From: Pontibacter arcticus
GTDB taxonomy: Bacteria; Bacteroidota; Bacteroidia; Cytophagales; Hymenobacteraceae
Direction: 5' to 3'
Assembly (NCBI RefSeq): GCF_003284895.1
Contig: NZ_QMDV01000003.1
Span: 126,501 to 190,500 of the forward strand
Length of the DNA: 64,000 bases
Shown: piece by piece, positions 1-64,000 of the stretch
Layout: each line of letters starts with the position of its first letter
Numbering within the stretch: position 1 is the first letter of the stretch
Made by a program: the position numbers and the translations under genes
Notes under the pieces: model-generated
What the model saw: only the letters and a program-made list of their open reading frames with translations
Database searches by the model: none
Told to the model about the DNA's origin: nothing

Positions 1-11
1 GCACCAATCTC

Positions 12-48
12 AACCACCAGTTACCGCTTCGCTCAAACTGGCGGTATG
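12..48. repeat. REP-like repeat upstream of the RAYT gene
   Basis: The stretch reads AACCACCAGTTACCGCTTCG and continues to GGCGGTATG. It differs at only a few positions from a copy at about 42812-42846 and, inverted, from 42568-42604. Its place 16 bases before the RAYT reading frame is typical, because RAYT enzymes lie beside the REP elements they mobilise. That the two belong together is inference. Confidence 0.7.
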
Positions 49-63
49 TTCGTATAGCATACC

Positions 64-613
64 ATGAGCCGAAACTATAAGATCAGCGACCAGAGTAAAC
101 TACATTTTATTTCGTTTGCCACTGTAAACTGGATAGATGTATTAACCAGACCGGCCTACAAAGATATTATAGTTGACAGCCTGAATTATTGCATTCAGAA
201 CAAAGGATTGGAAGTATACGGCTTGGTGCATCATGTCTAACCACATTCATCTGATCATCGGCTCTGAAACTGAAAACCAATCCGGCATTATCCGCGACCT
301 GAAAAAACATACTTCCAAAACAATAGTAAAGGCCATTGCCGATAACCCCCAGGAAAGCCGCAAAGAATGGATGCTCTGGATGTTTAAGCGTGCAGGAAAG
401 CGCAATATTAATAATAAGGATTTCCAGTTCTGGCAGCAGCACAACCAACCTATCGAGCTAAACTCAAATTTCCTGATAGAGCAGAAGCTTACTTATATTC
501 ATAACAACCCAGTAGAAGCTGGTATTATATGGGAGCCAAAGGATTATCCTTATAGTAGAGCAATAGATTATACAGGAGGAAAAGGAATGGTAGATGTTAT
601 ACTTCTAAGTTGA
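64..613 (+). pseudogene. REP-associated tyrosine transposase (RAYT, IS200-like), frameshifted
   Basis: Read from ATG at 64 the protein begins MSRNYKISDQSKLHFISFAT and runs to GLVHHV-stop at about 238. A second frame from 233 continues with MSNHIHLIIGSE. One extra base near 229 accounts for the break: without the C, the codons read GLV-I-MSNHIHLI, the usual family sequence. The repaired protein would be 182 residues, normal for this family. The HxH metal site (NHIHL) and the likely catalytic tyrosine in KLTYIHNNP are both in the downstream frame. These single-strand transposases (Y1, HUH fold) act on REP hairpins. With the frameshift the product is presumably inactive, unless programmed frameshifting occurs; I see no strong slippery run at the site. 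A sequencing error is also possible. Confidence 0.85.
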
Positions 614-671
614 TAAATGCCAGTTACAAACTGGCATCATGTAGAGGGCATGTAGAGGATTTTTCAGGTTA

Positions 672-696
672 GTACGAGCTACAAGTCTGCACCAGC
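672..696. repeat. dispersed repeat, single arm (GTACGAGCT family)
   Basis: GTACGAGCTACAAGTCTGCA followed by CCAGC matches 21 of 25 bases of the right arm of the inverted repeat at 34471-34500. It is the only one of the two sites without a partner arm nearby, so it may be a decayed element. Confidence 0.55.
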
Positions 697-713
697 AAAA
701 GGTATTTACAAGA

Positions 714-776
714 TTCAAAGTATAAACAAGAAGCGGCAGCCAAAGTATGGCTGCCGCTTCTTGTTTATACTTTGAA
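714..776. terminator. 28-bp perfect hairpin, bidirectional terminator
   Basis: The arms 714-741 and 749-776 are perfectly complementary over 28 bp and enclose the 7-base loop AAAGTAT. The hairpin lies between the broken transposase on the plus strand and the end of the M28 peptidase gene on the minus strand. It resembles the hairpin at 4249-4293 in stem core, flank and loop. Confidence 0.7.
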
Positions 777-897
777 ATTCAATATGATGCTCAAACAACT
801 AAATTACTGCAAGCCAGTCAAACAGCATTTATTGGTCAGTTAAACCAACAAGCTTTTGTAGCAAGCTATACTTTAAAAACAAAGTATAAAATATATG

Positions 898-2385
898 CTA
901 ACGCACGCCTACATTAGCGCCCTTATCAACGGCAGGGCGGGCAGGCGTATCGGAAACAGCCCAGCCAGTGGCGTACATCCATTGCGTCATCTTGGTCAGC
1001 TTTTCGATATCGATTTTCTCGGCTTCATCGCCTGGTGTATGGTAATCTGGGTGAAGAAGCGTGGTAAAGAAGAGTGCTGGAATACCGGCTTGTGCATACG
1101 GAAGGTGGTCGCTGCGGTAATACCAGCGCTCGGGGTGGCTGGCCTGGTCCCATTTGGTATCGAGCTTGAACTTGGTGAGTTGCTGGTTGGCATTAAGGGC
1201 CATATTTACCAGTTGCTCAGAGTTACGATGCGGCAGAATAGATCCCAATAAGGCAGCAGAATCCGGTGCGTTTCTGCCGATCATATCAGCATTTAAAACG
1301 GCTACAATAGACTCCTTTTTTACCGTAGGCTGCTGCACATAAAACCTGGACCCGTACAGGCCACGCTCTTCGGCACCATGCCACACAAACAAGGCGCTTC
1401 TTTTGCCGGGTTTCTGTACCCAGGCCCTGCCGATAGCCAGGAGCGCAACACTTACTGTCGCATTGTCGTCGGCCCCATTCCAGATAGAGTCGCCGGCTAC
1501 AGGTATGCCTACGCCATCGTGGTCGTGGTGGCTGCTGAACAGCACGTGTTCCTGTTTTAAAGTTTTATCCGTACCGGACGCTATGGCTATTACATTTACA
1601 GACGGGTACGTATAACTATCGGCCCTGAGGTGCGCTGCTATCTTCGCATTGGGTTGCTGTAAGTCGCTTGCCCAGGCTTGTCGAACAAGTATAACGGGTG
1701 CGGCATCCAGATTTGGCGCCGGAGCCGTACCTTCCAGTTGATAGATTCCTTCTTCCATAGCATGGCCAAAAAAGTTGGCATCAGCCTCGGTTTTAGAGTC
1801 GGTAACCAGAAAAATAGCTGCAACACCCTGCCGTTTTAAGATATCCGTCTGTTGCCTGAGCGCAGACAAAACATAACGGTATGTCCATAAACTCATGCCT
1901 TTGGCCGGAAGCTTTGCTGGGGGCAACAGGTGCATCGCTACTGTTTTGCCTTTTAAACTTGCCGTTGTATCGGCCATACTTTTCAGCCACATAACAGGTG
2001 CTTCCAGTTTGCTTTCTACTGGCGTTGTTAACCAGGCATTTTTCCATAATGTAGCAGGCTTCCCGTTTATACTGATTGTGCTGTTATCGGCTACGGTAGT
2101 GCGCCTTAGCGGGAAGAACTGGAAGTATGTTCCGTCGTCGCCGGCAGGTTGTAGCCCGGCTTTGCGGGCTTGTTCGGCAACCCAGGCTGCGGCACGTAGC
2201 TCGTCCTGCGTGCCTGCCCTTTTGCCACGCATATCATCACTTGCCAGCTCAAAAAGGTCGCGCTTCAGGTCTTCTTGCTTTATAGCATTTAGTGCAGGGG
2301 GCTTTCTAAAGGAGGAGGTTTTGTTTTGAGCATAAGCTGTGCAGCAGGCCGTCGCACACATCAGAAAAGTTAATAGAAGTCTCAT
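898..2385 (-). CDS. M28 family zinc aminopeptidase, secreted
   Basis: This 495-residue protein is a metallopeptidase of family M28, which removes N-terminal residues from peptides using two zinc ions. I chose the ATG at 2385 because it starts a signal peptide (MRLLLTFLMCATACCTAYAQ); the upstream GTG at 2424 would add 13 residues before it. The zinc ligand signatures are visible in order: SSHHDHDG, GADDNA, HGAEERG with the catalytic Glu, NADMIGR, and a late His in HPDYHTPGD. A PA-like insert lies between the signal peptide and the catalytic domain. It probably acts in the periplasm or outside the cell. It is divergent from the M20 peptidase gene across about 230 bases. Confidence 0.88.
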   Translation of the reverse strand: MRLLLTFLMCATACCTAYAQNKTSSFRKPPALNAIKQEDLKRDLFELASDDMRGKRAGTQDELRAAAWVAEQARKAGLQPAGDDGTYFQFFPLRRTTVADNSTISINGKPATLWKNAWLTTPVESKLEAPVMWLKSMADTTASLKGKTVAMHLLPPAKLPAKGMSLWTYRYVLSALRQQTDILKRQGVAAIFLVTDSKTEADANFFGHAMEEGIYQLEGTAPAPNLDAAPVILVRQAWASDLQQPNAKIAAHLRADSYTYPSVNVIAIASGTDKTLKQEHVLFSSHHDHDGVGIPVAGDSIWNGADDNATVSVALLAIGRAWVQKPGKRSALFVWHGAEERGLYGSRFYVQQPTVKKESIVAVLNADMIGRNAPDSAALLGSILPHRNSEQLVNMALNANQQLTKFKLDTKWDQASHPERWYYRSDHLPYAQAGIPALFFTTLLHPDYHTPGDEAEKIDIEKLTKMTQWMYATGWAVSDTPARPAVDKGANVGVR

Positions 2386-2618
2386 AAAAGTCTCTGGTAA
2401 ATCAGGATGGATAACATATAACACCTTACGGATACTGCTGAAAACCGGAAAATTGCAGTACTGTCGTGCCCGGCAACGCAGCGTTTGTAAAGCATTGATT
2501 TTTATATATTAACAAGTATAACAACAGCTTAAGCAATAAACTACAAAAACAATAAAATAGATAACTATATTAGCATAAGCTATTATAAATTAGATCTTAA
2601 TCTTAACGCTATTTCCTG

Positions 2619-4148
2619 ATGATGAAGAATATTTACAAGTTTTTTCCTGTACTGCTTTTCGCGGTTTCTGCAGGGGCTGCTGTGCAGGCACAGACCATAC
2701 AGCAGTATGTAAGCAAGAACGACAAAAAGCTGATGGAAGAATACATTCAGTTTCTGTCCATTCCCAATGTTTCTACGGATACTGTTAATATCAGGAAAAA
2801 CGCAGCTTTTATTCAGGAGATGATGGAGCGCAAAGGTATAAAAGCAGAACTGCTCAACGGAACCACGCCCGGCGTTACTCCGGCAGTATTCGGCGAAATA
2901 AAAACACCCGGTGCCACCAAAACCCTTGGCTTTTATGCGCACTACGACGGGCAGCCTGTAAACCCAAAACAATGGCACGAAGGGCTTGATCCGTTTAAGC
3001 CTGTTTTGCTTACAGGATCACTTGAGAACGGCGGAAAGATAATGGGCCCTTACAAAAACGGAGACGCCATTAACCCGGAGTGGCGCATCGCAGGCAGAGG
3101 CTCCGCAGATGACAAAGCGGGCGTGATGGCGATCATAAATGCATATGAGGCGCTGGTAAAAACCGGTAAAAAGCTTCAGGTAAATATCAAGTTCTTATTT
3201 GAAGGAGAGGAAGAAGTTGGCTCCATCCACTTAGACGAGATTTTCAAGAAGCACAAAGCCAAGCTACAGGCCGATTCCTGGATCGTTGTAGACGGACCGC
3301 GACATGTGTCCGGGAAAAAGACGATTGTATTTGGGGTGCGTGGCGACGTAAATATGGCATTAACCACATATGGCGCAAAACGGCCACTGCACAGTGGCAA
3401 CTACGGCAACTGGGCTCCAAACCCCGCCCTGAAAATGGTACAGCTGCTGGCTTCGATGAAAGATAATAAAGGCAACGTATTGATCAAAGGTTTTTATGAT
3501 GACGTAACACCACTTACATCTTCCGAAAAGAAAGCCATGGCACAGATACCAGATCAGGATGTCCTGCTTAAAAAGGAACTAGGCGTGCATACTCCTGAAA
3601 ATTCGGAAAGATCCTTAATGGAAGGGGTTATGATACCTACGCTTAACATAAATGGCATACAAAGTGCTAACGTAGGAGCGCTGGCAGGTAATATTATCCC
3701 TACAAAAGCAGAAGTCGCCCTGGACCTGCGCTTAGTAAAGGGTAACGATCATCGAAAGCAGGCTCAGAAAGTAATCGATCATATCAAAAGCGAAGGCTAC
3801 CATGTGGTTACCACTGAGCCAACGGAAGAGGAACGAAGCAAGTATGCCAACCTGATAAAGGTAGAAGTAAAGCATGGCTACAACGCACAGCGTACGCCCA
3901 TGGACCTGCCTATTTCCAGGAGTGTGCAGGCTGCTGTGCAATCCACTATAAAAGAACCGCTGGTACTTATTCCGACAATGGGGGGTAGCCTGCCTTTATA
4001 CTTGTTCGAGGAAATACTGGAAACCAAGGTTATCACCGTACCCATCGTAAATTACGACAATAACCAGCATGCTGAAAATGAGAACGTCAGAATCGGTTAC
4101 CTATGGGAAGGTATAGAAACCATTGCAGCGATTATGCAGATTAAGTAA
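2619..4148 (+). CDS. M20/M25/M40 family metallopeptidase, secreted
   Basis: This 509-residue protein belongs to the M20 dipeptidase/deacylase family. A signal peptide runs through AAVQAQ; the start may be either of two adjacent ATG codons (2619 or 2622). Metal-binding signatures appear in order: FYAHYDGQPV (His, Asp), RGSADDKAG (bridging Asp), EGEEEVGS (catalytic Glu-Glu) and a dimerisation lid domain in the middle. The C-terminal part keeps a His in NNQHAENENVR. The likely role is cleavage of dipeptides or acylated amino acids in the periplasm. A terminator hairpin follows at 4249-4293. Confidence 0.88.
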   Translation: MMKNIYKFFPVLLFAVSAGAAVQAQTIQQYVSKNDKKLMEEYIQFLSIPNVSTDTVNIRKNAAFIQEMMERKGIKAELLNGTTPGVTPAVFGEIKTPGATKTLGFYAHYDGQPVNPKQWHEGLDPFKPVLLTGSLENGGKIMGPYKNGDAINPEWRIAGRGSADDKAGVMAIINAYEALVKTGKKLQVNIKFLFEGEEEVGSIHLDEIFKKHKAKLQADSWIVVDGPRHVSGKKTIVFGVRGDVNMALTTYGAKRPLHSGNYGNWAPNPALKMVQLLASMKDNKGNVLIKGFYDDVTPLTSSEKKAMAQIPDQDVLLKKELGVHTPENSERSLMEGVMIPTLNINGIQSANVGALAGNIIPTKAEVALDLRLVKGNDHRKQAQKVIDHIKSEGYHVVTTEPTEEERSKYANLIKVEVKHGYNAQRTPMDLPISRSVQAAVQSTIKEPLVLIPTMGGSLPLYLFEEILETKVITVPIVNYDNNQHAENENVRIGYLWEGIETIAAIMQIK

Positions 4149-4248
4149 AATAAGTTTCTACCTATGATCTACCTTTTTACCTGCGTTTAAAGATGAAGTA
4201 TACCTGTTATTTCAGATACTAGACAAATATAAAATAGAAGTCAGATAA

Positions 4249-4293
4249 AAGTATAAAACAAAAGCGGCAACCAAAGTATGGTTGCCGCTTTTG
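4249..4293. terminator. bidirectional terminator between convergent genes
   Basis: CAAAAGCGGCAACC (4259-4272) pairs perfectly with 4280-4293 around the loop AAAGTAT. It sits between the convergent M20 and M16 genes. An AAGTATA copy lies just upstream of the stem. The whole unit is a near copy of the hairpin at 714-776. Confidence 0.75.
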
Positions 4294-4335
4294 CAAAAGT
4301 CTGGTGTCTAAAATCCAGCGTCTAACATTTGAATA

Positions 4336-7287
4336 TTAATACCCGAACAGCTCCGTCAGGTTTAGCTGCTTCACTTTGCCATACTTTTCGAGTTCTTTAA
4401 AGTTGAGTTTGTCTTTAGAACCGATCACAAGTATAACCTGTGGCTGGCCTTTCACATACTTATGCTGGAACTCCTTCAGTTGGTCGAACGTCATGGTGTT
4501 CGCGCTCTGGTATACATCTTTACGGATGTCGTAAGTCAGGCCTAAACGCTTGGCACGCTCGTAGTTAAACAGCACATCAGACCGTGTGATGCGTTCTGTT
4601 GAGATGCTGTTCTTTAAAGAGGCTACCGCGTTCTGGAAGTTCGCATCTGCCAGTGGCATATCCGTTAAAAGAGCCTGCATACCAGCCATCGCTTCAGCCA
4701 GTTTATCAGACTGCGCCCCGATGTAAGACTGCAGGTAATTGGCGCGGTCTTTTTTAGCAGCAGTAGCGTACGACGAGTAAGTAGAGTAAGCCAGTGCTTT
4801 AGACTCACGCAGATCCTGGAACACGATGCCGCCCATATACTCATTATACAAACGTACTACCGGCACAATATCCTTGTTATAAGCTACAGACTTGCTCAGG
4901 AACAGCATTTCGGCCTGCACCATGTTGTAATCTGCCCAGTAAACAGTTGGCTGTGCAAAGTCTACTTCTTTGTATACTTTCTCGGCTGGCACAGGCTTTA
5001 ATGTAGCCGGTACATTGTGGCCGGCGTTAAGTGTTGCTACCAGCTTATCTGTTTCGCGTGGGCCATAGTATAAAACGCGGTGCTCATAAGTTGGGATGCT
5101 TTTGATAATGCTTACCAGTTCCTGTGGCTTTACAGCCTTCAGTTGTTTTTCTGAAAGGTTTGTATTGAACGGATTCTTAGCGCCATACTTGGCATAGTTA
5201 ACCATTGCCTGCTGCAGGATAACGCCTTTATTCTTCTTGGCATCTTCGCGTGCTTTCAGCATCCCGGCTACCATGTCGTTCAGGGCTTGCTGGTTTGGCT
5301 TTGCGTTGGCAAGTATACTTTCGAACAGGTTGAGGCCTTGCTCAAAGTTCTCATCCAAACCGGTCAGGCTGATATGTATCTGATCGCCGGAAGAGAACAC
5401 ATCAAACGAAGTACCCAGCTTGTAAAACTCTTTCTGCAGTTCTTCGGCGGTATACTTGTCGGTGCCCAGGTACTTGAGGTAGTTTACCGCCATGCCCAGT
5501 TTCTGGTCGTTGTTGGTACCCATATCCAGGATGTAGTATAACTGGAACAGGCCGTTGTCTTTGTTCTTGGTATAGATAACCGGGATGTTCTGCTTCATCG
5601 TGGTCTCTACCAGGTCTTTGCTATAGTCTATGAAAACAGGCCGTAACGGCGCTGCTTCTTTGGCCATAAACTGCTTGTAGTATTCGGATTGTACATCGCG
5701 GTTAACCGCTACCGGTGTAATAGCAGGTTTCTCTACTTTTTGTGCGTTGGGGTCTTTGCCGGTTTTTTTGTAAACAAGCACATAGTTGTTACCGAAGTAT
5801 TTGTTGGCAACAGCCATTACATCCTGCTTGGTTATACTGGCAAACGCAGCCGGGCGGCTCACAAATTTCTGCCACGGCATGTCATAAATAAAAGCCGTTA
5901 CAAAAGCATCAGCGCGGTTGCTGTTATCTTCATACGCTTTCATGGTATTGATCTTGTCGTTGTTAACTACAGCCTGAATCAGAGACTCGTCGAAGTTACC
6001 TTTCTTGATCATGTCCAGTTGCCCCAGCAAGAGGTCGCGTACCTGGTCAAGCGTCTGACCCTGGCGTGGCATACCCGTCATCCGGAACATGCCGTAGTCT
6101 TTCATCGGGGTGTCGTACGCATAGGCCTGTAACACTTTCTGCTGCTGGTTCAGGTTCAGGTCAACCAAGCCAGCCTGGCCGTTATACAGCAGGTCAGAGA
6201 TCATTTCGATCACGATAGCATCCTTGTCGTTGATGGCAGGCGTACGGAAAGCGATGGAAATGTTCTCAGCGTCCGGGCCAAGTATTTCTTTCACGATCGG
6301 TTTTTGGATCGGCTGCTCCTGCGTCACATCAAATGCAGGCTCAGGCTTCTTTTCCATACTTCCCCAGTATTTATCAATTAAGCGGATGGTCTGGTCGAAA
6401 TCAATGTCGCCGCTCATGGCAATTGCCATGTTGTTGGGAACATAGTATTTGGTGTAATACTTTTTGATTTCGGTGATGGACGGATTTTTTAGGTGCTCTA
6501 TGGTGCCGATGGTGCTTTGCGAACCATACTGGTGTGTAGGGAAAAGGGCTGCGCTGATCGCCTCCTGTACTTTCCAGCCGTCATTATCCAGGGTACGGTT
6601 TTTTTCTTCATAAACAGCCTCGAGTTCTGTATGGAAAATACGTGGCACCATATCGGCAAAACGGTCCGCTTCCAGTTCTAACCAACGCTCTAGCTGGTTG
6701 CTCGGGATGTCGTTTACATACACGGTCTGGTCTACCCAAGTATACGCGTTTGTTCCTTTTGCCCCGATGGCACCTAAAATCTTATCATACTCGTTCGCGA
6801 CTGCGTACGTGGCCGCTACACCCGACACGGAGTCGATCTGCGCATAGATCTTTTTGCGGGCTGTTTCGTCTTTAGTCGCTCTGTACTTTTCGTAAAGGGC
6901 TTCGATCTTATCCAGCTCAACTTTTTCTTTTCCCCAGTTCTGCGTGCCCAGTTCCGATGTGCCCTTAAATACCATGTGCTCCAAGTAGTGGGCAAGTCCG
7001 GTTGCATCGGCAGGGTCGTTTTTGGCGCCTGCTCTTACAGCAATAAAGGTCTGCACGCGGGGCGCATCTTCATAGTCTGTCAGGTATACTTTCAGGCCAT
7101 TGCTCAAGGTATAAATGCGGGCATTCAGCGGGTCGTTTGGGGCAGTTTCGTAAGTATATTCTTTCTGAGTTGCTGTTACAGCCGCTCCATCAGTTGCGGA
7201 TTGCGTCTGGTAGGTTTCGTTTTTGCATTGTGTAAAGCTAAGACCCAGCGCAAGCAGCAACAAAGAAGTGCCTTTTTGTTTTGTCAT
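4336..7287 (-). CDS. M16 family (pitrilysin-like) zinc protease, lipoprotein
   Basis: The protein is 983 residues, the normal length for a two-lobed M16 protease. The N terminus is a lipoprotein signal with Cys21 (LSFTQC), so it is probably anchored to a membrane facing the periplasm. The inverted zinc motif HYLEH gives His100, Glu103 and His104, and a downstream Glu lies in TELEAVYEEKNR. The second half contains the usual inactive M16 domain with an R-x-Y-type region near the C terminus. Enzymes of this family degrade peptides up to a few kilodaltons. It is followed after 48 bases of spacer upstream by dnaX on the same strand, but they are unlikely to be functionally linked. Confidence 0.9.
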   Translation of the reverse strand: MTKQKGTSLLLLALGLSFTQCKNETYQTQSATDGAAVTATQKEYTYETAPNDPLNARIYTLSNGLKVYLTDYEDAPRVQTFIAVRAGAKNDPADATGLAHYLEHMVFKGTSELGTQNWGKEKVELDKIEALYEKYRATKDETARKKIYAQIDSVSGVAATYAVANEYDKILGAIGAKGTNAYTWVDQTVYVNDIPSNQLERWLELEADRFADMVPRIFHTELEAVYEEKNRTLDNDGWKVQEAISAALFPTHQYGSQSTIGTIEHLKNPSITEIKKYYTKYYVPNNMAIAMSGDIDFDQTIRLIDKYWGSMEKKPEPAFDVTQEQPIQKPIVKEILGPDAENISIAFRTPAINDKDAIVIEMISDLLYNGQAGLVDLNLNQQQKVLQAYAYDTPMKDYGMFRMTGMPRQGQTLDQVRDLLLGQLDMIKKGNFDESLIQAVVNNDKINTMKAYEDNSNRADAFVTAFIYDMPWQKFVSRPAAFASITKQDVMAVANKYFGNNYVLVYKKTGKDPNAQKVEKPAITPVAVNRDVQSEYYKQFMAKEAAPLRPVFIDYSKDLVETTMKQNIPVIYTKNKDNGLFQLYYILDMGTNNDQKLGMAVNYLKYLGTDKYTAEELQKEFYKLGTSFDVFSSGDQIHISLTGLDENFEQGLNLFESILANAKPNQQALNDMVAGMLKAREDAKKNKGVILQQAMVNYAKYGAKNPFNTNLSEKQLKAVKPQELVSIIKSIPTYEHRVLYYGPRETDKLVATLNAGHNVPATLKPVPAEKVYKEVDFAQPTVYWADYNMVQAEMLFLSKSVAYNKDIVPVVRLYNEYMGGIVFQDLRESKALAYSTYSSYATAAKKDRANYLQSYIGAQSDKLAEAMAGMQALLTDMPLADANFQNAVASLKNSISTERITRSDVLFNYERAKRLGLTYDIRKDVYQSANTMTFDQLKEFQHKYVKGQPQVILVIGSKDKLNFKELEKYGKVKQLNLTELFGY

Positions 7288-7335
7288 AAGGTTGAGATTG
7301 GTATATAAGACTATAAATATAGACTTTTTTCTGAT

Positions 7336-9207
7336 TTAGAAATCAGTATCAAGGCCCAAACGTTGTTTTAAGTCAACCAACACCGGAAATTTATCAGCCA
7401 GGTAGTTAAATTTATCCTGCGAGGTATACAGTTTGTTTTCGTCCTGCAATTCAATTACCTCCGCCTTCAGTTTTATACTTTTGTTGCCGAGTTCTTTTCT
7501 TAATTCTGAAAGCAGGATAGGGCGCAGCGTTGTAAACTGGGCCAGCATCACGTGGTTTTCGAGGTGCAGGGTCAGTTCGTTATCATCGCTGATGTGGTAG
7601 TTGCGGTTCAGGAGCGTGTACTCCATCATATTTTCGGCCTTCTTGCGGCGCAGGATCGCATGCCAGATCGTTTTAAGACGCGCTTCATCTACAGGCACGA
7701 AAGCGCCGTAATTATCGGTTTCCTCTTCCACCACTGTGGCGGTTTCTGGGGCTGCGGCAGCTTCCGACTGAATAGTTTTCAGGCTCGGCAGTTTGCTCAG
7801 CTTTTTCTGGGGCGGGAGCGCCGGGCGGTTCTTATCCGGAGTGGCAGCTGTTAGCACCGGAGGCTGTGGCTGTACGGGCGCAATGTGCGCATCCGGCGTT
7901 ACCTGTTGCGGTTTAGGCGGTTGTTGCAAGCCTTCGGAAGGCACATTGCCCTGTTGCTGCGGCTGCTGCAAAACCGCCGACGGCACTGTGCCTGCAACAG
8001 CTTGCTGCAGGGCTGACGATTGTACGTTGGCACCTGTGGATGGGGTAGAGGCGGGTGCCGGCGCTGCTACCTTAGCTTTTTTTGATTCAGCTCCTTCAAC
8101 TGCAAAACTTAAAGCGGCGTTCAGGTGTGCCATTTTCATGAGGCAGAGCTCTACGTGCAGGCGTTGGTTTTTGCTGCTCTTGTAATGCATATCGCAGGTA
8201 CTTACCAAGTTCAGGCCCGAAAGCAGAAACGACACCGAAGCATTGGCAGCCTGCTCGCCATACTTTACTTTAATGTTATCCGATACCTCGAGCAACTGGA
8301 TGGTAGCTGCATCTTTGCAAACCAGCAAACTCCGGAAGTGTTCGCCAATACCAGCCAGGAAATTGTGTGCATCAAAGCCGTTTTTCAGGATCTCATCAAA
8401 CAGCAATAAAACACCCGCCAGGTTTTGGGCCAACAGATAATCAGTCAGACGGAAATAGTAATCATAATCCAGTATGTGCAGGTTCTCTACGGTTGCTTTG
8501 TAAGTTACATTGCTCCCCGAAAACGTGACCATCTGGTCGAAGATAGAAAGGGCGTCGCGCAAGGCACCGTCAGCCTTCTGCGAGATCAGGTGCAGCGCAT
8601 CGGGCTCGGCCTGTATACTTTCTTTCTGGGCTATACTTCCCAAATGGCGCACCATATCCTCTACTCTGATGCGGTTAAAATCAAAGATCTGGCAGCGCGA
8701 AAGTATGGTTGGGATGATCTTATGACGCTCGGTGGTGGCAAGTATAAAAATGGCGTAGGCAGGCGGTTCTTCCAGCGTTTTCAGGAAAGCGTTAAAAGCC
8801 TGGTTTGAGAGCATGTGCACCTCATCTATAATATAGATTTTATACTTACCGGATTGCGGCGCATAACGCACCTGCTCTACCAAATTCCGGATATCTTCTA
8901 CGGAGTTGTTGGAAGCTGCATCGAGCTCGTGGATGTTAAAAGAACTGCTGGAGTTAAAGCTGCGGCACGATTCGCACTCGTTACAGGCTTCCGTTTCCGG
9001 GGTGATATTTTCGCAGTTAATGGTTTTGGCCAGGATACGGGCACAGGTTGTCTTGCCAACGCCACGCGGCCCGCAGAACAGGAATGCCTGTGCCAGGTGG
9101 TTGCTGCTGATGGCATTCTTCAGGGTATTGGTTATATGGTGCTGGCCCACCACGCTATCGAACGTGGCCGGCCGGTATTTACGCGCTGATACTACAAAAT
9201 TTTCCAT
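7336..9207 (-). CDS. dnaX: DNA polymerase III subunit gamma/tau
   Basis: The 623-residue product is the clamp-loader ATPase of the replicative polymerase. I chose the ATG at 9207 (MENFVVSARKYRP), the conserved family start; an upstream frame of 30 codons is not conserved in character. Walker A is GPRGVGKTT (residues 46-54). The zinc module uses Cys65, Cys75, Cys78 and Cys81, and Walker B is DEVHML. An SRC sensor motif follows. A Pro/Gln/Ala-rich linker at about residues 385-510 separates the ATPase from a C-terminal tau-like domain. A TATATTTG promoter box almost touches the start codon. Confidence 0.95.
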   Translation of the reverse strand: MENFVVSARKYRPATFDSVVGQHHITNTLKNAISSNHLAQAFLFCGPRGVGKTTCARILAKTINCENITPETEACNECESCRSFNSSSSFNIHELDAASNNSVEDIRNLVEQVRYAPQSGKYKIYIIDEVHMLSNQAFNAFLKTLEEPPAYAIFILATTERHKIIPTILSRCQIFDFNRIRVEDMVRHLGSIAQKESIQAEPDALHLISQKADGALRDALSIFDQMVTFSGSNVTYKATVENLHILDYDYYFRLTDYLLAQNLAGVLLLFDEILKNGFDAHNFLAGIGEHFRSLLVCKDAATIQLLEVSDNIKVKYGEQAANASVSFLLSGLNLVSTCDMHYKSSKNQRLHVELCLMKMAHLNAALSFAVEGAESKKAKVAAPAPASTPSTGANVQSSALQQAVAGTVPSAVLQQPQQQGNVPSEGLQQPPKPQQVTPDAHIAPVQPQPPVLTAATPDKNRPALPPQKKLSKLPSLKTIQSEAAAAPETATVVEEETDNYGAFVPVDEARLKTIWHAILRRKKAENMMEYTLLNRNYHISDDNELTLHLENHVMLAQFTTLRPILLSELRKELGNKSIKLKAEVIELQDENKLYTSQDKFNYLADKFPVLVDLKQRLGLDTDF

Positions 9208-9212
9208 TACTA

Positions 9213-9220
9213 CAAATATA
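9213..9220 (-). promoter_or_regulatory. -7 promoter box of dnaX (TATATTTG)
   Basis: The minus strand reads TATATTTG, a perfect match to the Bacteroidota -7 consensus TAnnTTTG. Its last base is five bases from the dnaX ATG. A transcript starting at the usual distance would begin at or within a few bases of the start codon, giving a leaderless message. No TTTG box at -33 is evident. Confidence 0.5.
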
Positions 9221-9568
9221 ATCAATCTGAAGCGGAGTTGGGAATGCAAAACCAACACTTTCTTCTGCCTGCTCTGGATAAACCCGACTGGCAGCATTTA
9301 ACCCCAATAACGCAGCTTAAAGAAAGTAATTGAGGTATGGGTGATAAGTAACGTGGAATATTAAGAAAGGCTTCTGACCCTTGAGTTATACTTCAGAACG
9401 AATGATCTGCTAAATTAATTGGGCTTGTATATAATACTTAGTATATAAAATTATACTTTATTAATGGGTAAAAGTGAGTAAAACTGATAAAGTAAAGATG
9501 TTATTAGAATTGTTATATCATTATAAATCTTATATTGACATAATGTTAAACTAAACTAAGTCATAACG
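9221..9568. other. intergenic region without a recognisable gene
   Basis: This AT-rich stretch separates the divergent dnaX and M36 genes and must hold the M36 promoter. I could not place a full -33/-7 pair for it. Several copies of the AAGTATA/TATACTT motif occur, including a run of imperfect copies around 9430-9465. Confidence 0.6.
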
Positions 9569-12500
9569 ATGAGAAAAGCTTTACACGGTACTGTACAACT
9601 GATGTTGTTAGTTGTATTGCTTTTAGGAAGCAATGTAGTATTTGGCCAGCGGCTGAATACTCCCGGCGAGCGGCCGATTCCTAAAAGTGCTTTAGAGCAT
9701 ATTAAAAAGAACAGGCAAAAGCTTGATCTGACTGAAGCTGACATTGCCGAAATGCGTGTAAGCAGCGAAAGCCAGACCAAACACAATGGTTTACGCCATG
9801 TGTACCTGCAGCAGCTACATGAGGGCATCGAAATTTACGGTGCGGTCTCGAATGTAAACCTCACCAAAGACGAAAAAGTATTATCGATGGGGAACCGTTT
9901 CAGAAAGGATCTGAGGCAAAAAGCTAAAACCACACAACCCGGCTTAAACGCAGAAGCTGCTGTAGCGGCGGCGGCCAAGCACCTGGGTATCTCCCTCAGG
10001 CAGCCATTAGTTGTTAAAGAAAGATCAAATGCCAAAAATAAAGAAGTATTGTTCTCTACAGGCGGTATTTCTTTAGAGCCCATCCCTGCCAAACTGGTAT
10101 ACCAGCCACAGGAAGATGGTAGCCTGAAACTGGCCTGGGAAGTATCTATTTACGAGCTTGATGCGCAAAACTGGTGGAACATTCGCCTGGATGCTGTAAC
10201 CGGTAAAGTGCTGGATAAAGACAATATGGTTGTTCATTGCCAGTTCGATAACGACGGCCCTGCCGGCACGCCACTTCACCGTGAGCACAGCCATACCGTA
10301 GAAGCACCGGCTTTTATACCTTCTGTAGCGGCCTTGGCTCCAACAGCAAATGCTTACAATGTGTATGCCATGCCAGTTGAAAGCCCGAGCCACGGCCCAC
10401 GCAGCTTTGTCAGTACTTCCTCCATCAACACAAAAGCATCGCCTTACGGCTGGCACTCTACCTTGGTATCCCCGGCAATCGAGTATACCATTACACGCGG
10501 TAACAACGTGCACGCTTACGAAGACCCTTCTAATAACAACAATATCACGGGGTTAAATTACAGCACAGACGGAGGCCAGGATCTTTTGTTTGATTTTCCG
10601 GTAGATTTCACAAAGCAGCCGGTTGAGTACCGCGATGCAGCGATCACCAACCTGTTTTATGTAAGTAACGTGATGCACGATGTGTGGTACCAGTACGGAT
10701 TCGATGAACTGAGCGGTAACTTCCAGACAAACAACTACGATAAAGGGGGTTTAGGCGGTGACTATGTACAGGCTGAAGCCCAGGATAGCAGAAACATCGC
10801 TACAACCCGTAACAATGCTAACTTCTCTACTCCAAGAGACGGCCTCAGACCAAGAATGCAGATGTACCTGTGGTCTGGCAAAGCACCTGTTGATATCTTA
10901 AAAGTAACCGCGCCATCTGGCATCGCTGGCAACTACAAAGCAATTGAAGGATCATTCAGCAAGCCGCTTACCACAACTCCGGTAGTTGGTAAACTGGTAC
11001 TGGCACAGGTAGAAACAGGCAGCAACGACGAAGCTTGTACTGCTTATACGAACGGAGCTGCCATGAGCGGTAACATTGCTGTTGTATACAGAGGGGCATG
11101 CGACTTTGCTGTTAAAACCCTGAATGCACAAAATGCAGGCGCTATTGCCATTGTGGTCATCAACAATGCAGACGGCGACCCGATCATTATGGGGGGTACG
11201 CCAACCAGCCCGGTAACCATACCAGCAGTGATGATCAGCAAAACAGATGGCCTGAAGATCAGACAGCAACTTGATGCTTCGCAGGAAGTAACTGTATCGC
11301 TTCAGAACAACGGTTCAGGCCCTGAGGTGGATGGCGACTTTGATAATGGCATCATTGCACATGAGTATGGCCACGGTATTTCTATCCGCTTAACAGGTGG
11401 GCCTAACCTTGTGAACTGCTTAGGCAACGCAGAGCAGGCCGGCGAAGGCTGGAGCGACTGGTTCGGTCTGATGATCACGATGAAGCCAGGTGATAAACCA
11501 GCTGATAAAAGAGGAGTAGGTACTTATGCGCAGAACCAGCCAACTGATGGCAACGGTATCCGCCCGGCACCATACAGCACAGATTTCGCTATCAACGGGT
11601 ATACTTACGGCGCTACTAATAACACTGCTTTATCGCAACCACACGGTATCGGTTTTGTGTGGGCTACTATGATCTGGGATCTGAACTGGGCTATGATTGA
11701 AAAGTATGGTTACGATGCTGACCTGTACAATGGTAAGGGTGGTAACAACATGGCCATGCAGCTGATCATCGACGGCCTGAAACTGCAGCCTTGCGGCCCG
11801 GGCTTTGTGGATGCACGTAACGCCATACTTGCCGCTGACCTGCAGAACTATGGTGGTGCTAACCAGCAACTGATCTGGTCTGTTTTTGCCCGAAGAGGGT
11901 TAGGTTTCAGTGCCAGCCAGGGATTAGCTACCAGCAGAACGGACCAGGTAGAAGCATTTGATATGCCTCCTGCAGACCCAAGCTGCCAGACGCCGGTTAT
12001 CAGCTTTGCGCTGAACGGAACGCCGGTAGAAGGAACGCCTGAAAACACCATCTACTTAGGGAAAGGCCCTCAGACCGCTACCCTTACAGCCACAGGCAGC
12101 GACAGCTATGTATGGACTCCGGCAACAGGCCTGAGCGATGCAAAAAGCGCAACTCCGGTGTTTACAGCAACTGCTGTTGGTACGTATACTTATACAGTAA
12201 CCGGCAGAACAGGCAACTGCGTGAAAGATGCAACGATTACGATTAAGGTAGTAGAAGCACCGATCGTTTGCGACGTTCCACAGATTACTGTAAAAACTAA
12301 TGGTACACCAATAGCCAGTGCGCCAGCTAATACCATCTATATAGGGTATGGCCCGCAGAGCGTAACGCTGTCTGCAAAAGCAGGCGATAGCAATAGCTTT
12401 GCATGGAGCCCAGCCACAGACCTGAAAGGTGCTAACACAGCCAATGCAGTATTTACGCCAAAAGCTGCCGGCACATACACGTTCACGGTAACTGCATCTA

Positions 12501-12943
12501 AAACAGGTTGCTCCAGCACTGCATCCGTTACGATTAATGTACTTGATGTGCGTTGCGGTAATAAAGTGGCTATGTGCTTCAGAGGGAAAGACCTTTGCGT
12601 AAATGCTAACACCGTTGCCAGGTCTCTGGAGCGTGGTTATACTTTAGGCAGCTGCTCTGATGCAACCCCTGTTGCCAGCGAGCCTACTTTCAAAGTATAC
12701 CCTAACCCGGTTAGCTCTTCTGCCAACATCGACTTTACCCTGGAAGAAGATGGTGCTTACGCTATCAAGCTTGTAAACCAGGTAACCGGCGAAATAATGA
12801 CCGTTGCAACCGGCAAAGGGAAAGCTGGTGATAAAGTAACACATCAGTTTAACAGAGGCAGATTAAGCAACGGTACTTATACTGTTATGATCGAATCTGC
12901 AAGTGATGTGAGAAGATTCCCGATCCTGTTGAGCGATAAATAA
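9569..12943 (+). CDS. M36 family (fungalysin) metalloprotease, secreted by type IX system
   Basis: This is a 1124-residue extracellular zinc protease. In order it has a signal peptide ending at VVFGQ, an FTP propeptide (about residues 30-230), the M36 catalytic domain with a PA domain inserted (CDFAVKTLNAQNAGAIAIVV near 510-530), and the zinc motif HEYGH at 598-602 followed by a Glu in EGWSDWFG. Two related Ig/PKD-like repeats of about 90 residues follow (each beginning with NGTP and containing AT-L); the second ends in a Cys-rich link. The C terminus (YPNPVSSSANIDF...) is a type A T9SS sorting domain, so the protein should cross the outer membrane and be attached or released. A terminator follows. 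Confidence 0.93.
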   Translation: MRKALHGTVQLMLLVVLLLGSNVVFGQRLNTPGERPIPKSALEHIKKNRQKLDLTEADIAEMRVSSESQTKHNGLRHVYLQQLHEGIEIYGAVSNVNLTKDEKVLSMGNRFRKDLRQKAKTTQPGLNAEAAVAAAAKHLGISLRQPLVVKERSNAKNKEVLFSTGGISLEPIPAKLVYQPQEDGSLKLAWEVSIYELDAQNWWNIRLDAVTGKVLDKDNMVVHCQFDNDGPAGTPLHREHSHTVEAPAFIPSVAALAPTANAYNVYAMPVESPSHGPRSFVSTSSINTKASPYGWHSTLVSPAIEYTITRGNNVHAYEDPSNNNNITGLNYSTDGGQDLLFDFPVDFTKQPVEYRDAAITNLFYVSNVMHDVWYQYGFDELSGNFQTNNYDKGGLGGDYVQAEAQDSRNIATTRNNANFSTPRDGLRPRMQMYLWSGKAPVDILKVTAPSGIAGNYKAIEGSFSKPLTTTPVVGKLVLAQVETGSNDEACTAYTNGAAMSGNIAVVYRGACDFAVKTLNAQNAGAIAIVVINNADGDPIIMGGTPTSPVTIPAVMISKTDGLKIRQQLDASQEVTVSLQNNGSGPEVDGDFDNGIIAHEYGHGISIRLTGGPNLVNCLGNAEQAGEGWSDWFGLMITMKPGDKPADKRGVGTYAQNQPTDGNGIRPAPYSTDFAINGYTYGATNNTALSQPHGIGFVWATMIWDLNWAMIEKYGYDADLYNGKGGNNMAMQLIIDGLKLQPCGPGFVDARNAILAADLQNYGGANQQLIWSVFARRGLGFSASQGLATSRTDQVEAFDMPPADPSCQTPVISFALNGTPVEGTPENTIYLGKGPQTATLTATGSDSYVWTPATGLSDAKSATPVFTATAVGTYTYTVTGRTGNCVKDATITIKVVEAPIVCDVPQITVKTNGTPIASAPANTIYIGYGPQSVTLSAKAGDSNSFAWSPATDLKGANTANAVFTPKAAGTYTFTVTASKTGCSSTASVTINVLDVRCGNKVAMCFRGKDLCVNANTVARSLERGYTLGSCSDATPVASEPTFKVYPNPVSSSANIDFTLEEDGAYAIKLVNQVTGEIMTVATGKGKAGDKVTHQFNRGRLSNGTYTVMIESASDVRRFPILLSDK

Positions 12944-12969
12944 CAAGTTTAGGTAAGTATCTGATTTTT

Positions 12970-13003
12970 AAGAGCCGGCAGGTAGTTGCCGGCTCTTTTT
13001 TTA
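12970..13003 (+). terminator. intrinsic terminator of the M36 gene
   Basis: A GAGCCGGCA stem pairs with TGCCGGCTC and is followed by a run of Ts, 27 bases after the stop codon. Confidence 0.85.
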
Positions 13004-13131
13004 TTTGCCGCTCAGCCAGCCGCTAATTTATACTTGGTGACCAGCAGTTTTTAAAGTATAAAATGAAACCAAACAACCCCGCAAATTCGTTTAAACTACA
13101 GAATCCACAGCAGTGTATAGTAAATTTAGTG

Positions 13132-13139
13132 TACCTTTG
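13132..13139 (+). promoter_or_regulatory. -7 promoter box of tmRNA (TACCTTTG)
   Basis: TACCTTTG matches TAnnTTTG. Initiation a few bases downstream would give a precursor with a leader of about 40 bases before the mature tmRNA 5' end. A clear -33 TTTG is lacking. Confidence 0.45.
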
Positions 13140-13185
13140 CAGTATACTTTGTGGAAGTATAAACAGAGAAGTTCTTTTACTTATT

Positions 13186-13555
13186 GGGGTAGACCGGAAT
13201 TGACAGCTTGTGCAGATTGCGTGTAAGCATGTCGGGTGATGAACGTACCACCTGTTAAAAATCCGTTCGAACAATAACTGGCGAATACAACTACGCCATG
13301 GCTGCTTAATCTAGGTATTAAGCAATTGCCATAGTCTCGTGCAGGTTTCGTGAATCTGCTTGCACATCAGAGGCTTCGACTCGATTGACTAGTTTGTGCA
13401 AAGGTGTGGTGCACAGGCGAAACAAAGCATCTAAGGAGGGCGCATAAGTTTGACTTATACTTGCAAACTCCCTACAATCCGAATAAGTCTAAGCATGTAG
13501 AAAGCCCGTAAATTTCCTTGTCTGGACCAGGGTTCGAATCCCTGCTACTCCACTA
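13186..13555 (+). ncRNA. ssrA: transfer-messenger RNA (tmRNA)
   Basis: The 5' end GGGGTAG pairs with CTACTCC near the 3' end (13545-13551) to form the acceptor stem. The T arm GGTTCGAATCC is complete just before it, and the start GGGGTAGACCGGAATTGACA is a tmRNA hallmark. The tag frame at 13280-13309 encodes GEYNYAMAA and ends in TAA. The terminal CCA is not encoded (CTA follows the discriminator A). The RNA rescues stalled ribosomes and marks the unfinished protein for degradation. A terminator follows at 13568. Confidence 0.95.
13280..13309 (+). other. tmRNA tag-peptide reading frame
   Basis: GGC-GAA-TAC-AAC-TAC-GCC-ATG-GCT-GCT-TAA gives GEYNYAMAA. The first codon is inferred as the resume codon from comparison with Bacteroidota tags of the form GExNYALAA. 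Met replaces the more usual Leu before the final AA. Confidence 0.8.
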
Positions 13556-13567
13556 ATCCATAACATA

Positions 13568-13602
13568 AAGCCTTGTAAGCGAATAGCCGGCAAGGCTTTT
13601 TT
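13568..13602 (+). terminator. tmRNA terminator
   Basis: AAGCCTTG pairs with CAAGGCTT around an internal loop and is followed by a T run, 13 bases after the tmRNA end. Confidence 0.75.
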
Positions 13603-13620
13603 GTTTTATAAAGTTGCTGA

Positions 13621-14190
13621 TTACAGGCTGTTAAGAAAAATAATGATTTCTTCGGTAGTAAGGACCTGTTGCACTTTGCCCGTACTGATAGCAGCTTGTG
13701 GCATGGTGCTGATCTCGGCGGTTGCAGGATCTTGTGCAATAGTATGGCCACCGTGCCGGGCTATGGCCTCGATACCTTTACTGCCATCGCTGTTTGCTCC
13801 GGTGAGTATGATGCCAACTAAAGTCTCGCCGTACTGCTCGGCTGCGGCCTCGAACGTTACATCGATACTTGGCCTGCTGTACTGCACTTTCTCGGAAGCT
13901 TCCAGGCTAAATGTATGATCCTTTTCAAGGAGGAGATGATAATCTGCAGGAGCGAGGTAAACAGTGCCCGGCTGGATAATTTCTTTTTCGGTGGCTTCTT
14001 TTAAATACAAAGGTGTTTTAGTGCTAAGCACATCCGTAATAAAGCCTTCTTTCGAACTGGCCGGCCTGTGTATAACAAGTACAACCGGGATTGTAAAGCC
14101 ATCGCGTAAGGCAGGAATAATCTTGAAAATGACCTCTATGCTTCCAGCAGAGCCGCCAATCAGGATCAGGTTATACTTGGGCTGCTGCAT
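13621..14190 (-). CDS. stand-alone CheB-type methylesterase domain protein
   Basis: The 189-residue protein consists of only the catalytic domain of the chemotaxis methylesterase CheB. The triad can be placed: Ser14 in IGGSAGS, His41 in VIHRP and Asp135 in GANSDG. The receiver domain normally fused at the N terminus is absent, so phosphorylation would not control it directly. CheB removes methyl groups from glutamates of chemoreceptors or deamidates glutamines. There is no CheR, receptor or CheA gene nearby, so the substrate is unknown. It converges on tmRNA. Confidence 0.85.
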   Translation of the reverse strand: MQQPKYNLILIGGSAGSIEVIFKIIPALRDGFTIPVVLVIHRPASSKEGFITDVLSTKTPLYLKEATEKEIIQPGTVYLAPADYHLLLEKDHTFSLEASEKVQYSRPSIDVTFEAAAEQYGETLVGIILTGANSDGSKGIEAIARHGGHTIAQDPATAEISTMPQAAISTGKVQQVLTTEEIIIFLNSL

Positions 14191-14870
14191 GGGATAACTT
14201 ATTTTGCCGGGTTTAAAACATACTTGTTATGGCAGCTTTAACTGCTTTTTTTAACAGAATGTTATGCCCAACGGTAACTGTTTTATTTCTAAAAAGGACT
14301 CCTGTTAACTTTTAAATAAAAAGTGTTTGATGCCGCTTTCTTGCCGGTAGCTATACAATAGTTAACATATGAACCATTGAGCATAAATATGCTTGCAATG
14401 CCTTTTAAAAGGAGATTCCAGCCTGATTTATGTAAGGCTATCACATCGGCTTTTGGGGATATTATCTACAAAGTGTGTATTTATGGTGCATGGTACACAG
14501 TTTTGTCTACAGGTTGTTATTTTAGGTTTATTATATAATAAGTTGGTATATAGCATATTAGCAAGTATAAGTTTTCTGGCACAATTTTGACATATTAGTT
14601 TATACAGCAACAGAAAAAACAGACGGTTTAGAAGTTGATGTGTAATTGCTGAACATGAAGCAAAAGCAGGAGATTGGTTAAAGGTTTAGTAAAAACTTTA
14701 TACGATAGTCGGTTACCAAACCTGCTCAAAAAATATAAATCCGGAAACGGAAATTGAACGCTCCAAGATGATTTACAACATTTAGGCAGTAGTAAGCTAC
14801 AAAAGCCTGCTTTCTGATTAAATGAATCTGGGATAAATTTTTTAAATAGTTATTAACAATTGGGCAAAGT
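14191..14870. other. 680-base region with no convincing protein gene
   Basis: I see no reading frame with family resemblance, and the few frames above 60 codons start with rare codons and have unlikely compositions. The stretch ends in a strong plus-strand terminator (14871-14903) that belongs to no visible gene, so an untranslated RNA may be made here. No tRNA, SRP RNA or riboswitch signature was recognised. Confidence 0.5.
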
Positions 14871-14903
14871 AAAGGCCTTCGTTCTGCGAAGGCCTTTTTT
14901 TAT
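14871..14903 (+). terminator. orphan intrinsic terminator
   Basis: AAAGGCCTTCG pairs perfectly with CGAAGGCCTTT around TTCTG and is followed by Ts. The nearest plus-strand gene upstream is tmRNA, which has its own terminator. Confidence 0.75.
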
Positions 14904-14939
14904 GGGCAACCTTTTGAAGTATATGTCATGCTTTTCAGA

Positions 14940-14981
14940 AACAAAAAGGCCTGCTGTTAGCTAACAGCAGGCCTTTTTGTT
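14940..14981. terminator. 42-base perfect palindrome, terminator of the esterase gene
   Basis: The segment reads AACAAAAAGGCCTGCTGTTA and continues as its own exact reverse complement, with no unpaired loop. It lies 16 bases past the end of the minus-strand esterase gene and has A and T runs on both sides, so it can terminate in both directions. Confidence 0.75.
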
Positions 14982-14996
14982 ATGATGTTGGTTAAC

Positions 14997-15815
14997 TTAT
15001 CTGATATCCCGGATGGCCATGTACAGATCAAAGCCGGCTTGTAATTGTCCTTCGGTATCAGCGTTGATAGGATCCTGGGGAATACGCGTGTAGTTTCTCG
15101 TATCGATGAGGGCAACCGTTCGCGGGTCTGAGCTGGCGCGTTCTTCTTTAGCCTGATTTACGAATTGTGCATACGGCCCCACCTCCGAAAATATCTTATA
15201 CACTACGCGCCGTGTCTTGCTTAGGTAAGGTACTTCATCCAACGAAGCGAAAAAAGCGCGTTCGTTTTCGAGGTATGCAAATGCCCGCTCTTCTGTTAAA
15301 GCGTCATTTTCTCCCTGCCACCACGTTACTGTCAGGAATTTTGGTTTCATGCCCTGCGACATGATAGCGGTGCGGGCATTTTCTATCGTTCGTTTTGCTT
15401 CAGTGATCAGCTCTCCTGATTTTGGGTTCCAGTCAGCTACTTCTTTCGAGCCCGAATTATATAGCTGGGAGTTTTCTGCGCCAGCTACTATAAAGTATAT
15501 ATCTCTGTTTCTATGGCGCTGCATCAGGTAAGCCATCCGGATAAGCGGGCCAAACTCGTCGCGCCCGGATTGGGTATTTACACCAGCCTGTATGTTTTCA
15601 AACTTCCCGGTGGCTTTGTTATAAATGTGTGCGCCTTTCAGGGGTTCATTCAATTCGGCTGGCAACGCGTACGTATCAGCTTTACCAAGCGCATTGGATT
15701 GGCCAAGTATGATATGGACCTCAACAGTTTTTTCGGGGTAAGTTCTTTCTTTGCAGGCAGTAAGCAAAAGTGCTGGCAGCAATGCGGTTAGCAACAGGTA
15801 AAATATTCTGTTCAT
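14997..15815 (-). CDS. sialate O-acetylesterase-like lipoprotein (SGNH/SASA domain)
   Basis: This is a 272-residue lipoprotein (signal ending LLLTAC). The SASA-type esterase blocks are visible: HIILGQSNALG with the nucleophile Ser, and TWWQGENDAL near residue 165-175. Enzymes of this group remove acetyl groups from sialic acids or other glycans; the true substrate cannot be read from sequence. The C-terminal His/Asp block is less clear to me. A palindromic terminator follows. Confidence 0.8.
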   Translation of the reverse strand: MNRIFYLLLTALLPALLLTACKERTYPEKTVEVHIILGQSNALGKADTYALPAELNEPLKGAHIYNKATGKFENIQAGVNTQSGRDEFGPLIRMAYLMQRHRNRDIYFIVAGAENSQLYNSGSKEVADWNPKSGELITEAKRTIENARTAIMSQGMKPKFLTVTWWQGENDALTEERAFAYLENERAFFASLDEVPYLSKTRRVVYKIFSEVGPYAQFVNQAKEERASSDPRTVALIDTRNYTRIPQDPINADTEGQLQAGFDLYMAIRDIR

Positions 15816-16130
15816 GGATTTCAGGATTGTTGAATAACAAGGGCTAAAGATTTAGTCATCCTTTATAGCCAAACTGATATATACTAAATCGTACTATACA
15901 ACGTAATCCGAAAGTTAGTGTTGCCTGCAAAAGGCAGGTCCTTGTTAAAGTATAAATCGGGTATTTGCAGCTCAACCGGATAATAAAAAGCTAGGCCAAA
16001 CTCTTAAATTCTGAGAGTAAATGCTAAAAAATAAAAAAATAAATAATTTTTTTAGAAAGTAAGTAACCTTTTAAAACATGCTACGTAAATGCAGCCGACC
16101 CTTTAGTATTGCCCGTTAGGGCATGTGAGA
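15816..16130. other. intergenic region, possible small RNA
   Basis: This stretch has no convincing reading frame. From about 16070 the sequence is more GC-rich and contains short hairpins (for example GCCC-GTTA-GGGC near 16111-16122) directly before a terminator. It could be a small RNA or an attenuated leader, since the next gene starts almost 200 bases later. Confidence 0.35.
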
Positions 16131-16165
16131 AGGCCTTGGCAGTGAACGGCTGAGGTCTTTTTTCT
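16131..16165 (+). terminator. orphan terminator-like hairpin
   Basis: AGGCCTTGGC pairs with GCTGAGGTCT (10 pairs, three of them G-T) and is followed by a T run. No gene lies upstream on this strand. Confidence 0.55.
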
Positions 16166-16362
16166 TTTATCCTCCTTCCTATTACTCGCCTTATATCTTT
16201 TAGATATTACTTTGTATTCTTGTAATACCGCGTAAAACTTACTGCTATAAATTGTTGTATATAAACCATCGAATTAAAATTTGAATTATTCAGGTTTAAA
16301 AATTTGTTAAACTTATAAGTATTAGTATATTTAAATAATTAATATGCTAATATTTATAATGT

Positions 16363-16575
16363 ATGAAATCACTTCGACAGCTTATAGTAGCTATATTGGT
16401 AGTGGCTGGCATTGGCCTTTCTGCTTGCTCCACTATGGGCAGCATGGTTGGTAATAATGGCAAAATCAACATGGGCTACGGCGGTTATAAGAAAAACCCG
16501 TATGCGCAGCACAAAAAGCCTAAGAAACCCTACTATATCAGGCAGCAAAGTATGTGGGCAAAAGCACTCAGATAA
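16363..16575 (+). CDS. small lipoprotein of unknown function
   Basis: The 70-residue product has a clear lipoprotein signal (IGLSAC, Cys22). The mature part is only about 48 residues and is rich in Gly, Tyr and Lys (MGYGGYKKNPYAQHKKPKKP), so it is probably unstructured and basic. I do not recognise a family. It starts 41 bases before the DUF4112 gene ends its spacer, and the two may be cotranscribed. Confidence 0.65.
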   Translation: MKSLRQLIVAILVVAGIGLSACSTMGSMVGNNGKINMGYGGYKKNPYAQHKKPKKPYYIRQQSMWAKALR

Positions 16576-16616
16576 GCAAGTATACCTTAAACAGGTTCGC
16601 GTGCGTATAAGCGCTT

Positions 16617-17114
16617 ATGACAGCTAGCGGCACACATTATACACGCACTCCACAATCCGAAAAGTTGAAATGGGTAAACCACATGGCTACCCTCATGGAC
16701 AACCAATTCCGGTTTCCGGGCACAAAATTTCGTTTTGGCCTTGATCCTATACTTGGTTTTCTGCCGGTTGTAGGAGATATGGCCTCGTTTGGTATGTCGG
16801 CTATCCTGATCATGACCATGGCCCGCCACGGTGCCAGTGGCAAACTGGTTGCTTTGATGCTGGTAAACGTAGCCCTTGATGCCATTATCGGAAGTATCCC
16901 CATACTTGGCAATCTCTTCGATTTTGCCTTTAAGGCCAATGAGCGCAACGTAAACATGCTTCGCAAGCATTACGAGCAGGGCGCTTACCAGGGCTCGGGC
17001 AAAGGGATTTTTATAGGTGCATTGCTGGGTATTTTGGCGCTGTTTATACTTTTAGCCTGGATTTTGTGGCAACTTGGCAGCTGGATTTACATACAACTGG
17101 CCGGCTTATTTTAA
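16617..17114 (+). CDS. DUF4112 domain protein
   Basis: The 165-residue protein matches the DUF4112 family: a short N-terminal segment, then FRFGLDPILGFLPVVGDM and a repeated block DAIIGSIPILGNLFDFAFKA. Both blocks share a hydrophobic G-x-PxxGD/N pattern. Hydrophobic segments at about residues 45-80, 85-105 and 140-162 suggest an inner-membrane protein. Function is unknown. Its last codons overlap the end of the convergent uvsE gene by nine bases. Confidence 0.85.
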   Translation: MTASGTHYTRTPQSEKLKWVNHMATLMDNQFRFPGTKFRFGLDPILGFLPVVGDMASFGMSAILIMTMARHGASGKLVALMLVNVALDAIIGSIPILGNLFDFAFKANERNVNMLRKHYEQGAYQGSGKGIFIGALLGILALFILLAWILWQLGSWIYIQLAGLF

Positions 17115-18002
17115 ACGGCCCAACGCTTTTGCCATCGCAAGTGCTTTCAGGGCGCTTTCTTCTTTGTCTTTAATTTCGAGCATCAGGTCCATGTCCAGGC
17201 CTTCGGTTTCCGTCAGGAAATCATGGAAAAGCTGTTCTTCTATACTTTGGGTATGTTTGCCTTTGCGTTCGCCCTGGGCCTGCGAGCTATAGTCCATCAT
17301 CAGAATACCATCGCGCTCGGGTTGCCAGGTTTGTGCCGCCATTTCTACTGCTTCGCGCATCGGCTCACCGTTATTGATACATTCATGATGGAAATTATCG
17401 AAGATGATCGGTATGCCCGTGAGCTCGTGCAAGTATAAACAATCCTGTAAAGAATAAGTGCGGTCGTCGTTCTCGACGCAAAGGCGGGCTTTTACAGCAT
17501 CAGGTAACTGCTCGTGGTACACATCCGCAAAACGCCGCAACGCCGACCCTTTATCGCCATAAGCGCCGCCCCCGTGTATCTGCAACTTGGCTGTGGTATC
17601 AAGGCCCATTAGGTCAAGTATGCTTCCCTGGTACACCAATTCTGCAATGCTGTTTTTAACGGTTTGCTCGGTTGGCGAATTAAGCACTACAAACTGATCG
17701 GGGTGCATGGAAATGCGCATATTGTTGGCTTTGATATAATCCCCGAGCCTCCGGAAGGTCATCTTAAAATGCTCCTGCCAGTTGTAGGTATTTACAGGGT
17801 GCGAGGCAAACGGCACCAACCCCGACGATAACCTGAAAAACTGTAAACCGTGCTGCACATTATACTCCAGAATGCGACGCAGACAAGCCAGGTTCTGTTC
17901 TACAAGATCAATTAAACGTTCTTCAGAGTAGGAGGCAAGCCGGAAAGTGCGCGACGAGGTGCAATCCAGGGTTTCGTTTATGCAAGGGTATCCGATCTTC
18001 AT
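17106..18002 (-). CDS. uvsE: UV damage endonuclease UvsE/UVDE
   Basis: The 298-residue protein is an UVDE-type endonuclease, which nicks DNA 5' to UV photoproducts and starts an alternative excision repair. Family blocks are visible: MKIGYPCIN at the N terminus, FFRLSSGLVPFASHP, RISMHPDQFVVLNSP, KLQIHGGGAYGDK, CVENDD and FDNFHHE, which together supply the His/Glu/Asp metal ligands of the TIM barrel. The length is normal. Its end overlaps the DUF4112 gene tail to tail. Confidence 0.93.
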   Translation of the reverse strand: MKIGYPCINETLDCTSSRTFRLASYSEERLIDLVEQNLACLRRILEYNVQHGLQFFRLSSGLVPFASHPVNTYNWQEHFKMTFRRLGDYIKANNMRISMHPDQFVVLNSPTEQTVKNSIAELVYQGSILDLMGLDTTAKLQIHGGGAYGDKGSALRRFADVYHEQLPDAVKARLCVENDDRTYSLQDCLYLHELTGIPIIFDNFHHECINNGEPMREAVEMAAQTWQPERDGILMMDYSSQAQGERKGKHTQSIEEQLFHDFLTETEGLDMDLMLEIKDKEESALKALAMAKALGRLK

Positions 18003-18058
18003 GGTTAAGCGTTAGGTAGTGTTTCTTAACCTACGGATGATCGAAATGTTTGGTCTAT

Positions 18059-18643
18059 TTACTGATAACCGGTATTGTCTTTAAAAAAGCGGTTATAGTT
18101 TTCTTTCTCTTGTTCTGCCTGGTCTTTCGCTTGTTCTTTTTTCAGCTTCATCAATTTCTTTTTCTGTTGAGTTTCCTTTGAGAAGGCAGAAACCGGGTTC
18201 CAGATAACGCTTGGCAAAGGTGCGGGTGGTGGTGGAGGTGGCTCTGAAGCGGGGTCGTAGCCGGGGCGTTTGATTTGAGTGGATACCGCTTTTACAGGTT
18301 CGGGTTTACTGCGCACTTCTACCTCGGTTAATTTTACGCTGCCAGGCTCCAGTAAAAGTATAGGTGCAGCGTTATTGGTAACAACATAAAACAACGCTTT
18401 ATACCCGACCGCCCGGATCAGCAAAGAATCCTGTAAAGTGGCTCTTATCTCGAATACACCTGCCTGGTCGGAAAGTATGGTTTGGTTTATTTTTAAGTTT
18501 GTGATGGCGGCCCCTGCTACAGGAGTTTTCTTGTCTGGCAGTAAAATAGTACCACGAATCGTAGTGGCTTGCTGGGCGGCAACCGGTAAGGCTATCCAGA
18601 GAAAAAAGAAAAAAACAATACAGGGCAGAAGGGCAGGGCGCAT
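18059..18643 (-). CDS. CarboxypepD_reg-like domain protein (paralogue 1)
   Basis: The 194-residue protein has a signal peptide ending at PVAAQ and one CarboxypepD_reg-like beta-sandwich (about residues 27-110: TIRGTILLPDKKTPVAGAAI and on). A proline-rich linker (PPPPPAPLP) is followed by a charged helix of Lys, Glu and Gln and the tail YNRFFKDNTGY. There is no TonB plug or barrel, so it is not a SusC-type receptor. The neighbouring gene 18788-19426 is a tandem paralogue with the same tail. Function is unknown; a cell-envelope role is inferred from the signal. Confidence 0.8.
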   Translation of the reverse strand: MRPALLPCIVFFFFLWIALPVAAQQATTIRGTILLPDKKTPVAGAAITNLKINQTILSDQAGVFEIRATLQDSLLIRAVGYKALFYVVTNNAAPILLLEPGSVKLTEVEVRSKPEPVKAVSTQIKRPGYDPASEPPPPPPAPLPSVIWNPVSAFSKETQQKKKLMKLKKEQAKDQAEQEKENYNRFFKDNTGYQ

Positions 18644-18734
18644 TAAGTTTTATTTTGAGGAGATGATGGCAGCTTGTTTAGGTTAACGTGCTGAAAGTAT
18701 AAAACGTATGTGCAACATTGTTACGGCCTAACAT

Positions 18735-18773
18735 AAAACAGCCCGGCTCATCTGAAGTAAGCCGGGCTGTTTT
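18735..18773. terminator. terminator between the two paralogues
   Basis: AAAACAGCCCGGCT pairs perfectly with AGCCGGGCTGTTTT around an 11-base loop, 15 bases after the stop of paralogue 2. The two genes therefore appear to be separately transcribed. Confidence 0.8.
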
Positions 18774-18787
18774 GGAATAAGGTTAGT

Positions 18788-19426
18788 TTACTCGTAACCT
18801 GTATTGTCTTTAAAAAAGCGGTTGTAGTTTTTTCGTTCTTTTTCCTGTTGCTGCAGTTGCTGTAATTTTATCAGTTCTTCGAGTTTGCGGCGTTCTTTCC
18901 CTTCCTTCGAAACCATATCGTAGAGCAACCCGATCGGGCTGCCGATAGAAGGTGCTGGTTCGTCGGGTGGCGGAGGCGGATCGAGGCCGGGCAAGTGGCC
19001 GGGGCGTTTTACCTGGCTGGTGCGGTTCTGTTTCATGTTGCGCAAGGTGCGCTCAATCATTTCTGGCGATGGGCGGCTGGTAATTTCCACTTCGCCCAGC
19101 ATCACGCTATCTTCCTGTAATATAATATTGACGCGCAGCTCCGATACAGGCAGTCTTTTTGGCAGATACAAAACCGGTTTATACCCGATGGCTCTTATCA
19201 GTAAAGTGTCCTGCTGGCCGACATCAATTTTAAACTGGCCGGTTTTATCGGAAAGTACGCCGCGTTGCGAGTTTGTCTTGATTATGGTTGCGCCCTCTAC
19301 CGGTGTTTTTTTATCTGCCTGCAGTATGGTTCCGTTGAGGCGTATAGTAGTACCCTGCGCTAAACCGGCAAGCGGACCAAGCACCAAAAGTATAAAGTAT
19401 AAAAAACGCAACGGATAAGTGGGCAT
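18788..19426 (-). CDS. CarboxypepD_reg-like domain protein (paralogue 2)
   Basis: This 212-residue protein has the same plan as its neighbour: signal peptide, one CarboxypepD_reg-like domain (TTIRLNGTILQADKKTPVEG), Pro-rich linker (PPPPPDEPAPS), charged Lys/Glu/Gln-rich helix and the tail KNYNRFFKDNTGY. The strong conservation of the last dozen residues compared with the diverged linker suggests the tail is functional. Tandem duplication is inferred. Confidence 0.8.
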   Translation of the reverse strand: MPTYPLRFLYFILLVLGPLAGLAQGTTIRLNGTILQADKKTPVEGATIIKTNSQRGVLSDKTGQFKIDVGQQDTLLIRAIGYKPVLYLPKRLPVSELRVNIILQEDSVMLGEVEITSRPSPEMIERTLRNMKQNRTSQVKRPGHLPGLDPPPPPDEPAPSIGSPIGLLYDMVSKEGKERRKLEELIKLQQLQQQEKERKNYNRFFKDNTGYE

Positions 19427-19630
19427 GGATGTATGAAAAGCTCCGAGGTGGCAACAGTTTTTGGTGTAATACTAGTACGCCGGAAAGTATATAAAAGTAT
19501 AGTAAGTTTAAAATATTTAAGACAGACTTCTGCAAAATTACAAATTCTGATTTAAAGCACGTTGATTATACAAAAGCCTGTAACAACAAGTATTACAGGC
19601 CTCTGCATGAGCAATTTTTATACCGGTATT

Positions 19631-20098
19631 TTACTGGTTTCTCGAGGCGTCGTTCTGTTTGTTATTTTCTTTTGTGTTCTCTGTGGCTCTTCGTTGGGCA
19701 CCCTGCTGTTGCTCGTCAGCACCAGCTGCCTGGTTATTCTTGGTTGAAGTGGCCTTGTTGGTTTCAGTAGTGTTGGGTTGTGCCGTATTTACGACTGTGT
19801 TATTGGTTTTGCTGTAAGGAGCAGTTGTGTTACCCGTAAACACCGGTCGGTTTGGCTCAATGTAATATTCGCGGGTCAGTTCTTCTGCGGTTTTCTCGTC
19901 TCCGCCAGCGCCTTCTGTGGTGCCGGCTATACTTTTACCGGCTACTCCCGGCCTGTCGTAATTACGGATATCCGAGCGGTCTACTGTTTCGTTGCGGTTC
20001 GCGTTGCTAATTTCAGTGGAAGTGCCTTTATCTTCTGAGCATGAGGTAGCAAATCCGAGCGTGGCAAGGGCTACTACACTATAAAGTATTTTTTTCAT
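19631..20098 (-). CDS. Asn/Gln/Thr-rich lipoprotein of unknown function
   Basis: Starting at ATG 20098 (MKKILYSVVALATLGFATSC) the protein is 155 residues, with a lipidation Cys near residue 20. A longer frame upstream lacks a start that would keep the signal at the N terminus. The mature region is low-complexity, rich in Asn, Thr, Gln and Glu, especially the last 60 residues. I recognise no domain. It is probably a surface or periplasmic disordered protein. Confidence 0.65.
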   Translation of the reverse strand: MKKILYSVVALATLGFATSCSEDKGTSTEISNANRNETVDRSDIRNYDRPGVAGKSIAGTTEGAGGDEKTAEELTREYYIEPNRPVFTGNTTAPYSKTNNTVVNTAQPNTTETNKATSTKNNQAAGADEQQQGAQRRATENTKENNKQNDASRNQ

Positions 20099-20263
20099 GG
20101 TTTTCTGGTTTGGTTTTACCTTTCCGGCATTTTCCCGGGAAAGTATGGGTTTGGTTACAGGTATAAATTTACGGCAGATGATACGCGAGGTTGGTTTACT
20201 TCCGCATTTAACAACAATCAAAGTATAAACCTGCGCATCAGCAAGTATAAAAAACGTTAAAAC

Positions 20264-20296
20264 AAAAAACGCTGCACTTTATAGCACAGCGTTTTT
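20264..20296. terminator. terminator after the metallophosphoesterase gene
   Basis: AAAAAACGCTG pairs with CAGCGTTTTT around CACTTTATAGCA. It lies 13 bases past the minus-strand stop codon at 20309. Confidence 0.75.
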
Positions 20297-20308
20297 CTGA
20301 AGTATAAC

Positions 20309-21541
20309 TTAAGCTCTTTTGAGTTCGAAAACGGTGATCTCCGGTAAAAAACCGACGCGGCCCGGATAACCCAAAAAGCCCAGGCCTGTGTTTACATATA
20401 AATATTGCTGCCCTTTCTGGTAAAGCCCGGCCCATTGCTTGTACACATACTGCACCGGGCTCCATTTCCAGCCGGGTATGTTAATGCCAAATTGCATGCC
20501 ATGCGTGTGGCCCGATAAAGTCAGGTCGATATCCGGGTAAAGCTGGTTAATTTCGCCGTCCCAATGCGACGGGTCGTGGGAAAGAAGCACTTTAAAGGGT
20601 GTATTTTCGGTGCCTTTATAAGCCTTATCGAGCTGGCCATACTTCGGAAAACCAACACGGTTGCCCCAGTTCTCCACACCTAGTACGGCAATCCGTTCAC
20701 CGTCTTTCTCAATCAAGCGGTTTTCGTTCATCAATATCTGCCAGCCCATTTTGCCATGCGATTCGATCAGCGAAGTAAGGTTACGGCGCTTGGCTTCCAG
20801 GCTATCCCAGTTCACATAGTCGCCATAATCGTGGTTGCCCAACACCGAAAAAACACCGCTTTTAGCCCTGATGCCTGCTAACGTATCTAAATGGTCGTCG
20901 AGTTCGGTGGCCACATTATTCACCAGGTCGCCGGTAAAAAATACCAGGTCTGCTTCCTGTTTGTTGATGAGTTTAACGGCTTCCTGCAGCGGCTCTTTGG
21001 AAGTAAAACTACCGGCATGCAGATCGGTTATCTGGAGCATTTTGTACCCGTCGAAGGCCTGCGGCAAATTAGGCAACCGTAGCGTCACGCGCTTTACCTG
21101 GTAATCAAAAGCACCTTTCACCATCCCATACACAAACGCCGAAAAAGGCACGGCCGCTACCAGCAAACCAACCTGGCTCAGAAACTTGCTGCGCGACGGA
21201 TCAAACTTATGCTCGGTACCTGCATTGTTGAGTACGATCTTGCCAAACCGGATCACATCATCCAGAAATACAAATAAGAACACCACCAGCTTGCAGGCAA
21301 AAATAATGAACATCATACTGGCAAAGTAGGTCCTGAAAGCTGTGGGAGGCGTGCCACGCGTTAACGTAAACAAGGTAAAAGTGATAATGGTAATGGCTGT
21401 GATAGACCAGTAACCTATATACAGAGCACGTTGCCAGCCTGTGCTGAGGTTTTGCGTTACTGTTTTAACTGCCTGAAAAACATAGAGATCGATCAGAAAA
21501 AGTAAGAGCGTTGTAACGCCAAAGGAAATAAATTTTTTCAT
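20309..21541 (-). CDS. membrane-anchored metallophosphoesterase (YkuE-like)
   Basis: The 410-residue protein has four or so N-terminal transmembrane helices (about residues 5-25, 42-62, 75-98 and 125-145) and a calcineurin-like phosphoesterase domain. Metal-ligand motifs appear in order: QITDLHAGSF, FFTGDLVNN, LGNHDYGDY, LLSHDP and LSGHTHGMQFG. Homologues such as Bacillus YkuE act on lipid or cell-wall phosphoesters; the substrate here is not known. The C terminus GRVGFLPEITVFELKRA is typical. Confidence 0.88.
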   Translation of the reverse strand: MKKFISFGVTTLLLFLIDLYVFQAVKTVTQNLSTGWQRALYIGYWSITAITIITFTLFTLTRGTPPTAFRTYFASMMFIIFACKLVVFLFVFLDDVIRFGKIVLNNAGTEHKFDPSRSKFLSQVGLLVAAVPFSAFVYGMVKGAFDYQVKRVTLRLPNLPQAFDGYKMLQITDLHAGSFTSKEPLQEAVKLINKQEADLVFFTGDLVNNVATELDDHLDTLAGIRAKSGVFSVLGNHDYGDYVNWDSLEAKRRNLTSLIESHGKMGWQILMNENRLIEKDGERIAVLGVENWGNRVGFPKYGQLDKAYKGTENTPFKVLLSHDPSHWDGEINQLYPDIDLTLSGHTHGMQFGINIPGWKWSPVQYVYKQWAGLYQKGQQYLYVNTGLGFLGYPGRVGFLPEITVFELKRA

Positions 21542-21694
21542 ATAGAAGAGCCAGCCGGTGCCTGCCTGTGCAATGGATAACCGGTTAACGTGTGTTTTGT
21601 TAAAATTAAGAAACGGAAAAAGGTGGTACTGCTGAACTATTTCAGCGTCATTCTGATTTCACTTGCATCTTTTATGTACAAATTCCATACCGCT

Positions 21695-22423
21695 ATGAAG
21701 TACGGTGTAAACGTTTCGGAACCAGTTATTTACCACCAGCCCTCACTCAATATTAAAACATGGGCCGAAGAAGACCGCCCGCGCGAAAAGCTTTTATTAA
21801 AAGGAAAAGCTGCCTTAAGTGATGCCGAACTGATCGCGATTCTGATCGGGTCTGGTACGCCTAAGCTAACTGCTGTAGATGTGGCCAAACTTATACTTGC
21901 CGCCGTTAATAACGACCTGAATGAACTTGCCAGGTTATCGGTAAAAGACCTGATGAAGCACAAGGGCATAGGGGAAGCAAAAGCCATTACGATTGTGAGT
22001 GCCTTAGAGTTGGGCCGTCGCCGCAAAGAGACCGCAGCCGCTGCCAGAACGCAGATCACCTGTTCCACGGATATTTACAATTACATCAAACCGCAGCTAC
22101 TCGATCTGCAGCACGAAGAATTCTGGATTATACTTTTGAACCGCGCCAACGTGATCATGAAAAAGGAAAGTATAAGTGCAGGCGGTGTGGCCGGTACCGT
22201 TGCCGATCCGAAAATCATTTTCAAGAAAGCACTGGAGCAACTGGCCAGTTCGATTATATTGGTGCACAACCACCCCAGCGGTAACATCAAACCCAGTGCG
22301 GCAGACATAGCCCTCACCAAAAAAATGAAGGAAGCCGGCAACTTCCTCGACCTGCCCATACTTGACCACCTCATCTTTACCGACAACGATTACTACAGCT
22401 TCGCAGACGAGGGAACGTTGTGA
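21695..22423 (+). CDS. radC: RadC family JAB-domain protein
   Basis: I chose ATG 21695 (MKYGVNVSEPVIYH), because the family begins near the IKTWAEEDRPREKLLLKG block; the open frame extends to 21590 and ATG 21674 is also possible. From 21695 it is 242 residues. It has an N-terminal helix-hairpin-helix region (LMKHKGIGEAKA) and a JAB domain with HNHPSGNIKPSAAD carrying the zinc-binding His-x-His and Asp. Despite the name, the RadC role in repair is disputed and the biochemical activity is uncertain. It is common near genomic islands but also in stable chromosomal loci. Confidence 0.85.
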   Translation: MKYGVNVSEPVIYHQPSLNIKTWAEEDRPREKLLLKGKAALSDAELIAILIGSGTPKLTAVDVAKLILAAVNNDLNELARLSVKDLMKHKGIGEAKAITIVSALELGRRRKETAAAARTQITCSTDIYNYIKPQLLDLQHEEFWIILLNRANVIMKKESISAGGVAGTVADPKIIFKKALEQLASSIILVHNHPSGNIKPSAADIALTKKMKEAGNFLDLPILDHLIFTDNDYYSFADEGTL

Positions 22424-22456
22424 AGTATGAGTTAGGGAAGTAAGAGTTAGAGAAGT
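22423..22456. repeat. left arm of inverted repeat flanking the four-helix-bundle gene
   Basis: The arm carries GTTAGGGAAG, GAGTTAGAGAAG and AAGTATG units. Its reverse complement recurs at about 22845-22880 on the other side of the broken gene, sharing the run AGTTAGAGAAGTATGAGTT in rearranged order. Confidence 0.45.
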
Positions 22457-22840
22457 ATGGAAAGTATAAAAGAGGGAAATTTTAGCTTTGGAGAGCAGTT
22501 TAAGCTACGGACAAAATCTTTTTCGTTGCGGGTTGTAAAACTTTTTCAGGCATTACCTAAAACTGCCGAAGCACAAATTTTAGGTAAGCAATTATTGCGT
22601 TCGGCAACATCAGTGGCCGCAAACTATAGGGCGGCATGCCGTGCAAGGTCGAAAGCTGAATTTGTTGCGAAAGTAGGAGTAGCACTTGAAGAAGCGGATG
22701 AATCTCTGTTCTAGCTCGAAATGCTGGAAGAGTCAGGAATTGTAGCCGCTACTAAATTAGCAAACTTGAAAAAAGAAGCAGACGAACTCACAGCTATATT
22801 AACAACTATCCGAAAGTCAGCAAGAAGTAACAAATCTTAA
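22457..22840 (+). pseudogene. four-helix-bundle protein (S23/IVS family), interrupted by an in-frame stop
   Basis: From ATG 22457 the frame runs 85 codons to a TAG at 22712-22714, then continues in the same frame for 41 codons to TAA at 22838. The text around the stop, DESLF-stop-LEMLEES, matches the family pattern ...SLYWLEML, so TAG most likely replaces TGG (Trp). The restored 127-residue protein has the standard helices: FSLRVVKLFQALP, LLRSATSVAANYRAA, FVAKVGVALEEADES and the last helix. This family is found in 23S rRNA intervening sequences and as free-standing genes of unknown function. A premature stop, a sequencing error or suppression could all explain it. Confidence 0.85.
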
Positions 22841-22844
22841 TTCT

Positions 22845-22880
22845 AACTTCCCCAACTCATACTTCTCTAACTCTCTAAGA
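22845..22880. repeat. right arm of inverted repeat flanking the four-helix-bundle gene
   Basis: This is complementary in part to 22423-22456. It overlaps the end of the ywbE coding region, so part of the repeat may be coding by chance. Confidence 0.4.
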
Positions 22881-23064
22881 TCTCCTGCACTCGTCCTACT
22901 TCGCCGGTCTCTAACCTTACTTTGATGCCGTGCGGGTGCGTGGAAGAGTTAGTTAGGATATCCTGCACATAGCCTTCGGTCAGGTCGCCGGTGCGCTGGT
23001 CTTCTTTCTGCACGATCATCACATGCAGGCCTGGTTTAATGTTACTGCGTTTCTTGCCGTCCAT
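22867..23064 (-). CDS. ywbE: YwbE family protein
   Basis: The 65-residue product starts MDGKKRSNIKPGLHVMIVQK and contains DLTEGYVQDILTNSSTHPHGIKVRL, the complete YwbE family sequence. Members are small KOW-like proteins of unknown function. The gene ends a few bases from the repeat that follows the broken four-helix-bundle gene. Confidence 0.88.
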   Translation of the reverse strand: MDGKKRSNIKPGLHVMIVQKEDQRTGDLTEGYVQDILTNSSTHPHGIKVRLETGEVGRVQEILES

Positions 23065-23119
23065 TTTTAAAGTATGATGTTTAACTGCAAAGTACGAATT
23101 TATACTTTGGCCGGCTGCG

Positions 23120-24967
23120 TTAACCCTTTAAAGTGCCCATACCAGACAAATGAAGTATACGGAGCATCGATGTTTTTTTATGCTGATGGCCCTGCATACG
23201 GTTCAGGATATTGCTGAGCAGCTGGATAGCCGGAATTATGTGCGGGCCTTTGTTCAGCATCACGCAATCGGCGCGTTGCGACATGGCTGCATCTGTAATT
23301 TCGGCCCTGGAAGGGCGGCCTTTTTTAGCAAGCGATTCCAGTACCTGCGTAGCCCAGACAACCGGCATGTGAGCCGCTTCACAAAGCCATAAAATTTCTT
23401 CCTGTACTTCAGCGAGGCGTTGCCAACCGCATTCTACGGCAAGGTCGCCGCGCGCGATCATAATGCCGGCCGGGTAATGTTTCATGGCAGCCAGTAGCAG
23501 GAAAGGCAGATTACGGAAACCTTGCTTCGTTTCTACCTTCAGCATCACGGCTATATGTTGCGCGTTCAAACGTTGTAATTCGGTATGGAGTGCCTCTACC
23601 ATGCTGGCATCGTTTACAAAAGAGAGATTCACGATATCGGCATGTTTTACTACAAACTGCAGGTCGTTTTTGTCTTTTTCAGTGAGGCCGCTCAGGTGTA
23701 AATTGCTTTCGGGCAGGTTTATGCCTTTATCTGCGCGCAGTTTGCTACCGGCATCTTTGGCAAACGTAATTTTTACAAGAAGCTCGTTTTTCGTAACCGC
23801 TTCTATTTTCCCTTCGATGGCACCATCATCAAAAAGAATAGGGTCGTTTTCGTGGGCATGCATGAACACTTCAGGTAACGTGCATGAAATATGCGCCTGC
23901 TTTATAACATGGCCGTTAGCATCGAATTGTGCCGGTTCTCCGGGCAGGGGCTTCCGGGTAAGTACCAGCATGTGGTCTTTTTTCAGGAGAATGGGCACTT
24001 CAATTTCGGGTAGTTCGCCAACTTCGGTAGTAGGTTCTGCTAGGCCGGGTATTTTTACAGTAAGTACCGTTCCGGATGCGATGTAGGATGTTTTAAGCAA
24101 ATGCGCTACCACCCCATTTTCGAGTTTTTCTACTACAGAAAGGGAACGTTGCCTGCCGCGTGTATCCCTAAACCGGATAACATCGCCTTCCTGCAGTTGC
24201 GCCACCCAGGTTGCTGCTACAGGCAGGGCGGCATCGGTCTGTTTTGGAGCCTGCACATGCATTGCCGACAGCCATACTTTGGCCGGAGCAGCTACAAGGC
24301 CCAGTTCGTTTTGGGGAGGGCGGATGGCCAGCACGCGTGGCCCTGGTTTAAGCGGACCGGTACGTAACTTAGGTCCCATCAGGTCGAACAGTATCTTGCA
24401 GCTTATGCCGGTTTCTTTTTCAGCGCGCTTGATGTTGTGCACCATTGCATCCCATACTTCTGGGGCATCGTGGGCGCAGTTAATGCGGGCACAGTTCATG
24501 CCTGTCTGCAACATCTGCACGATCAGTTCATAATCCGAAGCCAGATCAGTGGAAAATGTTACCATGATGCGGGTATCGCGTTGTGGCGGCGCAGGGCCCA
24601 GCAGGGTGCTGGTATGTTGGGCAAGTAATGTTCTGTTCTCAAAAAAAGAGACGGCCAGTTTTTTATCTGCAGGCAAGCAATCGGACAGGAAACAAAGCTG
24701 ATGGCGTACGGCCTGCAAACTGGCCAGTACATGCCCTTCAGATCGGCCTAAAGAAGATAATCCCAGTTCGGCCAGCTTATCCTGCAAGTCCCTGATATCG
24801 TGTTGGCGTAAACCCAGGTAATGTAATAGATTGGCAGCGCTTTTCTTAAATGTAGGGTGGGCTTGCTCAACGGATTGTTCAAACTTTTTCTCCAGTGCAA
24901 GCGCTCCTCCATATAAAGTATCGATCCGGGCAATCAGTGCTTCGTAGTATTGCTTCGTGTGCTGCAT
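23120..24967 (-). CDS. pyruvate kinase-like protein with N-terminal extension
   Basis: The 615-residue protein has the pyruvate kinase TIM barrel from about residue 130 on. Motifs include TGMNCARINCAHD, FDLMGPKLRTG, a beta-barrel B domain, VMLKVETKQGF (Lys477 at the catalytic position, Glu479 metal ligand) and IARGDLAVE. The C-terminal allosteric domain of normal pyruvate kinase (about 130 residues) is missing; the protein ends about 40 residues after AMSQRADCVMLNKGP. The first 125 residues are a helical segment without a family I recognise. It may use phosphoenolpyruvate or a related substrate, but regulation should differ from the standard enzyme. Confidence 0.75.
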   Translation of the reverse strand: MQHTKQYYEALIARIDTLYGGALALEKKFEQSVEQAHPTFKKSAANLLHYLGLRQHDIRDLQDKLAELGLSSLGRSEGHVLASLQAVRHQLCFLSDCLPADKKLAVSFFENRTLLAQHTSTLLGPAPPQRDTRIMVTFSTDLASDYELIVQMLQTGMNCARINCAHDAPEVWDAMVHNIKRAEKETGISCKILFDLMGPKLRTGPLKPGPRVLAIRPPQNELGLVAAPAKVWLSAMHVQAPKQTDAALPVAATWVAQLQEGDVIRFRDTRGRQRSLSVVEKLENGVVAHLLKTSYIASGTVLTVKIPGLAEPTTEVGELPEIEVPILLKKDHMLVLTRKPLPGEPAQFDANGHVIKQAHISCTLPEVFMHAHENDPILFDDGAIEGKIEAVTKNELLVKITFAKDAGSKLRADKGINLPESNLHLSGLTEKDKNDLQFVVKHADIVNLSFVNDASMVEALHTELQRLNAQHIAVMLKVETKQGFRNLPFLLLAAMKHYPAGIMIARGDLAVECGWQRLAEVQEEILWLCEAAHMPVVWATQVLESLAKKGRPSRAEITDAAMSQRADCVMLNKGPHIIPAIQLLSNILNRMQGHQHKKTSMLRILHLSGMGTLKG

Positions 24968-25247
24968 AAAGTTGTACCTATACTTTACAAACTGAGTTTG
25001 AATGAGATAAGTTGTGAGCTGAGCAGCATACCGCTACGACGCTATTTTCTTTTTTCTGATAGTTACCGCTTGTGCTGCGAGCAGCTTTAATTGCGCTGAT
25101 CTCAGATTTATACTTCAGACTAACTTTTTTAAATTTTTTTTCCCCTGCCAAAATCCGGAGCCTAAGGCTGCGTCGTAAGTTTCCTGCAAACGGGCTTCAG
25201 GAGTTTCTCACCCCTAAGCCTATCTCTAACCTTTTAATTTCTATACT

Positions 25248-26309
25248 ATGAGAACACCATTTTCTACTCCCCGTGTTATTTCAGGACTGCTGCGTACTAC
25301 TACGCTGGCTGCCGTTTCGGTATTTGCATTAACCAGCTGCGATAAGCTGGATGATTATTTAGGGAACTCGCCGGGTAACGGAAGTGCTAACAGCAATGCC
25401 AGGTTATATGTATCCAACGCATCTGATATCAACACCTTAACACTGTATAATGTAACTGCCAGCTCAAAGCTGGATATGGCAAAAGTGATCCAGACAGACG
25501 CGAAAGATGGAAATGGTGTAGCCGTATCATCTAACAATACCCTGATGCAGGTTGGCAGAACCGATAAAGTGATCAAATTATTTAAGAACGCTTCCAGTCT
25601 GAGTCCTGCGCCAACAGCATCCAGTATGTTCACAGATCCAGCCATGACCAGCGGCCGCGAAATAGCTTATGATGAGCAGCGCCAGATGCTGTATGTGGCC
25701 AATAATGTGGATAGTACCCTGCTGGTTTACAGCAACCCGCTTAGCCTGAACGGTACTGTATCCACTACCAAAACCCTAAAACTGAAAGGCCAGCCCTGGG
25801 GTATCCATTACGACAAAGACACTAATCGCCTTTTTGTATTGCTTGATCTGGATGCCAGAACAGTTGAAATCTACAATAACCCATCCAACCTGAAAAGTGG
25901 CATGATACAGGCAGAATGCTCGTTTAAAATTGCAGGTTCCACACGTTTGCATGGCATCACATACTCGAGCAAAGCGGATGTACTGGTTGTAACTGAGATT
26001 GCCGCAGCCATGGGCGATGGCGCTACAACCGATGGTGGTATCTATATTTTTGAGAACGCTAAGAATACGGTAAAAGGAAAAGGGGTAACACTAACGCCTA
26101 CCCGCACCATAAAGGGTATGAACACGATGCTGGGCAACCCGGTAGATGTGGCTTTTGATGACAGAAAAGGCAAGAACGAAATTTACATCGCTGAAAAAGC
26201 AAATAAGAAGATCCTGGTTTTTGGCCTGAAAGACCGTGGCGATGTAGCCCCTAAATCTATGGTTGCGACTACGGAAGGTGCAGAAGCGATTTTCCTGGAT
26301 ATCAGATAA
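25248..26309 (+). CDS. beta-propeller lipoprotein of unknown function
   Basis: This 353-residue lipoprotein (VFALTSC) has a series of similar blades beginning LYVSNASDINTLTLYN, MLYVANNVDSTLLVYS and LFVLLDLDARTVEIYN, the pattern of YncE/NHL-type propellers. An Asn/Ser/Gly-rich linker follows the lipidated Cys. No catalytic motif is visible. It is likely a surface or periplasmic binding protein. A strong terminator follows 20 bases later. Confidence 0.75.
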   Translation: MRTPFSTPRVISGLLRTTTLAAVSVFALTSCDKLDDYLGNSPGNGSANSNARLYVSNASDINTLTLYNVTASSKLDMAKVIQTDAKDGNGVAVSSNNTLMQVGRTDKVIKLFKNASSLSPAPTASSMFTDPAMTSGREIAYDEQRQMLYVANNVDSTLLVYSNPLSLNGTVSTTKTLKLKGQPWGIHYDKDTNRLFVLLDLDARTVEIYNNPSNLKSGMIQAECSFKIAGSTRLHGITYSSKADVLVVTEIAAAMGDGATTDGGIYIFENAKNTVKGKGVTLTPTRTIKGMNTMLGNPVDVAFDDRKGKNEIYIAEKANKKILVFGLKDRGDVAPKSMVATTEGAEAIFLDIR

Positions 26310-26329
26310 TGTAAGGTTGAGTTTAATGC

Positions 26330-26367
26330 AAAAAGCCCGGTACGATCTTCGTGCCGGGCTTTTTTGT
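26330..26367. terminator. bidirectional terminator
   Basis: AAAAAGCCCGGTACG pairs with the following GTGCCGGGCTTTTTT arm. It lies between the convergent propeller gene and the small gene at 26389. Confidence 0.85.
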
Positions 26368-26388
26368 AAAGTATAAATATTGCACGTA

Positions 26389-26715
26389 CTACCGAATGGG
26401 AAGCTGTTTTTCCGCTAGAAAACCTTTTAGCTCTTCCGAAACGGGTTCTATGCTACGGATGCGCCTTTTTAAACCGCTGCGTAATTTCAGGTCCAGAAAC
26501 TTGTTGCCGTTGCGGCTCTTGAAGGCAGCTTTCTCTATTTCGCTGAAGTATACTTCTGCCTTCGGGGTTCGGAACATCGTGATTATAAAACGAACCAAGT
26601 GCCCTGCACCGATCAGGAGGCCAGTCCATAACAAAAACTGGTCGCCGGTTTTTGTGTAGCGCCATACTTGCATAACCCCAAAAAATATCCAGAGTGCCGA
26701 AGAAGCAACCTGCAT
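26389..26715 (-). CDS. small membrane protein of unknown function, start uncertain
   Basis: From ATG 26715 the protein is 108 residues: a hydrophobic stretch (ALWIFFGVMQVW, LLWTGLLIGAGHLVRFI) followed by a basic region. The frame stays open for 39 codons upstream, to a TAA at about 26833-26835, and reads like coding sequence (LPLAKGEIILSEDRITIKDS). However, that extension contains no ATG, GTG or TTG; only rarer start codons (ATT, CTG, ATA, ATC) occur there. The true start could therefore be an unusual codon, or the gene may be truncated. I recognise no family. Confidence 0.6.
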   Translation of the reverse strand: MQVASSALWIFFGVMQVWRYTKTGDQFLLWTGLLIGAGHLVRFIITMFRTPKAEVYFSEIEKAAFKSRNGNKFLDLKLRSGLKRRIRSIEPVSEELKGFLAEKQLPIR

Positions 26716-26989
26716 CCAGTGTTCCCGTTTAGCACTGTCTTTTATCGTGATCCTGTCTTCGCTCAGTATGATTTCGCCTTTGGCTAAGGGTAAGATTGTT
26801 ACCAGTGAAATATGGTCTGGAGGTTTTATACTTTAAACGTGCTTTTCCGCTTAGAATAGAAAGAAGCGCGAGTGCCGTAAAGTATAATCAAGATAAGTAT
26901 AAAATCCTGTTTACTCCAATTCAAAGTGGCGCATGAAACATTCCTCCCTAAAAATTCCGAACTTCGCGTAAACTATAGCCGCTTACCTC

Positions 26990-27613
26990 ATGCAACGACC
27001 GCTTAAACTTGTGATACTGGCCGGCATAACGCTGGTGCTTTTTTACTTTATCCAGGACTCGTTCTTTAACGAAGAAAATTATACCAAACCACTTCTGGCA
27101 GAGCGCGAAAACAAAGACCTTTCGTTCCGGAGCCAGTCCAATTCGCCATTTACAGAAGAAGGCCGCCGCGCGTTCAGAAACCTGAATTATTACGAGCCAA
27201 AACCCGAATATCAGGTAAAAGCTGCAATTTCATACTTCGAGAAGCAGGATACGCTGCACATGCCCATGACAAACGGCACCACCGAAGCCTATTTAACCAT
27301 CGGTACAGCGGCCTTCGAACTGGATGGCCAGCCTCAAAAGCTGACAGTTTATAAGAAAGTTAAAAGCGAGGAGGTGGAGAAGTACTTTGTGCCTTTCACG
27401 GATAAAACCAACGGTTTCGAAACGTATGGCGGCGGCCGTTACCTGGATGTGCCCATCAAAGAAAATGCAAAAACGCTGTTCCTGGATTTTAACCGCGCTT
27501 ATAACCCGTTCTGTGCTTATAACCCGGATTTTGTGTGCCCCGTTCCGCCCAAAGAAAGCCGCCTGACCGTGGCTGTGCCTGCCGGTGAAAAGAACTACGA
27601 AACGGCGAAGTAA
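26990..27613 (+). CDS. DUF1684 domain protein
   Basis: The 207-residue product has one N-terminal membrane segment (LVILAGITLVLFYFI) and the DUF1684 family body: NGTTEAYLTIGTAAFELDG, ETYGGGRYLDVP and LFLDFNRAYNPFCAYNPDFV, then CPVPP. The conserved cysteine pair in this last block is kept. Function is unknown, and it is probably periplasmic and membrane-tethered. The stop codon is one base from a long inverted repeat. Confidence 0.85.
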   Translation: MQRPLKLVILAGITLVLFYFIQDSFFNEENYTKPLLAERENKDLSFRSQSNSPFTEEGRRAFRNLNYYEPKPEYQVKAAISYFEKQDTLHMPMTNGTTEAYLTIGTAAFELDGQPQKLTVYKKVKSEEVEKYFVPFTDKTNGFETYGGGRYLDVPIKENAKTLFLDFNRAYNPFCAYNPDFVCPVPPKESRLTVAVPAGEKNYETAK

Positions 27614-27614
27614 A

Positions 27615-27786
27615 CCCCGCCCCAACCCTCCCCTAAAGACAAGGGAAGGAGCCCTGTTCTCACACTTGTGTTACTGTTTCTAGTATAGCCTTTAGTCTGC
27701 ACTGTAACCGAAGAACTTAGACTTAGTGCATAAAAAGCCAAGGACAGAACTCCCTCCCTTGTTTTTAGGGGAGGGTTGGGGAGGGG
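27615..27786. repeat. long imperfect inverted repeat (46-base arms)
   Basis: Arms 27615-27660 and 27741-27786 match at about 40 of 46 positions when one is inverted. The core CCAACCCTCCCCTAAAGACA and its complement begin one base after the DUF1684 stop. The 80-base loop has no obvious gene. The CCCTCCCCTAAA-type arm resembles dispersed intergenic repeats seen in Bacteroidota genomes; that comparison is from memory. Confidence 0.7.
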
Positions 27787-27833
27787 TTTTCATACTTTCC
27801 GCTTTCATCTTCCGCGCATAACAGAATAATTCT

Positions 27834-27841
27834 TAATTTTG
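27834..27841 (+). promoter_or_regulatory. -7 promoter box upstream of pheT (TAATTTTG)
   Basis: TAATTTTG matches TAnnTTTG. Initiation a few bases later would leave a leader of about 40 bases before pheT. No -33 TTTG at correct spacing. Confidence 0.4.
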
Positions 27842-27886
27842 AGTATCCGGCTACGGAGCTATACTTTATCCTCAACACAGAAAAAC

Positions 27887-30301
27887 ATGCTGATTTCATT
27901 CGACTGGCTGAAACAACTCATACACATAGATAAAACTGCTGAAGAAACGGGCGCTTTACTAACAGGCGCAGGCCTCGAAGTAGAAAGTATACATACATTT
28001 GATGCCGTACAGGGCGGCCTGGAAGGTATCGTGATCGGAGAAGTACTTACCTGCGAGCAACACCCGGATGCAGACCGTTTACGCGTAACAACTGTAGATA
28101 TTGGAACCGGCACGCCCAGCAACATTGTGTGTGGTGCGCCCAACGTAGCAGCCGGCCAGAAAGTGGTAATCGCAACCGTTAACAGCACCTTATATCCAAC
28201 TGAAGGAGAACCTTTCAAAATAAAAAAATCGAAGATACGCGGTGCTGTATCGGAGGGGATGATCTGTGCGGAAGACGAGATTGGGATTGGTCAATCGCAC
28301 GCAGGTATAATTGTGTTAGATACTAATCTGCCAAACGGCACGCCGGCCGCCGAGTATTTTGGCCTGGCTTCGGACAGCGTTTTTGAAATTGGCCTCACGC
28401 CAAACCGTGCCGATGCTGCCTCACATTTCGGAGTTGCCCGCGATCTGCAGGCACTTTTAAATACACCAGCGAACTTGCCAGCCACAGACGCTTTCAAAAT
28501 AAATAATACTTCGCGGCCGATTGAGGTGGTAGTAGAGAACGCAGAAGCCTGCCCGCGTTATGCAGGCGTAACGGTTTCAGGTATAAAAGTTGGGCCGTCG
28601 CCGGAGTGGCTGCAGAAGCGCTTGCGCACCATCGAGGTAGCTCCTATAAATAACGTAGTGGATGTGACCAATTACGTGCTGCACGAACTGGGTCAGCCGC
28701 TGCACGCCTTTGATACAGCTACAATTACCGGCAACAAGATCATTGTAAAAAATGTAGCTGAAGGTACTGCCTTTGTAACTTTAGACGGAACAGAGCGCAA
28801 ACTGAAAGCTACGGACCTGATGATCTGCAATGCCGAAGAACCAATGGCAATTGCCGGCGTTTTTGGCGGAAAAGAATCGGGTGTATCTACGGAAACAACA
28901 TCTGTGTTTATCGAAAGCGCTTATTTCTCCCCGGATTCGGTGCGCAAGACAAGTATGGCGCATAGCTTAAAAACTGATGCATCTTTCCGTTTCGAGCGTG
29001 GCACCGATCCGAACATGGTTATTACGGCGCTGAAACGCGCTGCTTTATTGATCCAGGAAATAGCCGGCGGCGAGGTGTCTTCTGATATCGTGGACGTTTA
29101 TCCGCAGCCCATCCAAAACACAGAAATAAACTTAAGTATAGCTTACGTGCATCGCCTCATCGGGCAGCACATCGGCGCAGAACGCATCAAAAGTATACTT
29201 TCAGATTTAGGAATCGAGATCACATCAGAAACCGAAACGCATTTAACTTTATCAGTGCCGCCGTTTAAAGTGGATGTTACACGCCAGGCCGATGTAGTGG
29301 AGGAAATTCTGCGCATCTATGGTTTCAACAACATCGAAGTTAGCGAGCATAATGCGGCTTCTTTCCTGGCCAGCTTTCCGAAACCAGATCCGGAGCACAT
29401 CACCCAAAGTATACTTGATTATATTTCAGCGAACGGTTTCCACGAGATCATCACTAACTCCATTACCAATTCTAAGTACTACACGCAGTTTGGCGAGGAA
29501 GCCGGCTTGGTGAAGGTGATAAACTATAACTCCGAAGACCTTGATGTGCTGCGTAAAAGTATGGTTTTCTCGGGTTTGGAGGTGCTGCGCCACAACATTA
29601 ACCGCCGCCAGCGCGACCTGAAAGTATACGAACTCGGCAAAACGTATGAAAAGCTGGAAGACGGCTCGCACAAGGAAACACGCAAGCTGGCACTTTTCAC
29701 GGCCGGCAACGCAACTTCCGAAAGTTGGAACAAAGCAAGTATAAAAACCGCCTTCCACGACCTGGCCGGGCTGGTGCAGAACGTGCTCCGCAAACTAAAC
29801 GCGTCGGATTTTGAAGTACAGCAAATCGAAGGCGACAAGTATGTGAAGCAAGGTATAAACTACCTGAAAAACGGAATCGTGATCGCTAAACTCGGTTTGC
29901 TGGATGCAAGTATAGCCAAAGCTGTGGAAGTAAAAGAGCAGGTATGGTACGCCGAACTGAACTGGGATTACCTCCTCAAAAAGTATAAAGACAACCTGGT
30001 AGCCGAAGAACTTCCTAAATTCCCGGAAGTGCGTCGCGACCTGTCGTTGGTTTTAGACAAAGGCGTTACGTTTGACCAAGTAAAGCAAATTGCCCAGCGC
30101 ACCGAGCGCAAGCTGCTGCAAAATATAAATGTGTTTGATGTGTACGAAGGCGATAAAATTGAAGCGGGCAAGAAAGCATACGCCATCAGTTTAACCTTAC
30201 TTGATAAACAGCAAACCCTGACCGATAAAGTTATTGATGCGACCATGAGCCGCCTGATGCAGCAGTTCGAAAAACAATTAGGCGCTATTATCCGGAAATA
30301 A
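27887..30301 (+). CDS. pheT: phenylalanine-tRNA ligase beta subunit
   Basis: From ATG 27887 (MLISFDWLKQLIHIDKTAEE) the protein is 804 residues, the normal length for this subunit; an earlier frame start at 27839 adds only 16 unrelated residues. In order are the N-terminal tRNA-binding fold (GEVLTCEQHPDADRL, about 40-150), B3/B4 with VDVTNYVLHELGQPLHAFD, the B5 domain, and the C-terminal anticodon-binding FDX-ACB domain (FPEVRRDLSLVLDKGVTFD). It forms the alpha2-beta2 enzyme with PheS, which is not in this window. The small gene at 30305 begins three bases after its stop, so an operon is likely. Seven AAGTATA/TATACTT copies occur in its last 1.2 kb. Confidence 0.96.
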   Translation: MLISFDWLKQLIHIDKTAEETGALLTGAGLEVESIHTFDAVQGGLEGIVIGEVLTCEQHPDADRLRVTTVDIGTGTPSNIVCGAPNVAAGQKVVIATVNSTLYPTEGEPFKIKKSKIRGAVSEGMICAEDEIGIGQSHAGIIVLDTNLPNGTPAAEYFGLASDSVFEIGLTPNRADAASHFGVARDLQALLNTPANLPATDAFKINNTSRPIEVVVENAEACPRYAGVTVSGIKVGPSPEWLQKRLRTIEVAPINNVVDVTNYVLHELGQPLHAFDTATITGNKIIVKNVAEGTAFVTLDGTERKLKATDLMICNAEEPMAIAGVFGGKESGVSTETTSVFIESAYFSPDSVRKTSMAHSLKTDASFRFERGTDPNMVITALKRAALLIQEIAGGEVSSDIVDVYPQPIQNTEINLSIAYVHRLIGQHIGAERIKSILSDLGIEITSETETHLTLSVPPFKVDVTRQADVVEEILRIYGFNNIEVSEHNAASFLASFPKPDPEHITQSILDYISANGFHEIITNSITNSKYYTQFGEEAGLVKVINYNSEDLDVLRKSMVFSGLEVLRHNINRRQRDLKVYELGKTYEKLEDGSHKETRKLALFTAGNATSESWNKASIKTAFHDLAGLVQNVLRKLNASDFEVQQIEGDKYVKQGINYLKNGIVIAKLGLLDASIAKAVEVKEQVWYAELNWDYLLKKYKDNLVAEELPKFPEVRRDLSLVLDKGVTFDQVKQIAQRTERKLLQNINVFDVYEGDKIEAGKKAYAISLTLLDKQQTLTDKVIDATMSRLMQQFEKQLGAIIRK

Positions 30302-30304
30302 GTT

Positions 30305-30601
30305 ATGCCAAAAGATAAGCAAGTACAACAGCTCCAGCAGATTGAAGAAAAAGTACGCCGGTTGCTGGCCCGCCACGCCGAGGTGCAGCAACGCCTGGTA
30401 AAAGCCCAGGAAGACATAAAACTACTCGAAGTGCAGGCGCAGGAACGGGAAGAGCAAATAAAAAATTTTCAAAATCAGGAGAATAGTGTTAAAATTGTAA
30501 ATACGATAGCAGGAGATACTGCCAATTCGGCTGAGTTAAGGCTCAAACTAAACGAGTATATTAGAGAAATTGATAAGTGTATTGCCTATCTACAAGACTA
30601 A
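30305..30601 (+). CDS. small coiled-coil protein upstream of zapA
   Basis: This 98-residue protein is mostly one helix of heptads (VQQLQQIEEKVRRLLARHAE and on) ending in KLNEYIREIDKCIAYLQD. No known domain is apparent. It sits between pheT (3-base gap) and zapA (51-base gap), and a similar protein often precedes zapA in this phylum. A cell-division role is inferred from position only. Confidence 0.75.
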   Translation: MPKDKQVQQLQQIEEKVRRLLARHAEVQQRLVKAQEDIKLLEVQAQEREEQIKNFQNQENSVKIVNTIAGDTANSAELRLKLNEYIREIDKCIAYLQD

Positions 30602-30652
30602 AACATAGTTTTAGGGCAGGAACTAAGGCAAAACAAATAAAAAACGCAACGG

Positions 30653-30940
30653 ATGGGTGAATTGTCTATTAAAATTCGGATCGCGGAACGCGAGTATCCG
30701 ATGCGTGTTAAAGAAGAGGAGGAAGAAAGAATCCGGGTTGTCGGTAAAATTCTGAACGAGCGTATTCGCTTTTTCAAAGACCAGTTCAACTTACAGGATA
30801 AACAGGACCTATTAGCTATGGTGGCTTTTGAAACCATGGTTGAAAAGCTGAAACAGGAGGAAGAAAAAGAATCTCATGTGGCCGCCGTGGACCAACACCT
30901 TAATAACCTCGACGACCTCTTATCAAGTGCTACCAAATAA
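30653..30940 (+). CDS. zapA: cell division protein ZapA
   Basis: The 95-residue product has the ZapA plan: a compact N-terminal domain (SIKIRIAEREYPMRVKEEEE) and a long helix with MVAFETMVEKLKQEE. ZapA bundles FtsZ filaments at the division ring. It is in line with pheT and rny, but the spacing to rny is 125 bases, so the next gene may have its own promoter. Confidence 0.85.
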   Translation: MGELSIKIRIAEREYPMRVKEEEEERIRVVGKILNERIRFFKDQFNLQDKQDLLAMVAFETMVEKLKQEEEKESHVAAVDQHLNNLDDLLSSATK

Positions 30941-31065
30941 GCGCAGGAACCGGTAAACGCGCCGTTAATTGTTCAGCTTATACTTTGTTTAGGGTGTAAA
31001 ACCTTTCTTACCGCTCTGGGGCAGGTGCTGCTATACGTTTTTATAAACCATAAAAACTTATATTT

Positions 31066-32697
31066 ATGCCCGATATTCTATATTTAATACTAACGGCTAT
31101 TATCTCGCTGCTCGTTGGCGTTGTACTGGGGCGGATGCTGCTTCAGAAAGTATACAAAAGCCAGGAAGAAGCTGCCCGCCATAAAGCCCACACCATCGTT
31201 CGCGAAGCCGAACTGAATGCCGAAAGCATCAAGAAAGACCGCATCCTGGAAGCAAAGGAGAAATACCTGAAGCTGAAATCTGAGTTTGAAGAAGAATCGA
31301 ACAGAAAGAAAAACATCATCATCCAGAACGAGAACAAGGTAAAGCAGCGCGAGCAGCAGGTTACCAAGCAAATGGAGCAAGCCAAGCGCTTCGAAGCTGA
31401 TCTTTTAAAGGAGAAGGAGAATTTATCCACTGTCTTCGAAAAGGAAAAAGAAACCCTGATCGCGCAGCTCGATAAAGAAAAAGAAAGCCTGAACGCCCAG
31501 CGCGAGCAATTCAAAAAGAAAGAAGAAGAAGTAGAGCAGCAGCGCAGCCAGGTGTTAGGCCAGCTGGAGAAAATTGCCGGTTTAACTGCCTCCGAAGCAC
31601 GCGAGCAACTGGTGGAAGCTCTGAAAAGTGAAGCTCAGACGCAGGCTTCTTCTCATATCAAAGACATTGTAGCACAAGCTAAACTCACCGCTACCAAAGA
31701 AGCAAAGAAGATTGTAATCGAAACCATTCAGCGCACCGCCGCAGAGCACGCCATCGAGAATTGCGTTTCTGTATTCAACATCGAAAGCGACGATATCAAA
31801 GGAAAGATCATTGGCCGCGAAGGTCGTAACATCCGTGCCTTAGAAGCCGCGACTGGCGTAGAGATAATTGTGGATGATACACCGGAAGCGATCATTATTT
31901 CTGGTTTTGATCCGGTTCGCCGCGAAATTGCACGTTTATCGTTGCACCGTTTGGTAGCCGATGGTCGTATTCACCCGGCCCGCATCGAGGAAGTGGTAAC
32001 TAAGACCCGCAAAAACATTGAAGAAGAGATTGTAGAGATCGGTGAGCGTACTGCCATTGATCTGGGTATACATGGTTTGCACCCGGAGTTGATCCGGATG
32101 GTAGGCCGCATGCGTTTCCGTTCTTCTTATGGCCAGAACCTGCTGCAGCACTCACGCGAAGTAGCCAACCTTTGCGCCACCATGGCTGCAGAACTTGGCC
32201 TGAACGTGAAACACGCCAAACGTGCCGGCTTGCTACACGATATTGGAAAAGTAACGCCAGACGAACCGGAATTGCCACACGCGATCATCGGTATGGAGCT
32301 TGCCAAAAAGTATAAAGAGCATCCGGATGTGTGCAACGCCATTGGCGCCCACCACGACGAGGTAGAAATGACAGCGATGGTTTCGCCGTTGGTACAGGCC
32401 TGCGATGCGATTTCAGGCTCAAGACCGGGTGCACGCCGCGAGATCATGGAATCGTATATCAAGCGTTTAAGAGAGCTGGAAGAAACGGCTGTTTCGTTTG
32501 AAGGCGTGAACCAGTGCTATGCCATACAGGCTGGCCGTGAGTTGCGCGTAATGGTAGATGCCGACAACGTAACCGACGAAAAAGCGGCGCAGATTTCGTT
32601 TGATATCTCGCAGAAGATCGAAAAAGAAATGCAGTACCCGGGCCAGATTAAGATCACAGTTATCCGCGAAATGCGCGCCATCAGCTACGCCAAGTAA
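31066..32697 (+). CDS. rny: ribonuclease Y
   Basis: The 543-residue endoribonuclease begins with one membrane helix ([14 protein letters not shown]), followed by a coiled coil (about 30-200, very rich in Glu, Lys and Gln), a KH RNA-binding domain ([20 protein letters not shown]) and an HD domain with HDIGK and the metal-site His/Asp (AIGAHHDE). RNase Y starts mRNA decay at the inner membrane. A terminator follows at 32717. Confidence 0.95.
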
Positions 32698-32716
32698 GTT
32701 ATACTTGCCGCTCAAT

Positions 32717-32752
32717 AAAAAAGCCTGCTTCCGAAATGGAGCAGGCTTTTTC
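32717..32752. terminator. bidirectional terminator of rny and dps
   Basis: AAAAAAGCCTGCT pairs with AGCAGGCTTTTT around TCCGAAATGG. It lies between the convergent rny and dps genes. Confidence 0.85.
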
Positions 32753-32772
32753 GTTTTTATACTTCATAAATT

Positions 32773-33246
32773 TTAGCTCATAAATGCATTCAGCATCCAG
32801 AGCGTTTTTTCGTTTTCGTTGATGTCTTCGCTCATCAGGGCTACCGTTCCTTCATCGCCTTTTTCTGCGGCTAAGCTTAGTATTTCGCGCTCCAGGTTAA
32901 GTATAACATTTAAACCGGCCTGTGTAGCAGCAACAGTTTCCTTGCCACCGCTAACGTTTATGGCTTCTTGTATACTTGCTGCGTTCAGGTATGCCGAAAA
33001 AGAATGGAGCGGTTGCTGCCCGATTGTAAGTATACGCTCTGCAATAGCATCAATTTTCGTTAGCGCAACAGTATACAGTTCTTCAAATTTGACGTGCAAC
33101 TGGAAAAAGTATTCGCCTTTAATGTTCCAGTGGAAACCGCGCAGGTTCTGATAGTACAGGTGATAGTTGGCCAGCAACTGGTTCAACTTTTCAGCTATCT
33201 GCTGGCTGTCTTCTTTTTCGAGTCCTATTTTGTTTAGTGTGTTCAT
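32773..33246 (-). CDS. dps: Dps family DNA-binding ferritin-like protein
   Basis: The 157-residue protein is a Dps, which stores iron and uses hydrogen peroxide to oxidise it, protecting DNA. The ferroxidase ligands sit in NLRGFHWNIKG (His), FQLHVKFEELY (His, Glu) and KIDAIAERIL (Asp, Glu), as in the family. The length is normal and there is no extended DNA-binding tail. It is transcribed divergently from oxyR, with a -33/-7 promoter and a dyad at 33277-33319. Control by OxyR is inferred. Confidence 0.93.
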   Translation of the reverse strand: MNTLNKIGLEKEDSQQIAEKLNQLLANYHLYYQNLRGFHWNIKGEYFFQLHVKFEELYTVALTKIDAIAERILTIGQQPLHSFSAYLNAASIQEAINVSGGKETVAATQAGLNVILNLEREILSLAAEKGDEGTVALMSEDINENEKTLWMLNAFMS

Positions 33247-33276
33247 AGTGGCATTAATTTATACTTCTTTCTTATA

Positions 33277-33308
33277 CAAAAATAGCAACTATAAGTTTAT
33301 CATTCAAA
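33277..33308 (-). promoter_or_regulatory. dps promoter (TTTG-N20-TATTTTTG)
   Basis: On the minus strand, TTTG (33308-33305) and TATTTTTG (33284-33277) are separated by 20 bases, an exact fit to the Bacteroidota promoter consensus. Transcription should start about 25 bases before the dps start codon. Confidence 0.75.
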
Positions 33309-33319
33309 TTGATTAACTT
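33293..33319. promoter_or_regulatory. dyad operator candidate in the dps-oxyR spacer
   Basis: AAGTTTATCA and TGATTAACTT form an inverted repeat with one mismatch and a 7-base centre. It overlaps the -33 box of dps. This is the natural place for an OxyR tetramer, though no OxyR consensus for this group is known to me. Confidence 0.5.
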
Positions 33320-33342
33320 TATGATATAATAAATTTACGCTA

Positions 33343-33350
33343 TAAATTTG
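33343..33350 (+). promoter_or_regulatory. -7 promoter box of oxyR (TAAATTTG)
   Basis: TAAATTTG matches TAnnTTTG. The transcript would start about 20 bases before the oxyR ATG. The -33 position reads TTAT rather than TTTG, compatible with an activated or weak promoter. Confidence 0.5.
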
Positions 33351-33377
33351 CTTTCGGAAGTATAAAATGTTTAGCAG

Positions 33378-34322
33378 ATGACCCTTGTACAGTTAGAATA
33401 TTTACTCGCCGTAGATACGCACCGCCACTTCGCAACAGCCGCTGCCCATTGCTTTGTAACCCAGCCAACCTTAAGTATGCAGTTGCAGAAGCTGGAAGAA
33501 GAAATGGGCGTGCAGTTATTTGACAGAAGCCGTGTGCCCGTGCGCCCCACCGAGATAGGCAAAGAAGTAATTATGCAGGCGCGTGTGGTGGTAGCCGAAG
33601 CCAAAAAGCTGAACGAGATCATCTTAAACCAGCAGCAGGAACTGGGCGGCGAACTGCGCATTGGCGTTATCCCGACGCTGGCCCCTTACCTGATCCCGCT
33701 TTTCGTGACTGGCTTTATAGAGAAGAACCCGCATGTACGTGTGGTGGTGCAGGAGCTTTTGACCGATGATATTGTTGAAAAATTAAAGCAGGAATTGCTG
33801 GATGTTGGCTTGCTGGTTACACCCCTCGAAGATAAAAGTATAAAAGAACTGCCGTTGTTTTACGAAGCCTTTGTAGCCTACATCAACCCGAACCACCCGC
33901 TGGCAAAGAGCAAAGCCATACTTCCCTCAGACCTGGACCTGGATGATCTGTGGGTGCTGAACGAAGGCCACTGTTTCCGGAGCCAGGTGCTGAACATCTG
34001 TAACCGGGGCGGTAAAAAAGCGGGCGTTGAGAGCGGGCATCTGGATTATAAAAGCGGCTCTCTGGAAACCCTGAAACGCATTGTAGAAACCCAGCACGGT
34101 GTTACCCTTTTACCTGAGCTTTCGGTGCTGGATATGCCCGACGATAAACGCAAACTGGTGCATACATTTGCTGAGCCGCAACCCTTACGTGAAGTCAGCC
34201 TGGTGGTGCACCGCAGTTTCCTGAAACGGAAGTTAATTGAAGCCCTCCGAAAAGAGATTATAGCTTCCATTCCGGCAAGTATAAAAGCTAGAGGTAAAGA
34301 AGGTGTGGTAGATGTGAAGTAA
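33378..34322 (+). CDS. oxyR: LysR-type peroxide regulator OxyR
   Basis: The 314-residue protein has an N-terminal winged helix (MTLVQLEYLLAVDTHRHFAT) and a LysR effector domain. GHCFRSQVLNIC puts two cysteines at 199 and 208, the same numbers as the redox pair of E. coli OxyR, which form a disulfide after peroxide exposure. It is divergent from dps, a classic OxyR target. The assignment as OxyR is strong, the target assignment is inferred. Confidence 0.92.
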   Translation: MTLVQLEYLLAVDTHRHFATAAAHCFVTQPTLSMQLQKLEEEMGVQLFDRSRVPVRPTEIGKEVIMQARVVVAEAKKLNEIILNQQQELGGELRIGVIPTLAPYLIPLFVTGFIEKNPHVRVVVQELLTDDIVEKLKQELLDVGLLVTPLEDKSIKELPLFYEAFVAYINPNHPLAKSKAILPSDLDLDDLWVLNEGHCFRSQVLNICNRGGKKAGVESGHLDYKSGSLETLKRIVETQHGVTLLPELSVLDMPDDKRKLVHTFAEPQPLREVSLVVHRSFLKRKLIEALRKEIIASIPASIKARGKEGVVDVK

Positions 34323-34341
34323 AGAATTTTCGTTTCCGTAG

Positions 34342-34361
34342 GGACAGGTCGCGACCTGTCC
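34342..34361. repeat. 20-base perfect palindrome
   Basis: GGACAGGTCGCGACCTGTCC is its own reverse complement. It lies just downstream of oxyR and begins the repeat-filled spacer that ends at 34500. Confidence 0.75.
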
Positions 34362-34393
34362 GCACAAGGACCGATCTACGAAGTATAAATTAC

Positions 34394-34500
34394 CTCTGCT
34401 GGTTGCGAGCTTGCAGCTCGTGCCCCCGTATTTTAAATAAGCAGTATTAAGAGCGAAGTTAAGCTAAAAAGGTACGAGCTGCAAGATCGCACCAGCGGAG
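34394..34500. repeat. REP-like inverted repeat pair (GTACGAGCT family)
   Basis: The left arm (34394-34424, CTCTGCTGGTTGCGAGCTTG and on) matches the reverse complement of the right arm (34471-34500, GGTACGAGCTGCAAGATCGC and on) at about 26 of 30 positions. Each arm also contains the small palindrome GAGCTTGCAGCTC or a decayed version. A related copy lies at 672-696. Confidence 0.65.
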
Positions 34501-34527
34501 GCAGGAAACTCAAAAGCTATAAAAACA

Positions 34528-34559
34528 AAAAGGCTGCTCCGTTAAGAGCAGCCTTTTTT
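34528..34559. terminator. bidirectional terminator of oxyR and sucD
   Basis: AAAGGCTGCT pairs with AGCAGCCTTT, followed by Ts; A runs on the other side. It lies 23 bases past the sucD stop codon. Confidence 0.8.
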
Positions 34560-34581
34560 ATACGTATAAAGTTATATCAGA

Positions 34582-35472
34582 TTAAGCAGTAATGCCGGCT
34601 TCCTGAAGTACTTTCACCATGGCATCACCAATCTCAGCAGGAGAATCTACCACATGGATACCGTTTTCGCGCATGATCTTCATTTTAGCAGCAGCTGTAT
34701 CATCAGCACCACCCACAATAGCACCTGCGTGGCCCATTCTGCGACCAGCCGGAGCTGTTTGGCCTGCTATGAAACCAACTACCGGCTTCTTGTTGCCGTT
34801 TTCGCTGATGTATTTTGCAGCCATTGCTTCGTAGTTACCACCGATCTCACCGATCATCACGATCGCATCTGTTTCAGGGTCTTCCATCAGCATCTGTACG
34901 GCATCTTTAGTTGGCGTTCCGATGATCGGGTCACCACCGATACCGATAGCAGTAGAAATACCTAAACCGGCTTTTACAATCTGGTCAGCAGCTTCATAAG
35001 TTAACGTACCAGACTTAGACACGATACCGATACGGCCTTTCTTGAAGATGAAACCTGGCATGATACCAACTTTCGCTTCGCCTGGCGTGATAACACCCGG
35101 GCAGTTTGGTCCGATCAGAGTAAGGTCTTTGTTTTTGATATAGTTCTTGGCAGCCACCATGTCTTTTACAGGAATACCTTCTGTAATGCACACAATTACT
35201 TTGATACCAGCATCAGCAGCTTCCATGATTGCATCGGCAGCAAAAGCAGGCGGTACAAAAATGATAGAAACATCCGCACCGGTTTTTTTCACAGCATCAG
35301 CTACTGTATTGAAAACAGGAAGGTCTAAGTGGTTTTTACCACCTTTGCCTGGCGTTACGCCACCAACTACGTTAGTACCGTACTCAATCATCTGTGATGC
35401 GTGGAAAGAACCCTCTGAGCCAGTGAAGCCCTGTACGATTACTTTCGAATCTTTATTTACTAAAACACTCAT
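34582..35472 (-). CDS. sucD: succinate-CoA ligase alpha subunit
   Basis: The 296-residue protein is the ADP/GDP-forming succinyl-CoA synthetase alpha subunit of the citric acid cycle. CoA-binding [18 protein letters not shown], the Rossmann-type fold and the phosphorylated active-site His248 ([13 protein letters not shown]) are present. The beta subunit gene (sucC) is not next to it, which is common in this phylum. It has a clear promoter (35520-35550). Confidence 0.95.
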
Positions 35473-35519
35473 GTGTAGCTTATTTGGTTTGTAGTATGGA
35501 CAGTCGAACTGAATTGCTG

Positions 35520-35550
35520 CAAAATTAGGCTTTTTTATGCCGTATACAAA
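35520..35550 (-). promoter_or_regulatory. sucD promoter (TTTG-N19-TAATTTTG)
   Basis: On the minus strand, TTTG (35550-35547) is followed after exactly 19 bases by TAATTTTG (35527-35520). Both boxes match the Bacteroidota housekeeping consensus. The leader would be about 40 bases. Confidence 0.8.
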
Positions 35551-35705
35551 AAATAGTTAATGCTAATGTTTGAAGTATACCTTGCCGCACAAAAACACTT
35601 ATACCGCTAACGCGCCCAGTTAGATACATCTTTAAAGCTCCAAAGCCCGGAAATTAAAGTATAAATTTATTTGTGTAAATTGCAGCATCATTCAAAAAAC
35701 CGCAC

Positions 35706-36692
35706 ATGACGTATCTGAACCATATTTCCGAAGCTATCGGGAACACGCCTTTAGTAAAACTAAATAACGTAACAGCTGGTGTAAAAGCCACTATCCTGGC
35801 TAAAGTAGAGTATTTTAACCCGGGCAACTCCGTGAAAGACCGCATGGCGGTTAAGATGATCGAAGATGCTGAGAAAGCCGGCCTGTTAAAACCGGGGGGT
35901 ACTATTATAGAAGGTACATCCGGCAACACGGGCATGGGTCTGGCGCTGGCTGCCATTGCAAAAGGCTACAAGTGTATTTTTACGCTTTCTGATAAGCAGA
36001 GCAAAGAGAAAATGGATATCCTGCGTGCCGTTGGCGCTGAGGTTCGAGTTTGCCCTACCAATGTAGCACCTGACCATCCGGACTCTTACTACTCGGTAGC
36101 GAAACGCCTGAACGCAGAAATCCCAAATTCGTTTTACCCGAACCAGTACGATAACCTGTCTAACACAGCGGCGCACTACGAAGGCACCGGCCCCGAGATC
36201 TGGAACCAGACAGATGGGAAAATAACGCATTTTGTAACAGGCGTAGGCACAGGCGGCACCATTTCCGGTATAGCTAAATTTTTGAAAGAGCAGAATGCAG
36301 ACGTAAAAAGCATCGGCATCGATACGTATGGCTCTGTGTTCAAAAAGTATAAGGAAACCGGTATTTTTGATGAGAACGAAATTTACGCGTACGCCACCGA
36401 AGGCATCGGCGAAGATATCCTTCCAAAAAACGTGGACTTCGACCTGATCGATACCTTTATTAAAGTAACAGATAAGGATGCCGCTTTAATGACGCGCCGT
36501 CTGGCTAAAGAAGAAGGCCTGTTTGTAGGCTGGTCGTGTGGCTCGGCCGTACACGGTGCCCTGGAGTATGCCAGAGAAAACAACCTGACCGAAGATGATG
36601 TATTGGTTGTGTTGCTACCCGACCACGGCACACGCTACCTAGCCAAGATTTACAACGATGAGTGGATGAAAGCGCAGGGTTATTTAGACTAA
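35706..36692 (+). CDS. PLP-dependent cysteine synthase / CBS-like enzyme
   Basis: The 328-residue protein is a beta-replacing PLP enzyme. The PLP lysine is Lys44 in NPGNSVKDRMA; the substrate loop is EGTSGNTGMGLA and the phosphate cup is GVGTGGTISG. The C-terminal block VLVVLLPDHGTRYLAKIYND resembles cystathionine beta-synthase more than CysK. Whether it makes cysteine from O-acetylserine or cystathionine from homocysteine and serine is not clear from sequence alone, so I give no symbol. Confidence 0.85.
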   Translation: MTYLNHISEAIGNTPLVKLNNVTAGVKATILAKVEYFNPGNSVKDRMAVKMIEDAEKAGLLKPGGTIIEGTSGNTGMGLALAAIAKGYKCIFTLSDKQSKEKMDILRAVGAEVRVCPTNVAPDHPDSYYSVAKRLNAEIPNSFYPNQYDNLSNTAAHYEGTGPEIWNQTDGKITHFVTGVGTGGTISGIAKFLKEQNADVKSIGIDTYGSVFKKYKETGIFDENEIYAYATEGIGEDILPKNVDFDLIDTFIKVTDKDAALMTRRLAKEEGLFVGWSCGSAVHGALEYARENNLTEDDVLVVLLPDHGTRYLAKIYNDEWMKAQGYLD

Positions 36693-36702
36693 ACTGCTTT
36701 TA

Positions 36703-36747
36703 TTAACAAAAAACGCTTGGTATAACAATACCGAGCGTTTTTTGTTA
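36703..36747 (+). terminator. intrinsic terminator of the cysteine synthase gene
   Basis: TTAACAAAAAACGCTTGGTAT and its near-perfect complement enclose AACA, then a T-rich arm. The complementarity extends over 21 positions with one mismatch. Confidence 0.85.
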
Positions 36748-37037
36748 AATATGATTCAACAAAAAGTATAAATTAAAGTACTAGATTAGATACGTGATGT
36801 GGTGATCAGAGGCAAACTGGCCAGACACGTAAGAATAGTACCAATTTTGGATAAATTTTCATACTTTTGTTTAAACATCTACAGTCCGTGCCGTTGCTCT
36901 ACAGTTCGGTTAACACATTATTTATACTTTAAAACCTGCTGGCAAGCTTTCATAAAGTATAAATTACTTATCGCAAGTGTTTTACGATCAGGTAAAACTG
37001 TTCTGCGATTAGCAGATTAATTTTTGAGAAGTATAGA

Positions 37038-37478
37038 ATGGAAAAACTCACTGGCGTTTTATTAATAGACGACGACGATACTACCAACTTCCTGAACCAG
37101 CGGTTGCTCGACAGGATGGACGTAGCCGATAATATCCGCACCTTCGTGAATGGCAAACAGGCATTTGATTACCTTTATAATGTTAGCAATAACAATTATG
37201 ATGCTTCAAATAAAAACTACTTTGTGCCGCAACTTATTTTCCTGGATATAAATATGCCGGTAATGGACGGGTTTGAGATGCTGGATATGTTTGACAGGCT
37301 GAACCCCGATTTCAGGAAAGGTATCGTGATGGCTGTACTTACTACATCCACACATCCGCAGGATACCGAGAGCTCTAAAAAGTATGCAGCCGAGTATCTG
37401 ACCAAACCCCTTACGGCAGAGAAAGTAGAAGCATTGCTGGCGAAATATTTTAAAGAAGAAAACGAACTGGAAGCTTAA
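37038..37478 (+). CDS. single-domain response regulator (CheY-like receiver)
   Basis: The 146-residue protein is a lone receiver domain. The acidic pocket is LLIDDDDTT, the phosphorylated Asp70 is in FLDINMPVMDGF, the Thr/Ser switch is LTTSTHPQD and the Lys is in YLTKPL. No output domain follows. The cognate kinase is not in the window. The preceding 290 bases hold no gene. Confidence 0.88.
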   Translation: MEKLTGVLLIDDDDTTNFLNQRLLDRMDVADNIRTFVNGKQAFDYLYNVSNNNYDASNKNYFVPQLIFLDINMPVMDGFEMLDMFDRLNPDFRKGIVMAVLTTSTHPQDTESSKKYAAEYLTKPLTAEKVEALLAKYFKEENELEA

Positions 37479-37497
37479 AGGCTGACCAGGCAAGTAT

Positions 37498-37527
37498 AAA
37501 AAGCGCGGCATTTGCTGCGCTTTTTTT
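37498..37527. terminator. terminator of the receiver gene
   Basis: AAAGCGCGGC pairs with GCTGCGCTTT with a short ATTT loop and a T run. It also serves the convergent TauE gene. Confidence 0.8.
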
Positions 37528-37528
37528 G

Positions 37529-38374
37529 TTAGAACGAAAATCCGAAGTTTGATCTGATTGCCAGGTTTAACAACACGCCTACACCTGCCAATAGCAGCCC
37601 AATCCCGATCAGTTTTTCGAGGTTGGTTGTTTTGGCGCGTTTCTGTTTGATGATGTTGCCCGCAAAAGCGCCGATCGCAAACGAGACCATCAGGGGCAGG
37701 CAGCGGTTCCAGAGCACGTTTCCGAGCAAAAAGTGGCTGATAAAACCTGTAAAACTGGTAATGACAAGTATAAAAAGCGAGGTGGATGTAGCGATCAGCG
37801 GTGGTATCCTGAATAGCTTGATCATCATGGGAGTCTGTACAAAACCTCCGCCAATTCCGAACAGCCCAGCCATAACACCCGATACAAACCCGAACGTGGA
37901 AATGATGCCGCCATTGATGCGGTAAGCCATGTGCTTTGCCCTGTTTTTCCGGATAAAAGATGTGGGAGCACGCCGGATGCGGTACATAACACCCGTATGC
38001 CGAAGCTGTACTTTCGGTTTAGGAGGCGTTAGCATCATAGCGCCAACAATCAGTACAAAAACAGCAAAAAAGAGCTGTAATTTAAACACAGGCAGAAACG
38101 CCACCATAAAAGCGCCCAGCATGGTTCCGGCCATCGCGGGGAGTTGGATCAGGGTGCCCACCAGGTAATCTATACTTCGGTCGCGGAGGTTAAAAACGGA
38201 GGCAATGATAGAGCCCGGCACCAGTGCGGCCATGGTAGAGCCGATCGCAATTTCGATGTTGAACCCGAAAAAGATGATCAGGATCGGGACCATAAAAACG
38301 CCGCCACCGAACCCGATAACCGTACCGAAACCGCTAACCAGCACCCCGACCAGAAAAATAAGAAACTCCTCCAT
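37529..38374 (-). CDS. TauE/SafE (TSUP) family anion exporter
   Basis: From the ATG at 38374 (MEEFLIFLVGVLVSGFGTVI) the protein is 281 residues; an earlier TTG at 38386 would add only four. Two related halves, each with GFGGGVFMVPIL or GIGGGFVQTPMM, and about eight hydrophobic segments identify the TSUP family, which exports sulfite or organosulfonates. A charged loop (RIRRAPTSFIRKNRAKH) separates the halves. It is placed 16 bases from the end of the adenine deaminase gene on the same strand. Confidence 0.85.
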   Translation of the reverse strand: MEEFLIFLVGVLVSGFGTVIGFGGGVFMVPILIIFFGFNIEIAIGSTMAALVPGSIIASVFNLRDRSIDYLVGTLIQLPAMAGTMLGAFMVAFLPVFKLQLFFAVFVLIVGAMMLTPPKPKVQLRHTGVMYRIRRAPTSFIRKNRAKHMAYRINGGIISTFGFVSGVMAGLFGIGGGFVQTPMMIKLFRIPPLIATSTSLFILVITSFTGFISHFLLGNVLWNRCLPLMVSFAIGAFAGNIIKQKRAKTTNLEKLIGIGLLLAGVGVLLNLAIRSNFGFSF

Positions 38375-38402
38375 GGCAGCAGCCAAGTATGGCTATGTCT
38401 AT

Positions 38403-40037
38403 CTATTCAGCTACAGATACGAACCGGAACGACTCCCCGTTAAATAAACCTTTATCGCTGAGCTTAAGCGATGGAATAACCAGCAAAGCCATAAACGAAA
38501 GTGTCATGAACGGCGAAGCCAGCGTACTGCCCATTTCCTTGCTCAGTTTATCGATAGCCGAGTATGCTTCTGCTACCGAATAACCATCTTCCGCAGACAT
38601 AATGCCGGCTACAGGCAGCGCCAGTACTTGTTCGATGTCGCCATCTACTGCGGCAACGCCTCCCTTTGCTTCAATGATCAGGTTTACAGCGCGGGTTATA
38701 CTTGCATCATCCACACCAACGGCAATAATATTATGCGAATCGTGGCCAACGGAAGAGGCAAGTGCACCGCGTTTCAGGCCGATGTTTTTAATGAAAGCCA
38801 CGGCTGGCAAAGAATTCTCATAGCGGTTAACAACGGTCATCTTCAGCACATCCTGTTCTACATCCGATACGATAAAGCCATTCGCCACCTTTGGCGTTGC
38901 CCAGCCTTCTCTGGTAATCAGTTGTCCATCGAACGCTTCGATCACGCGTATTTTTTCGGCAGCGCCAATGGGTAACTCAAACTGGGCGGCTACTTTTATA
39001 TCGGTGTTAAAATTATTGATGATCTCGCTTGGCGTAAAAGCGATGTTGGTTTTTCCGTTTTCAGCTACCAGCTCACCGTTAATGTAAGTTGCTTTTACAG
39101 TAAAATCAACGAGGTTATCGACAAGTATAAAATCAGCAGCATCGCCCTCGCGCAGCAAGCCAACCTGTAGCTTATAGTGTTGCACCGGGTTTATACTTGC
39201 TGCCCGCAACACATTAAACAAGGTGTGGCCTTTTGCCAGCGCGCGCTTCACGAGCAGGTTAATGTGGCCCTCTACTAAGTTATCCGGGTGCTTATCATCG
39301 GAGCAGAACATGATCTCGGTCGGGTAATCGGAAAGGAGCGGGATAAGGGCCTCGAAGTTTTTGGCTGCGCTGCCTTCCCGGATCAGTATTTTCATGCCAA
39401 CGGCGAGTTTATCCAGTGCTTCTTCGGCGGTAAAGCATTCGTGGTCGGTGGTGATGCCGGCAGCGGCGTATAGCTTGGCCTGTTCGCCGCGCAAGCCGGG
39501 CGCGTGCCCGTCTACTGCTTTGCCATACTTTAGCGCCAGTTCAATTTTCTCCATCACGTCCGCATCACGGTTCAGTACGCCCGGCCAGTTCATCATTTCG
39601 GCTAAGTATACAATATCGTCGCGTTTAAAAAGTGTTTCGATGTCGGCGGCTGTAATTTCGGCACCAGCTGTTTCGAAGGGTGTGGCCGGCACACAGGAAG
39701 GCGCACCAAAATAAAACTTGAACGGTACTTTTTTGCCATTTTCTACCATGTATTCCACCCCTTTCAAACCGAGCACATTTCCTATTTCGTGCGGGTCTGA
39801 TACGGTGGCTACGGTGCCATGCACCACGGCTAAACGGGCAAACTCAGAGGGCACCAGCATGGAGCTTTCTACGTGCACGTGTGCATCTACAAAGCCCGGC
39901 ATAATATAATTCTTGCTTTGAGCGGGCTCACGAACTATTTTAGAAATGCGGCCGTTTGACACATGAACACTACCTTCGTAGATCTCCTGCAGGTGCAGGT
40001 CTACAATGCGGCCGGAAACGGAAAAATCTGTAGGCAT
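38403..40037 (-). CDS. ade: adenine deaminase
   Basis: The 544-residue protein is an amidohydrolase that converts adenine to hypoxanthine. Metal-site HVHVESSM, the conserved [20 protein letters not shown]-type block in [10 protein letters not shown] and [12 protein letters not shown] follow the family pattern. The C-terminal region ([22 protein letters not shown]-like block) completes it. The TauE gene follows 16-28 bases downstream, so cotranscription is possible. Confidence 0.92.
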
Positions 40038-40096
40038 AGCGGGGGTCTTAGATTCGGATAAATTGCGCTTAATAGGGCTTGAACCCGAAATTACTT

Positions 40097-40104
40097 TATA
40101 TTTG
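40097..40104 (+). promoter_or_regulatory. -7 promoter box (TATATTTG) of the small lipoprotein and cmk
   Basis: TATATTTG is an exact TAnnTTTG match, about 18 bases before the TTG start of the small lipoprotein gene. It likely drives the lipoprotein, cmk and ispH genes. Confidence 0.6.
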
Positions 40105-40121
40105 CATTAAATTCAGTCGTT

Positions 40122-40271
40122 TTGAAAAAGATAATTTCATACCTGGTCCTGGCGGGCTTTCTGGCCACCGGCACCCTGGAAAGTTGCACCATGAAAACGC
40201 CGCAGCAAAAAAAGACGGCTGCGCTAAAACGCAAGGGTGGCAAAATGCCGTGCCCCTGTGATTCTAATTAA
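40122..40271 (+). CDS. 49-residue lipoprotein with TTG start
   Basis: TTG-AAA-AAG opens a frame of 49 codons: MKKIISYLVLAGFLATGTLE then SC and a short basic tail ending KMPCPCDSN. The lipobox is LESC (Cys22). The start codon is TTG, and no ATG lies upstream in frame. The TATATTTG promoter box fits it, and the cmk ATG follows 22 bases after the stop. The C-terminal CPC could bind metal or form a disulfide. Short coding length makes it easy to overlook. Family unknown. Confidence 0.7.
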   Translation: MKKIISYLVLAGFLATGTLESCTMKTPQQKKTAALKRKGGKMPCPCDSN

Positions 40272-40292
40272 GTATAATTCTGATTTACCGAG

Positions 40293-40997
40293 ATGAAGAA
40301 AATTGTAATTGCCATTGATGGCTACTCCTCCTGCGGAAAAAGCACAACAGCCAAACTGGTTGCCGCCGAGATGGGTTACGCTTACATTGATACCGGCGCC
40401 ATGTACAGAGCAGTTACGTTATACTTTCTTCAGCACCATATTGCGCTCACCAACCCGAAAGAAGTGCAGGATGGCCTCGATAACATCGATGTTTCGTTTC
40501 ATTACAATCCCAAAACAAAGCGTAACGAAACGTTCCTGAACGGCCTGAACGTGGAAGACGAGATACGTAAAATGTACATCTCCAACCAGGTAAGCGAAGT
40601 AAGCGTAGTAGCAGCAGTGCGCCATGCCATGGTAGCCCAGCAACAGAAGATGGGCCGTAAACGCGGGGTGGTAATGGATGGGCGCGACATCGGGACGGCC
40701 GTTTTTCCGGATGCAGAGGTAAAGGTGTTTATGACCGCCGACGTAGATACGCGTGCCAAGCGCCGCCAGCAGGAACTGCTTGATAAGAACCAGCTGATCA
40801 ACCTGGATGAGATAAAGGAAAACCTGCAGAAACGCGACCACATCGACTCTACCCGGGAAGAAAGCCCTTTGCGCCGCGCCGAAGATGCGCACTTGCTGGA
40901 TACCTCTTTCATGACGATTGACGAGCAGGTGGAATTTGTACTGAACAAAGTAACGACTACCTTGTTCGAGAATGAGATGGCCTTACAACAAAGCTGA
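40293..40997 (+). CDS. cmk: cytidylate kinase
   Basis: The 234-residue enzyme phosphorylates CMP and dCMP. The P-loop GYSSCGKST, the conserved YIDTGAMYRAVTLYFL, the CMP-binding insert and the late GRDIGTAVFPDAEVK are all present. It ends 10 bases before the ispH start. Confidence 0.95.
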   Translation: MKKIVIAIDGYSSCGKSTTAKLVAAEMGYAYIDTGAMYRAVTLYFLQHHIALTNPKEVQDGLDNIDVSFHYNPKTKRNETFLNGLNVEDEIRKMYISNQVSEVSVVAAVRHAMVAQQQKMGRKRGVVMDGRDIGTAVFPDAEVKVFMTADVDTRAKRRQQELLDKNQLINLDEIKENLQKRDHIDSTREESPLRRAEDAHLLDTSFMTIDEQVEFVLNKVTTTLFENEMALQQS

Positions 40998-41007
40998 TAC
41001 GAAAACC

Positions 41008-41898
41008 ATGAACATAACAATAGACAAAAATTCAGGCTACTGCTTCGGTGTTGAATTCGCTATACAGATGGCCGAAGACGAATTGGAGAGCAGCCAGGAA
41101 CTGTACTGTCTGGGTGATATTGTTCATAACGGCATGGAAGTACAGCGCCTCTACGGCAAAGGGCTACGCATCATCGACCGTGCCCAACTGGAAGAACTCC
41201 ATGATTGTAAAGTACTGATCCGTGCACACGGCGAGCCACCGGAAACCTACAAACTGGCGCTTAAAAATAACATCGAACTGATCGATGCTTCGTGCCCGGT
41301 TGTGTTGAAGCTGCAGAACCGCGTAAAACATGCCTTCGATTCTATCCAGACTGATAAAGGCCAGATCGTACTATACGGGCAGCAGGGCCACGCCGAAGTA
41401 ATTGGTTTGGCCGGCCAGACCCGCGACGAAGCCATCATCGTAACAACAGAAGAAGATCTGGCTAAGATAGATTTTACACGCCCGGTTACCCTTTTCAGCC
41501 AGACAACCAAAAGCACCAAAGGCTTTTACCACATGAAAGCCCTGATCGAAGAGCGCATCAAGCAAGCTAACCCGGAGCAGGTATTACCAGAATTTGACGC
41601 CAACGATAGCATTTGCCGCCAAGTATCAAACCGCGAACCGCAGCTTACCAGATTCTCCGTAGAGCATGATGTGATCATCTTTGTAAGCGGTAAGAAAAGC
41701 TCGAACGGCAAGGCGCTTTACAGTGTGTGCAAGCAGCATAACCCAAACAGCTATTTTATCGAAAACGAACAGGAGCTGGACCCGGCCTGGTTTGCCAACG
41801 CCAACAGTGTAGGTATTTGCGGCGCTACGTCTACGCCTATGTGGCTGATGGAACAGGTAGCACGCGGCATAGAAGCACTCGATACGGCTACTGTTTAA
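41008..41898 (+). CDS. ispH: 4-hydroxy-3-methylbut-2-enyl diphosphate reductase
   Basis: From ATG 41008 (MNITIDKNSGYCFGVEFAIQ) the protein is 296 residues; an alternative start at 40972 overlaps cmk and lacks conservation. The three cysteines that hold the iron-sulfur cluster are in SGYCFGV (Cys12), DASCPVV and NDSICRQVS. This is the last step of the non-mevalonate isoprenoid pathway. A cmk-ispH pair suggests an operon. Confidence 0.95.
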   Translation: MNITIDKNSGYCFGVEFAIQMAEDELESSQELYCLGDIVHNGMEVQRLYGKGLRIIDRAQLEELHDCKVLIRAHGEPPETYKLALKNNIELIDASCPVVLKLQNRVKHAFDSIQTDKGQIVLYGQQGHAEVIGLAGQTRDEAIIVTTEEDLAKIDFTRPVTLFSQTTKSTKGFYHMKALIEERIKQANPEQVLPEFDANDSICRQVSNREPQLTRFSVEHDVIIFVSGKKSSNGKALYSVCKQHNPNSYFIENEQELDPAWFANANSVGICGATSTPMWLMEQVARGIEALDTATV

Positions 41899-41934
41899 TA
41901 TAGTAACTCAACTATAAAGCATTTTTGCTAATTT

Positions 41935-41962
41935 AGGCTTTGCTGCGGCAAAGCCTTTTTTT
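41935..41962 (+). terminator. intrinsic terminator of ispH
   Basis: AGGCTTTG pairs with CAAAGCCT around CTGCGG and is followed by seven Ts. The next gene begins 14 bases later. Confidence 0.8.
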
Positions 41963-41975
41963 ATTTCTGTTATTT

Positions 41976-42518
41976 ATGAAACGTTTTTTTAATTACTTCC
42001 TGAACGGGCTGATCATTATTGCGCCGATCACCATTACCGTCTGGATTATTGTTGGTGTAATTGATTGGCTGGATTCGCTGTTTGACCTGGGCATTCCGGG
42101 TTTGGGCTTGCTGATGATGGTGGTGCTGCTAACGGGTGTTGGCTTTATCAGTTCCTCGTTTCTGGTGAAGCCATTCTTTATAATCGCCGAGCGATTGTTT
42201 CATAAACTGCCGCTGGTTAGTATTATCTACTCCAGTATAAAAGATCTGTTTGATGCCTTTGTGGGCGACAACCAGAAGTTTAACAAGCCAGCTTTGGTAA
42301 GGATGTCGGATGAGGTCGAAAATTATAAAATGGGCTTTGTAACGCAGGAAAGTATGGAATCCGTTGACCTGGAAGATAAAGTAGCCGTATACTTTCCGCA
42401 CTCCTATAACTTTTCAGGAGAGCTGTTCCTGGTGCCGGCCAAAAATGTTACTTACATCGATCTGCCAAGCAGCGAGGTGATGAAATTTGTGGTATCGGGT
42501 GGCGTATCGAAGCTGTAA
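41976..42518 (+). CDS. DUF502 family membrane protein
   Basis: From ATG 41976 (MKRFFNYFLNGLIIIAPITI) the protein is 180 residues. An earlier in-frame ATG would lie within the ispH terminator, so I reject it. Two N-terminal membrane helices (about 10-33 and 45-70) and the body with PLVSIIYSSIKDLFDAFVGD are typical of DUF502. It has no known activity. A REP block follows. Confidence 0.85.
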   Translation: MKRFFNYFLNGLIIIAPITITVWIIVGVIDWLDSLFDLGIPGLGLLMMVVLLTGVGFISSSFLVKPFFIIAERLFHKLPLVSIIYSSIKDLFDAFVGDNQKFNKPALVRMSDEVENYKMGFVTQESMESVDLEDKVAVYFPHSYNFSGELFLVPAKNVTYIDLPSSEVMKFVVSGGVSKL

Positions 42519-42536
42519 TTTCCTTAAAACTAAATT

Positions 42537-42885
42537 GTTAAATGGTTGACTGTTGAGATATAGGATTCTGCCGCGAGTTTAGCGACAGCGTAACTTGTGG
42601 CTAAGTATGGTACAAGTTTTCAACTTGCGTTCTGCGACAGCAGAAAAACGAAGCTTGCGGAAACTATGATTGAGTTTTGTCATCCTGTAAAGGATCCTGG
42701 GAATGAGTTGCAAGTAATGCACAAGATCCTTTACAAGATGATAGAATGGGAAAGCCCTTTTTCACACTTCAAAAGCCATCGCCAAAATATAAGCCATTGC
42801 AGGTCATGCTTAACCACAAGTTACCGCTGCGCTCAAACTCGCGGCAGTTGAAACTTTAAGGCAATTCAACAATCAACCATTTAAC
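42537..42885. repeat. REP block flanked by short inverted repeats
   Basis: GTTAAATGGTTGACTGTTGA (42537-42556) and its near-complement TCAACAATCAACCATTTAAC (42866-42885) frame a 349-base unit. Inside, CTGCCGCGAGTTTAGCGACA... (42568-42604) is repeated in inverted orientation at 42808-42846. The second arm differs at few positions from 12-48 beside the RAYT gene. Between them lies another hairpin near 42622-42660. No protein gene is evident. The layout resembles a BIME or a small non-autonomous element. Confidence 0.75.
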
Positions 42886-42910
42886 TATCAAACAATTTAA
42901 CAATCAACAG

Positions 42911-43717
42911 TTGCCTCATCTCGTTCATAATAAATCAAAATTACATTACCGTGTAATTGGCTGCGGAGAAAAGGTGTTGCTGGCATTCCATGGGTACGGG
43001 CAGAACAGCAAGTATTACCTGCCAATGGAAAAAGCGCTCGGCGATGATTATACCATCTACGCCTTCGACCTGTTTTTCCATGGCAAAAGCCATCTGCAAA
43101 AGCAGGATGCGCCGCTTACCAAAGTATACTTAACAGAAGCCATACTTCAGTTCTTAGAGCAGCATAGCATCGGGCAGTTTTCGGTGATGGGTTTTAGCAT
43201 GGGCGGTAAATTTGCGCTTACGTTAGCAGAGCAACTGCCCGAACGCATAGAAGAGCTTTTCCTGATTGCGCCGGATGGCATCAAAACAAGCTTCTGGTAT
43301 AACATTGCGACTTACCCCGGCTGGATGCAGCAATTCTTTAAACGCACCGTACTAAAGCCGAACGGTTTTTTTAAAATACTGCGCGTGTTCAATAAGTATA
43401 AAATTGTGCACAAAAGTGTGGTTCGGTTTGCTCATTCGCAGATGGATACCACGACCAAACGCTTACGGGTTTACCGCAGCTGGATCAGTTTCCGGGAGCT
43501 GAGTTTTGACAGGAAGGTGCTGATCCAGACGTTAAATCGACATCAGATTCCGGTAACCATGTTTTTAGGAGAGTTTGATAAAGTGATCGCGCCAAAGCAA
43601 CTCCATGGTTTTGTAAACGCCCTTACCAACGGCGAACTCGTTATACTTAAAACCGGCCATTCGCATTTATTGCTGGAGGTAGCCGAGCTGCTGCACAAAC
43701 GGAAAAGTAAAGTATAG
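42911..43717 (+). CDS. alpha/beta hydrolase
   Basis: The frame opens with a TTG codon (no ATG in frame nearby) and gives 268 residues. The oxyanion HG-motif is AFHGYGQN and the nucleophile elbow is MGFSMGGKF; late Asp and His are in FLGEFDKVIAP and KTGHSHLL. Substrate is unknown. The start codon is uncertain, and the gene lies directly after the REP block. Confidence 0.8.
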   Translation: MPHLVHNKSKLHYRVIGCGEKVLLAFHGYGQNSKYYLPMEKALGDDYTIYAFDLFFHGKSHLQKQDAPLTKVYLTEAILQFLEQHSIGQFSVMGFSMGGKFALTLAEQLPERIEELFLIAPDGIKTSFWYNIATYPGWMQQFFKRTVLKPNGFFKILRVFNKYKIVHKSVVRFAHSQMDTTTKRLRVYRSWISFRELSFDRKVLIQTLNRHQIPVTMFLGEFDKVIAPKQLHGFVNALTNGELVILKTGHSHLLLEVAELLHKRKSKV

Positions 43718-43944
43718 ATCAAATCTGATCCTCACAAGTATAAATTAACACTTACTAAGCTGTTTTGCGGTTTAAATTATATTATTTAAACCCGCCGTTG
43801 TTGGTGTTTTCACCAACAACTAAACCTTCCCAGTGGGCGCTAACTTGAGACAACACGCAGTAAGGGCAGCGAAGAAAACCAAAGTATGGCACGGGCTTTT
43901 TCAGAAGTATAAAATCATACTTTTACTTTTCTTCCAAAGTATAG

Positions 43945-44502
43945 CTAAAACTTTTGCTGCGGCGTGTTCAGGTCTTTGTTCGGGATTTGCAACGGACCGA
44001 GGTAATAGTATTTCCCATCCAGCCGGATAACATTAAATGTAATAGGTACAGGCGGCAGCCCATAAGCGGCTATTTCCAGTTTTACAGGTATGATGGTGGT
44101 ATTTTTAACCAAGGCGGTATCGGCGGTTATACGTTTAATTTTTGCTTCGGCCCAGTTCATTTCAAGTAAGGCACCATCTTTTAACAACTGGCTGAAATCT
44201 TTCTGAAAATCGTTCTGGATCTGGTCGGGTAAGTATAAAAGCAGGCTTTCGCGCACAGGTGCATTGCCCAGTTGCATCAACTTATCGTACACTTGTTTAG
44301 TTGGGATATAGGGTTGCAGCAAACTAAAATCAGACCCTTGCAGGGCACCATGTAGTAACACAGCCATCTCCCGGACAGTTACTATTCCTGATTGCTGATT
44401 TTGAGAAGCGGGTTGCTTAAGTGTAATAGCTAATGCCTGTGCCGAAAATTGTAATGTCAGCAGCATGCAAAAAAACAACCATGCCCATCTATACTTTATC
44501 AT
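43945..44502 (-). CDS. secreted protein of unknown function
   Basis: The 185-residue product has a signal peptide ending near SAQALA. The rest, with VTVREMAVLLHGALQGSDFS and a C-terminal GKYYYLGPLQIPNKDLNT, shows mixed beta content but no family that I know. It is probably periplasmic. It is divergent from the sugar dehydrogenase gene. Confidence 0.65.
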   Translation of the reverse strand: MIKYRWAWLFFCMLLTLQFSAQALAITLKQPASQNQQSGIVTVREMAVLLHGALQGSDFSLLQPYIPTKQVYDKLMQLGNAPVRESLLLYLPDQIQNDFQKDFSQLLKDGALLEMNWAEAKIKRITADTALVKNTTIIPVKLEIAAYGLPPVPITFNVIRLDGKYYYLGPLQIPNKDLNTPQQKF

Positions 44503-44657
44503 AATTACAGAGTAAGTTTGCCGGAGCCGTTTATAACAATGGCAGCGCCGCTAAAGTATACGTATGCTAATAAAATGCTGCGCTACAAAATGCGGTTTTC
44601 CAAGTCACTTTTACTGTATGTACCACAGGTACGCTAGCTGTTAAGATCAATCAAAAC

Positions 44658-45836
44658 ATGAAAAAAATTAAAGACCTGCTGTTGCTTTCGGGCTTATTAT
44701 TCAGCTTAGGCTGCGATTCGAAAACAGAATCAGCCACGACCGCCACAACATCAGAAACCGAAACAGAAACGGCTGCGGCTACTGCAACCGTAGACGAAAA
44801 CCTGGCGAAAATTAAATTGCCGGAAGGTTTCCAGATCGAATATTATGCCCAGGATGTGGAAAATGCACGCTCTATGGCACTGAGCCCGTCTGGGGTTCTG
44901 TATGTAGGCACGCGCAGCAACGATAAGGTTTTTGCTGTTGTAGATAAAAACAAAGATGGCAAAGCGGATGAAGTAATAGAGATTGCTGCCGGCCTTAACT
45001 CGCCGAACGGTGTTGCCCTGAAAGACGGCGACTTGTATGTAGCCGAGATCAGCCGCGTAATCAAGTTTCCGGATATCGAGAATACGTTCCGTAACAAACC
45101 AAAGTATGAAATTGTAAACGACAAGTTCCCAACCGAAGGACACCACGGCTGGAAATACATAGCTTTTGGCCCTGATGGAAAGCTGTACGTTCCGGTTGGA
45201 GCGCCTTGTAACATCTGCAAATCAGAAAAAGAGATTTACGCGTCCATTACCCGCATGAACGCCGATGGCTCCGGCCTGGAAGTATATGCACACGGCGTGC
45301 GCAACACTGTGGGCTTTGACTGGCACCCGGAAAGCAAGAATTTATACTTTACCGACAATGGCCGCGACATGCTGGGCGATAATACGCCAGCCGACGAACT
45401 GAACCGCGCCACCAAAAAAGGCGAGCATTTCGGGTATCCGTTTTGCCATGCCGGCACCATTTCCGATCCGGAGTTCGGAAGCCAGCGCAACTGCAACGAT
45501 TTCGTGAAACCTGTGCAAACCTTAACACCACATGGCGCTGCGCTGGGCATGAAATTTTATACGGGCAACCAGTTTCCGGACGCGTACAAAAACCAGGTAT
45601 TTGTAGCAGAACATGGCTCCTGGAACCGCTCCGAAAAAATTGGCTACCGTATTATGCAGGTAAGTATGGATGCCAGCGGAAACGCGACCGGCTATAAACC
45701 TTTTGCCGAAGGCTGGTTACAGAACGGCGAAGAATGGGGCAGACCTGTGGATGTGGTGATAGACAAAGATGGTTCGATGCTGATTTCGGATGATAAGAAC
45801 AACGCCATTTACCGCATCAGCTACAAAAAGAGTTAG
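44658..45836 (+). CDS. PQQ-type sugar/sorbosone dehydrogenase family lipoprotein
   Basis: The 392-residue lipoprotein (LFSLGC) has a Thr/Glu-rich linker and then a six-bladed propeller: LPEGFQIEYYAQDVENARSM, GHHGWKYIAFGPDGKLYVPV-like and HGVRNTVGFDWHPESKNLYF. This matches the glucose/sorbosone dehydrogenase fold, whose catalytic His and Arg fall in the HGVRN block. The cofactor cannot be confirmed from sequence. Confidence 0.83.
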   Translation: MKKIKDLLLLSGLLFSLGCDSKTESATTATTSETETETAAATATVDENLAKIKLPEGFQIEYYAQDVENARSMALSPSGVLYVGTRSNDKVFAVVDKNKDGKADEVIEIAAGLNSPNGVALKDGDLYVAEISRVIKFPDIENTFRNKPKYEIVNDKFPTEGHHGWKYIAFGPDGKLYVPVGAPCNICKSEKEIYASITRMNADGSGLEVYAHGVRNTVGFDWHPESKNLYFTDNGRDMLGDNTPADELNRATKKGEHFGYPFCHAGTISDPEFGSQRNCNDFVKPVQTLTPHGAALGMKFYTGNQFPDAYKNQVFVAEHGSWNRSEKIGYRIMQVSMDASGNATGYKPFAEGWLQNGEEWGRPVDVVIDKDGSMLISDDKNNAIYRISYKKS

Positions 45837-45938
45837 AAAGGTAAAAGTTAAAGAGTTAGAAAGTATAAATGGCGTTAAGATGCGGCAGGTATACTTTCTG
45901 ATTTTTAAATGTTCTGATTAAACTTATAGTGATCCTGC

Positions 45939-46433
45939 ATGAGAGATAAAAAAGAAGAAGGCGTAAAACCGGAAAAGAAAGTAATCGGGCGGCGGGAGCA
46001 CATCTCGTTACCGGAACTGGACCTGCAGGACCTCGAAGCAAAAATAGATACGGGTGCTTATACCTCGGCCATCCATTGCTCTGATATACACACCGAAACT
46101 ATGCCAGATGGCACGCAGGTAATTTGTGTAGATTTGCTCGATCCATCGCATCCAAAGTATAACCACCGGAAACTCAGGTTTGCAGAGTATGACCTGCGCG
46201 AAATAAAAAGCTCGTTTGGGGAGGTGCAGCAGCGCTACATTATCCGGACCACGATTGAGCTTTTTAACGAAGTATTTGAAGCCGAATTCTCGCTCTCGGA
46301 CCGCAGCGATATGAAGTACCCGGTCCTGATCGGAAGAAAATTGCTGAAAGGCCGGTATATAGTAGATATTTCCCGTAAAGACCTGTCCCGGAAGTATAAA
46401 TCAAAACAAAAGCAGAAACAAAATAACCCATGA
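45939..46433 (+). CDS. RimB-like ATP-dependent zinc protease / retropepsin-like protein
   Basis: The 164-residue protein matches the Zn_protease family (RimB). Its hallmark is [14 protein letters not shown] with the Asp-Thr-Gly aspartic-protease-like turn. The final part reads [20 protein letters not shown]. The stop codon overlaps the start of rimK (ATGA), so translation is likely coupled. In Pseudomonas rimB acts together with rimK, which ligates glutamates to ribosomal protein S6. Confidence 0.85.
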
Positions 46434-47335
46434 AAATAGCCATCCTTTCCCGCGACCCGAAGCTATACTCTACCCGCCGCCTGGTAGAAGCAGCACAACA
46501 GCGGGGGCACCAGGCCGTAGTGCTCGATCACCTGCGCTGCGACCTCATCATCGAACAAAACGACCCGCATATACTTTACAAAGGCGAACGCCTGACCGAT
46601 ATTGATGCCGTTATTCCACGGATAGGTGCTTCGGTTACATTTTACGGTACGGCTGTGGTGCGCCAGTTTGAGATGATGAAAGTGAAAAGCGCCGTCGCCT
46701 CGCAGGCCATTGTGCGCTCCCGCGATAAACTGCGCAGCCTTCAGATCTTATCCAGAGCCGGCCTCGGGATGCCAAAAACAGCCTTTACCAATTACTCCAA
46801 AGGCGGCACTTCCGAACTGGTAAAAGAAGTAGGCGGGGCCCCGCTAGTCATTAAATTGCTGGAAGGCACGCAAGGTTTAGGCGTGGTACTGGCCGAAACA
46901 AAAAAAGCGGCAGAATCTGTTATAGAAGCGTTTCATAATTTGAAAGCCCGCATTATTGTGCAGGAGTTTATTGCCGAAGCCGGTGGCGCTGATATTCGTG
47001 CGTTTGTAGTGAACGGGGAAATTGTTGGTGCCATGAAGCGCCAGGGCAAAGAAGGGGAATTCCGGTCTAACCTGCACCGGGGTGGCAAAGCAACGCTCAT
47101 TAAACTTACCCGCCAGGAAAAAGCTGCTGCACTTTTAGCTGCCAGTTCGCTTGGTTTAGGCATTGCCGGTGTAGATCTGTTGCAATCCAAACGCGGGCCA
47201 CTGATCCTGGAAGTAAACTCATCGCCGGGCCTGGAAGGCATCGAAAACGCGACACAAAAAGACATTGCCAGCAAAATAATAGAATATACCGAAGGCCTGG
47301 CCCAGAAAAAGAAAAAATCGCAGGTAGAAGAATAG
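46430..47335 (+). CDS. rimK: RimK family alpha-L-glutamate ligase
   Basis: The 301-residue ATP-grasp enzyme joins glutamate residues to a protein C terminus (ribosomal S6 in E. coli). N-terminal [23 protein letters not shown]-grasp [17 protein letters not shown] and the metal-binding [24 protein letters not shown] are present. It overlaps the upstream gene and is followed one base later by an AstE-like gene. Confidence 0.92.
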
Positions 47336-47336
47336 C

Positions 47337-48278
47337 ATGCCGGAAACCATTACCATCAACGGAAAAAGAATTGACCGGGGCGAAAAAGTACTGACCAAAT
47401 TAGTGATCAGTAAGCTGCCCAGCGGTACCGTCATCGAAATTCCAGTCTATGTGTTCCGGTCGGTGCACGATGGGCCGGTGGTGTTGCTGATGGCTGGCAT
47501 GCACGGCGACGAAGTAAACGGGACCGAGATTATCCGTAGGATGCTCTGCAAAAAAATGCTGTACCCGCTGCGTGGTACCATTATAGCCGTACCGATCCTG
47601 AATATTTATGGTTTCCTGAATTTTTCGAGGGAAGTGCCGGATGGCAAAGATGTGAACCGCAGTTTTCCGGGCAACCGCGATGGTTCGCTGGCCAGCCGCG
47701 TGGCACATCGCTTTATGAAGGAAGTAATGCCGTATGTGGATTACGGACTCGATTTCCATACGGGTGGCTCCAGTCGTGCTAATTACCCGCAGATACGGTG
47801 TGTGCTGGATGATCTGCAGAACCATGATCTGGCCAACGCGTTCGCGCCGCCTTTTATACTTAATGCACCTTACCGCCAGGGCTCGCTCCGGAAAGAAGCT
47901 GCCAAACTAGGCAAATCTATACTTGTATACGAAACCGGCGAAAGCCTTCGCTTTGATGAGCACGGCATTGAAGCCGGAATAGCGGGTACCAACCGGTTTT
48001 TGCAGCATTTACAAATGGTTAGCAGTGCACCGCCCCCTACCTCCGAAACCATTGTCTGCGCAAAAGATACCTGGATAAGAGCTAAGAATGCGGGCTTGTG
48101 GCGTTGCTTTGTAACAACAGGTAGCTACGTTAAAAAGAACCAGTACATTGGGAGTATAACCGACCCGTACGGGGAAATGGAAGTACGCATTAACGCCACT
48201 GCAGCCGGCTATATTATCGGGTTAAATAACATGCCGGTTGTAAACCAGGGGGATGCTTTGCTGCACTTAGCTTTCTAA
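47337..48278 (+). CDS. succinylglutamate desuccinylase/aspartoacylase family protein
   Basis: The 313-residue protein has the AstE/AspA M14-type fold. Zinc ligands appear as GMHGDEVNGTEI (His, Glu) and DFHTGGSSR (His). The catalytic Glu region is YETGESLRFDE. It closes an operon of RimB-like, RimK and this gene with no spacing. Its position suggests it may trim glutamates or act on modified S6, but that is inference. Confidence 0.85.
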   Translation: MPETITINGKRIDRGEKVLTKLVISKLPSGTVIEIPVYVFRSVHDGPVVLLMAGMHGDEVNGTEIIRRMLCKKMLYPLRGTIIAVPILNIYGFLNFSREVPDGKDVNRSFPGNRDGSLASRVAHRFMKEVMPYVDYGLDFHTGGSSRANYPQIRCVLDDLQNHDLANAFAPPFILNAPYRQGSLRKEAAKLGKSILVYETGESLRFDEHGIEAGIAGTNRFLQHLQMVSSAPPPTSETIVCAKDTWIRAKNAGLWRCFVTTGSYVKKNQYIGSITDPYGEMEVRINATAAGYIIGLNNMPVVNQGDALLHLAF

Positions 48279-48288
48279 CTGATCAAAA

Positions 48289-48975
48289 TTACTGGCAACA
48301 GTTACAATTTTCCAGGAGTTTTTTTGTGCTTTTTTTCAGCGCTTTGTTCATGGCCAGCGATACTGTGGAAGCGTTTACAGTTGTCTGGCCGCGGGTGCCG
48401 TTTTCGTAGTCGTTATTCGGGAGCGATAAACCGATCATTTTAGTGGTGGTAACCAAGGTGTACAGTAGCTTTTGTGAGGCCGTGCTGTATACTTCGTAGC
48501 GTAGTGTGGCGGTAGTTTCGCTTGCATCTTCTGGTGTGTTGTACTGGTGCATTTCGCGCACTTCGGCGGCGCTGGCAGTTACATATCCAGTGCCTGAAGC
48601 AAGGTTGCCAACCGTGGGTTTCAGGTAATAGGCATAGCCCATCTGCTGCATTTTAGCCAGATTTATACTATCAGGCGCTAAATCTGGTTTTATACCTTTC
48701 ATCCGGAGGTATATTTCCTGCTCTGTCGTATAAGCTGGCTGTAAACCGGCCGCAGTCAGTTGCTCACTCAGTTTTTCATACAACACATACGATCTGTTGG
48801 CTGATACGCCTTTCATTTCGCCAACCAGTATTTTATCGCCAGCCGCAAACGCCTGCGGGCATCCTCCTGTAGACGAAGTATAATTTGTAACCGGGATGCA
48901 GCTGGTTGCAGCAAACAGCAGGCAAAAGAACAGTGTCATTTTCAGGATGAGGGAAAGAAGCAGATTTGTTTTCAT
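48289..48975 (-). CDS. lipoprotein of unknown function
   Basis: The 228-residue protein has a lipoprotein signal ending LLFAATSC (Cys around 26). The mature part has a GxxY/alternating pattern (LVGEMKGVSANRSYVLYEKL) and a Cys-rich end ENCNCCQ. It looks like a periplasmic or outer-membrane-attached protein; no family recognised. It converges on the AstE-like gene with a gap of 10 bases. Confidence 0.65.
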   Translation of the reverse strand: MKTNLLLSLILKMTLFFCLLFAATSCIPVTNYTSSTGGCPQAFAAGDKILVGEMKGVSANRSYVLYEKLSEQLTAAGLQPAYTTEQEIYLRMKGIKPDLAPDSINLAKMQQMGYAYYLKPTVGNLASGTGYVTASAAEVREMHQYNTPEDASETTATLRYEVYSTASQKLLYTLVTTTKMIGLSLPNNDYENGTRGQTTVNASTVSLAMNKALKKSTKKLLENCNCCQ

Positions 48976-49238
48976 GAAGTATAAATAAAGTGCAGGTAAG
49001 TTTAGTTAAAAGCTGATATGCTAAAGTATAGATTTAATTTAATATAAATGTGAATGTTATACCGTGAAGCTGTTTAGAGTTTCCAATTATAGTGGCTAAA
49101 TTTATCATTGTTAGTGTTATCACCAATATCTATACTTTTATCAACAGGTGCTTGCTGGTGAAAACACATAGCAAGGACGGCAGATTTTGATTTTCTAAAA
49201 AACGCTGAACAACTTCTTTTATAAGAGATCGAGCTAAC

Positions 49239-49276
49239 AAAAAAGGCCCGGCTAAAGTATAGCCAGGCCTTTTTTA
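49239..49276. terminator. terminator with AAAGTAT loop
   Basis: AAAAAGGCCCGGCT pairs with AGCCAGGCCTTTTT around AAAGTAT. It lies 17 bases past the stop of the minus-strand barrel gene. The loop is the same heptamer as in the two terminators at 714 and 4249. Confidence 0.8.
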
Positions 49277-49293
49277 AAGTATGAATGTTTCTG

Positions 49294-49797
49294 TTAGAAT
49301 ACGTAACGCACGTGCAGTGCTGAATCCCAGTAACCGCCGCCGCTTGGTATGTTAATGTATGGTTTAATATCAGCGCCCACTGTAAATGGAATATCTTTCA
49401 GGTAATACTCTAAACCAAGTATACCATCAATACCAAACCCAACTACATTATCGTGGTAGTGTTCGTCGTAGCGCTTGTGTTTTTTATGGTAGTAGTAACG
49501 GCCTTCGTAAAAGCCCAGGTGCCCGCCTAAGCCATAGTACCATTGCAAGCCAGAGGTGTTAAAAGCCTGTGCGTGTTTTTCGTACAATACTGTAACTGTA
49601 GCGCCTCTGTACCGGAAGCTGCTGCTCAGGATACCTTCGATGGCGGCATCGCTCTTAATAAAATGTTTTACAGTAAGCCCCGAAGCAGCACCGCCCCTGA
49701 AACCAATACCTGTAGAATAACCACTCTGAGCCTGTGCGCCAAGCGCAAGTGATAGCATGAATGCAAGCGTAAACGTAAAGCGAATAAAATTTTTCAT
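49294..49797 (-). CDS. small outer-membrane beta-barrel protein
   Basis: From ATG 49797 (MKNFIRFTFTLAFMLSLALG) the protein is 167 residues with a signal peptide ending ALGAQAQ. Alternating hydrophobic strands, Gly/Tyr-rich turns and the final HVRYVF strand suggest an eight-stranded barrel. An earlier ATG in the same frame would displace the signal. Function unknown; similar proteins are annotated as porin-like or outer-membrane proteins. Confidence 0.7.
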   Translation of the reverse strand: MKNFIRFTFTLAFMLSLALGAQAQSGYSTGIGFRGGAASGLTVKHFIKSDAAIEGILSSSFRYRGATVTVLYEKHAQAFNTSGLQWYYGLGGHLGFYEGRYYYHKKHKRYDEHYHDNVVGFGIDGILGLEYYLKDIPFTVGADIKPYINIPSGGGYWDSALHVRYVF

Positions 49798-49903
49798 GAA
49801 TAAATTGAAAGTAATTGTGCCGAAGGCATAGCAGTTGCTCGTACCTGGCATTTGTAAAGTTAGAACTAAAAACGTAGTAAAAACCAGATATTGTATAGAC
49901 AGG

Positions 49904-50689
49904 CTATTTTTTATTTTGTTCTTTGTAATCCTGGAGGTAAACGGATTTTTGAGTGCGGCGCCCGATCAGCTTAAAAAACGAAATGAAGTTGTCTTTATCG
50001 TGCTCCAGCGCCTTGGCGAAAGCATCGGTTTCGTCTTTTTGCTGATAGTCGCGGATGTACTCGGTGCGCACCAGGCTTGCTTCTGCCAGTTCTTCGGCTA
50101 CTTCAACCGCTACAAGGCCGGTCTTTTCCCAAAGCTTTTTCCACCAGTTAATGGTGTGCACATAATACCAGTAGCTCTGGAAATCTTTCCGCAGAAAGCT
50201 GGGTACATCTTTCAGGGTTTCTATTTCTGATCTGAAACAAACATCTACAATGGCAATGTAACCGCCGGGCTTAATAAAGCGGGCGATGTAAGGCAGATAT
50301 TTATCGTCGGTGCCAAAGTAAGTATATGAATCCACCACGATCACGGCATCAAAATACTCTTCGGCAAACGGCAACGCGCGCGCATCGGCCTCTATCGGTA
50401 TCACGGTTTTGTCGCAGCCGGACTCCTGAATGCGCTCGTAATTTTCGCTGGCAGGTATGGCTTCATCTACCGCCCACACGGTAACACCAAATTCCTTTGC
50501 CAGAAAAATAGAACTGATGGCTTTGCCGCAACCCAGATCGAGCACCCGCATGCCGGGCTTCAGGTTAAGAGATTTGGTGAGGCTTTCGAGGTTAAACAAT
50601 ACATTTTCGCCCATCGAGTGCTTGCGTACCCAATCCGGATCGTAATGCACGGCCTTCGGGAAAATGTGGTGCAGCTGCTGCTTTTGCAT
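49904..50689 (-). CDS. class I SAM-dependent methyltransferase
   Basis: The 261-residue protein has the SAM-binding motif VLDLGCGKA followed by VTVWAVDEAIP and a FDAVIVVDSY motif IV. The substrate is not clear. It starts 45 bases upstream of the end of the oxidoreductase gene on the same strand; possibly cotranscribed. Confidence 0.85.
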   Translation of the reverse strand: MQKQQLHHIFPKAVHYDPDWVRKHSMGENVLFNLESLTKSLNLKPGMRVLDLGCGKAISSIFLAKEFGVTVWAVDEAIPASENYERIQESGCDKTVIPIEADARALPFAEEYFDAVIVVDSYTYFGTDDKYLPYIARFIKPGGYIAIVDVCFRSEIETLKDVPSFLRKDFQSYWYYVHTINWWKKLWEKTGLVAVEVAEELAEASLVRTEYIRDYQQKDETDAFAKALEHDKDNFISFFKLIGRRTQKSVYLQDYKEQNKK

Positions 50690-50733
50690 GAAAGTATGAA
50701 TAGGTGGCGAAGCGTGTTACGGCAAAGGCAATG

Positions 50734-51405
50734 CTAGAGTTTATGTGCCATGCCGGCAATCGCATCTGATGCATACACAAAAACACCGGGCTTGTTCTGC
50801 GATGCGGCATACAGCATACTTTTGGCTACGTCCTCGCCTTCGATGGGTTTATACTTTTGCAGCGGTCCAACCATTAAGTTACTGAGCGGCCCCATTATCT
50901 TGGCTGCAAGTTCCTCTCCGGTACGCTCTTCTTCGCGCTCGCCCAGCAACAGCGACGGCCTGAAAATATGGACCGAACTAAAATTAAGCCGCTGCACATC
51001 ATCTTCCATTTCGCCTTTGGTGCGGTTATAAAAGAACATGGAGTTTTTATCAGCCCCCATCGCAGACACTACCATAAACTGAGAAGCACCCTTGCTGGCA
51101 GTCAGCTCGGCCAGGCGGGTTACATAGGTATGGTCTACTTTATAGAAAGCCTCTTTCGATCCGGCTGATTTAATCGTTGTGCCCAGGCAGCAGTACACAT
51201 CGTCGGCTACTAAGTTAGGCGCTTCGCGTTTCAGGTCATCGAAATTAACGATGCGCTGTTCCAGTTTAGGATGCAGAAGGGGCAGGTCGCGGCGGCCAAC
51301 GGAAATTACCTGGCTGTAACGGTCACTTTTCAGGAGCATATCGAGGCAGTGGCCACCTACAAGACCACTGGCACCGGCTATCAGGGCTGTTCTTACTTTT
51401 TGCAT
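50734..51405 (-). CDS. NAD(P)-binding short-chain oxidoreductase (HTATIP2-like)
   Basis: The 223-residue protein has the Rossmann motif ALIAGASGLVGGHCLDMLL near the N terminus, VVSAMGAD and an atypical YxxxK region (FYNRTKGEMEDD). It matches the family of NAD(P)H-binding proteins related to human HTATIP2/TIP30. The enzymatic role is uncertain. Followed by the methyltransferase. Confidence 0.8.
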   Translation of the reverse strand: MQKVRTALIAGASGLVGGHCLDMLLKSDRYSQVISVGRRDLPLLHPKLEQRIVNFDDLKREAPNLVADDVYCCLGTTIKSAGSKEAFYKVDHTYVTRLAELTASKGASQFMVVSAMGADKNSMFFYNRTKGEMEDDVQRLNFSSVHIFRPSLLLGEREEERTGEELAAKIMGPLSNLMVGPLQKYKPIEGEDVAKSMLYAASQNKPGVFVYASDAIAGMAHKL

Positions 51406-51468
51406 AGTGTTATTATACTTAGCAGACTTTACGTTTATAAACGTGCAGAAGTCGATAAAGTATAAAAA

Positions 51469-52320
51469 CTATTTTTCAGGTTGGATCAACCGGATACTGT
51501 CTTCTTCGATCTTGATTTTACCAGCTTTGTACAGGCTGCCGATAGCGCGTTTAAACACTTTTTTGCTCATGCCCATCAGCTTGTAAATATCTTCGGGTGT
51601 GCTGCTATCCGAGAGAGGGAGCCAGCCGTTGCCTTGCTGCAGGTTTCTTAAGATTTGTTCGGCTGCATCGTCTTTCTCCACAAGCGCGTCGGTGCCTGGT
51701 TTGCGCAGCGTTACATCAATTTTATTATCCGGCCGGATGGTTCTGATATAACCTGTCAGTTTATCGCCGATGCGCACATCCCTGAAAACCTCGTTGCGGT
51801 ACAGGATACCCATGTACTTGTTTTCGATGATGACGCGCACGCCAATATCGGTAAAACCAGCTACCAGCAGCTTTACTTCCTGGTTCACTTCCAGATCGAT
51901 GCCATCTTCGTTCTGCAGAAATTTGCCAATTTTGGTAGTTGCTACAATGCGGTCCGAGGTATCGTCTAAGTATAAATACACGCAGTAGGTCTGGCCTACA
52001 CGCATTTTGTCTTTCTGGTTGTGCAGCGGCACCAGCAGGTCTTTTTCGAGGCCCCAGTCCAGGAACGCACCAAACGGTGCCACATCGCGGCAGGTAAGGC
52101 AGGCAAATTCGCCAACTGTGGCATAAGGCTCCAGGTTGGTGGCAATTACACGGTCCTCGGAATCGCGGTACACAAACACACGCACAAAATCACCGACTTC
52201 CGCGCCTTCGGGTATGTACTTGCCTGGCAACAGAATATCGCCGTCTTCGGAGGTCAGGTAAACACCAAAATCTACTTCGCGGGCTATTTCCAGTGTGTTG
52301 TAATTGCCAAGTTCTACCAT
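51469..52320 (-). CDS. CvfB family S1-domain RNA-binding protein
   Basis: The 283-residue protein has three OB/S1-like domains (first at residues 1-60, then ACLTCRDVAPFGAFLDWGLE, then KYMGILYRNEVFRDVRIGDK) and a C-terminal winged helix with MSKKVFKRAIGSLYKAGKI. This is the CvfB plan. CvfB proteins bind RNA and affect growth and virulence in Staphylococcus; the role here is inferred only by family. Confidence 0.85.
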   Translation of the reverse strand: MVELGNYNTLEIAREVDFGVYLTSEDGDILLPGKYIPEGAEVGDFVRVFVYRDSEDRVIATNLEPYATVGEFACLTCRDVAPFGAFLDWGLEKDLLVPLHNQKDKMRVGQTYCVYLYLDDTSDRIVATTKIGKFLQNEDGIDLEVNQEVKLLVAGFTDIGVRVIIENKYMGILYRNEVFRDVRIGDKLTGYIRTIRPDNKIDVTLRKPGTDALVEKDDAAEQILRNLQQGNGWLPLSDSSTPEDIYKLMGMSKKVFKRAIGSLYKAGKIKIEEDSIRLIQPEK

Positions 52321-52948
52321 GTTATGCTACTGTTATCGGTTACGTATGATTTTACAAATTTACGCAAAATAGGAGAGAGTGTGGTAGTTGATTTATACTT
52401 TGCGTTTTTTAGGTTTATACTTTGCTGATGTGAATTTTTGCTGGCGAAGCTGGCTGCTTGGCTTAATTGAGAAGTCTTTATTACATAGCTGGCTTTTACG
52501 CTCCAAGTCCGCTGGGACTCGTTCTCGGGCATCGCGCTGTTTACTTGAAGCTTGCCGGGGGTAGGGGCCCTCTATTCGCTGCGCTGCGGGCTGCCCCTTA
52601 CGTGGCACCGCAACAAGTAAAAGGCGCTCAACCCAAGAACTGGGAGAGGTTCTCTCTTCGATCAAAGTATAAAACTTTCTGATCAACAAAGTATAAATCA
52701 TTTCTGCTCAAAGAAAAAACCTTTCCAGTTTTCGCATTCAGCGCCTTGTGAATTTCCGGTGCCACGTTAGTGGCAGCCGTAAGGCAGGAAATGAACACAG
52801 CGCTGAATACGAAAACGCAGCCTGCGCGGCTGCCGAGCGCGAAAGCTAACAATGCAACAAGAACATCTCAATTAAGCCAGGAAGAAGCTACGCTAGAAAA
52901 AATCGTACTCAAAGCAGCCAACCACGCCAGCAAAGTATAAAACCAAAA
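52321..52948. other. repeat-rich intergenic region
   Basis: The segment has few traits of a gene. It holds an imperfect inverted repeat (52728-52756 against 52788-52816, about 24 of 29 matched), inside which GCCAC-GTTA-GTGGC forms a smaller stem. Complementary copies of the ACGTGGCACCG core lie near 52597. A 49-codon frame (52791-52940) starts with ATG inside the right arm, but I doubt that it is expressed. Confidence 0.55.
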
Positions 52949-52986
52949 AGAAGAGGCAGCCTGCTTTCACAGACTGCCTCTTTTCC
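52949..52986. terminator. terminator of the second dps gene
   Basis: AAGAGGCAG pairs with CTGCCTCTT around a 14-base loop and a T run. It lies 20 bases after the minus-strand stop codon at 53006. Confidence 0.7.
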
Positions 52987-53005
52987 TGAAAATCAAAGTA
53001 TAAAC

Positions 53006-53638
53006 TTATGCTTTAGCCTTAGACTTTGCTGTACTGGTTGCTTTCGCTTTAGAAGAGGCAGCTTTGCCGTTGGCTGGCTGATCTTCCTGCTCTATCAGGT
53101 CTTCCGGCAGCGTAGTTAAACCAACGGAAAGGCTGTCTTCGCCCAGAAAATGCTCAATATGGTGGCAACGGTCTTCAGTTTTCAGAAGGATGCCTTCCAG
53201 TAATGCCTTCGTTGCAAAATCATCGTGCTCAAAAGCCAGCTTAATAGATTTGCGTAACTCTACGGCGATGGTTTTTTCGTCGTTCTGGTCTTTTTTCAGC
53301 ATCTCCCGGATACGGAAAACACCTTCTTCCTCGTGCTCGATGTACGAGATTTTTGCCTGGCTAACCGGGTGGCAGGTCGGCACAAAACCCATCACGGTCA
53401 GGCGCTCGGCGATGGCATCATACTGCTCATGAATTTCGGTATAATGCGCTTCGAAGAATAAATGCAGGTCGCGGAACTGCGGGCCTTCCACCATCCAGTG
53501 GTGTTTGTGGTACTGGTTAAACAGGGTGATAAAAGAAGCCAGGTGGCGGTCCAGTTCAGTTGCCATTTTCGTAGCTGTATCTTCCGATAAACCTACCGGG
53601 TTGCCTTCATATTCAGATTTCTCTCTGAGTTTTTCCAT
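53006..53638 (-). CDS. Dps family protein with basic C-terminal tail
   Basis: The 210-residue protein is a second Dps-like ferritin. The ferroxidase ligands are in KHHWMVEGPQFRDLHLFFEA (His, Asp) and EIHEQYDAIAERL (Glu, Asp). It is longer than the 32773 paralogue: a tail of about 25 residues (KAASSKAKATSTAKSKAKA) is Lys/Ala/Ser-rich and may bind DNA. The N terminus carries an extra 25 residues. It differs in ligand spacing and may be of the DpsA/Dps-like type; function as iron store and DNA shield is inferred. Confidence 0.88.
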   Translation of the reverse strand: MEKLREKSEYEGNPVGLSEDTATKMATELDRHLASFITLFNQYHKHHWMVEGPQFRDLHLFFEAHYTEIHEQYDAIAERLTVMGFVPTCHPVSQAKISYIEHEEEGVFRIREMLKKDQNDEKTIAVELRKSIKLAFEHDDFATKALLEGILLKTEDRCHHIEHFLGEDSLSVGLTTLPEDLIEQEDQPANGKAASSKAKATSTAKSKAKA

Positions 53639-53713
53639 GGTTTTGGGTGTGTTTTAATAGCGGTTATGTAGTACAAAGCCATACGTTATACTTGCTAAAG
53701 TATGGCTTTCGGC

Positions 53714-55618
53714 TTACCGGAATTCGGCCACACCCGGGCGGGTGAAGCGAAAATCGGTAAAGTCGTAATACGAACGCGAAGTGTTAAAGATTCTGAAATC
53801 ACTTAAATCTTCGTTCACCGGCAACCGTGGATAATAACTGAAAAGAAACTGAATAGTACTGAAAGAAAGGTACTCGTTGCGCAACCTGAACCCGATACCA
53901 TAGCCTCTGTAAGGTGCCTCCTTGAAAGGCGAACTTTTGTTGCCGGTAGAAAGCCAGGCAAGGTCGGCAAATAAAACACCAGCCAGTCTGAAGCCGAACA
54001 GCGAGAAAGGCGTATACAGATTGGCTTCATAGTTTAACGATACGCGGCGGGTGCCACGCACAAACTCTGACCTAAAGCCGCGCAAACCGTTTTCGTTGTT
54101 GATGGATAGCATTTCCTCGGGGTTGCGGTTAATGCCAACGGTAGCGTGTCCGAGCAGGTAATGGCGCAGTTTCCAGTTGCCACGCTCATACAATTTAGTA
54201 AAGTATAACGATTGCACATCCAATACACCCTGTTCCCAGTTGCCGTTCCGGATAAAAGAACCATAAGAAGCACCACCGTACAAATACCCAAAGGAAGGTG
54301 TATACTTTGCAAACGAAGTGGTAGCGCCAAAGTAACGCCTGTACGAACTGCCTTTCTCGTACCCTGCCGTCAGCGACACAAACGTACCAACCGGAATATC
54401 TTCGGTTCTACCAAAACCAAACAGGAAACGGTCTTTATAATACTTCCGGATACTATAGCCCACACTGCCCAGCAAAATAGTGTTGTCATCAAAATTCTCG
54501 GTTGGCTTCTTTTTGTAGTTGGTGTTGATCATCCGGAGGCCAACAATGATGCGGCCTCTGGCTTCGTAGCCCAGGTTATAGGATTTCGGTTTAAAGGAAC
54601 GGGCCAGCCATACATCGCGCCGGTCGTAGCCCAGCGTGCCATAACGTGAAAGGGTATCGTTATCAATGGGTGGCAGCAGAATACGCTCTTCCACACGGCC
54701 CAGCCCGATCGCGCCTGCATACTTGGTATTAGTCGAGAAAAAGTCCCTTCTCAGGAAAAAGCTGCGTTCCTGGTAATAATTCTGGTTGGCGTAAATCACC
54801 TCAGCCGATAAGTAGGAATTACTGATGTTCTCGACCAGGTAGGAGCCGGAGAACTCCCATGAGCGCGGCGCATCCAGGCCGAAGCGGTAATTGGTGCGCA
54901 GCTGGTGCCCCTGGCCCAAAAAGTTAAGTTCGCGTAACGCAATGCGGCCCGACCCGGATGAGGGTGTAAAAGAGCCCGAGCCGCCTAAACTAAAAATATC
55001 CCGCGTTAGCACAAACACATCCACGCTGTCATCTGAGGTTGTGATTTCGTTTACAACAATGCGGGCATCCAGCAAATAATCGGTCTGGCGCAGCAAACGT
55101 TCCGATTCGATAAGATCGAGAGGCTCCAGCGGCTGTGCGGTTTTAAAAAGCAGTTTGTTCCGGATAAGTCCCTGGCGGGTTTTTACATGCAGCGAGTTGC
55201 CGGCCTTCTCAAAAAAGTTGCGGGGCACACGCGATGTATCGTTTACCGAATAACCAAAGGCATTCATGTTCAGAATATCCACACGGCGAACAATTTTATA
55301 GGTATGCCTTTCAAATTCCCGCTCGATCAGTTCCGCATCCAGGCCATATACCTCTTCAGGCTTCCTATCGAACACAAGTATGGCTTTCAGGAGTTTGCCC
55401 ATAATGGTTTTGCGCTCCGACATCTGGCGCAGGTTGTTTATGATCCGTTGGTCGAAAGGCTGGAGAACCGTATCGGCAGGGGCGATTACCTGTGAGGAAT
55501 CCGGAGGAGAAATGGGCTTTGTTTTCTCCTGAGCCACACTGCTAACCGCAAAAAGCAGGCATAAGCTTGCCAAGCAAATGCAGCGGTAACAGATTGATAG
55601 AGGGCGTAAAAGGAGCAT
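53714..55618 (-). CDS. BamA/TamA-like outer-membrane barrel protein
   Basis: From ATG 55618 (MLLLRPLSICYRCICLASLC) it is 634 residues; an upstream TTG adds seven. A signal peptide (LLFAVSSVAQ) is followed by an N-terminal region with one or two POTRA-like domains (about residues 100-190: RVDILNMNAFGYSVNDTSRV, TRDIFSLGGSG) and a 16-strand-like Omp85 barrel rich in aromatic girdle residues. The family signature is weak, so whether it inserts proteins or lipids is unknown. The C terminus GVAEFR lacks the usual aromatic last residue. Confidence 0.75.
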   Translation of the reverse strand: MLLLRPLSICYRCICLASLCLLFAVSSVAQEKTKPISPPDSSQVIAPADTVLQPFDQRIINNLRQMSERKTIMGKLLKAILVFDRKPEEVYGLDAELIEREFERHTYKIVRRVDILNMNAFGYSVNDTSRVPRNFFEKAGNSLHVKTRQGLIRNKLLFKTAQPLEPLDLIESERLLRQTDYLLDARIVVNEITTSDDSVDVFVLTRDIFSLGGSGSFTPSSGSGRIALRELNFLGQGHQLRTNYRFGLDAPRSWEFSGSYLVENISNSYLSAEVIYANQNYYQERSFFLRRDFFSTNTKYAGAIGLGRVEERILLPPIDNDTLSRYGTLGYDRRDVWLARSFKPKSYNLGYEARGRIIVGLRMINTNYKKKPTENFDDNTILLGSVGYSIRKYYKDRFLFGFGRTEDIPVGTFVSLTAGYEKGSSYRRYFGATTSFAKYTPSFGYLYGGASYGSFIRNGNWEQGVLDVQSLYFTKLYERGNWKLRHYLLGHATVGINRNPEEMLSINNENGLRGFRSEFVRGTRRVSLNYEANLYTPFSLFGFRLAGVLFADLAWLSTGNKSSPFKEAPYRGYGIGFRLRNEYLSFSTIQFLFSYYPRLPVNEDLSDFRIFNTSRSYYDFTDFRFTRPGVAEFR

Positions 55619-55866
55619 GTAGAATATACAGTAGGGCAACAGCTACTAAAAAACATCTCAAGTTAATGCTTTAGCCTGAAAGTTTGGATAGCTTATCTGT
55701 GTTATACGCATACAACGTAAAACATCTACTTTTTGCTATAATACTAACTAATTTAGTTTTATACACAATGTTGATAAGGTTGTGTATAAGTTATTGCTAA
55801 TTATATTGGTTAATCTAAAATCGAAGTTGTATCTTTAAACCATCAAAAGCCTTGAAAAGCAGAACG

Positions 55867-57132
55867 ATGGACGACAGAATAATTGAGAAGCTAAGTATAT
55901 TAGCAGATGCAGCAAAGTATGATGTTTCCTGCTCTTCGAGTGGCGGAAAGCGCAAGAATGAGAACAAAGGCTTGGGTAATGCGGAAGGAATGGGTATTTG
56001 CCACAGCTACACCGAGGATGGCCGATGCGTTTCTTTATTGAAGATCCTGCTTACCAACCATTGCATTTACGATTGCGCTTATTGCATTACACGGCGCAGC
56101 AACGATGTGAAACGGGCTGGCTTTACAGTACAGGAAGTGGTAGACCTGACCATTAACTTTTACCGCAGAAATTACATCGAAGGGCTTTTCCTGAGTTCAG
56201 GTATTTTTAAGAATTCCGACTATACCATGGAGCGCCTGGTGCGTGTGGCTAAAAAGTTGCGCCTCGAGCATAAGTTTAACGGTTATATCCACCTGAAAAC
56301 AATACCAGGTGCAAGCGAAGAGCTTATAAAAGAAGCCGGTTTGTATGCTGATAGACTGAGCGTGAACATCGAGTTACCATCCGATAACAGCTTGCAGCAA
56401 CTGGCGCCTGAAAAAAGCTATGCGCAGATTCTGCAGCCGATGAAGGATATTAAAAACCAACTGGTGCAGGCTACGGAAGAGAAAAAACTTTTCAAATCGG
56501 CTCCGGTTTTTGCGCCGGCCGGCCAAAGCACGCAGCTGATTGTGGGCGCATCCGCAGAAAACGACAACCAGATTCTGCAGCTTTCGAGTTCGCTTTACAA
56601 AGATTACAACCTGAAACGCGTGTATTACTCCGGTTATGTGCCTGTGAGCACCGACAGCCGCTTATCCATACTTACTGAAACGCCGGTTATACGGGAAAAC
56701 CGCATTTACCAGGCCGATTGGCTTATGCGTTTTTATGGCTTTGATGCAAAGGAGTTATTGGATGAGCAGCACCCGAACCTGGACCTCGACATTGATCCTA
56801 AACTGAGCTGGGCGCTACGTAATCCGCACAGTTTCCCAATCGAGCTGAACACGGCTGATTATGAGATGATATTGCGCGTGCCAGGCATTGGCGTAAAATC
56901 AGCCAAGAAAATTGTATCGGCGAGGCGCTTTGCACAACTCAACTTTGATCACCTGAAGCAAATGGGCGTGGTACTGAAACGGGCCAAATATTTTATTACC
57001 TGCCAGACCAGGAGCCTGAACCGCCGTGATTACGATATGCAGGAGATACGGAACAGAATTTTATTTGGTGATGGCTCTGTCAGGAGTGCTTTACTTACCC
57101 AACAGCTCGACCTGTTTAAGCAGGTTAGCTAA
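55867..57132 (+). CDS. putative DNA modification/repair radical SAM protein (TIGR03916 family)
   Basis: From ATG 55867 (MDDRIIEKLSILADAAKYDV) it is 421 residues. Cys66, Cys70 and Cys73 in CIYDCAYC form the radical-SAM cluster. DVSCSSSGGKRKN is the conserved N-terminal block; a C-terminal helix-hairpin-helix (ILRVPGIGVKSAKKIV) suggests DNA binding. This family is named for its link with uracil-DNA glycosylase genes or domains and with TIGR03915, whose gene is at 57372. Activity is unknown. Confidence 0.9.
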   Translation: MDDRIIEKLSILADAAKYDVSCSSSGGKRKNENKGLGNAEGMGICHSYTEDGRCVSLLKILLTNHCIYDCAYCITRRSNDVKRAGFTVQEVVDLTINFYRRNYIEGLFLSSGIFKNSDYTMERLVRVAKKLRLEHKFNGYIHLKTIPGASEELIKEAGLYADRLSVNIELPSDNSLQQLAPEKSYAQILQPMKDIKNQLVQATEEKKLFKSAPVFAPAGQSTQLIVGASAENDNQILQLSSSLYKDYNLKRVYYSGYVPVSTDSRLSILTETPVIRENRIYQADWLMRFYGFDAKELLDEQHPNLDLDIDPKLSWALRNPHSFPIELNTADYEMILRVPGIGVKSAKKIVSARRFAQLNFDHLKQMGVVLKRAKYFITCQTRSLNRRDYDMQEIRNRILFGDGSVRSALLTQQLDLFKQVS

Positions 57133-57149
57133 ACTTAATTTATAAAACG

Positions 57150-57362
57150 ATGGCGACAGCAAATAAGAATTCAGGCTTACCCACAACACATACGAAAACC
57201 AATCAACCTAAAAAAGTTATTGTTATGAGAAAGAACCAGAAAGTAGCCAGTATATCGCTTTGCTGCAAACTAAACATGCTGGTGCCACAGTTAAAAAGCC
57301 TGAACGCCAGAATGCAACAGGAACGCAACGACAAAGCCCGCAATCCTCATACTTCCAACTAA
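57150..57362 (+). CDS. small protein of unknown function between the radical-SAM and TIGR03915 genes
   Basis: The 70-codon frame starts 17 bases after the radical-SAM stop and ends 9 bases before the TIGR03915 start, so it fits a tight operon. The first third (MATANKNSGLPTTHTKTNQP) looks unstructured; the rest (KVIVMRKNQKVASISLCCKL and on) is basic with a CC pair. No family is recognised. It could be real or a chance frame; its fit between two linked genes is what favours it. Confidence 0.5.
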   Translation: MATANKNSGLPTTHTKTNQPKKVIVMRKNQKVASISLCCKLNMLVPQLKSLNARMQQERNDKARNPHTSN

Positions 57363-57371
57363 AGTATAAGC

Positions 57372-58145
57372 ATGTATCTGTACACTTACGATGGTACGTT
57401 CGAAGGGCTTTTAACCGTTGTTTTTGAAGCATATGAGCGCAAAGCCTGGCCAACCAGCATTGTAAAGGAAGAGCTAGCGCAGCCTTTTATGTTCGGGGAA
57501 ACGATTACCGTTGTAGCAGACGAAGACAAAGCAAACCGCGTCTGGAAAGGGTTACAGAAGAAACTATCAGTCGGGGCTTTACAAGCACTCTACCATACTT
57601 ACCTGTGGGAGCAGGCCAATCTGGAGCAGATCATTTTCGATTACATTAAACTTGCGTTCGATACCAGCGAAAGTATAGAAGGAAATTACGCCGCCTTGTG
57701 CGTGCTGCAGGTGCAGCAGGCTGCCAAACAAGTGCACCGCGAAAAACACCGGATGGAAGCGTTTGTGCGTTTCGAGAAAACAGCCGATGAGCTATTTTAC
57801 GCTACCATTTCGCCAGACTTTAATGTGCTGCCCCTTATCATCCGGCACTTCGAGAAAAGGTATGCCGACCAGCGTTGGGCCATCTACGATACCAAACGTG
57901 GTTTCGGCGCTTATTACGATTTAACTTCCGTATTGCTGGTAAACTTTGAGCATGCGCCCAGCCGCTACCGCGTTTTACCGCAAGGCGTGCTGGCCACCGA
58001 CGAAGACAAGTATAAACAGCTCTGGCAAGTATACTTTGATAACGTAAACATACCGGAACGCAAAAATCCCAAACTGCACCTGCGCCACATACCGAAGCGC
58101 TACTGGAAATACCTTTCCGAAAAACAGCCCCGCATGCTGCTTTAA
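57372..58145 (+). CDS. TIGR03915 family putative DNA repair protein (DUF4130)
   Basis: The 257-residue protein begins MYLYTYDGTFEGLLTVVFEA, the family hallmark, and continues with RFEKTADELFYATISPDFNV and a C-terminal LRHIPKRYWKYLSEKQPRM. In other bacteria this domain is fused to uracil-DNA glycosylase. Here it is stand-alone, and no glycosylase gene is beside it. It is the usual partner of the radical-SAM gene upstream. Reaction unknown. Confidence 0.9.
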   Translation: MYLYTYDGTFEGLLTVVFEAYERKAWPTSIVKEELAQPFMFGETITVVADEDKANRVWKGLQKKLSVGALQALYHTYLWEQANLEQIIFDYIKLAFDTSESIEGNYAALCVLQVQQAAKQVHREKHRMEAFVRFEKTADELFYATISPDFNVLPLIIRHFEKRYADQRWAIYDTKRGFGAYYDLTSVLLVNFEHAPSRYRVLPQGVLATDEDKYKQLWQVYFDNVNIPERKNPKLHLRHIPKRYWKYLSEKQPRMLL

Positions 58146-58331
58146 ACAGGCAAACAACTTATTTTAAAGTGATATATGAATTAAAGTGCAGGATAACTTG
58201 TACTAATATGTAACTTGGAACGTTTATAATACGTAAAAAAGGCTATATATAATTTTAATTGTACTGCCAATAATGCCAGCAAGCTAGTTGTAAGGCTGCA
58301 GCAGATATCTATCAACTTTAAACTTTGCCCT

Positions 58332-58700
58332 ATGAACACACGAGTACGCAAAAAATTGATTCAGGTAGCCCGCGGGAGAGCAAACGTTATGACCTACCAG
58401 AACCTAATCTACGAAGCAGAACTCGGCCTGAACCTGGATAATCCGTCAGAAAGAAGCTTATTGAACGAAGTAATAGCCGAAATATCGGAGCAGGAACACG
58501 CAGCCGGCCGACCTTTATTAAGTGCATTGGTGCAGGTAAAAGGCTTAAAAAACCAGGGAGATAGTTTTTTCAGGCTTTGCGAGCGTTTAGGGTACGGCAG
58601 TTGGAAAGACCTGAAGCGTAACGCAGAATTTATACAATCGCAGCGCGATGCATGCCGCAACTTCTGGCAGGATAGCACTAACTTTAGTTCTTATTTATAA
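58332..58700 (+). CDS. protein of unknown function with a GFF/FWQ-type domain
   Basis: The 122-residue protein is basic at the N terminus (NTRVRKKLIQVARG) and contains RPLLSALVQVKGLKNQGDSF and a later CRNFWQDS. The PLLS-x-VV...G-x-FF...FWQ pattern recalls small proteins of unknown function that often occur near mobile or defence genes, but I recall the pattern only loosely. It is separate from the repair pair by about 190 bases, and it has its own terminator. Confidence 0.6.
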   Translation: MNTRVRKKLIQVARGRANVMTYQNLIYEAELGLNLDNPSERSLLNEVIAEISEQEHAAGRPLLSALVQVKGLKNQGDSFFRLCERLGYGSWKDLKRNAEFIQSQRDACRNFWQDSTNFSSYL

Positions 58701-58715
58701 AAAGTAACTTCATTA

Positions 58716-58754
58716 TAAAAAAGGCAGCCTATACTTATAGGCTGCCTTTTTTTA
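58716..58754 (+). terminator. intrinsic terminator with TACTT in the loop
   Basis: AAAAAGGCAGCCTA pairs with TAGGCTGCCTTTTT around the short centre containing ATACTTA. It lies 15 bases after the stop of the 122-residue protein. Confidence 0.8.
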
Positions 58755-58974
58755 TGCTTACACGTTAACTTCAAAGCAATCTAAAGTATAGCTAGCAGGC
58801 ATCACTAAAAAGAATGGGTAAAATTGGGTAAGTATAACAATTATACTTTTTAATATAGAAATATATACTTTAATTTATCTTTAAGGCATTTACCTGATCC
58901 TCAATAATTAGGAGCAGGGTTCACAGAACAATACGCTTGTTGTATTAAGCCATTTTACTCTTCAAAGTTTCCTG

Positions 58975-60960
58975 ATGCTCACACGTCTACTTTCCCCAAT
59001 TTTAATTTTTACAGCACTATTACTGGGCTGTTACCAGCAAGCCATTGCGCAAAATGCCAAATATGGCAAAGTAAGCGAAGATGAGCTTAAGATGAAACAG
59101 TACGAGAAAGATACGACCGCGGCTGCAGTTATACTTTCGGATATCGGATCGTCGCGTTTTTTGTTTGCAAGCAAAGTACAGTTGATCACCGATCGCCATA
59201 TCCGAATTAAGATATTAAAGAAATCCGGTTTCGACTGGGCTAATTTTTCTATCCCATTCTATCAGAAAAACGCTGATAAAGAAAAGGTAACCAGCATAAA
59301 AGGTACCACTTTTAACCTCGAGAGTGGTGCCATCACCAAAACCAAGCTCGAGAATAAAGCTATTTTTGAAGAGCAGCGAAACGAGAACTGGCTGGTAAAA
59401 AAGATAACGATGCCAAACGTAAAGGAAGGTTCCGTTATTGATATCGAATACACGATCACATCCGATTTTGTTTACACCTTACGCGAGTGGGAGTTCCAGA
59501 CAACCATCCCAACCTTATGGAGCGAGTACCGCGCCGAAATTCCGGAATATTTCGATTACAAATTCCTGATGCAGGGCTATAATCCATTATACAAATCGGA
59601 GAAAAACACCAGGACAGATAGAGTGGCTGATCCAAAATCCGAATCGCCGGAGATGAAGAAAAATGCCTATGTGTGGTGTATGAAAGATGTGCCTGCCCTG
59701 AAAGAGGAAAAGTATATCACCACGCTGTCGGATTACCAATCTAAAATTGAGTTTGAGTTGCAGGTGGTCAGATACCCGGGGCAGCTTTCCAAAACCATGA
59801 CCGGCGACTGGGACCAGGTAACCAAAGAACTGCTTGCCTCCGAAAGGTTTGGAACACAACTTAACCGTAACGGCTATTTTAAAAACGAGATTGCGGCCAT
59901 TTCTGCAATACATAAAACCCCGCAGGCCCGCATAAACGCCATTTACGAGCTGGTTAAAAAGCAAGTAAAATGGAATGGTAAGTATGGCATTTACACCAAC
60001 ATCCCGCTCCGCAAAGTATTTGAAACCAGGACAGGAAGCGCCGCCGAAATAAACCTGATGTTAACCGCTATGTTGCTGGAAGCTGGTTTTGATGCAGCGC
60101 CTGTTTTAATCAGCACACGCAGCAACGGCCGTCCGCACGATGGTAACCCAATGTTAACAAAGTTTAACTACGTGGTTTCGCTTATAAAAATAGATGACAA
60201 AGAAGTGATGCTGGATGCAACAGATCCGTTGCTGCAGGCGGGTATGTTATCGGTGCGCTGCCTGAACGGCATTGGCCGCCTCATTAAAAAAACCGACCAA
60301 CGCTGGGTAACACTCACACCCAGCCTGCCATTTGTAAAAGTATTTACAGGCCAGGTAACCATGCAGCCAAATGGCGATATGGTTGGCAAAGGCACCGAAT
60401 CATCGAGCGGGTACACGGCGCTATACTTGCGGCAGGAAGCACAGGAAAACGGAGAAAACAAGCTTGCTGAAAGTATAGGCAAGGCAACCGGCAACTACAA
60501 AATCGGAAAACCCGAGATTAAAAATTTAGGCGATGTAGACAAATCGCTGGAGATAACTTATGAGGTAACTGCCTCCGGAAATGGCCAGATTAACGACGTT
60601 ATTTACCTGAACCCGATGTTGGGATACGCTGAAAAAGAAAACCCTTTTAAAATGACAGACAGAACCTACCCGGTAGATTTTGCTGCGCCGATAGATGAGA
60701 CTTTTATTTGCAGCTATGTAATACCGGATGGGTATAAAATGGATGAAGCTCCGAAAGACATGAACCTGGTACTGCCTGAAAACAGCGGACGTTTTATGTA
60801 TATGGTGCAACAGCAAGGCAATGTGATTCAGGTGATGAGCAAGATACGGATAGCAAAGCCAATTTTTTACGCCCAGGAATACGGTAACCTGAAAGAGTTT
60901 TATAACCAGATTGTAGCGAAGCACGCCGAGCCACTGGTTATTAAAAAAGCCGCTCAGTAA
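58975..60960 (+). CDS. DUF3857 protein, transglutaminase-like domain without catalytic residues
   Basis: The 661-residue secreted protein (signal through QAIAQ) has an N-terminal DUF3857 domain (KVQLITDRHIRIKILKKSGF) and a transglutaminase-like domain near residues 290-400. In place of the family GDC it has GSAA (Ser355-Ala356) and in place of FNHVVL it has FNYVVSL, so both catalytic Cys and His are missing. The following gene is a paralogue that keeps them. A pseudoenzyme or structural role is inferred. It probably sits in the periplasm. Confidence 0.85.
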   Translation: MLTRLLSPILIFTALLLGCYQQAIAQNAKYGKVSEDELKMKQYEKDTTAAAVILSDIGSSRFLFASKVQLITDRHIRIKILKKSGFDWANFSIPFYQKNADKEKVTSIKGTTFNLESGAITKTKLENKAIFEEQRNENWLVKKITMPNVKEGSVIDIEYTITSDFVYTLREWEFQTTIPTLWSEYRAEIPEYFDYKFLMQGYNPLYKSEKNTRTDRVADPKSESPEMKKNAYVWCMKDVPALKEEKYITTLSDYQSKIEFELQVVRYPGQLSKTMTGDWDQVTKELLASERFGTQLNRNGYFKNEIAAISAIHKTPQARINAIYELVKKQVKWNGKYGIYTNIPLRKVFETRTGSAAEINLMLTAMLLEAGFDAAPVLISTRSNGRPHDGNPMLTKFNYVVSLIKIDDKEVMLDATDPLLQAGMLSVRCLNGIGRLIKKTDQRWVTLTPSLPFVKVFTGQVTMQPNGDMVGKGTESSSGYTALYLRQEAQENGENKLAESIGKATGNYKIGKPEIKNLGDVDKSLEITYEVTASGNGQINDVIYLNPMLGYAEKENPFKMTDRTYPVDFAAPIDETFICSYVIPDGYKMDEAPKDMNLVLPENSGRFMYMVQQQGNVIQVMSKIRIAKPIFYAQEYGNLKEFYNQIVAKHAEPLVIKKAAQ

Positions 60961-60977
60961 GCTACCGTTTATACTTT

Positions 60978-61024
60978 TAAAAGCGCTGCCGGTAGTATAA
61001 CCTATACACAGGCAGCGCTTTGTT
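60978..61024 (+). terminator. terminator-like hairpin between the DUF3857 genes
   Basis: AAAGCGCTGCC pairs with GGCAGCGCTTT across a long loop. Only a short T run follows, so termination may be partial and the second gene may be read through. Confidence 0.55.
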
Positions 61025-61051
61025 TACATTTCATACTTAGTAATTGATACC

Positions 61052-62947
61052 ATGCGTTTCTGGACGATCATTTTATACTTTTTGGCAAGCGCTGCCGGGC
61101 TTCAGCAAGTGGCTGCGCAGGCAAAGCTTAACCTCTCCGATAAAGCAAATATTATCATTCGCAGCGAGGAGACCGTTTTTACTGTTAATGCCGTTAACAG
61201 CGGTACTACCAACTACAAAGTAACGGCTACCATCCTGAACGAAAAAGGCCGCCACCGCAGCTTTGTACAGGTGCCTTATGATAAACTCAGCAAAGTAGAT
61301 TACCTGAAGGGCACGCTCTACAACAAAGATGGCAAGAAAATAAAATCGCTTAAAAACAGCGAAATAAAAGATGTAAGCGCTATTTCTGATTTTTCTTTGT
61401 TTGAAGATAACCGCGTAAAAATTGCCGACCTCAGTTATGTCGAGTATCCTTACACGGTAGAGTTCGATTACCAGGTTACGTCTTCTAACATGTTGTTTTA
61501 CCCGATCTGGCGACCACAAGACGAAGAAAACCTTGCCGTGGAGAAAGCTTCATTCCAAATTAAAATTCCGGCGGCATTAAAACTGCGCTACACCGAAAAA
61601 AATCTGAAAACGAAAGTACAGCAGCAAAGTACCGCCACCCACCAGGTATACAACTGGCAGGTCGAGAACCTGGCTGCGGTTGTAGCCGAACCGCTTGGCC
61701 CCGGCCTGAGCGAACTCATCCCTGAAGTACGCACAGCTCCCTCTAATTTTGAAGTACAGGGCTACGCTGGTAACATGGATACCTGGCAGAACTATGGCCA
61801 CTGGCTGAATAAACTCAATAAAGACCGCGATGCGCTGCCGGAAGCTACCAAACAAAAACTGAAAAGTATGGTAGCCAATGCCAAAACCGAGGAAGAAAAA
61901 ATTAAGATCGTTTACGATTTCCTGCAACAGAAAACGCGTTATGTTTCCATACAATTAGGTATTGGCGGCTGGCAACCTTTTGAAGCTACCTTTGTGGATG
62001 CCAAAGGCTACGGCGACTGCAAAGCCCTGACAAACTACATGCAGGCTATGTTGCAAACGGTAGGCATCCCTTCCTACCACGCGGTAATACGGGCCGGCGA
62101 AAACGTACCGGATATTAAAACCGATTTCCCGAGCAGCCAGTTTAACCACGTTGTTTTGTGTGTGCCGATGCCGCAAGATACGGTATGGTTAGAGTGTACG
62201 AGCCAGACAGTAGCAGCCGGTTATATGGGATCGTTTACGGGCGGCCGCCATGCACTACTGGTAACACCGGAGGGCGGCAAACTGGTAAAAACGCCTGCTT
62301 ACAAAGCCATTGATAACACCCAGAAGCGAACCATACTTGTAAAGCTTGATGAGAAAGGAAACGCCAAGGCCAATATAACTACACTTTTTACCGGAACCCA
62401 ACAGGAAGACCGCGATCAGGTCATGCAAAGTATGGCACCCGATGCGCAACGCAAATGGCTGTATCAGCAGATCGCAATTCCAGCCTTCGAAATTAACACT
62501 CATGGCTTCAGCCAACAAAAAGCACGTTTGCCGCAACTCACCGAAAAACTTGAGCTTACGCTGCGCCAATGCGGCACCATGAGCGGCAAGAGAATGTTTG
62601 TAGCGCCCAACCTGATGAACAAATGGACCTACACACCGGAAGACAAGGAAAACAGGCAAACCGATATTGTGCGCAGAATGGGCTTTCTGGATGTGGACTC
62701 GGTTGAGTTTGAGCTACCGGAAGGCTATGCACTGGAGCATAAACCACAGGACATCAGCCTTACGTCTGAATTTGGCAAGTATACGGCAAGCACAAAAGTA
62801 ACAGGCAACAAGATCAGCTATACACGCACGCTACAGATGGGAGATGGCCGGTTCAAGCCTACCGCGTATGCCAAGCTGATCGAGTTTTACAACAGCATTA
62901 TCAAAGCCGACAGCCAGCAGATCGTTTTCGTGAAAAACACCCTTTAA
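61052..62947 (+). CDS. DUF3857 protein with active transglutaminase-like domain
   Basis: The 631-residue secreted protein has the same plan as its neighbour. The transglutaminase core keeps Cys323 in GYGDCKALTNYM and His366 in FNHVVLCV; the third residue falls in WLECTSQT (Glu in place of Asp). It ends with the typical DUF3858-like beta domain. Such proteins are widespread in Bacteroidota and are of unknown substrate; peptide or cell-surface cross-linking or hydrolysis is possible. Confidence 0.87.
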   Translation: MRFWTIILYFLASAAGLQQVAAQAKLNLSDKANIIIRSEETVFTVNAVNSGTTNYKVTATILNEKGRHRSFVQVPYDKLSKVDYLKGTLYNKDGKKIKSLKNSEIKDVSAISDFSLFEDNRVKIADLSYVEYPYTVEFDYQVTSSNMLFYPIWRPQDEENLAVEKASFQIKIPAALKLRYTEKNLKTKVQQQSTATHQVYNWQVENLAAVVAEPLGPGLSELIPEVRTAPSNFEVQGYAGNMDTWQNYGHWLNKLNKDRDALPEATKQKLKSMVANAKTEEEKIKIVYDFLQQKTRYVSIQLGIGGWQPFEATFVDAKGYGDCKALTNYMQAMLQTVGIPSYHAVIRAGENVPDIKTDFPSSQFNHVVLCVPMPQDTVWLECTSQTVAAGYMGSFTGGRHALLVTPEGGKLVKTPAYKAIDNTQKRTILVKLDEKGNAKANITTLFTGTQQEDRDQVMQSMAPDAQRKWLYQQIAIPAFEINTHGFSQQKARLPQLTEKLELTLRQCGTMSGKRMFVAPNLMNKWTYTPEDKENRQTDIVRRMGFLDVDSVEFELPEGYALEHKPQDISLTSEFGKYTASTKVTGNKISYTRTLQMGDGRFKPTAYAKLIEFYNSIIKADSQQIVFVKNTL

Positions 62948-63027
62948 CCAGGTTGATCACAAATCTATAAAGAACATAAATAAGAAGTATACTGCGTTAT
63001 AAGTTGACGTTAGTCTTCGTAAACCAT

Positions 63028-63079
63028 AAAAAAAGCATCAGGTATCGTATAAATTTATTCGTTACCTGATGCTTTTTTT
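63028..63079 (+). terminator. intrinsic terminator of the DUF3857 gene
   Basis: AAAAAAGCATCAGGTA pairs with TACCTGATGCTTTTTT across an 18-base loop and a T run. Confidence 0.8.
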
Positions 63080-63103
63080 ATGAATTTTTGCCTTTTTTAA
63101 GTC

Positions 63104-63613
63104 ATGAAAACTGTTGTCGCTACTACCAAAATTACTACGCTGCTGCCGGAGCATTACGGGCAGGTGAAAGCAGTCTATGAACTGGGCATGGCTACGAACC
63201 TGGCCACACTGGAAACCCATGCACCCGATTGGGAAACCTGGGATGCCAAGTTTTTGCCTTCGTGCCGATTAGTTGCTCTGCAGGAGGATGTGGTAGTAGG
63301 ATGGGCTGCACTTACGGCCGTATCAGGCAGGTGCGTGTACCGGGGCGTGGCCGAAGATACCGTTTACATTCATCCAAAGTATAGCGGGCAGGGCATCGGG
63401 CATAAACTTTTAAACGAGCTGGTAGCCTGTTCCGAAGAAGAAGGATTCTGGACATTGCAGGCAGGCATTTTTAAAGAGAACGAAGCAAGTATAAAGTTGC
63501 ACGAAAAATGCGGTTTCCGGATAGTGGGTTTGCGCGAACGCATCGGACAATTACATGGCGCGTGGCGCGATATTTACCTGATGGAAAGGCGCAGCTTAAA
63601 AACCGGACTTTAA
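63104..63613 (+). CDS. GNAT family N-acetyltransferase (phosphinothricin acetyltransferase-like)
   Basis: The 169-residue protein has the GNAT acetyl-CoA site VYIHPKYSGQGIGHKLLNEL and the conserved KLHEKCGFRIVG block, with a late LHGAWRDIYLMERR. This is the pattern of the Bar/Pat group, which acetylate phosphinothricin or methionine sulfoximine-like amines. The natural substrate is unknown. No clustering with resistance genes. Confidence 0.83.
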   Translation: MKTVVATTKITTLLPEHYGQVKAVYELGMATNLATLETHAPDWETWDAKFLPSCRLVALQEDVVVGWAALTAVSGRCVYRGVAEDTVYIHPKYSGQGIGHKLLNELVACSEEEGFWTLQAGIFKENEASIKLHEKCGFRIVGLRERIGQLHGAWRDIYLMERRSLKTGL

Positions 63614-63676
63614 GAGTATGAAAATCTGTTTTTTATACTTTGAACTACTCTACCCAATAGCTGCTAATTATACTTT

Positions 63677-64000
63677 CTAAAACCTGTACCGCACCTGCGC
63701 TTTCACATCCGATCTGCGTGCACCCTCAATCGTATCTAATCCGGAGCCAACGCTATCTTGGTTTCGGTAATGCATGAAGCCATACTTTACCCAGAAATCT
63801 AGATCACGTAGCGGGCTCAGCTGCACCAGCAAGTATAAACGTGTGCCTTTCCCGCTGAAAGCTGGAATGGAGAAAGCTCCCAGTACATCGCGCTCAAAAG
63901 TATACTGGCGTGTGTCGTAATTATCCGTATCGAAAATGGCGTAGCGTGTACTCAACCGGATGCGGTTAAAATCAAAGTTAATGTCCTGCGCAATTAAATA
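63677..64000 (-). CDS. C-terminal part of an outer-membrane protein, cut by the window edge
   Basis: The frame is open to the right end of the window and reads LIAQDINFDFNRIRLSTRYA and on, ending VKAQVRYRF with a final aromatic residue. Alternating aromatic and polar residues (FDTDNYDTRQYTFERDVLGA) fit the last strands of an outer-membrane barrel. The pattern resembles the C terminus of large helix-hairpin-helix (ComEA-like) proteins in Bacteroidota, which is a guess. The start is outside the window. Confidence 0.6.
   Translation of the reverse strand, partial: YLIAQDINFDFNRIRLSTRYAIFDTDNYDTRQYTFERDVLGAFSIPAFSGKGTRLYLLVQLSPLRDLDFWVKYGFMHYRNQDSVGSGLDTIEGARRSDVKAQVRYRF

Follow-up and report, generated by a model that had tools for sequence, protein, structure and literature searches.

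A short word with clade dialects, repeated thousands of times in Pontibacter genomes and gathered at gene ends and terminators, probably functions like a DNA uptake sequence

In the Neisseriaceae, the dialects of the DNA uptake sequence (DUS) follow phylogeny, share a common core and form pairs at terminators (Frye et al. 2013, PMC3630211), and the uptake words of the Pasteurellaceae (USS) are biased to gene termini (PMC2346458). Uptake words occur in up to 37% of the terminators of some Neisseriaceae and 22% of those of some Pasteurellaceae, and a search of thousands of genomes recovered them in these two families only (PMC13020248); an earlier survey of 343 prokaryotes reported the same association with terminators (PMC1852404). 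Among the Bacteroidota, Riemerella depends for transformation on ComEC, DprA, ComF and RecA, together with an HHH protein and several proteins that have no assigned function (PMC8459023), and R. columbina prefers its own DNA, with a list of candidate words that holds A/T-rich k-mers only (PMC7965970). Our literature search found no report of natural transformation of Pontibacter and no earlier report of an uptake word in Pontibacter, its relatives or the Bacteroidota; subscription papers and preprints lay outside the search, and novelty is unproven.

The window analysed here is a stretch of 64,000 nucleotides from the genome of Pontibacter arcticus, and its features are collected in Table 1. 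AAAGTAT, described as enriched in the first-pass annotation, occurs 127 times in the window compared with 12.1 times in shuffled sequences. Genome-wide, AAGTATAAA is present in 3,679 copies (1,794 and 1,885 by strand) and the reversed control in 42, and relative to a second-order expectation the word is over-represented 24-fold in coding and 37-fold in intergenic DNA. Its core is AAGTAT(A/G) and its best form AAAGTATAAAT. Single changes at the six bases of AAGTAT lower the enrichment ratio from 34 to 0.7–3.0, and changes at the last A lower it to 8 to 15. Pasteurellaceae USS are likewise frequent, occur on either strand and within genes as well as terminators, and show a gene-terminus bias (PMC2346458, PMC1852404), but their word is AAGTGCGGT, and the Pontibacter word shows little signal past about position +10, where flanking tracts like those of the Haemophilus USS were looked for.

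Table 1. Positions in the window of the hairpins, the copies of the word associated with them and the neighbouring genes.
Feature	Position	Strand	Remarks
Long perfect hairpin, candidate bidirectional terminator	714..776	.	29-bp arms, centre AAAGTAT, word three times
AAAGTAT in left-arm base	717..723	+	
AAAGTAT in loop of 714-776	742..748	+	
AAAGTAT, inverted, in right-arm base	767..773	-	
Hairpin, 15-bp arms, centre AAAGTAT	4259..4293	.	M20/M16 convergent gap
AAAGTATAAA immediately outside stem base of 4259-4293	4248..4257	+	
AAAGTAT in loop of 4259-4293	4273..4279	+	
Hairpin, centre AAAGTAT	49239..49275	.	past stop of minus-strand gene 49294-49851
AAAGTAT in loop of 49239-49275	49254..49260	+	
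AAAGTAT adjoining stem base of 49239-49275	49276..49282	+	
M28 peptidase gene, upstream of hairpin 714-776	898..2424	-	PF04389
M20 peptidase gene, upstream of hairpin 4259-4293	2619..4148	+	PF01546
M16 peptidase gene, convergent with M20 across 4259-4293	4336..7287	-	PF05193, PF00675
Genome-wide word AAGTAT(A/G)AA, along entire window	1..64000	.	176 AAGTATA on both strands, 8.7 expected, spread over full length

Most copies lie within genes: in 1.2 Mb of the genome, AAGTATA was counted 1,841 times in coding and 985 times in intergenic DNA. All six coding phases are used, and an effect of codons or amino acids was rejected on this ground. The strand bias is slight, about 54:46 in 1.2 Mb of contig C1, and tracks the GC skew. 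There is a clear preference for gene ends. AAGTATA reaches 11.1 copies per kb in convergent gaps, 7.2 in tandem and 5.1 in divergent ones, and about 17.7 per kb within the first 20 bp past stop codons; within genes, it is higher over the initial 90 bp and the final 30 bp than elsewhere. Copies are scarcest in a ribosomal-protein/SecY operon, in a cytochrome-oxidase operon, in a low-GC island that encodes a SIR2-domain protein along with a D12 adenine methylase, and around a Bacteroidota-type integrase. Low-GC stretches hold fewer copies even though the word is AT-rich, and the low density in the two operons shows that foreign origin is not the only cause of scarcity, constraint being another. 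A search by way of integrases found no Pontibacter plasmid. Contig C1 also holds 88 adjacent pairs of AAGTATA and its reverse complement starting at most 10 bp apart, many of them presumably the overlapping palindrome AAGTATACTT.

The first-pass annotation had drawn attention to three hairpins with AAAGTAT at the centre, and all three exist. The longest, 714-776, has perfect arms around AAGTA, or, when the closing A-T pair is taken as loop, the perfect 28-bp stem around AAAGTAT that had been reported. Its minimum free energy of folding is about -51 kcal/mol (z about -12), it carries one pair of AAAGTAT copies at the stem base and a third copy in the loop, and it stands 122 bp past the end of the M28 peptidase reading frame. 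The arms of 4259-4293 are perfect as well, and this hairpin, in the gap where the M20 and M16 peptidase genes converge, is terminator-like on the minus strand; 49239-49275 has one mismatch in the stem and lies directly past the stop codon of its gene. As had been claimed, 714-776 and 4259-4293 bracket the divergent M28(-)/M20(+) pair, one at the outward 3' end of each gene. All three had been called terminators. A G+C-rich stem-loop with a good T tract at a gene 3' end is found at 4259-4293 and 49239-49275; the resemblance is weak at 714-776, where the T-rich stretch is paired within the 3' arm, a clean T run after the stem is absent and a terminator consensus scan of the window gave no match. 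The three hairpins are ordinary terminators at gene ends that carry the genome-wide word, 714-776 being a predicted one with a weak T tract and a candidate for bidirectional function. The idea that 714-776 and 4259-4293 are copies of one unit finds weak backing in their 88% identity across 43 nt and in a compensatory stem difference (GCAGCC/GGCTGC in the former, GCAACC/GGTTGC in the latter). Only two further, weaker partial matches to the shared unit occur elsewhere in the 3.77-Mb genome, and the likeness is therefore a two-copy resemblance and not a repeat family.

Two other elements were recognized in the window. Positions 64-613 (+) hold the remnant of a REP-associated tyrosine transposase (NF047646 REP_Tyr_transpos, 52 bits, below the cut-off). 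The remnant's reading frame is interrupted near 233, and about 100 bp separate its 3' end from hairpin 714-776. An Rfam search of the window returned nothing but the tmRNA gene at 13186-13555 (+), with the tag GEYNYAMAA.

The relationship between the word and terminators was assessed in 288 hairpins of terminator type (intergenic, with a T tract), collected in stretches amounting to 2.06 Mb of the genome. Copies were scored by how far they lie from the centre of the hairpin, since an AAAGTAT loop is reduced to AAGTA when its outer A and T pair. In agreement with what the first-pass annotation had anticipated, AAAGTAT is the commonest central heptamer, found in 12 of the 288 hairpins where the frequency of the word in intergenic DNA predicts 4.3, an excess of about 2.8-fold. 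The excess is modest because the local density at gene ends itself exceeds the intergenic average. The density of AAGTAT/ATACTT at the hairpin centre is 15.6 per kb compared with 8.5 per kb across all intergenic DNA; inside the stem, 5–15 bp from the centre, it is nearly absent (0.7–2.4 per kb), and it peaks at 23–29 per kb immediately outside the stem, 20–35 bp from the centre. Using the rates in random intergenic windows (0.207 for the flanks and 0.088 for the centre) as the expectation, the word is found on at least one flank in 168 of 261 hairpins (about 97 expected), on both flanks in 41 (about 11 expected) and at the centre in 39 (about 23 expected). Copies within the arms were seen in 5 of the 23 hairpins with a stem score of 20 or more and in 1 of the 265 shorter ones. 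In dialect C (see below), none of 16 terminators, a small sample, was associated with that dialect's own word.

The loop is thus one permissive place among several. Copies crowd more closely next to the stem bases, where they often form an inverted pair, and terminators are of secondary importance as carriers of the word. A loop-specific element was considered and rejected, given the modest loop excess and the richer flanks. The earlier proposal that the loop here takes the place of the paired motif of Neisseria does not describe the main pattern, in view of the hairpins with both flanks occupied, and 714-776 itself combines a pair at the stem base with a copy in the loop. We attribute the presence of the word in terminators to the permissiveness of gene ends, where the stem is constrained while the loop and flanks are free; the position beside the stem can be ascribed to the AAA/TTT end of the word, which suits the tract there.

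Variation of the word among relatives was surveyed by whole-genome counts over 50 Pontibacter genomes, alternative words having been spotted from 20 kb in each of 40. The assignment to the genus is supported by six of the genomes, which have loci with 100% identity to Pontibacter records (P. silvestris, P. diazotrophicus, P. pamirensis, P. harenae, Pontibacter sp. E15-1 and Pontibacter sp. 172403-2). Three largely exclusive words were found, AAGTATAAA (dialect A), AACTATAG (B) and AGGTATAG (C), with the common core A..TATA. The first exceeds 1,200 copies in 22 of the 50 genomes (maximum 4,337), the second 6,200 copies in 5 (maximum 8,208) and the third 2,800 copies in 12 (maximum 5,222), and 11 genomes are without any of the three. 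Three of the 22 genomes rich in AAGTATAAA (G045, G061 and G063) are also rich in AACTATAG, and one dialect B genome (G047) retains 1,062 copies of AAGTATAAA. The dialects follow phylogeny: their states require 6 changes on the ComEC tree, whereas shuffled states need 18.6 on average and never fewer than 14. The words are also retained between species. At aligned sites with 70–80% identity, conservation of the word compared with permuted words is 0.45/0.29 for A, 0.61/0.30 for B and 0.60/0.24 for C, an excess that is expected under any force maintaining the word. Sites of dialect A align to AGGTATA in species of dialect C in 83 of 1,363 cases; for permuted words the equivalent change was seen in 148 of 6,564.

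Enriched words of other kinds were seen in samples of about 20 kb from related genera, namely the clade-specific GGGGTAG and GGCCTAG in some Hymenobacter species and CCTAGGT in Solirubrum (L089, L096, L131, L132, L090, L091 and L100), and these are perhaps further dialects in the family. Two Pontibacter genomes without the three dialects yielded weaker candidates from 20 kb, AGGTAGA/TAGAGAG in G056 (L230) and TATATAG in G057 (L228). About 39 copies of AGGTATAG at G020:C1:1944098-1946633 are spaced 64–69 bp apart and look like a CRISPR or other regular array.

At the level of the genome sequence, the similarity to the Neisseriaceae DUS (PMC3630211) extends to thousands of short non-palindromic copies, clade variants with shared positions along the phylogeny, genomes with two dialects and inverted pairs at terminators. 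Pontibacter differs in belonging to another phylum, in the word itself and in that no type IV pilus ATPase was found; moreover, the DUS mostly forms the stem of terminators, whereas within terminators the Pontibacter word gathers beside stems and in loops. Overall, the first-pass comparison with uptake sequences is supported by the dialects, the conservation and the gene-end bias.

ComEC and DprA are encoded in all 50 Pontibacter genomes, and among the matches listed a ComEA-like HHH-repeat protein of 310–330 residues is present throughout them; in the source genome its gene lies at C1:338604-339548. Pontibacter in this respect resembles Riemerella, another member of the Bacteroidota with ComEC, DprA and an HHH protein, which are essential there (PMC8459023, PMC7965970). 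A PilB/PilT-type ATPase (PF00437) was not found in the 50 genomes, which gave only short P-loop matches near the cut-off. Two genomes, G009 and G022, each have broken frames of both comEC and dprA. In G022 an HHH gene is seemingly broken too while other genes met there are intact; a frame change also affects comEC of G018. Assembly errors are possible, but the joint decay of comEC and dprA hints at a pathway in regular use, with a possible loss of competence in G009 and G022. No neighbour of comEC is specific to word-rich genomes overall. The 11 genomes lacking all three words carry the competence genes too, which counts against reading the word as an uptake sequence. DUF5689, a domain of one Riemerella gene, was considered as a candidate for an uptake gene and rejected, as it occurs in 22 of the 50 genomes in mixed architectures and does not track word content in Pontibacter.

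These results lead us to propose that the word probably functions like a DNA uptake sequence with clade dialects. In naturally competent Pontibacter, DNA carrying the word would be favoured in uptake (or recombination), and through repeated uptake of word-bearing fragments copies would accumulate where selection tolerates them, that is, at gene ends, in the flanks and loops of terminators and in permissive codons. The hairpins would then be ordinary, partly bidirectional intrinsic terminators in which the word has gathered in the loop and beside the stem. Lineages may have drifted to AAGTATAAA, AACTATAG and AGGTATAG, presumably as the receptor changed, and the divergence of dialects would restrict exchange between clades. 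Enrichment by uptake accounts for the number of copies, their occurrence both within and between genes, their retention between species, the bias to gene ends, the scarcity in a presumably acquired island and the dialects. Against it stand the missing pilus ATPase, the competence genes of genomes lacking the words, the lack of association in the small sample of dialect C terminators and the low density in the ribosomal-protein and cytochrome-oxidase operons. As no PilB/PilT-type ATPase was found, a receptor within a type IV pilus driven by such a motor is unlikely, and for the same reason we do not claim strict membership of the DUS/USS class.

The main rival explanation invokes methylation or binding by a chromosome protein, in the manner of the cyanobacterial HIP1: copies would be maintained through recognition by an orphan DNA methyltransferase or an abundant nucleoid or repair protein, and the dialects would track that protein. 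HIP1 (PMC4390886) is likewise a very frequent short word, with extreme genome-wide over-representation that differs between species, a debated function and a link to orphan methyltransferases, and our dialect and conservation data would fit any recognizing protein. However, HIP1 is described there as palindromic, which AAGTATAAA, AACTATAG and AGGTATAG are not, and the pairing at terminators and the gene-end bias match uptake sequences; we hold this explanation to be unlikely. Less probable still is that the word arises through a bias of mutation or repair, or through biased gene conversion, with neither selective nor uptake function. Such a process would act on both strands and in every gene, but mutation alone would hardly yield a core so strictly defined at six positions, where single-base variants stay close to background, the sites are retained between species, and the density drops in low-GC islands in spite of the AT-rich word.

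The remaining alternatives are very improbable. The high frequency of the word and its slight strand bias along the GC skew might point to a polar motif comparable to Chi or KOPS, with a part in directing recombination or the segregation of chromosomes. Motifs of this type are strongly polar, a property not matched by the bias observed here, and the concentration of the word at gene ends and terminators also argues against such a role, which we consider highly doubtful. Even less credit can be given to two further notions. One is that the loop itself functions in termination or RNA binding and terminators are the selected unit; AAAGTAT is indeed the top central heptamer, but few terminators are centred on it, their flanks are richer than their centres, and intragenic copies predominate. 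The other, just as improbable, takes 714-776 for a REP-type palindrome of the adjoining transposase remnant. The similarity of that reading frame to a REP-associated transposase and the length and perfection of the hairpin agree with such an origin; against it stand the lack of a dispersed family (one near copy, 4259-4293, and the two partial matches), the peptidase genes on both sides of 4259-4293 and the presence of the word in the arms of other long stems of the genome.

The preferred explanation, enrichment through DNA uptake, has consequences beyond the locus. Uptake sequences with dialects have so far been documented in two proteobacterial families. We see about an even chance that Pontibacter, and perhaps other Hymenobacteraceae, possess a system of self-DNA recognition with clade dialects that originated independently of those of the Neisseriaceae and Pasteurellaceae and uses a receptor that operates without a type IV pilus motor. 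If this is true, self-recognition by DNA words would have evolved more than once and with different machinery, in the present case in Bacteroidota lacking a pilus motor. The origin and turnover of dialects would be testable in Pontibacter, a genus that includes genomes with two dialects. The word would also offer a route to the DNA receptor of the Bacteroidota, and adding the right word to DNA may provide a practical handle for the transformation of Pontibacter.
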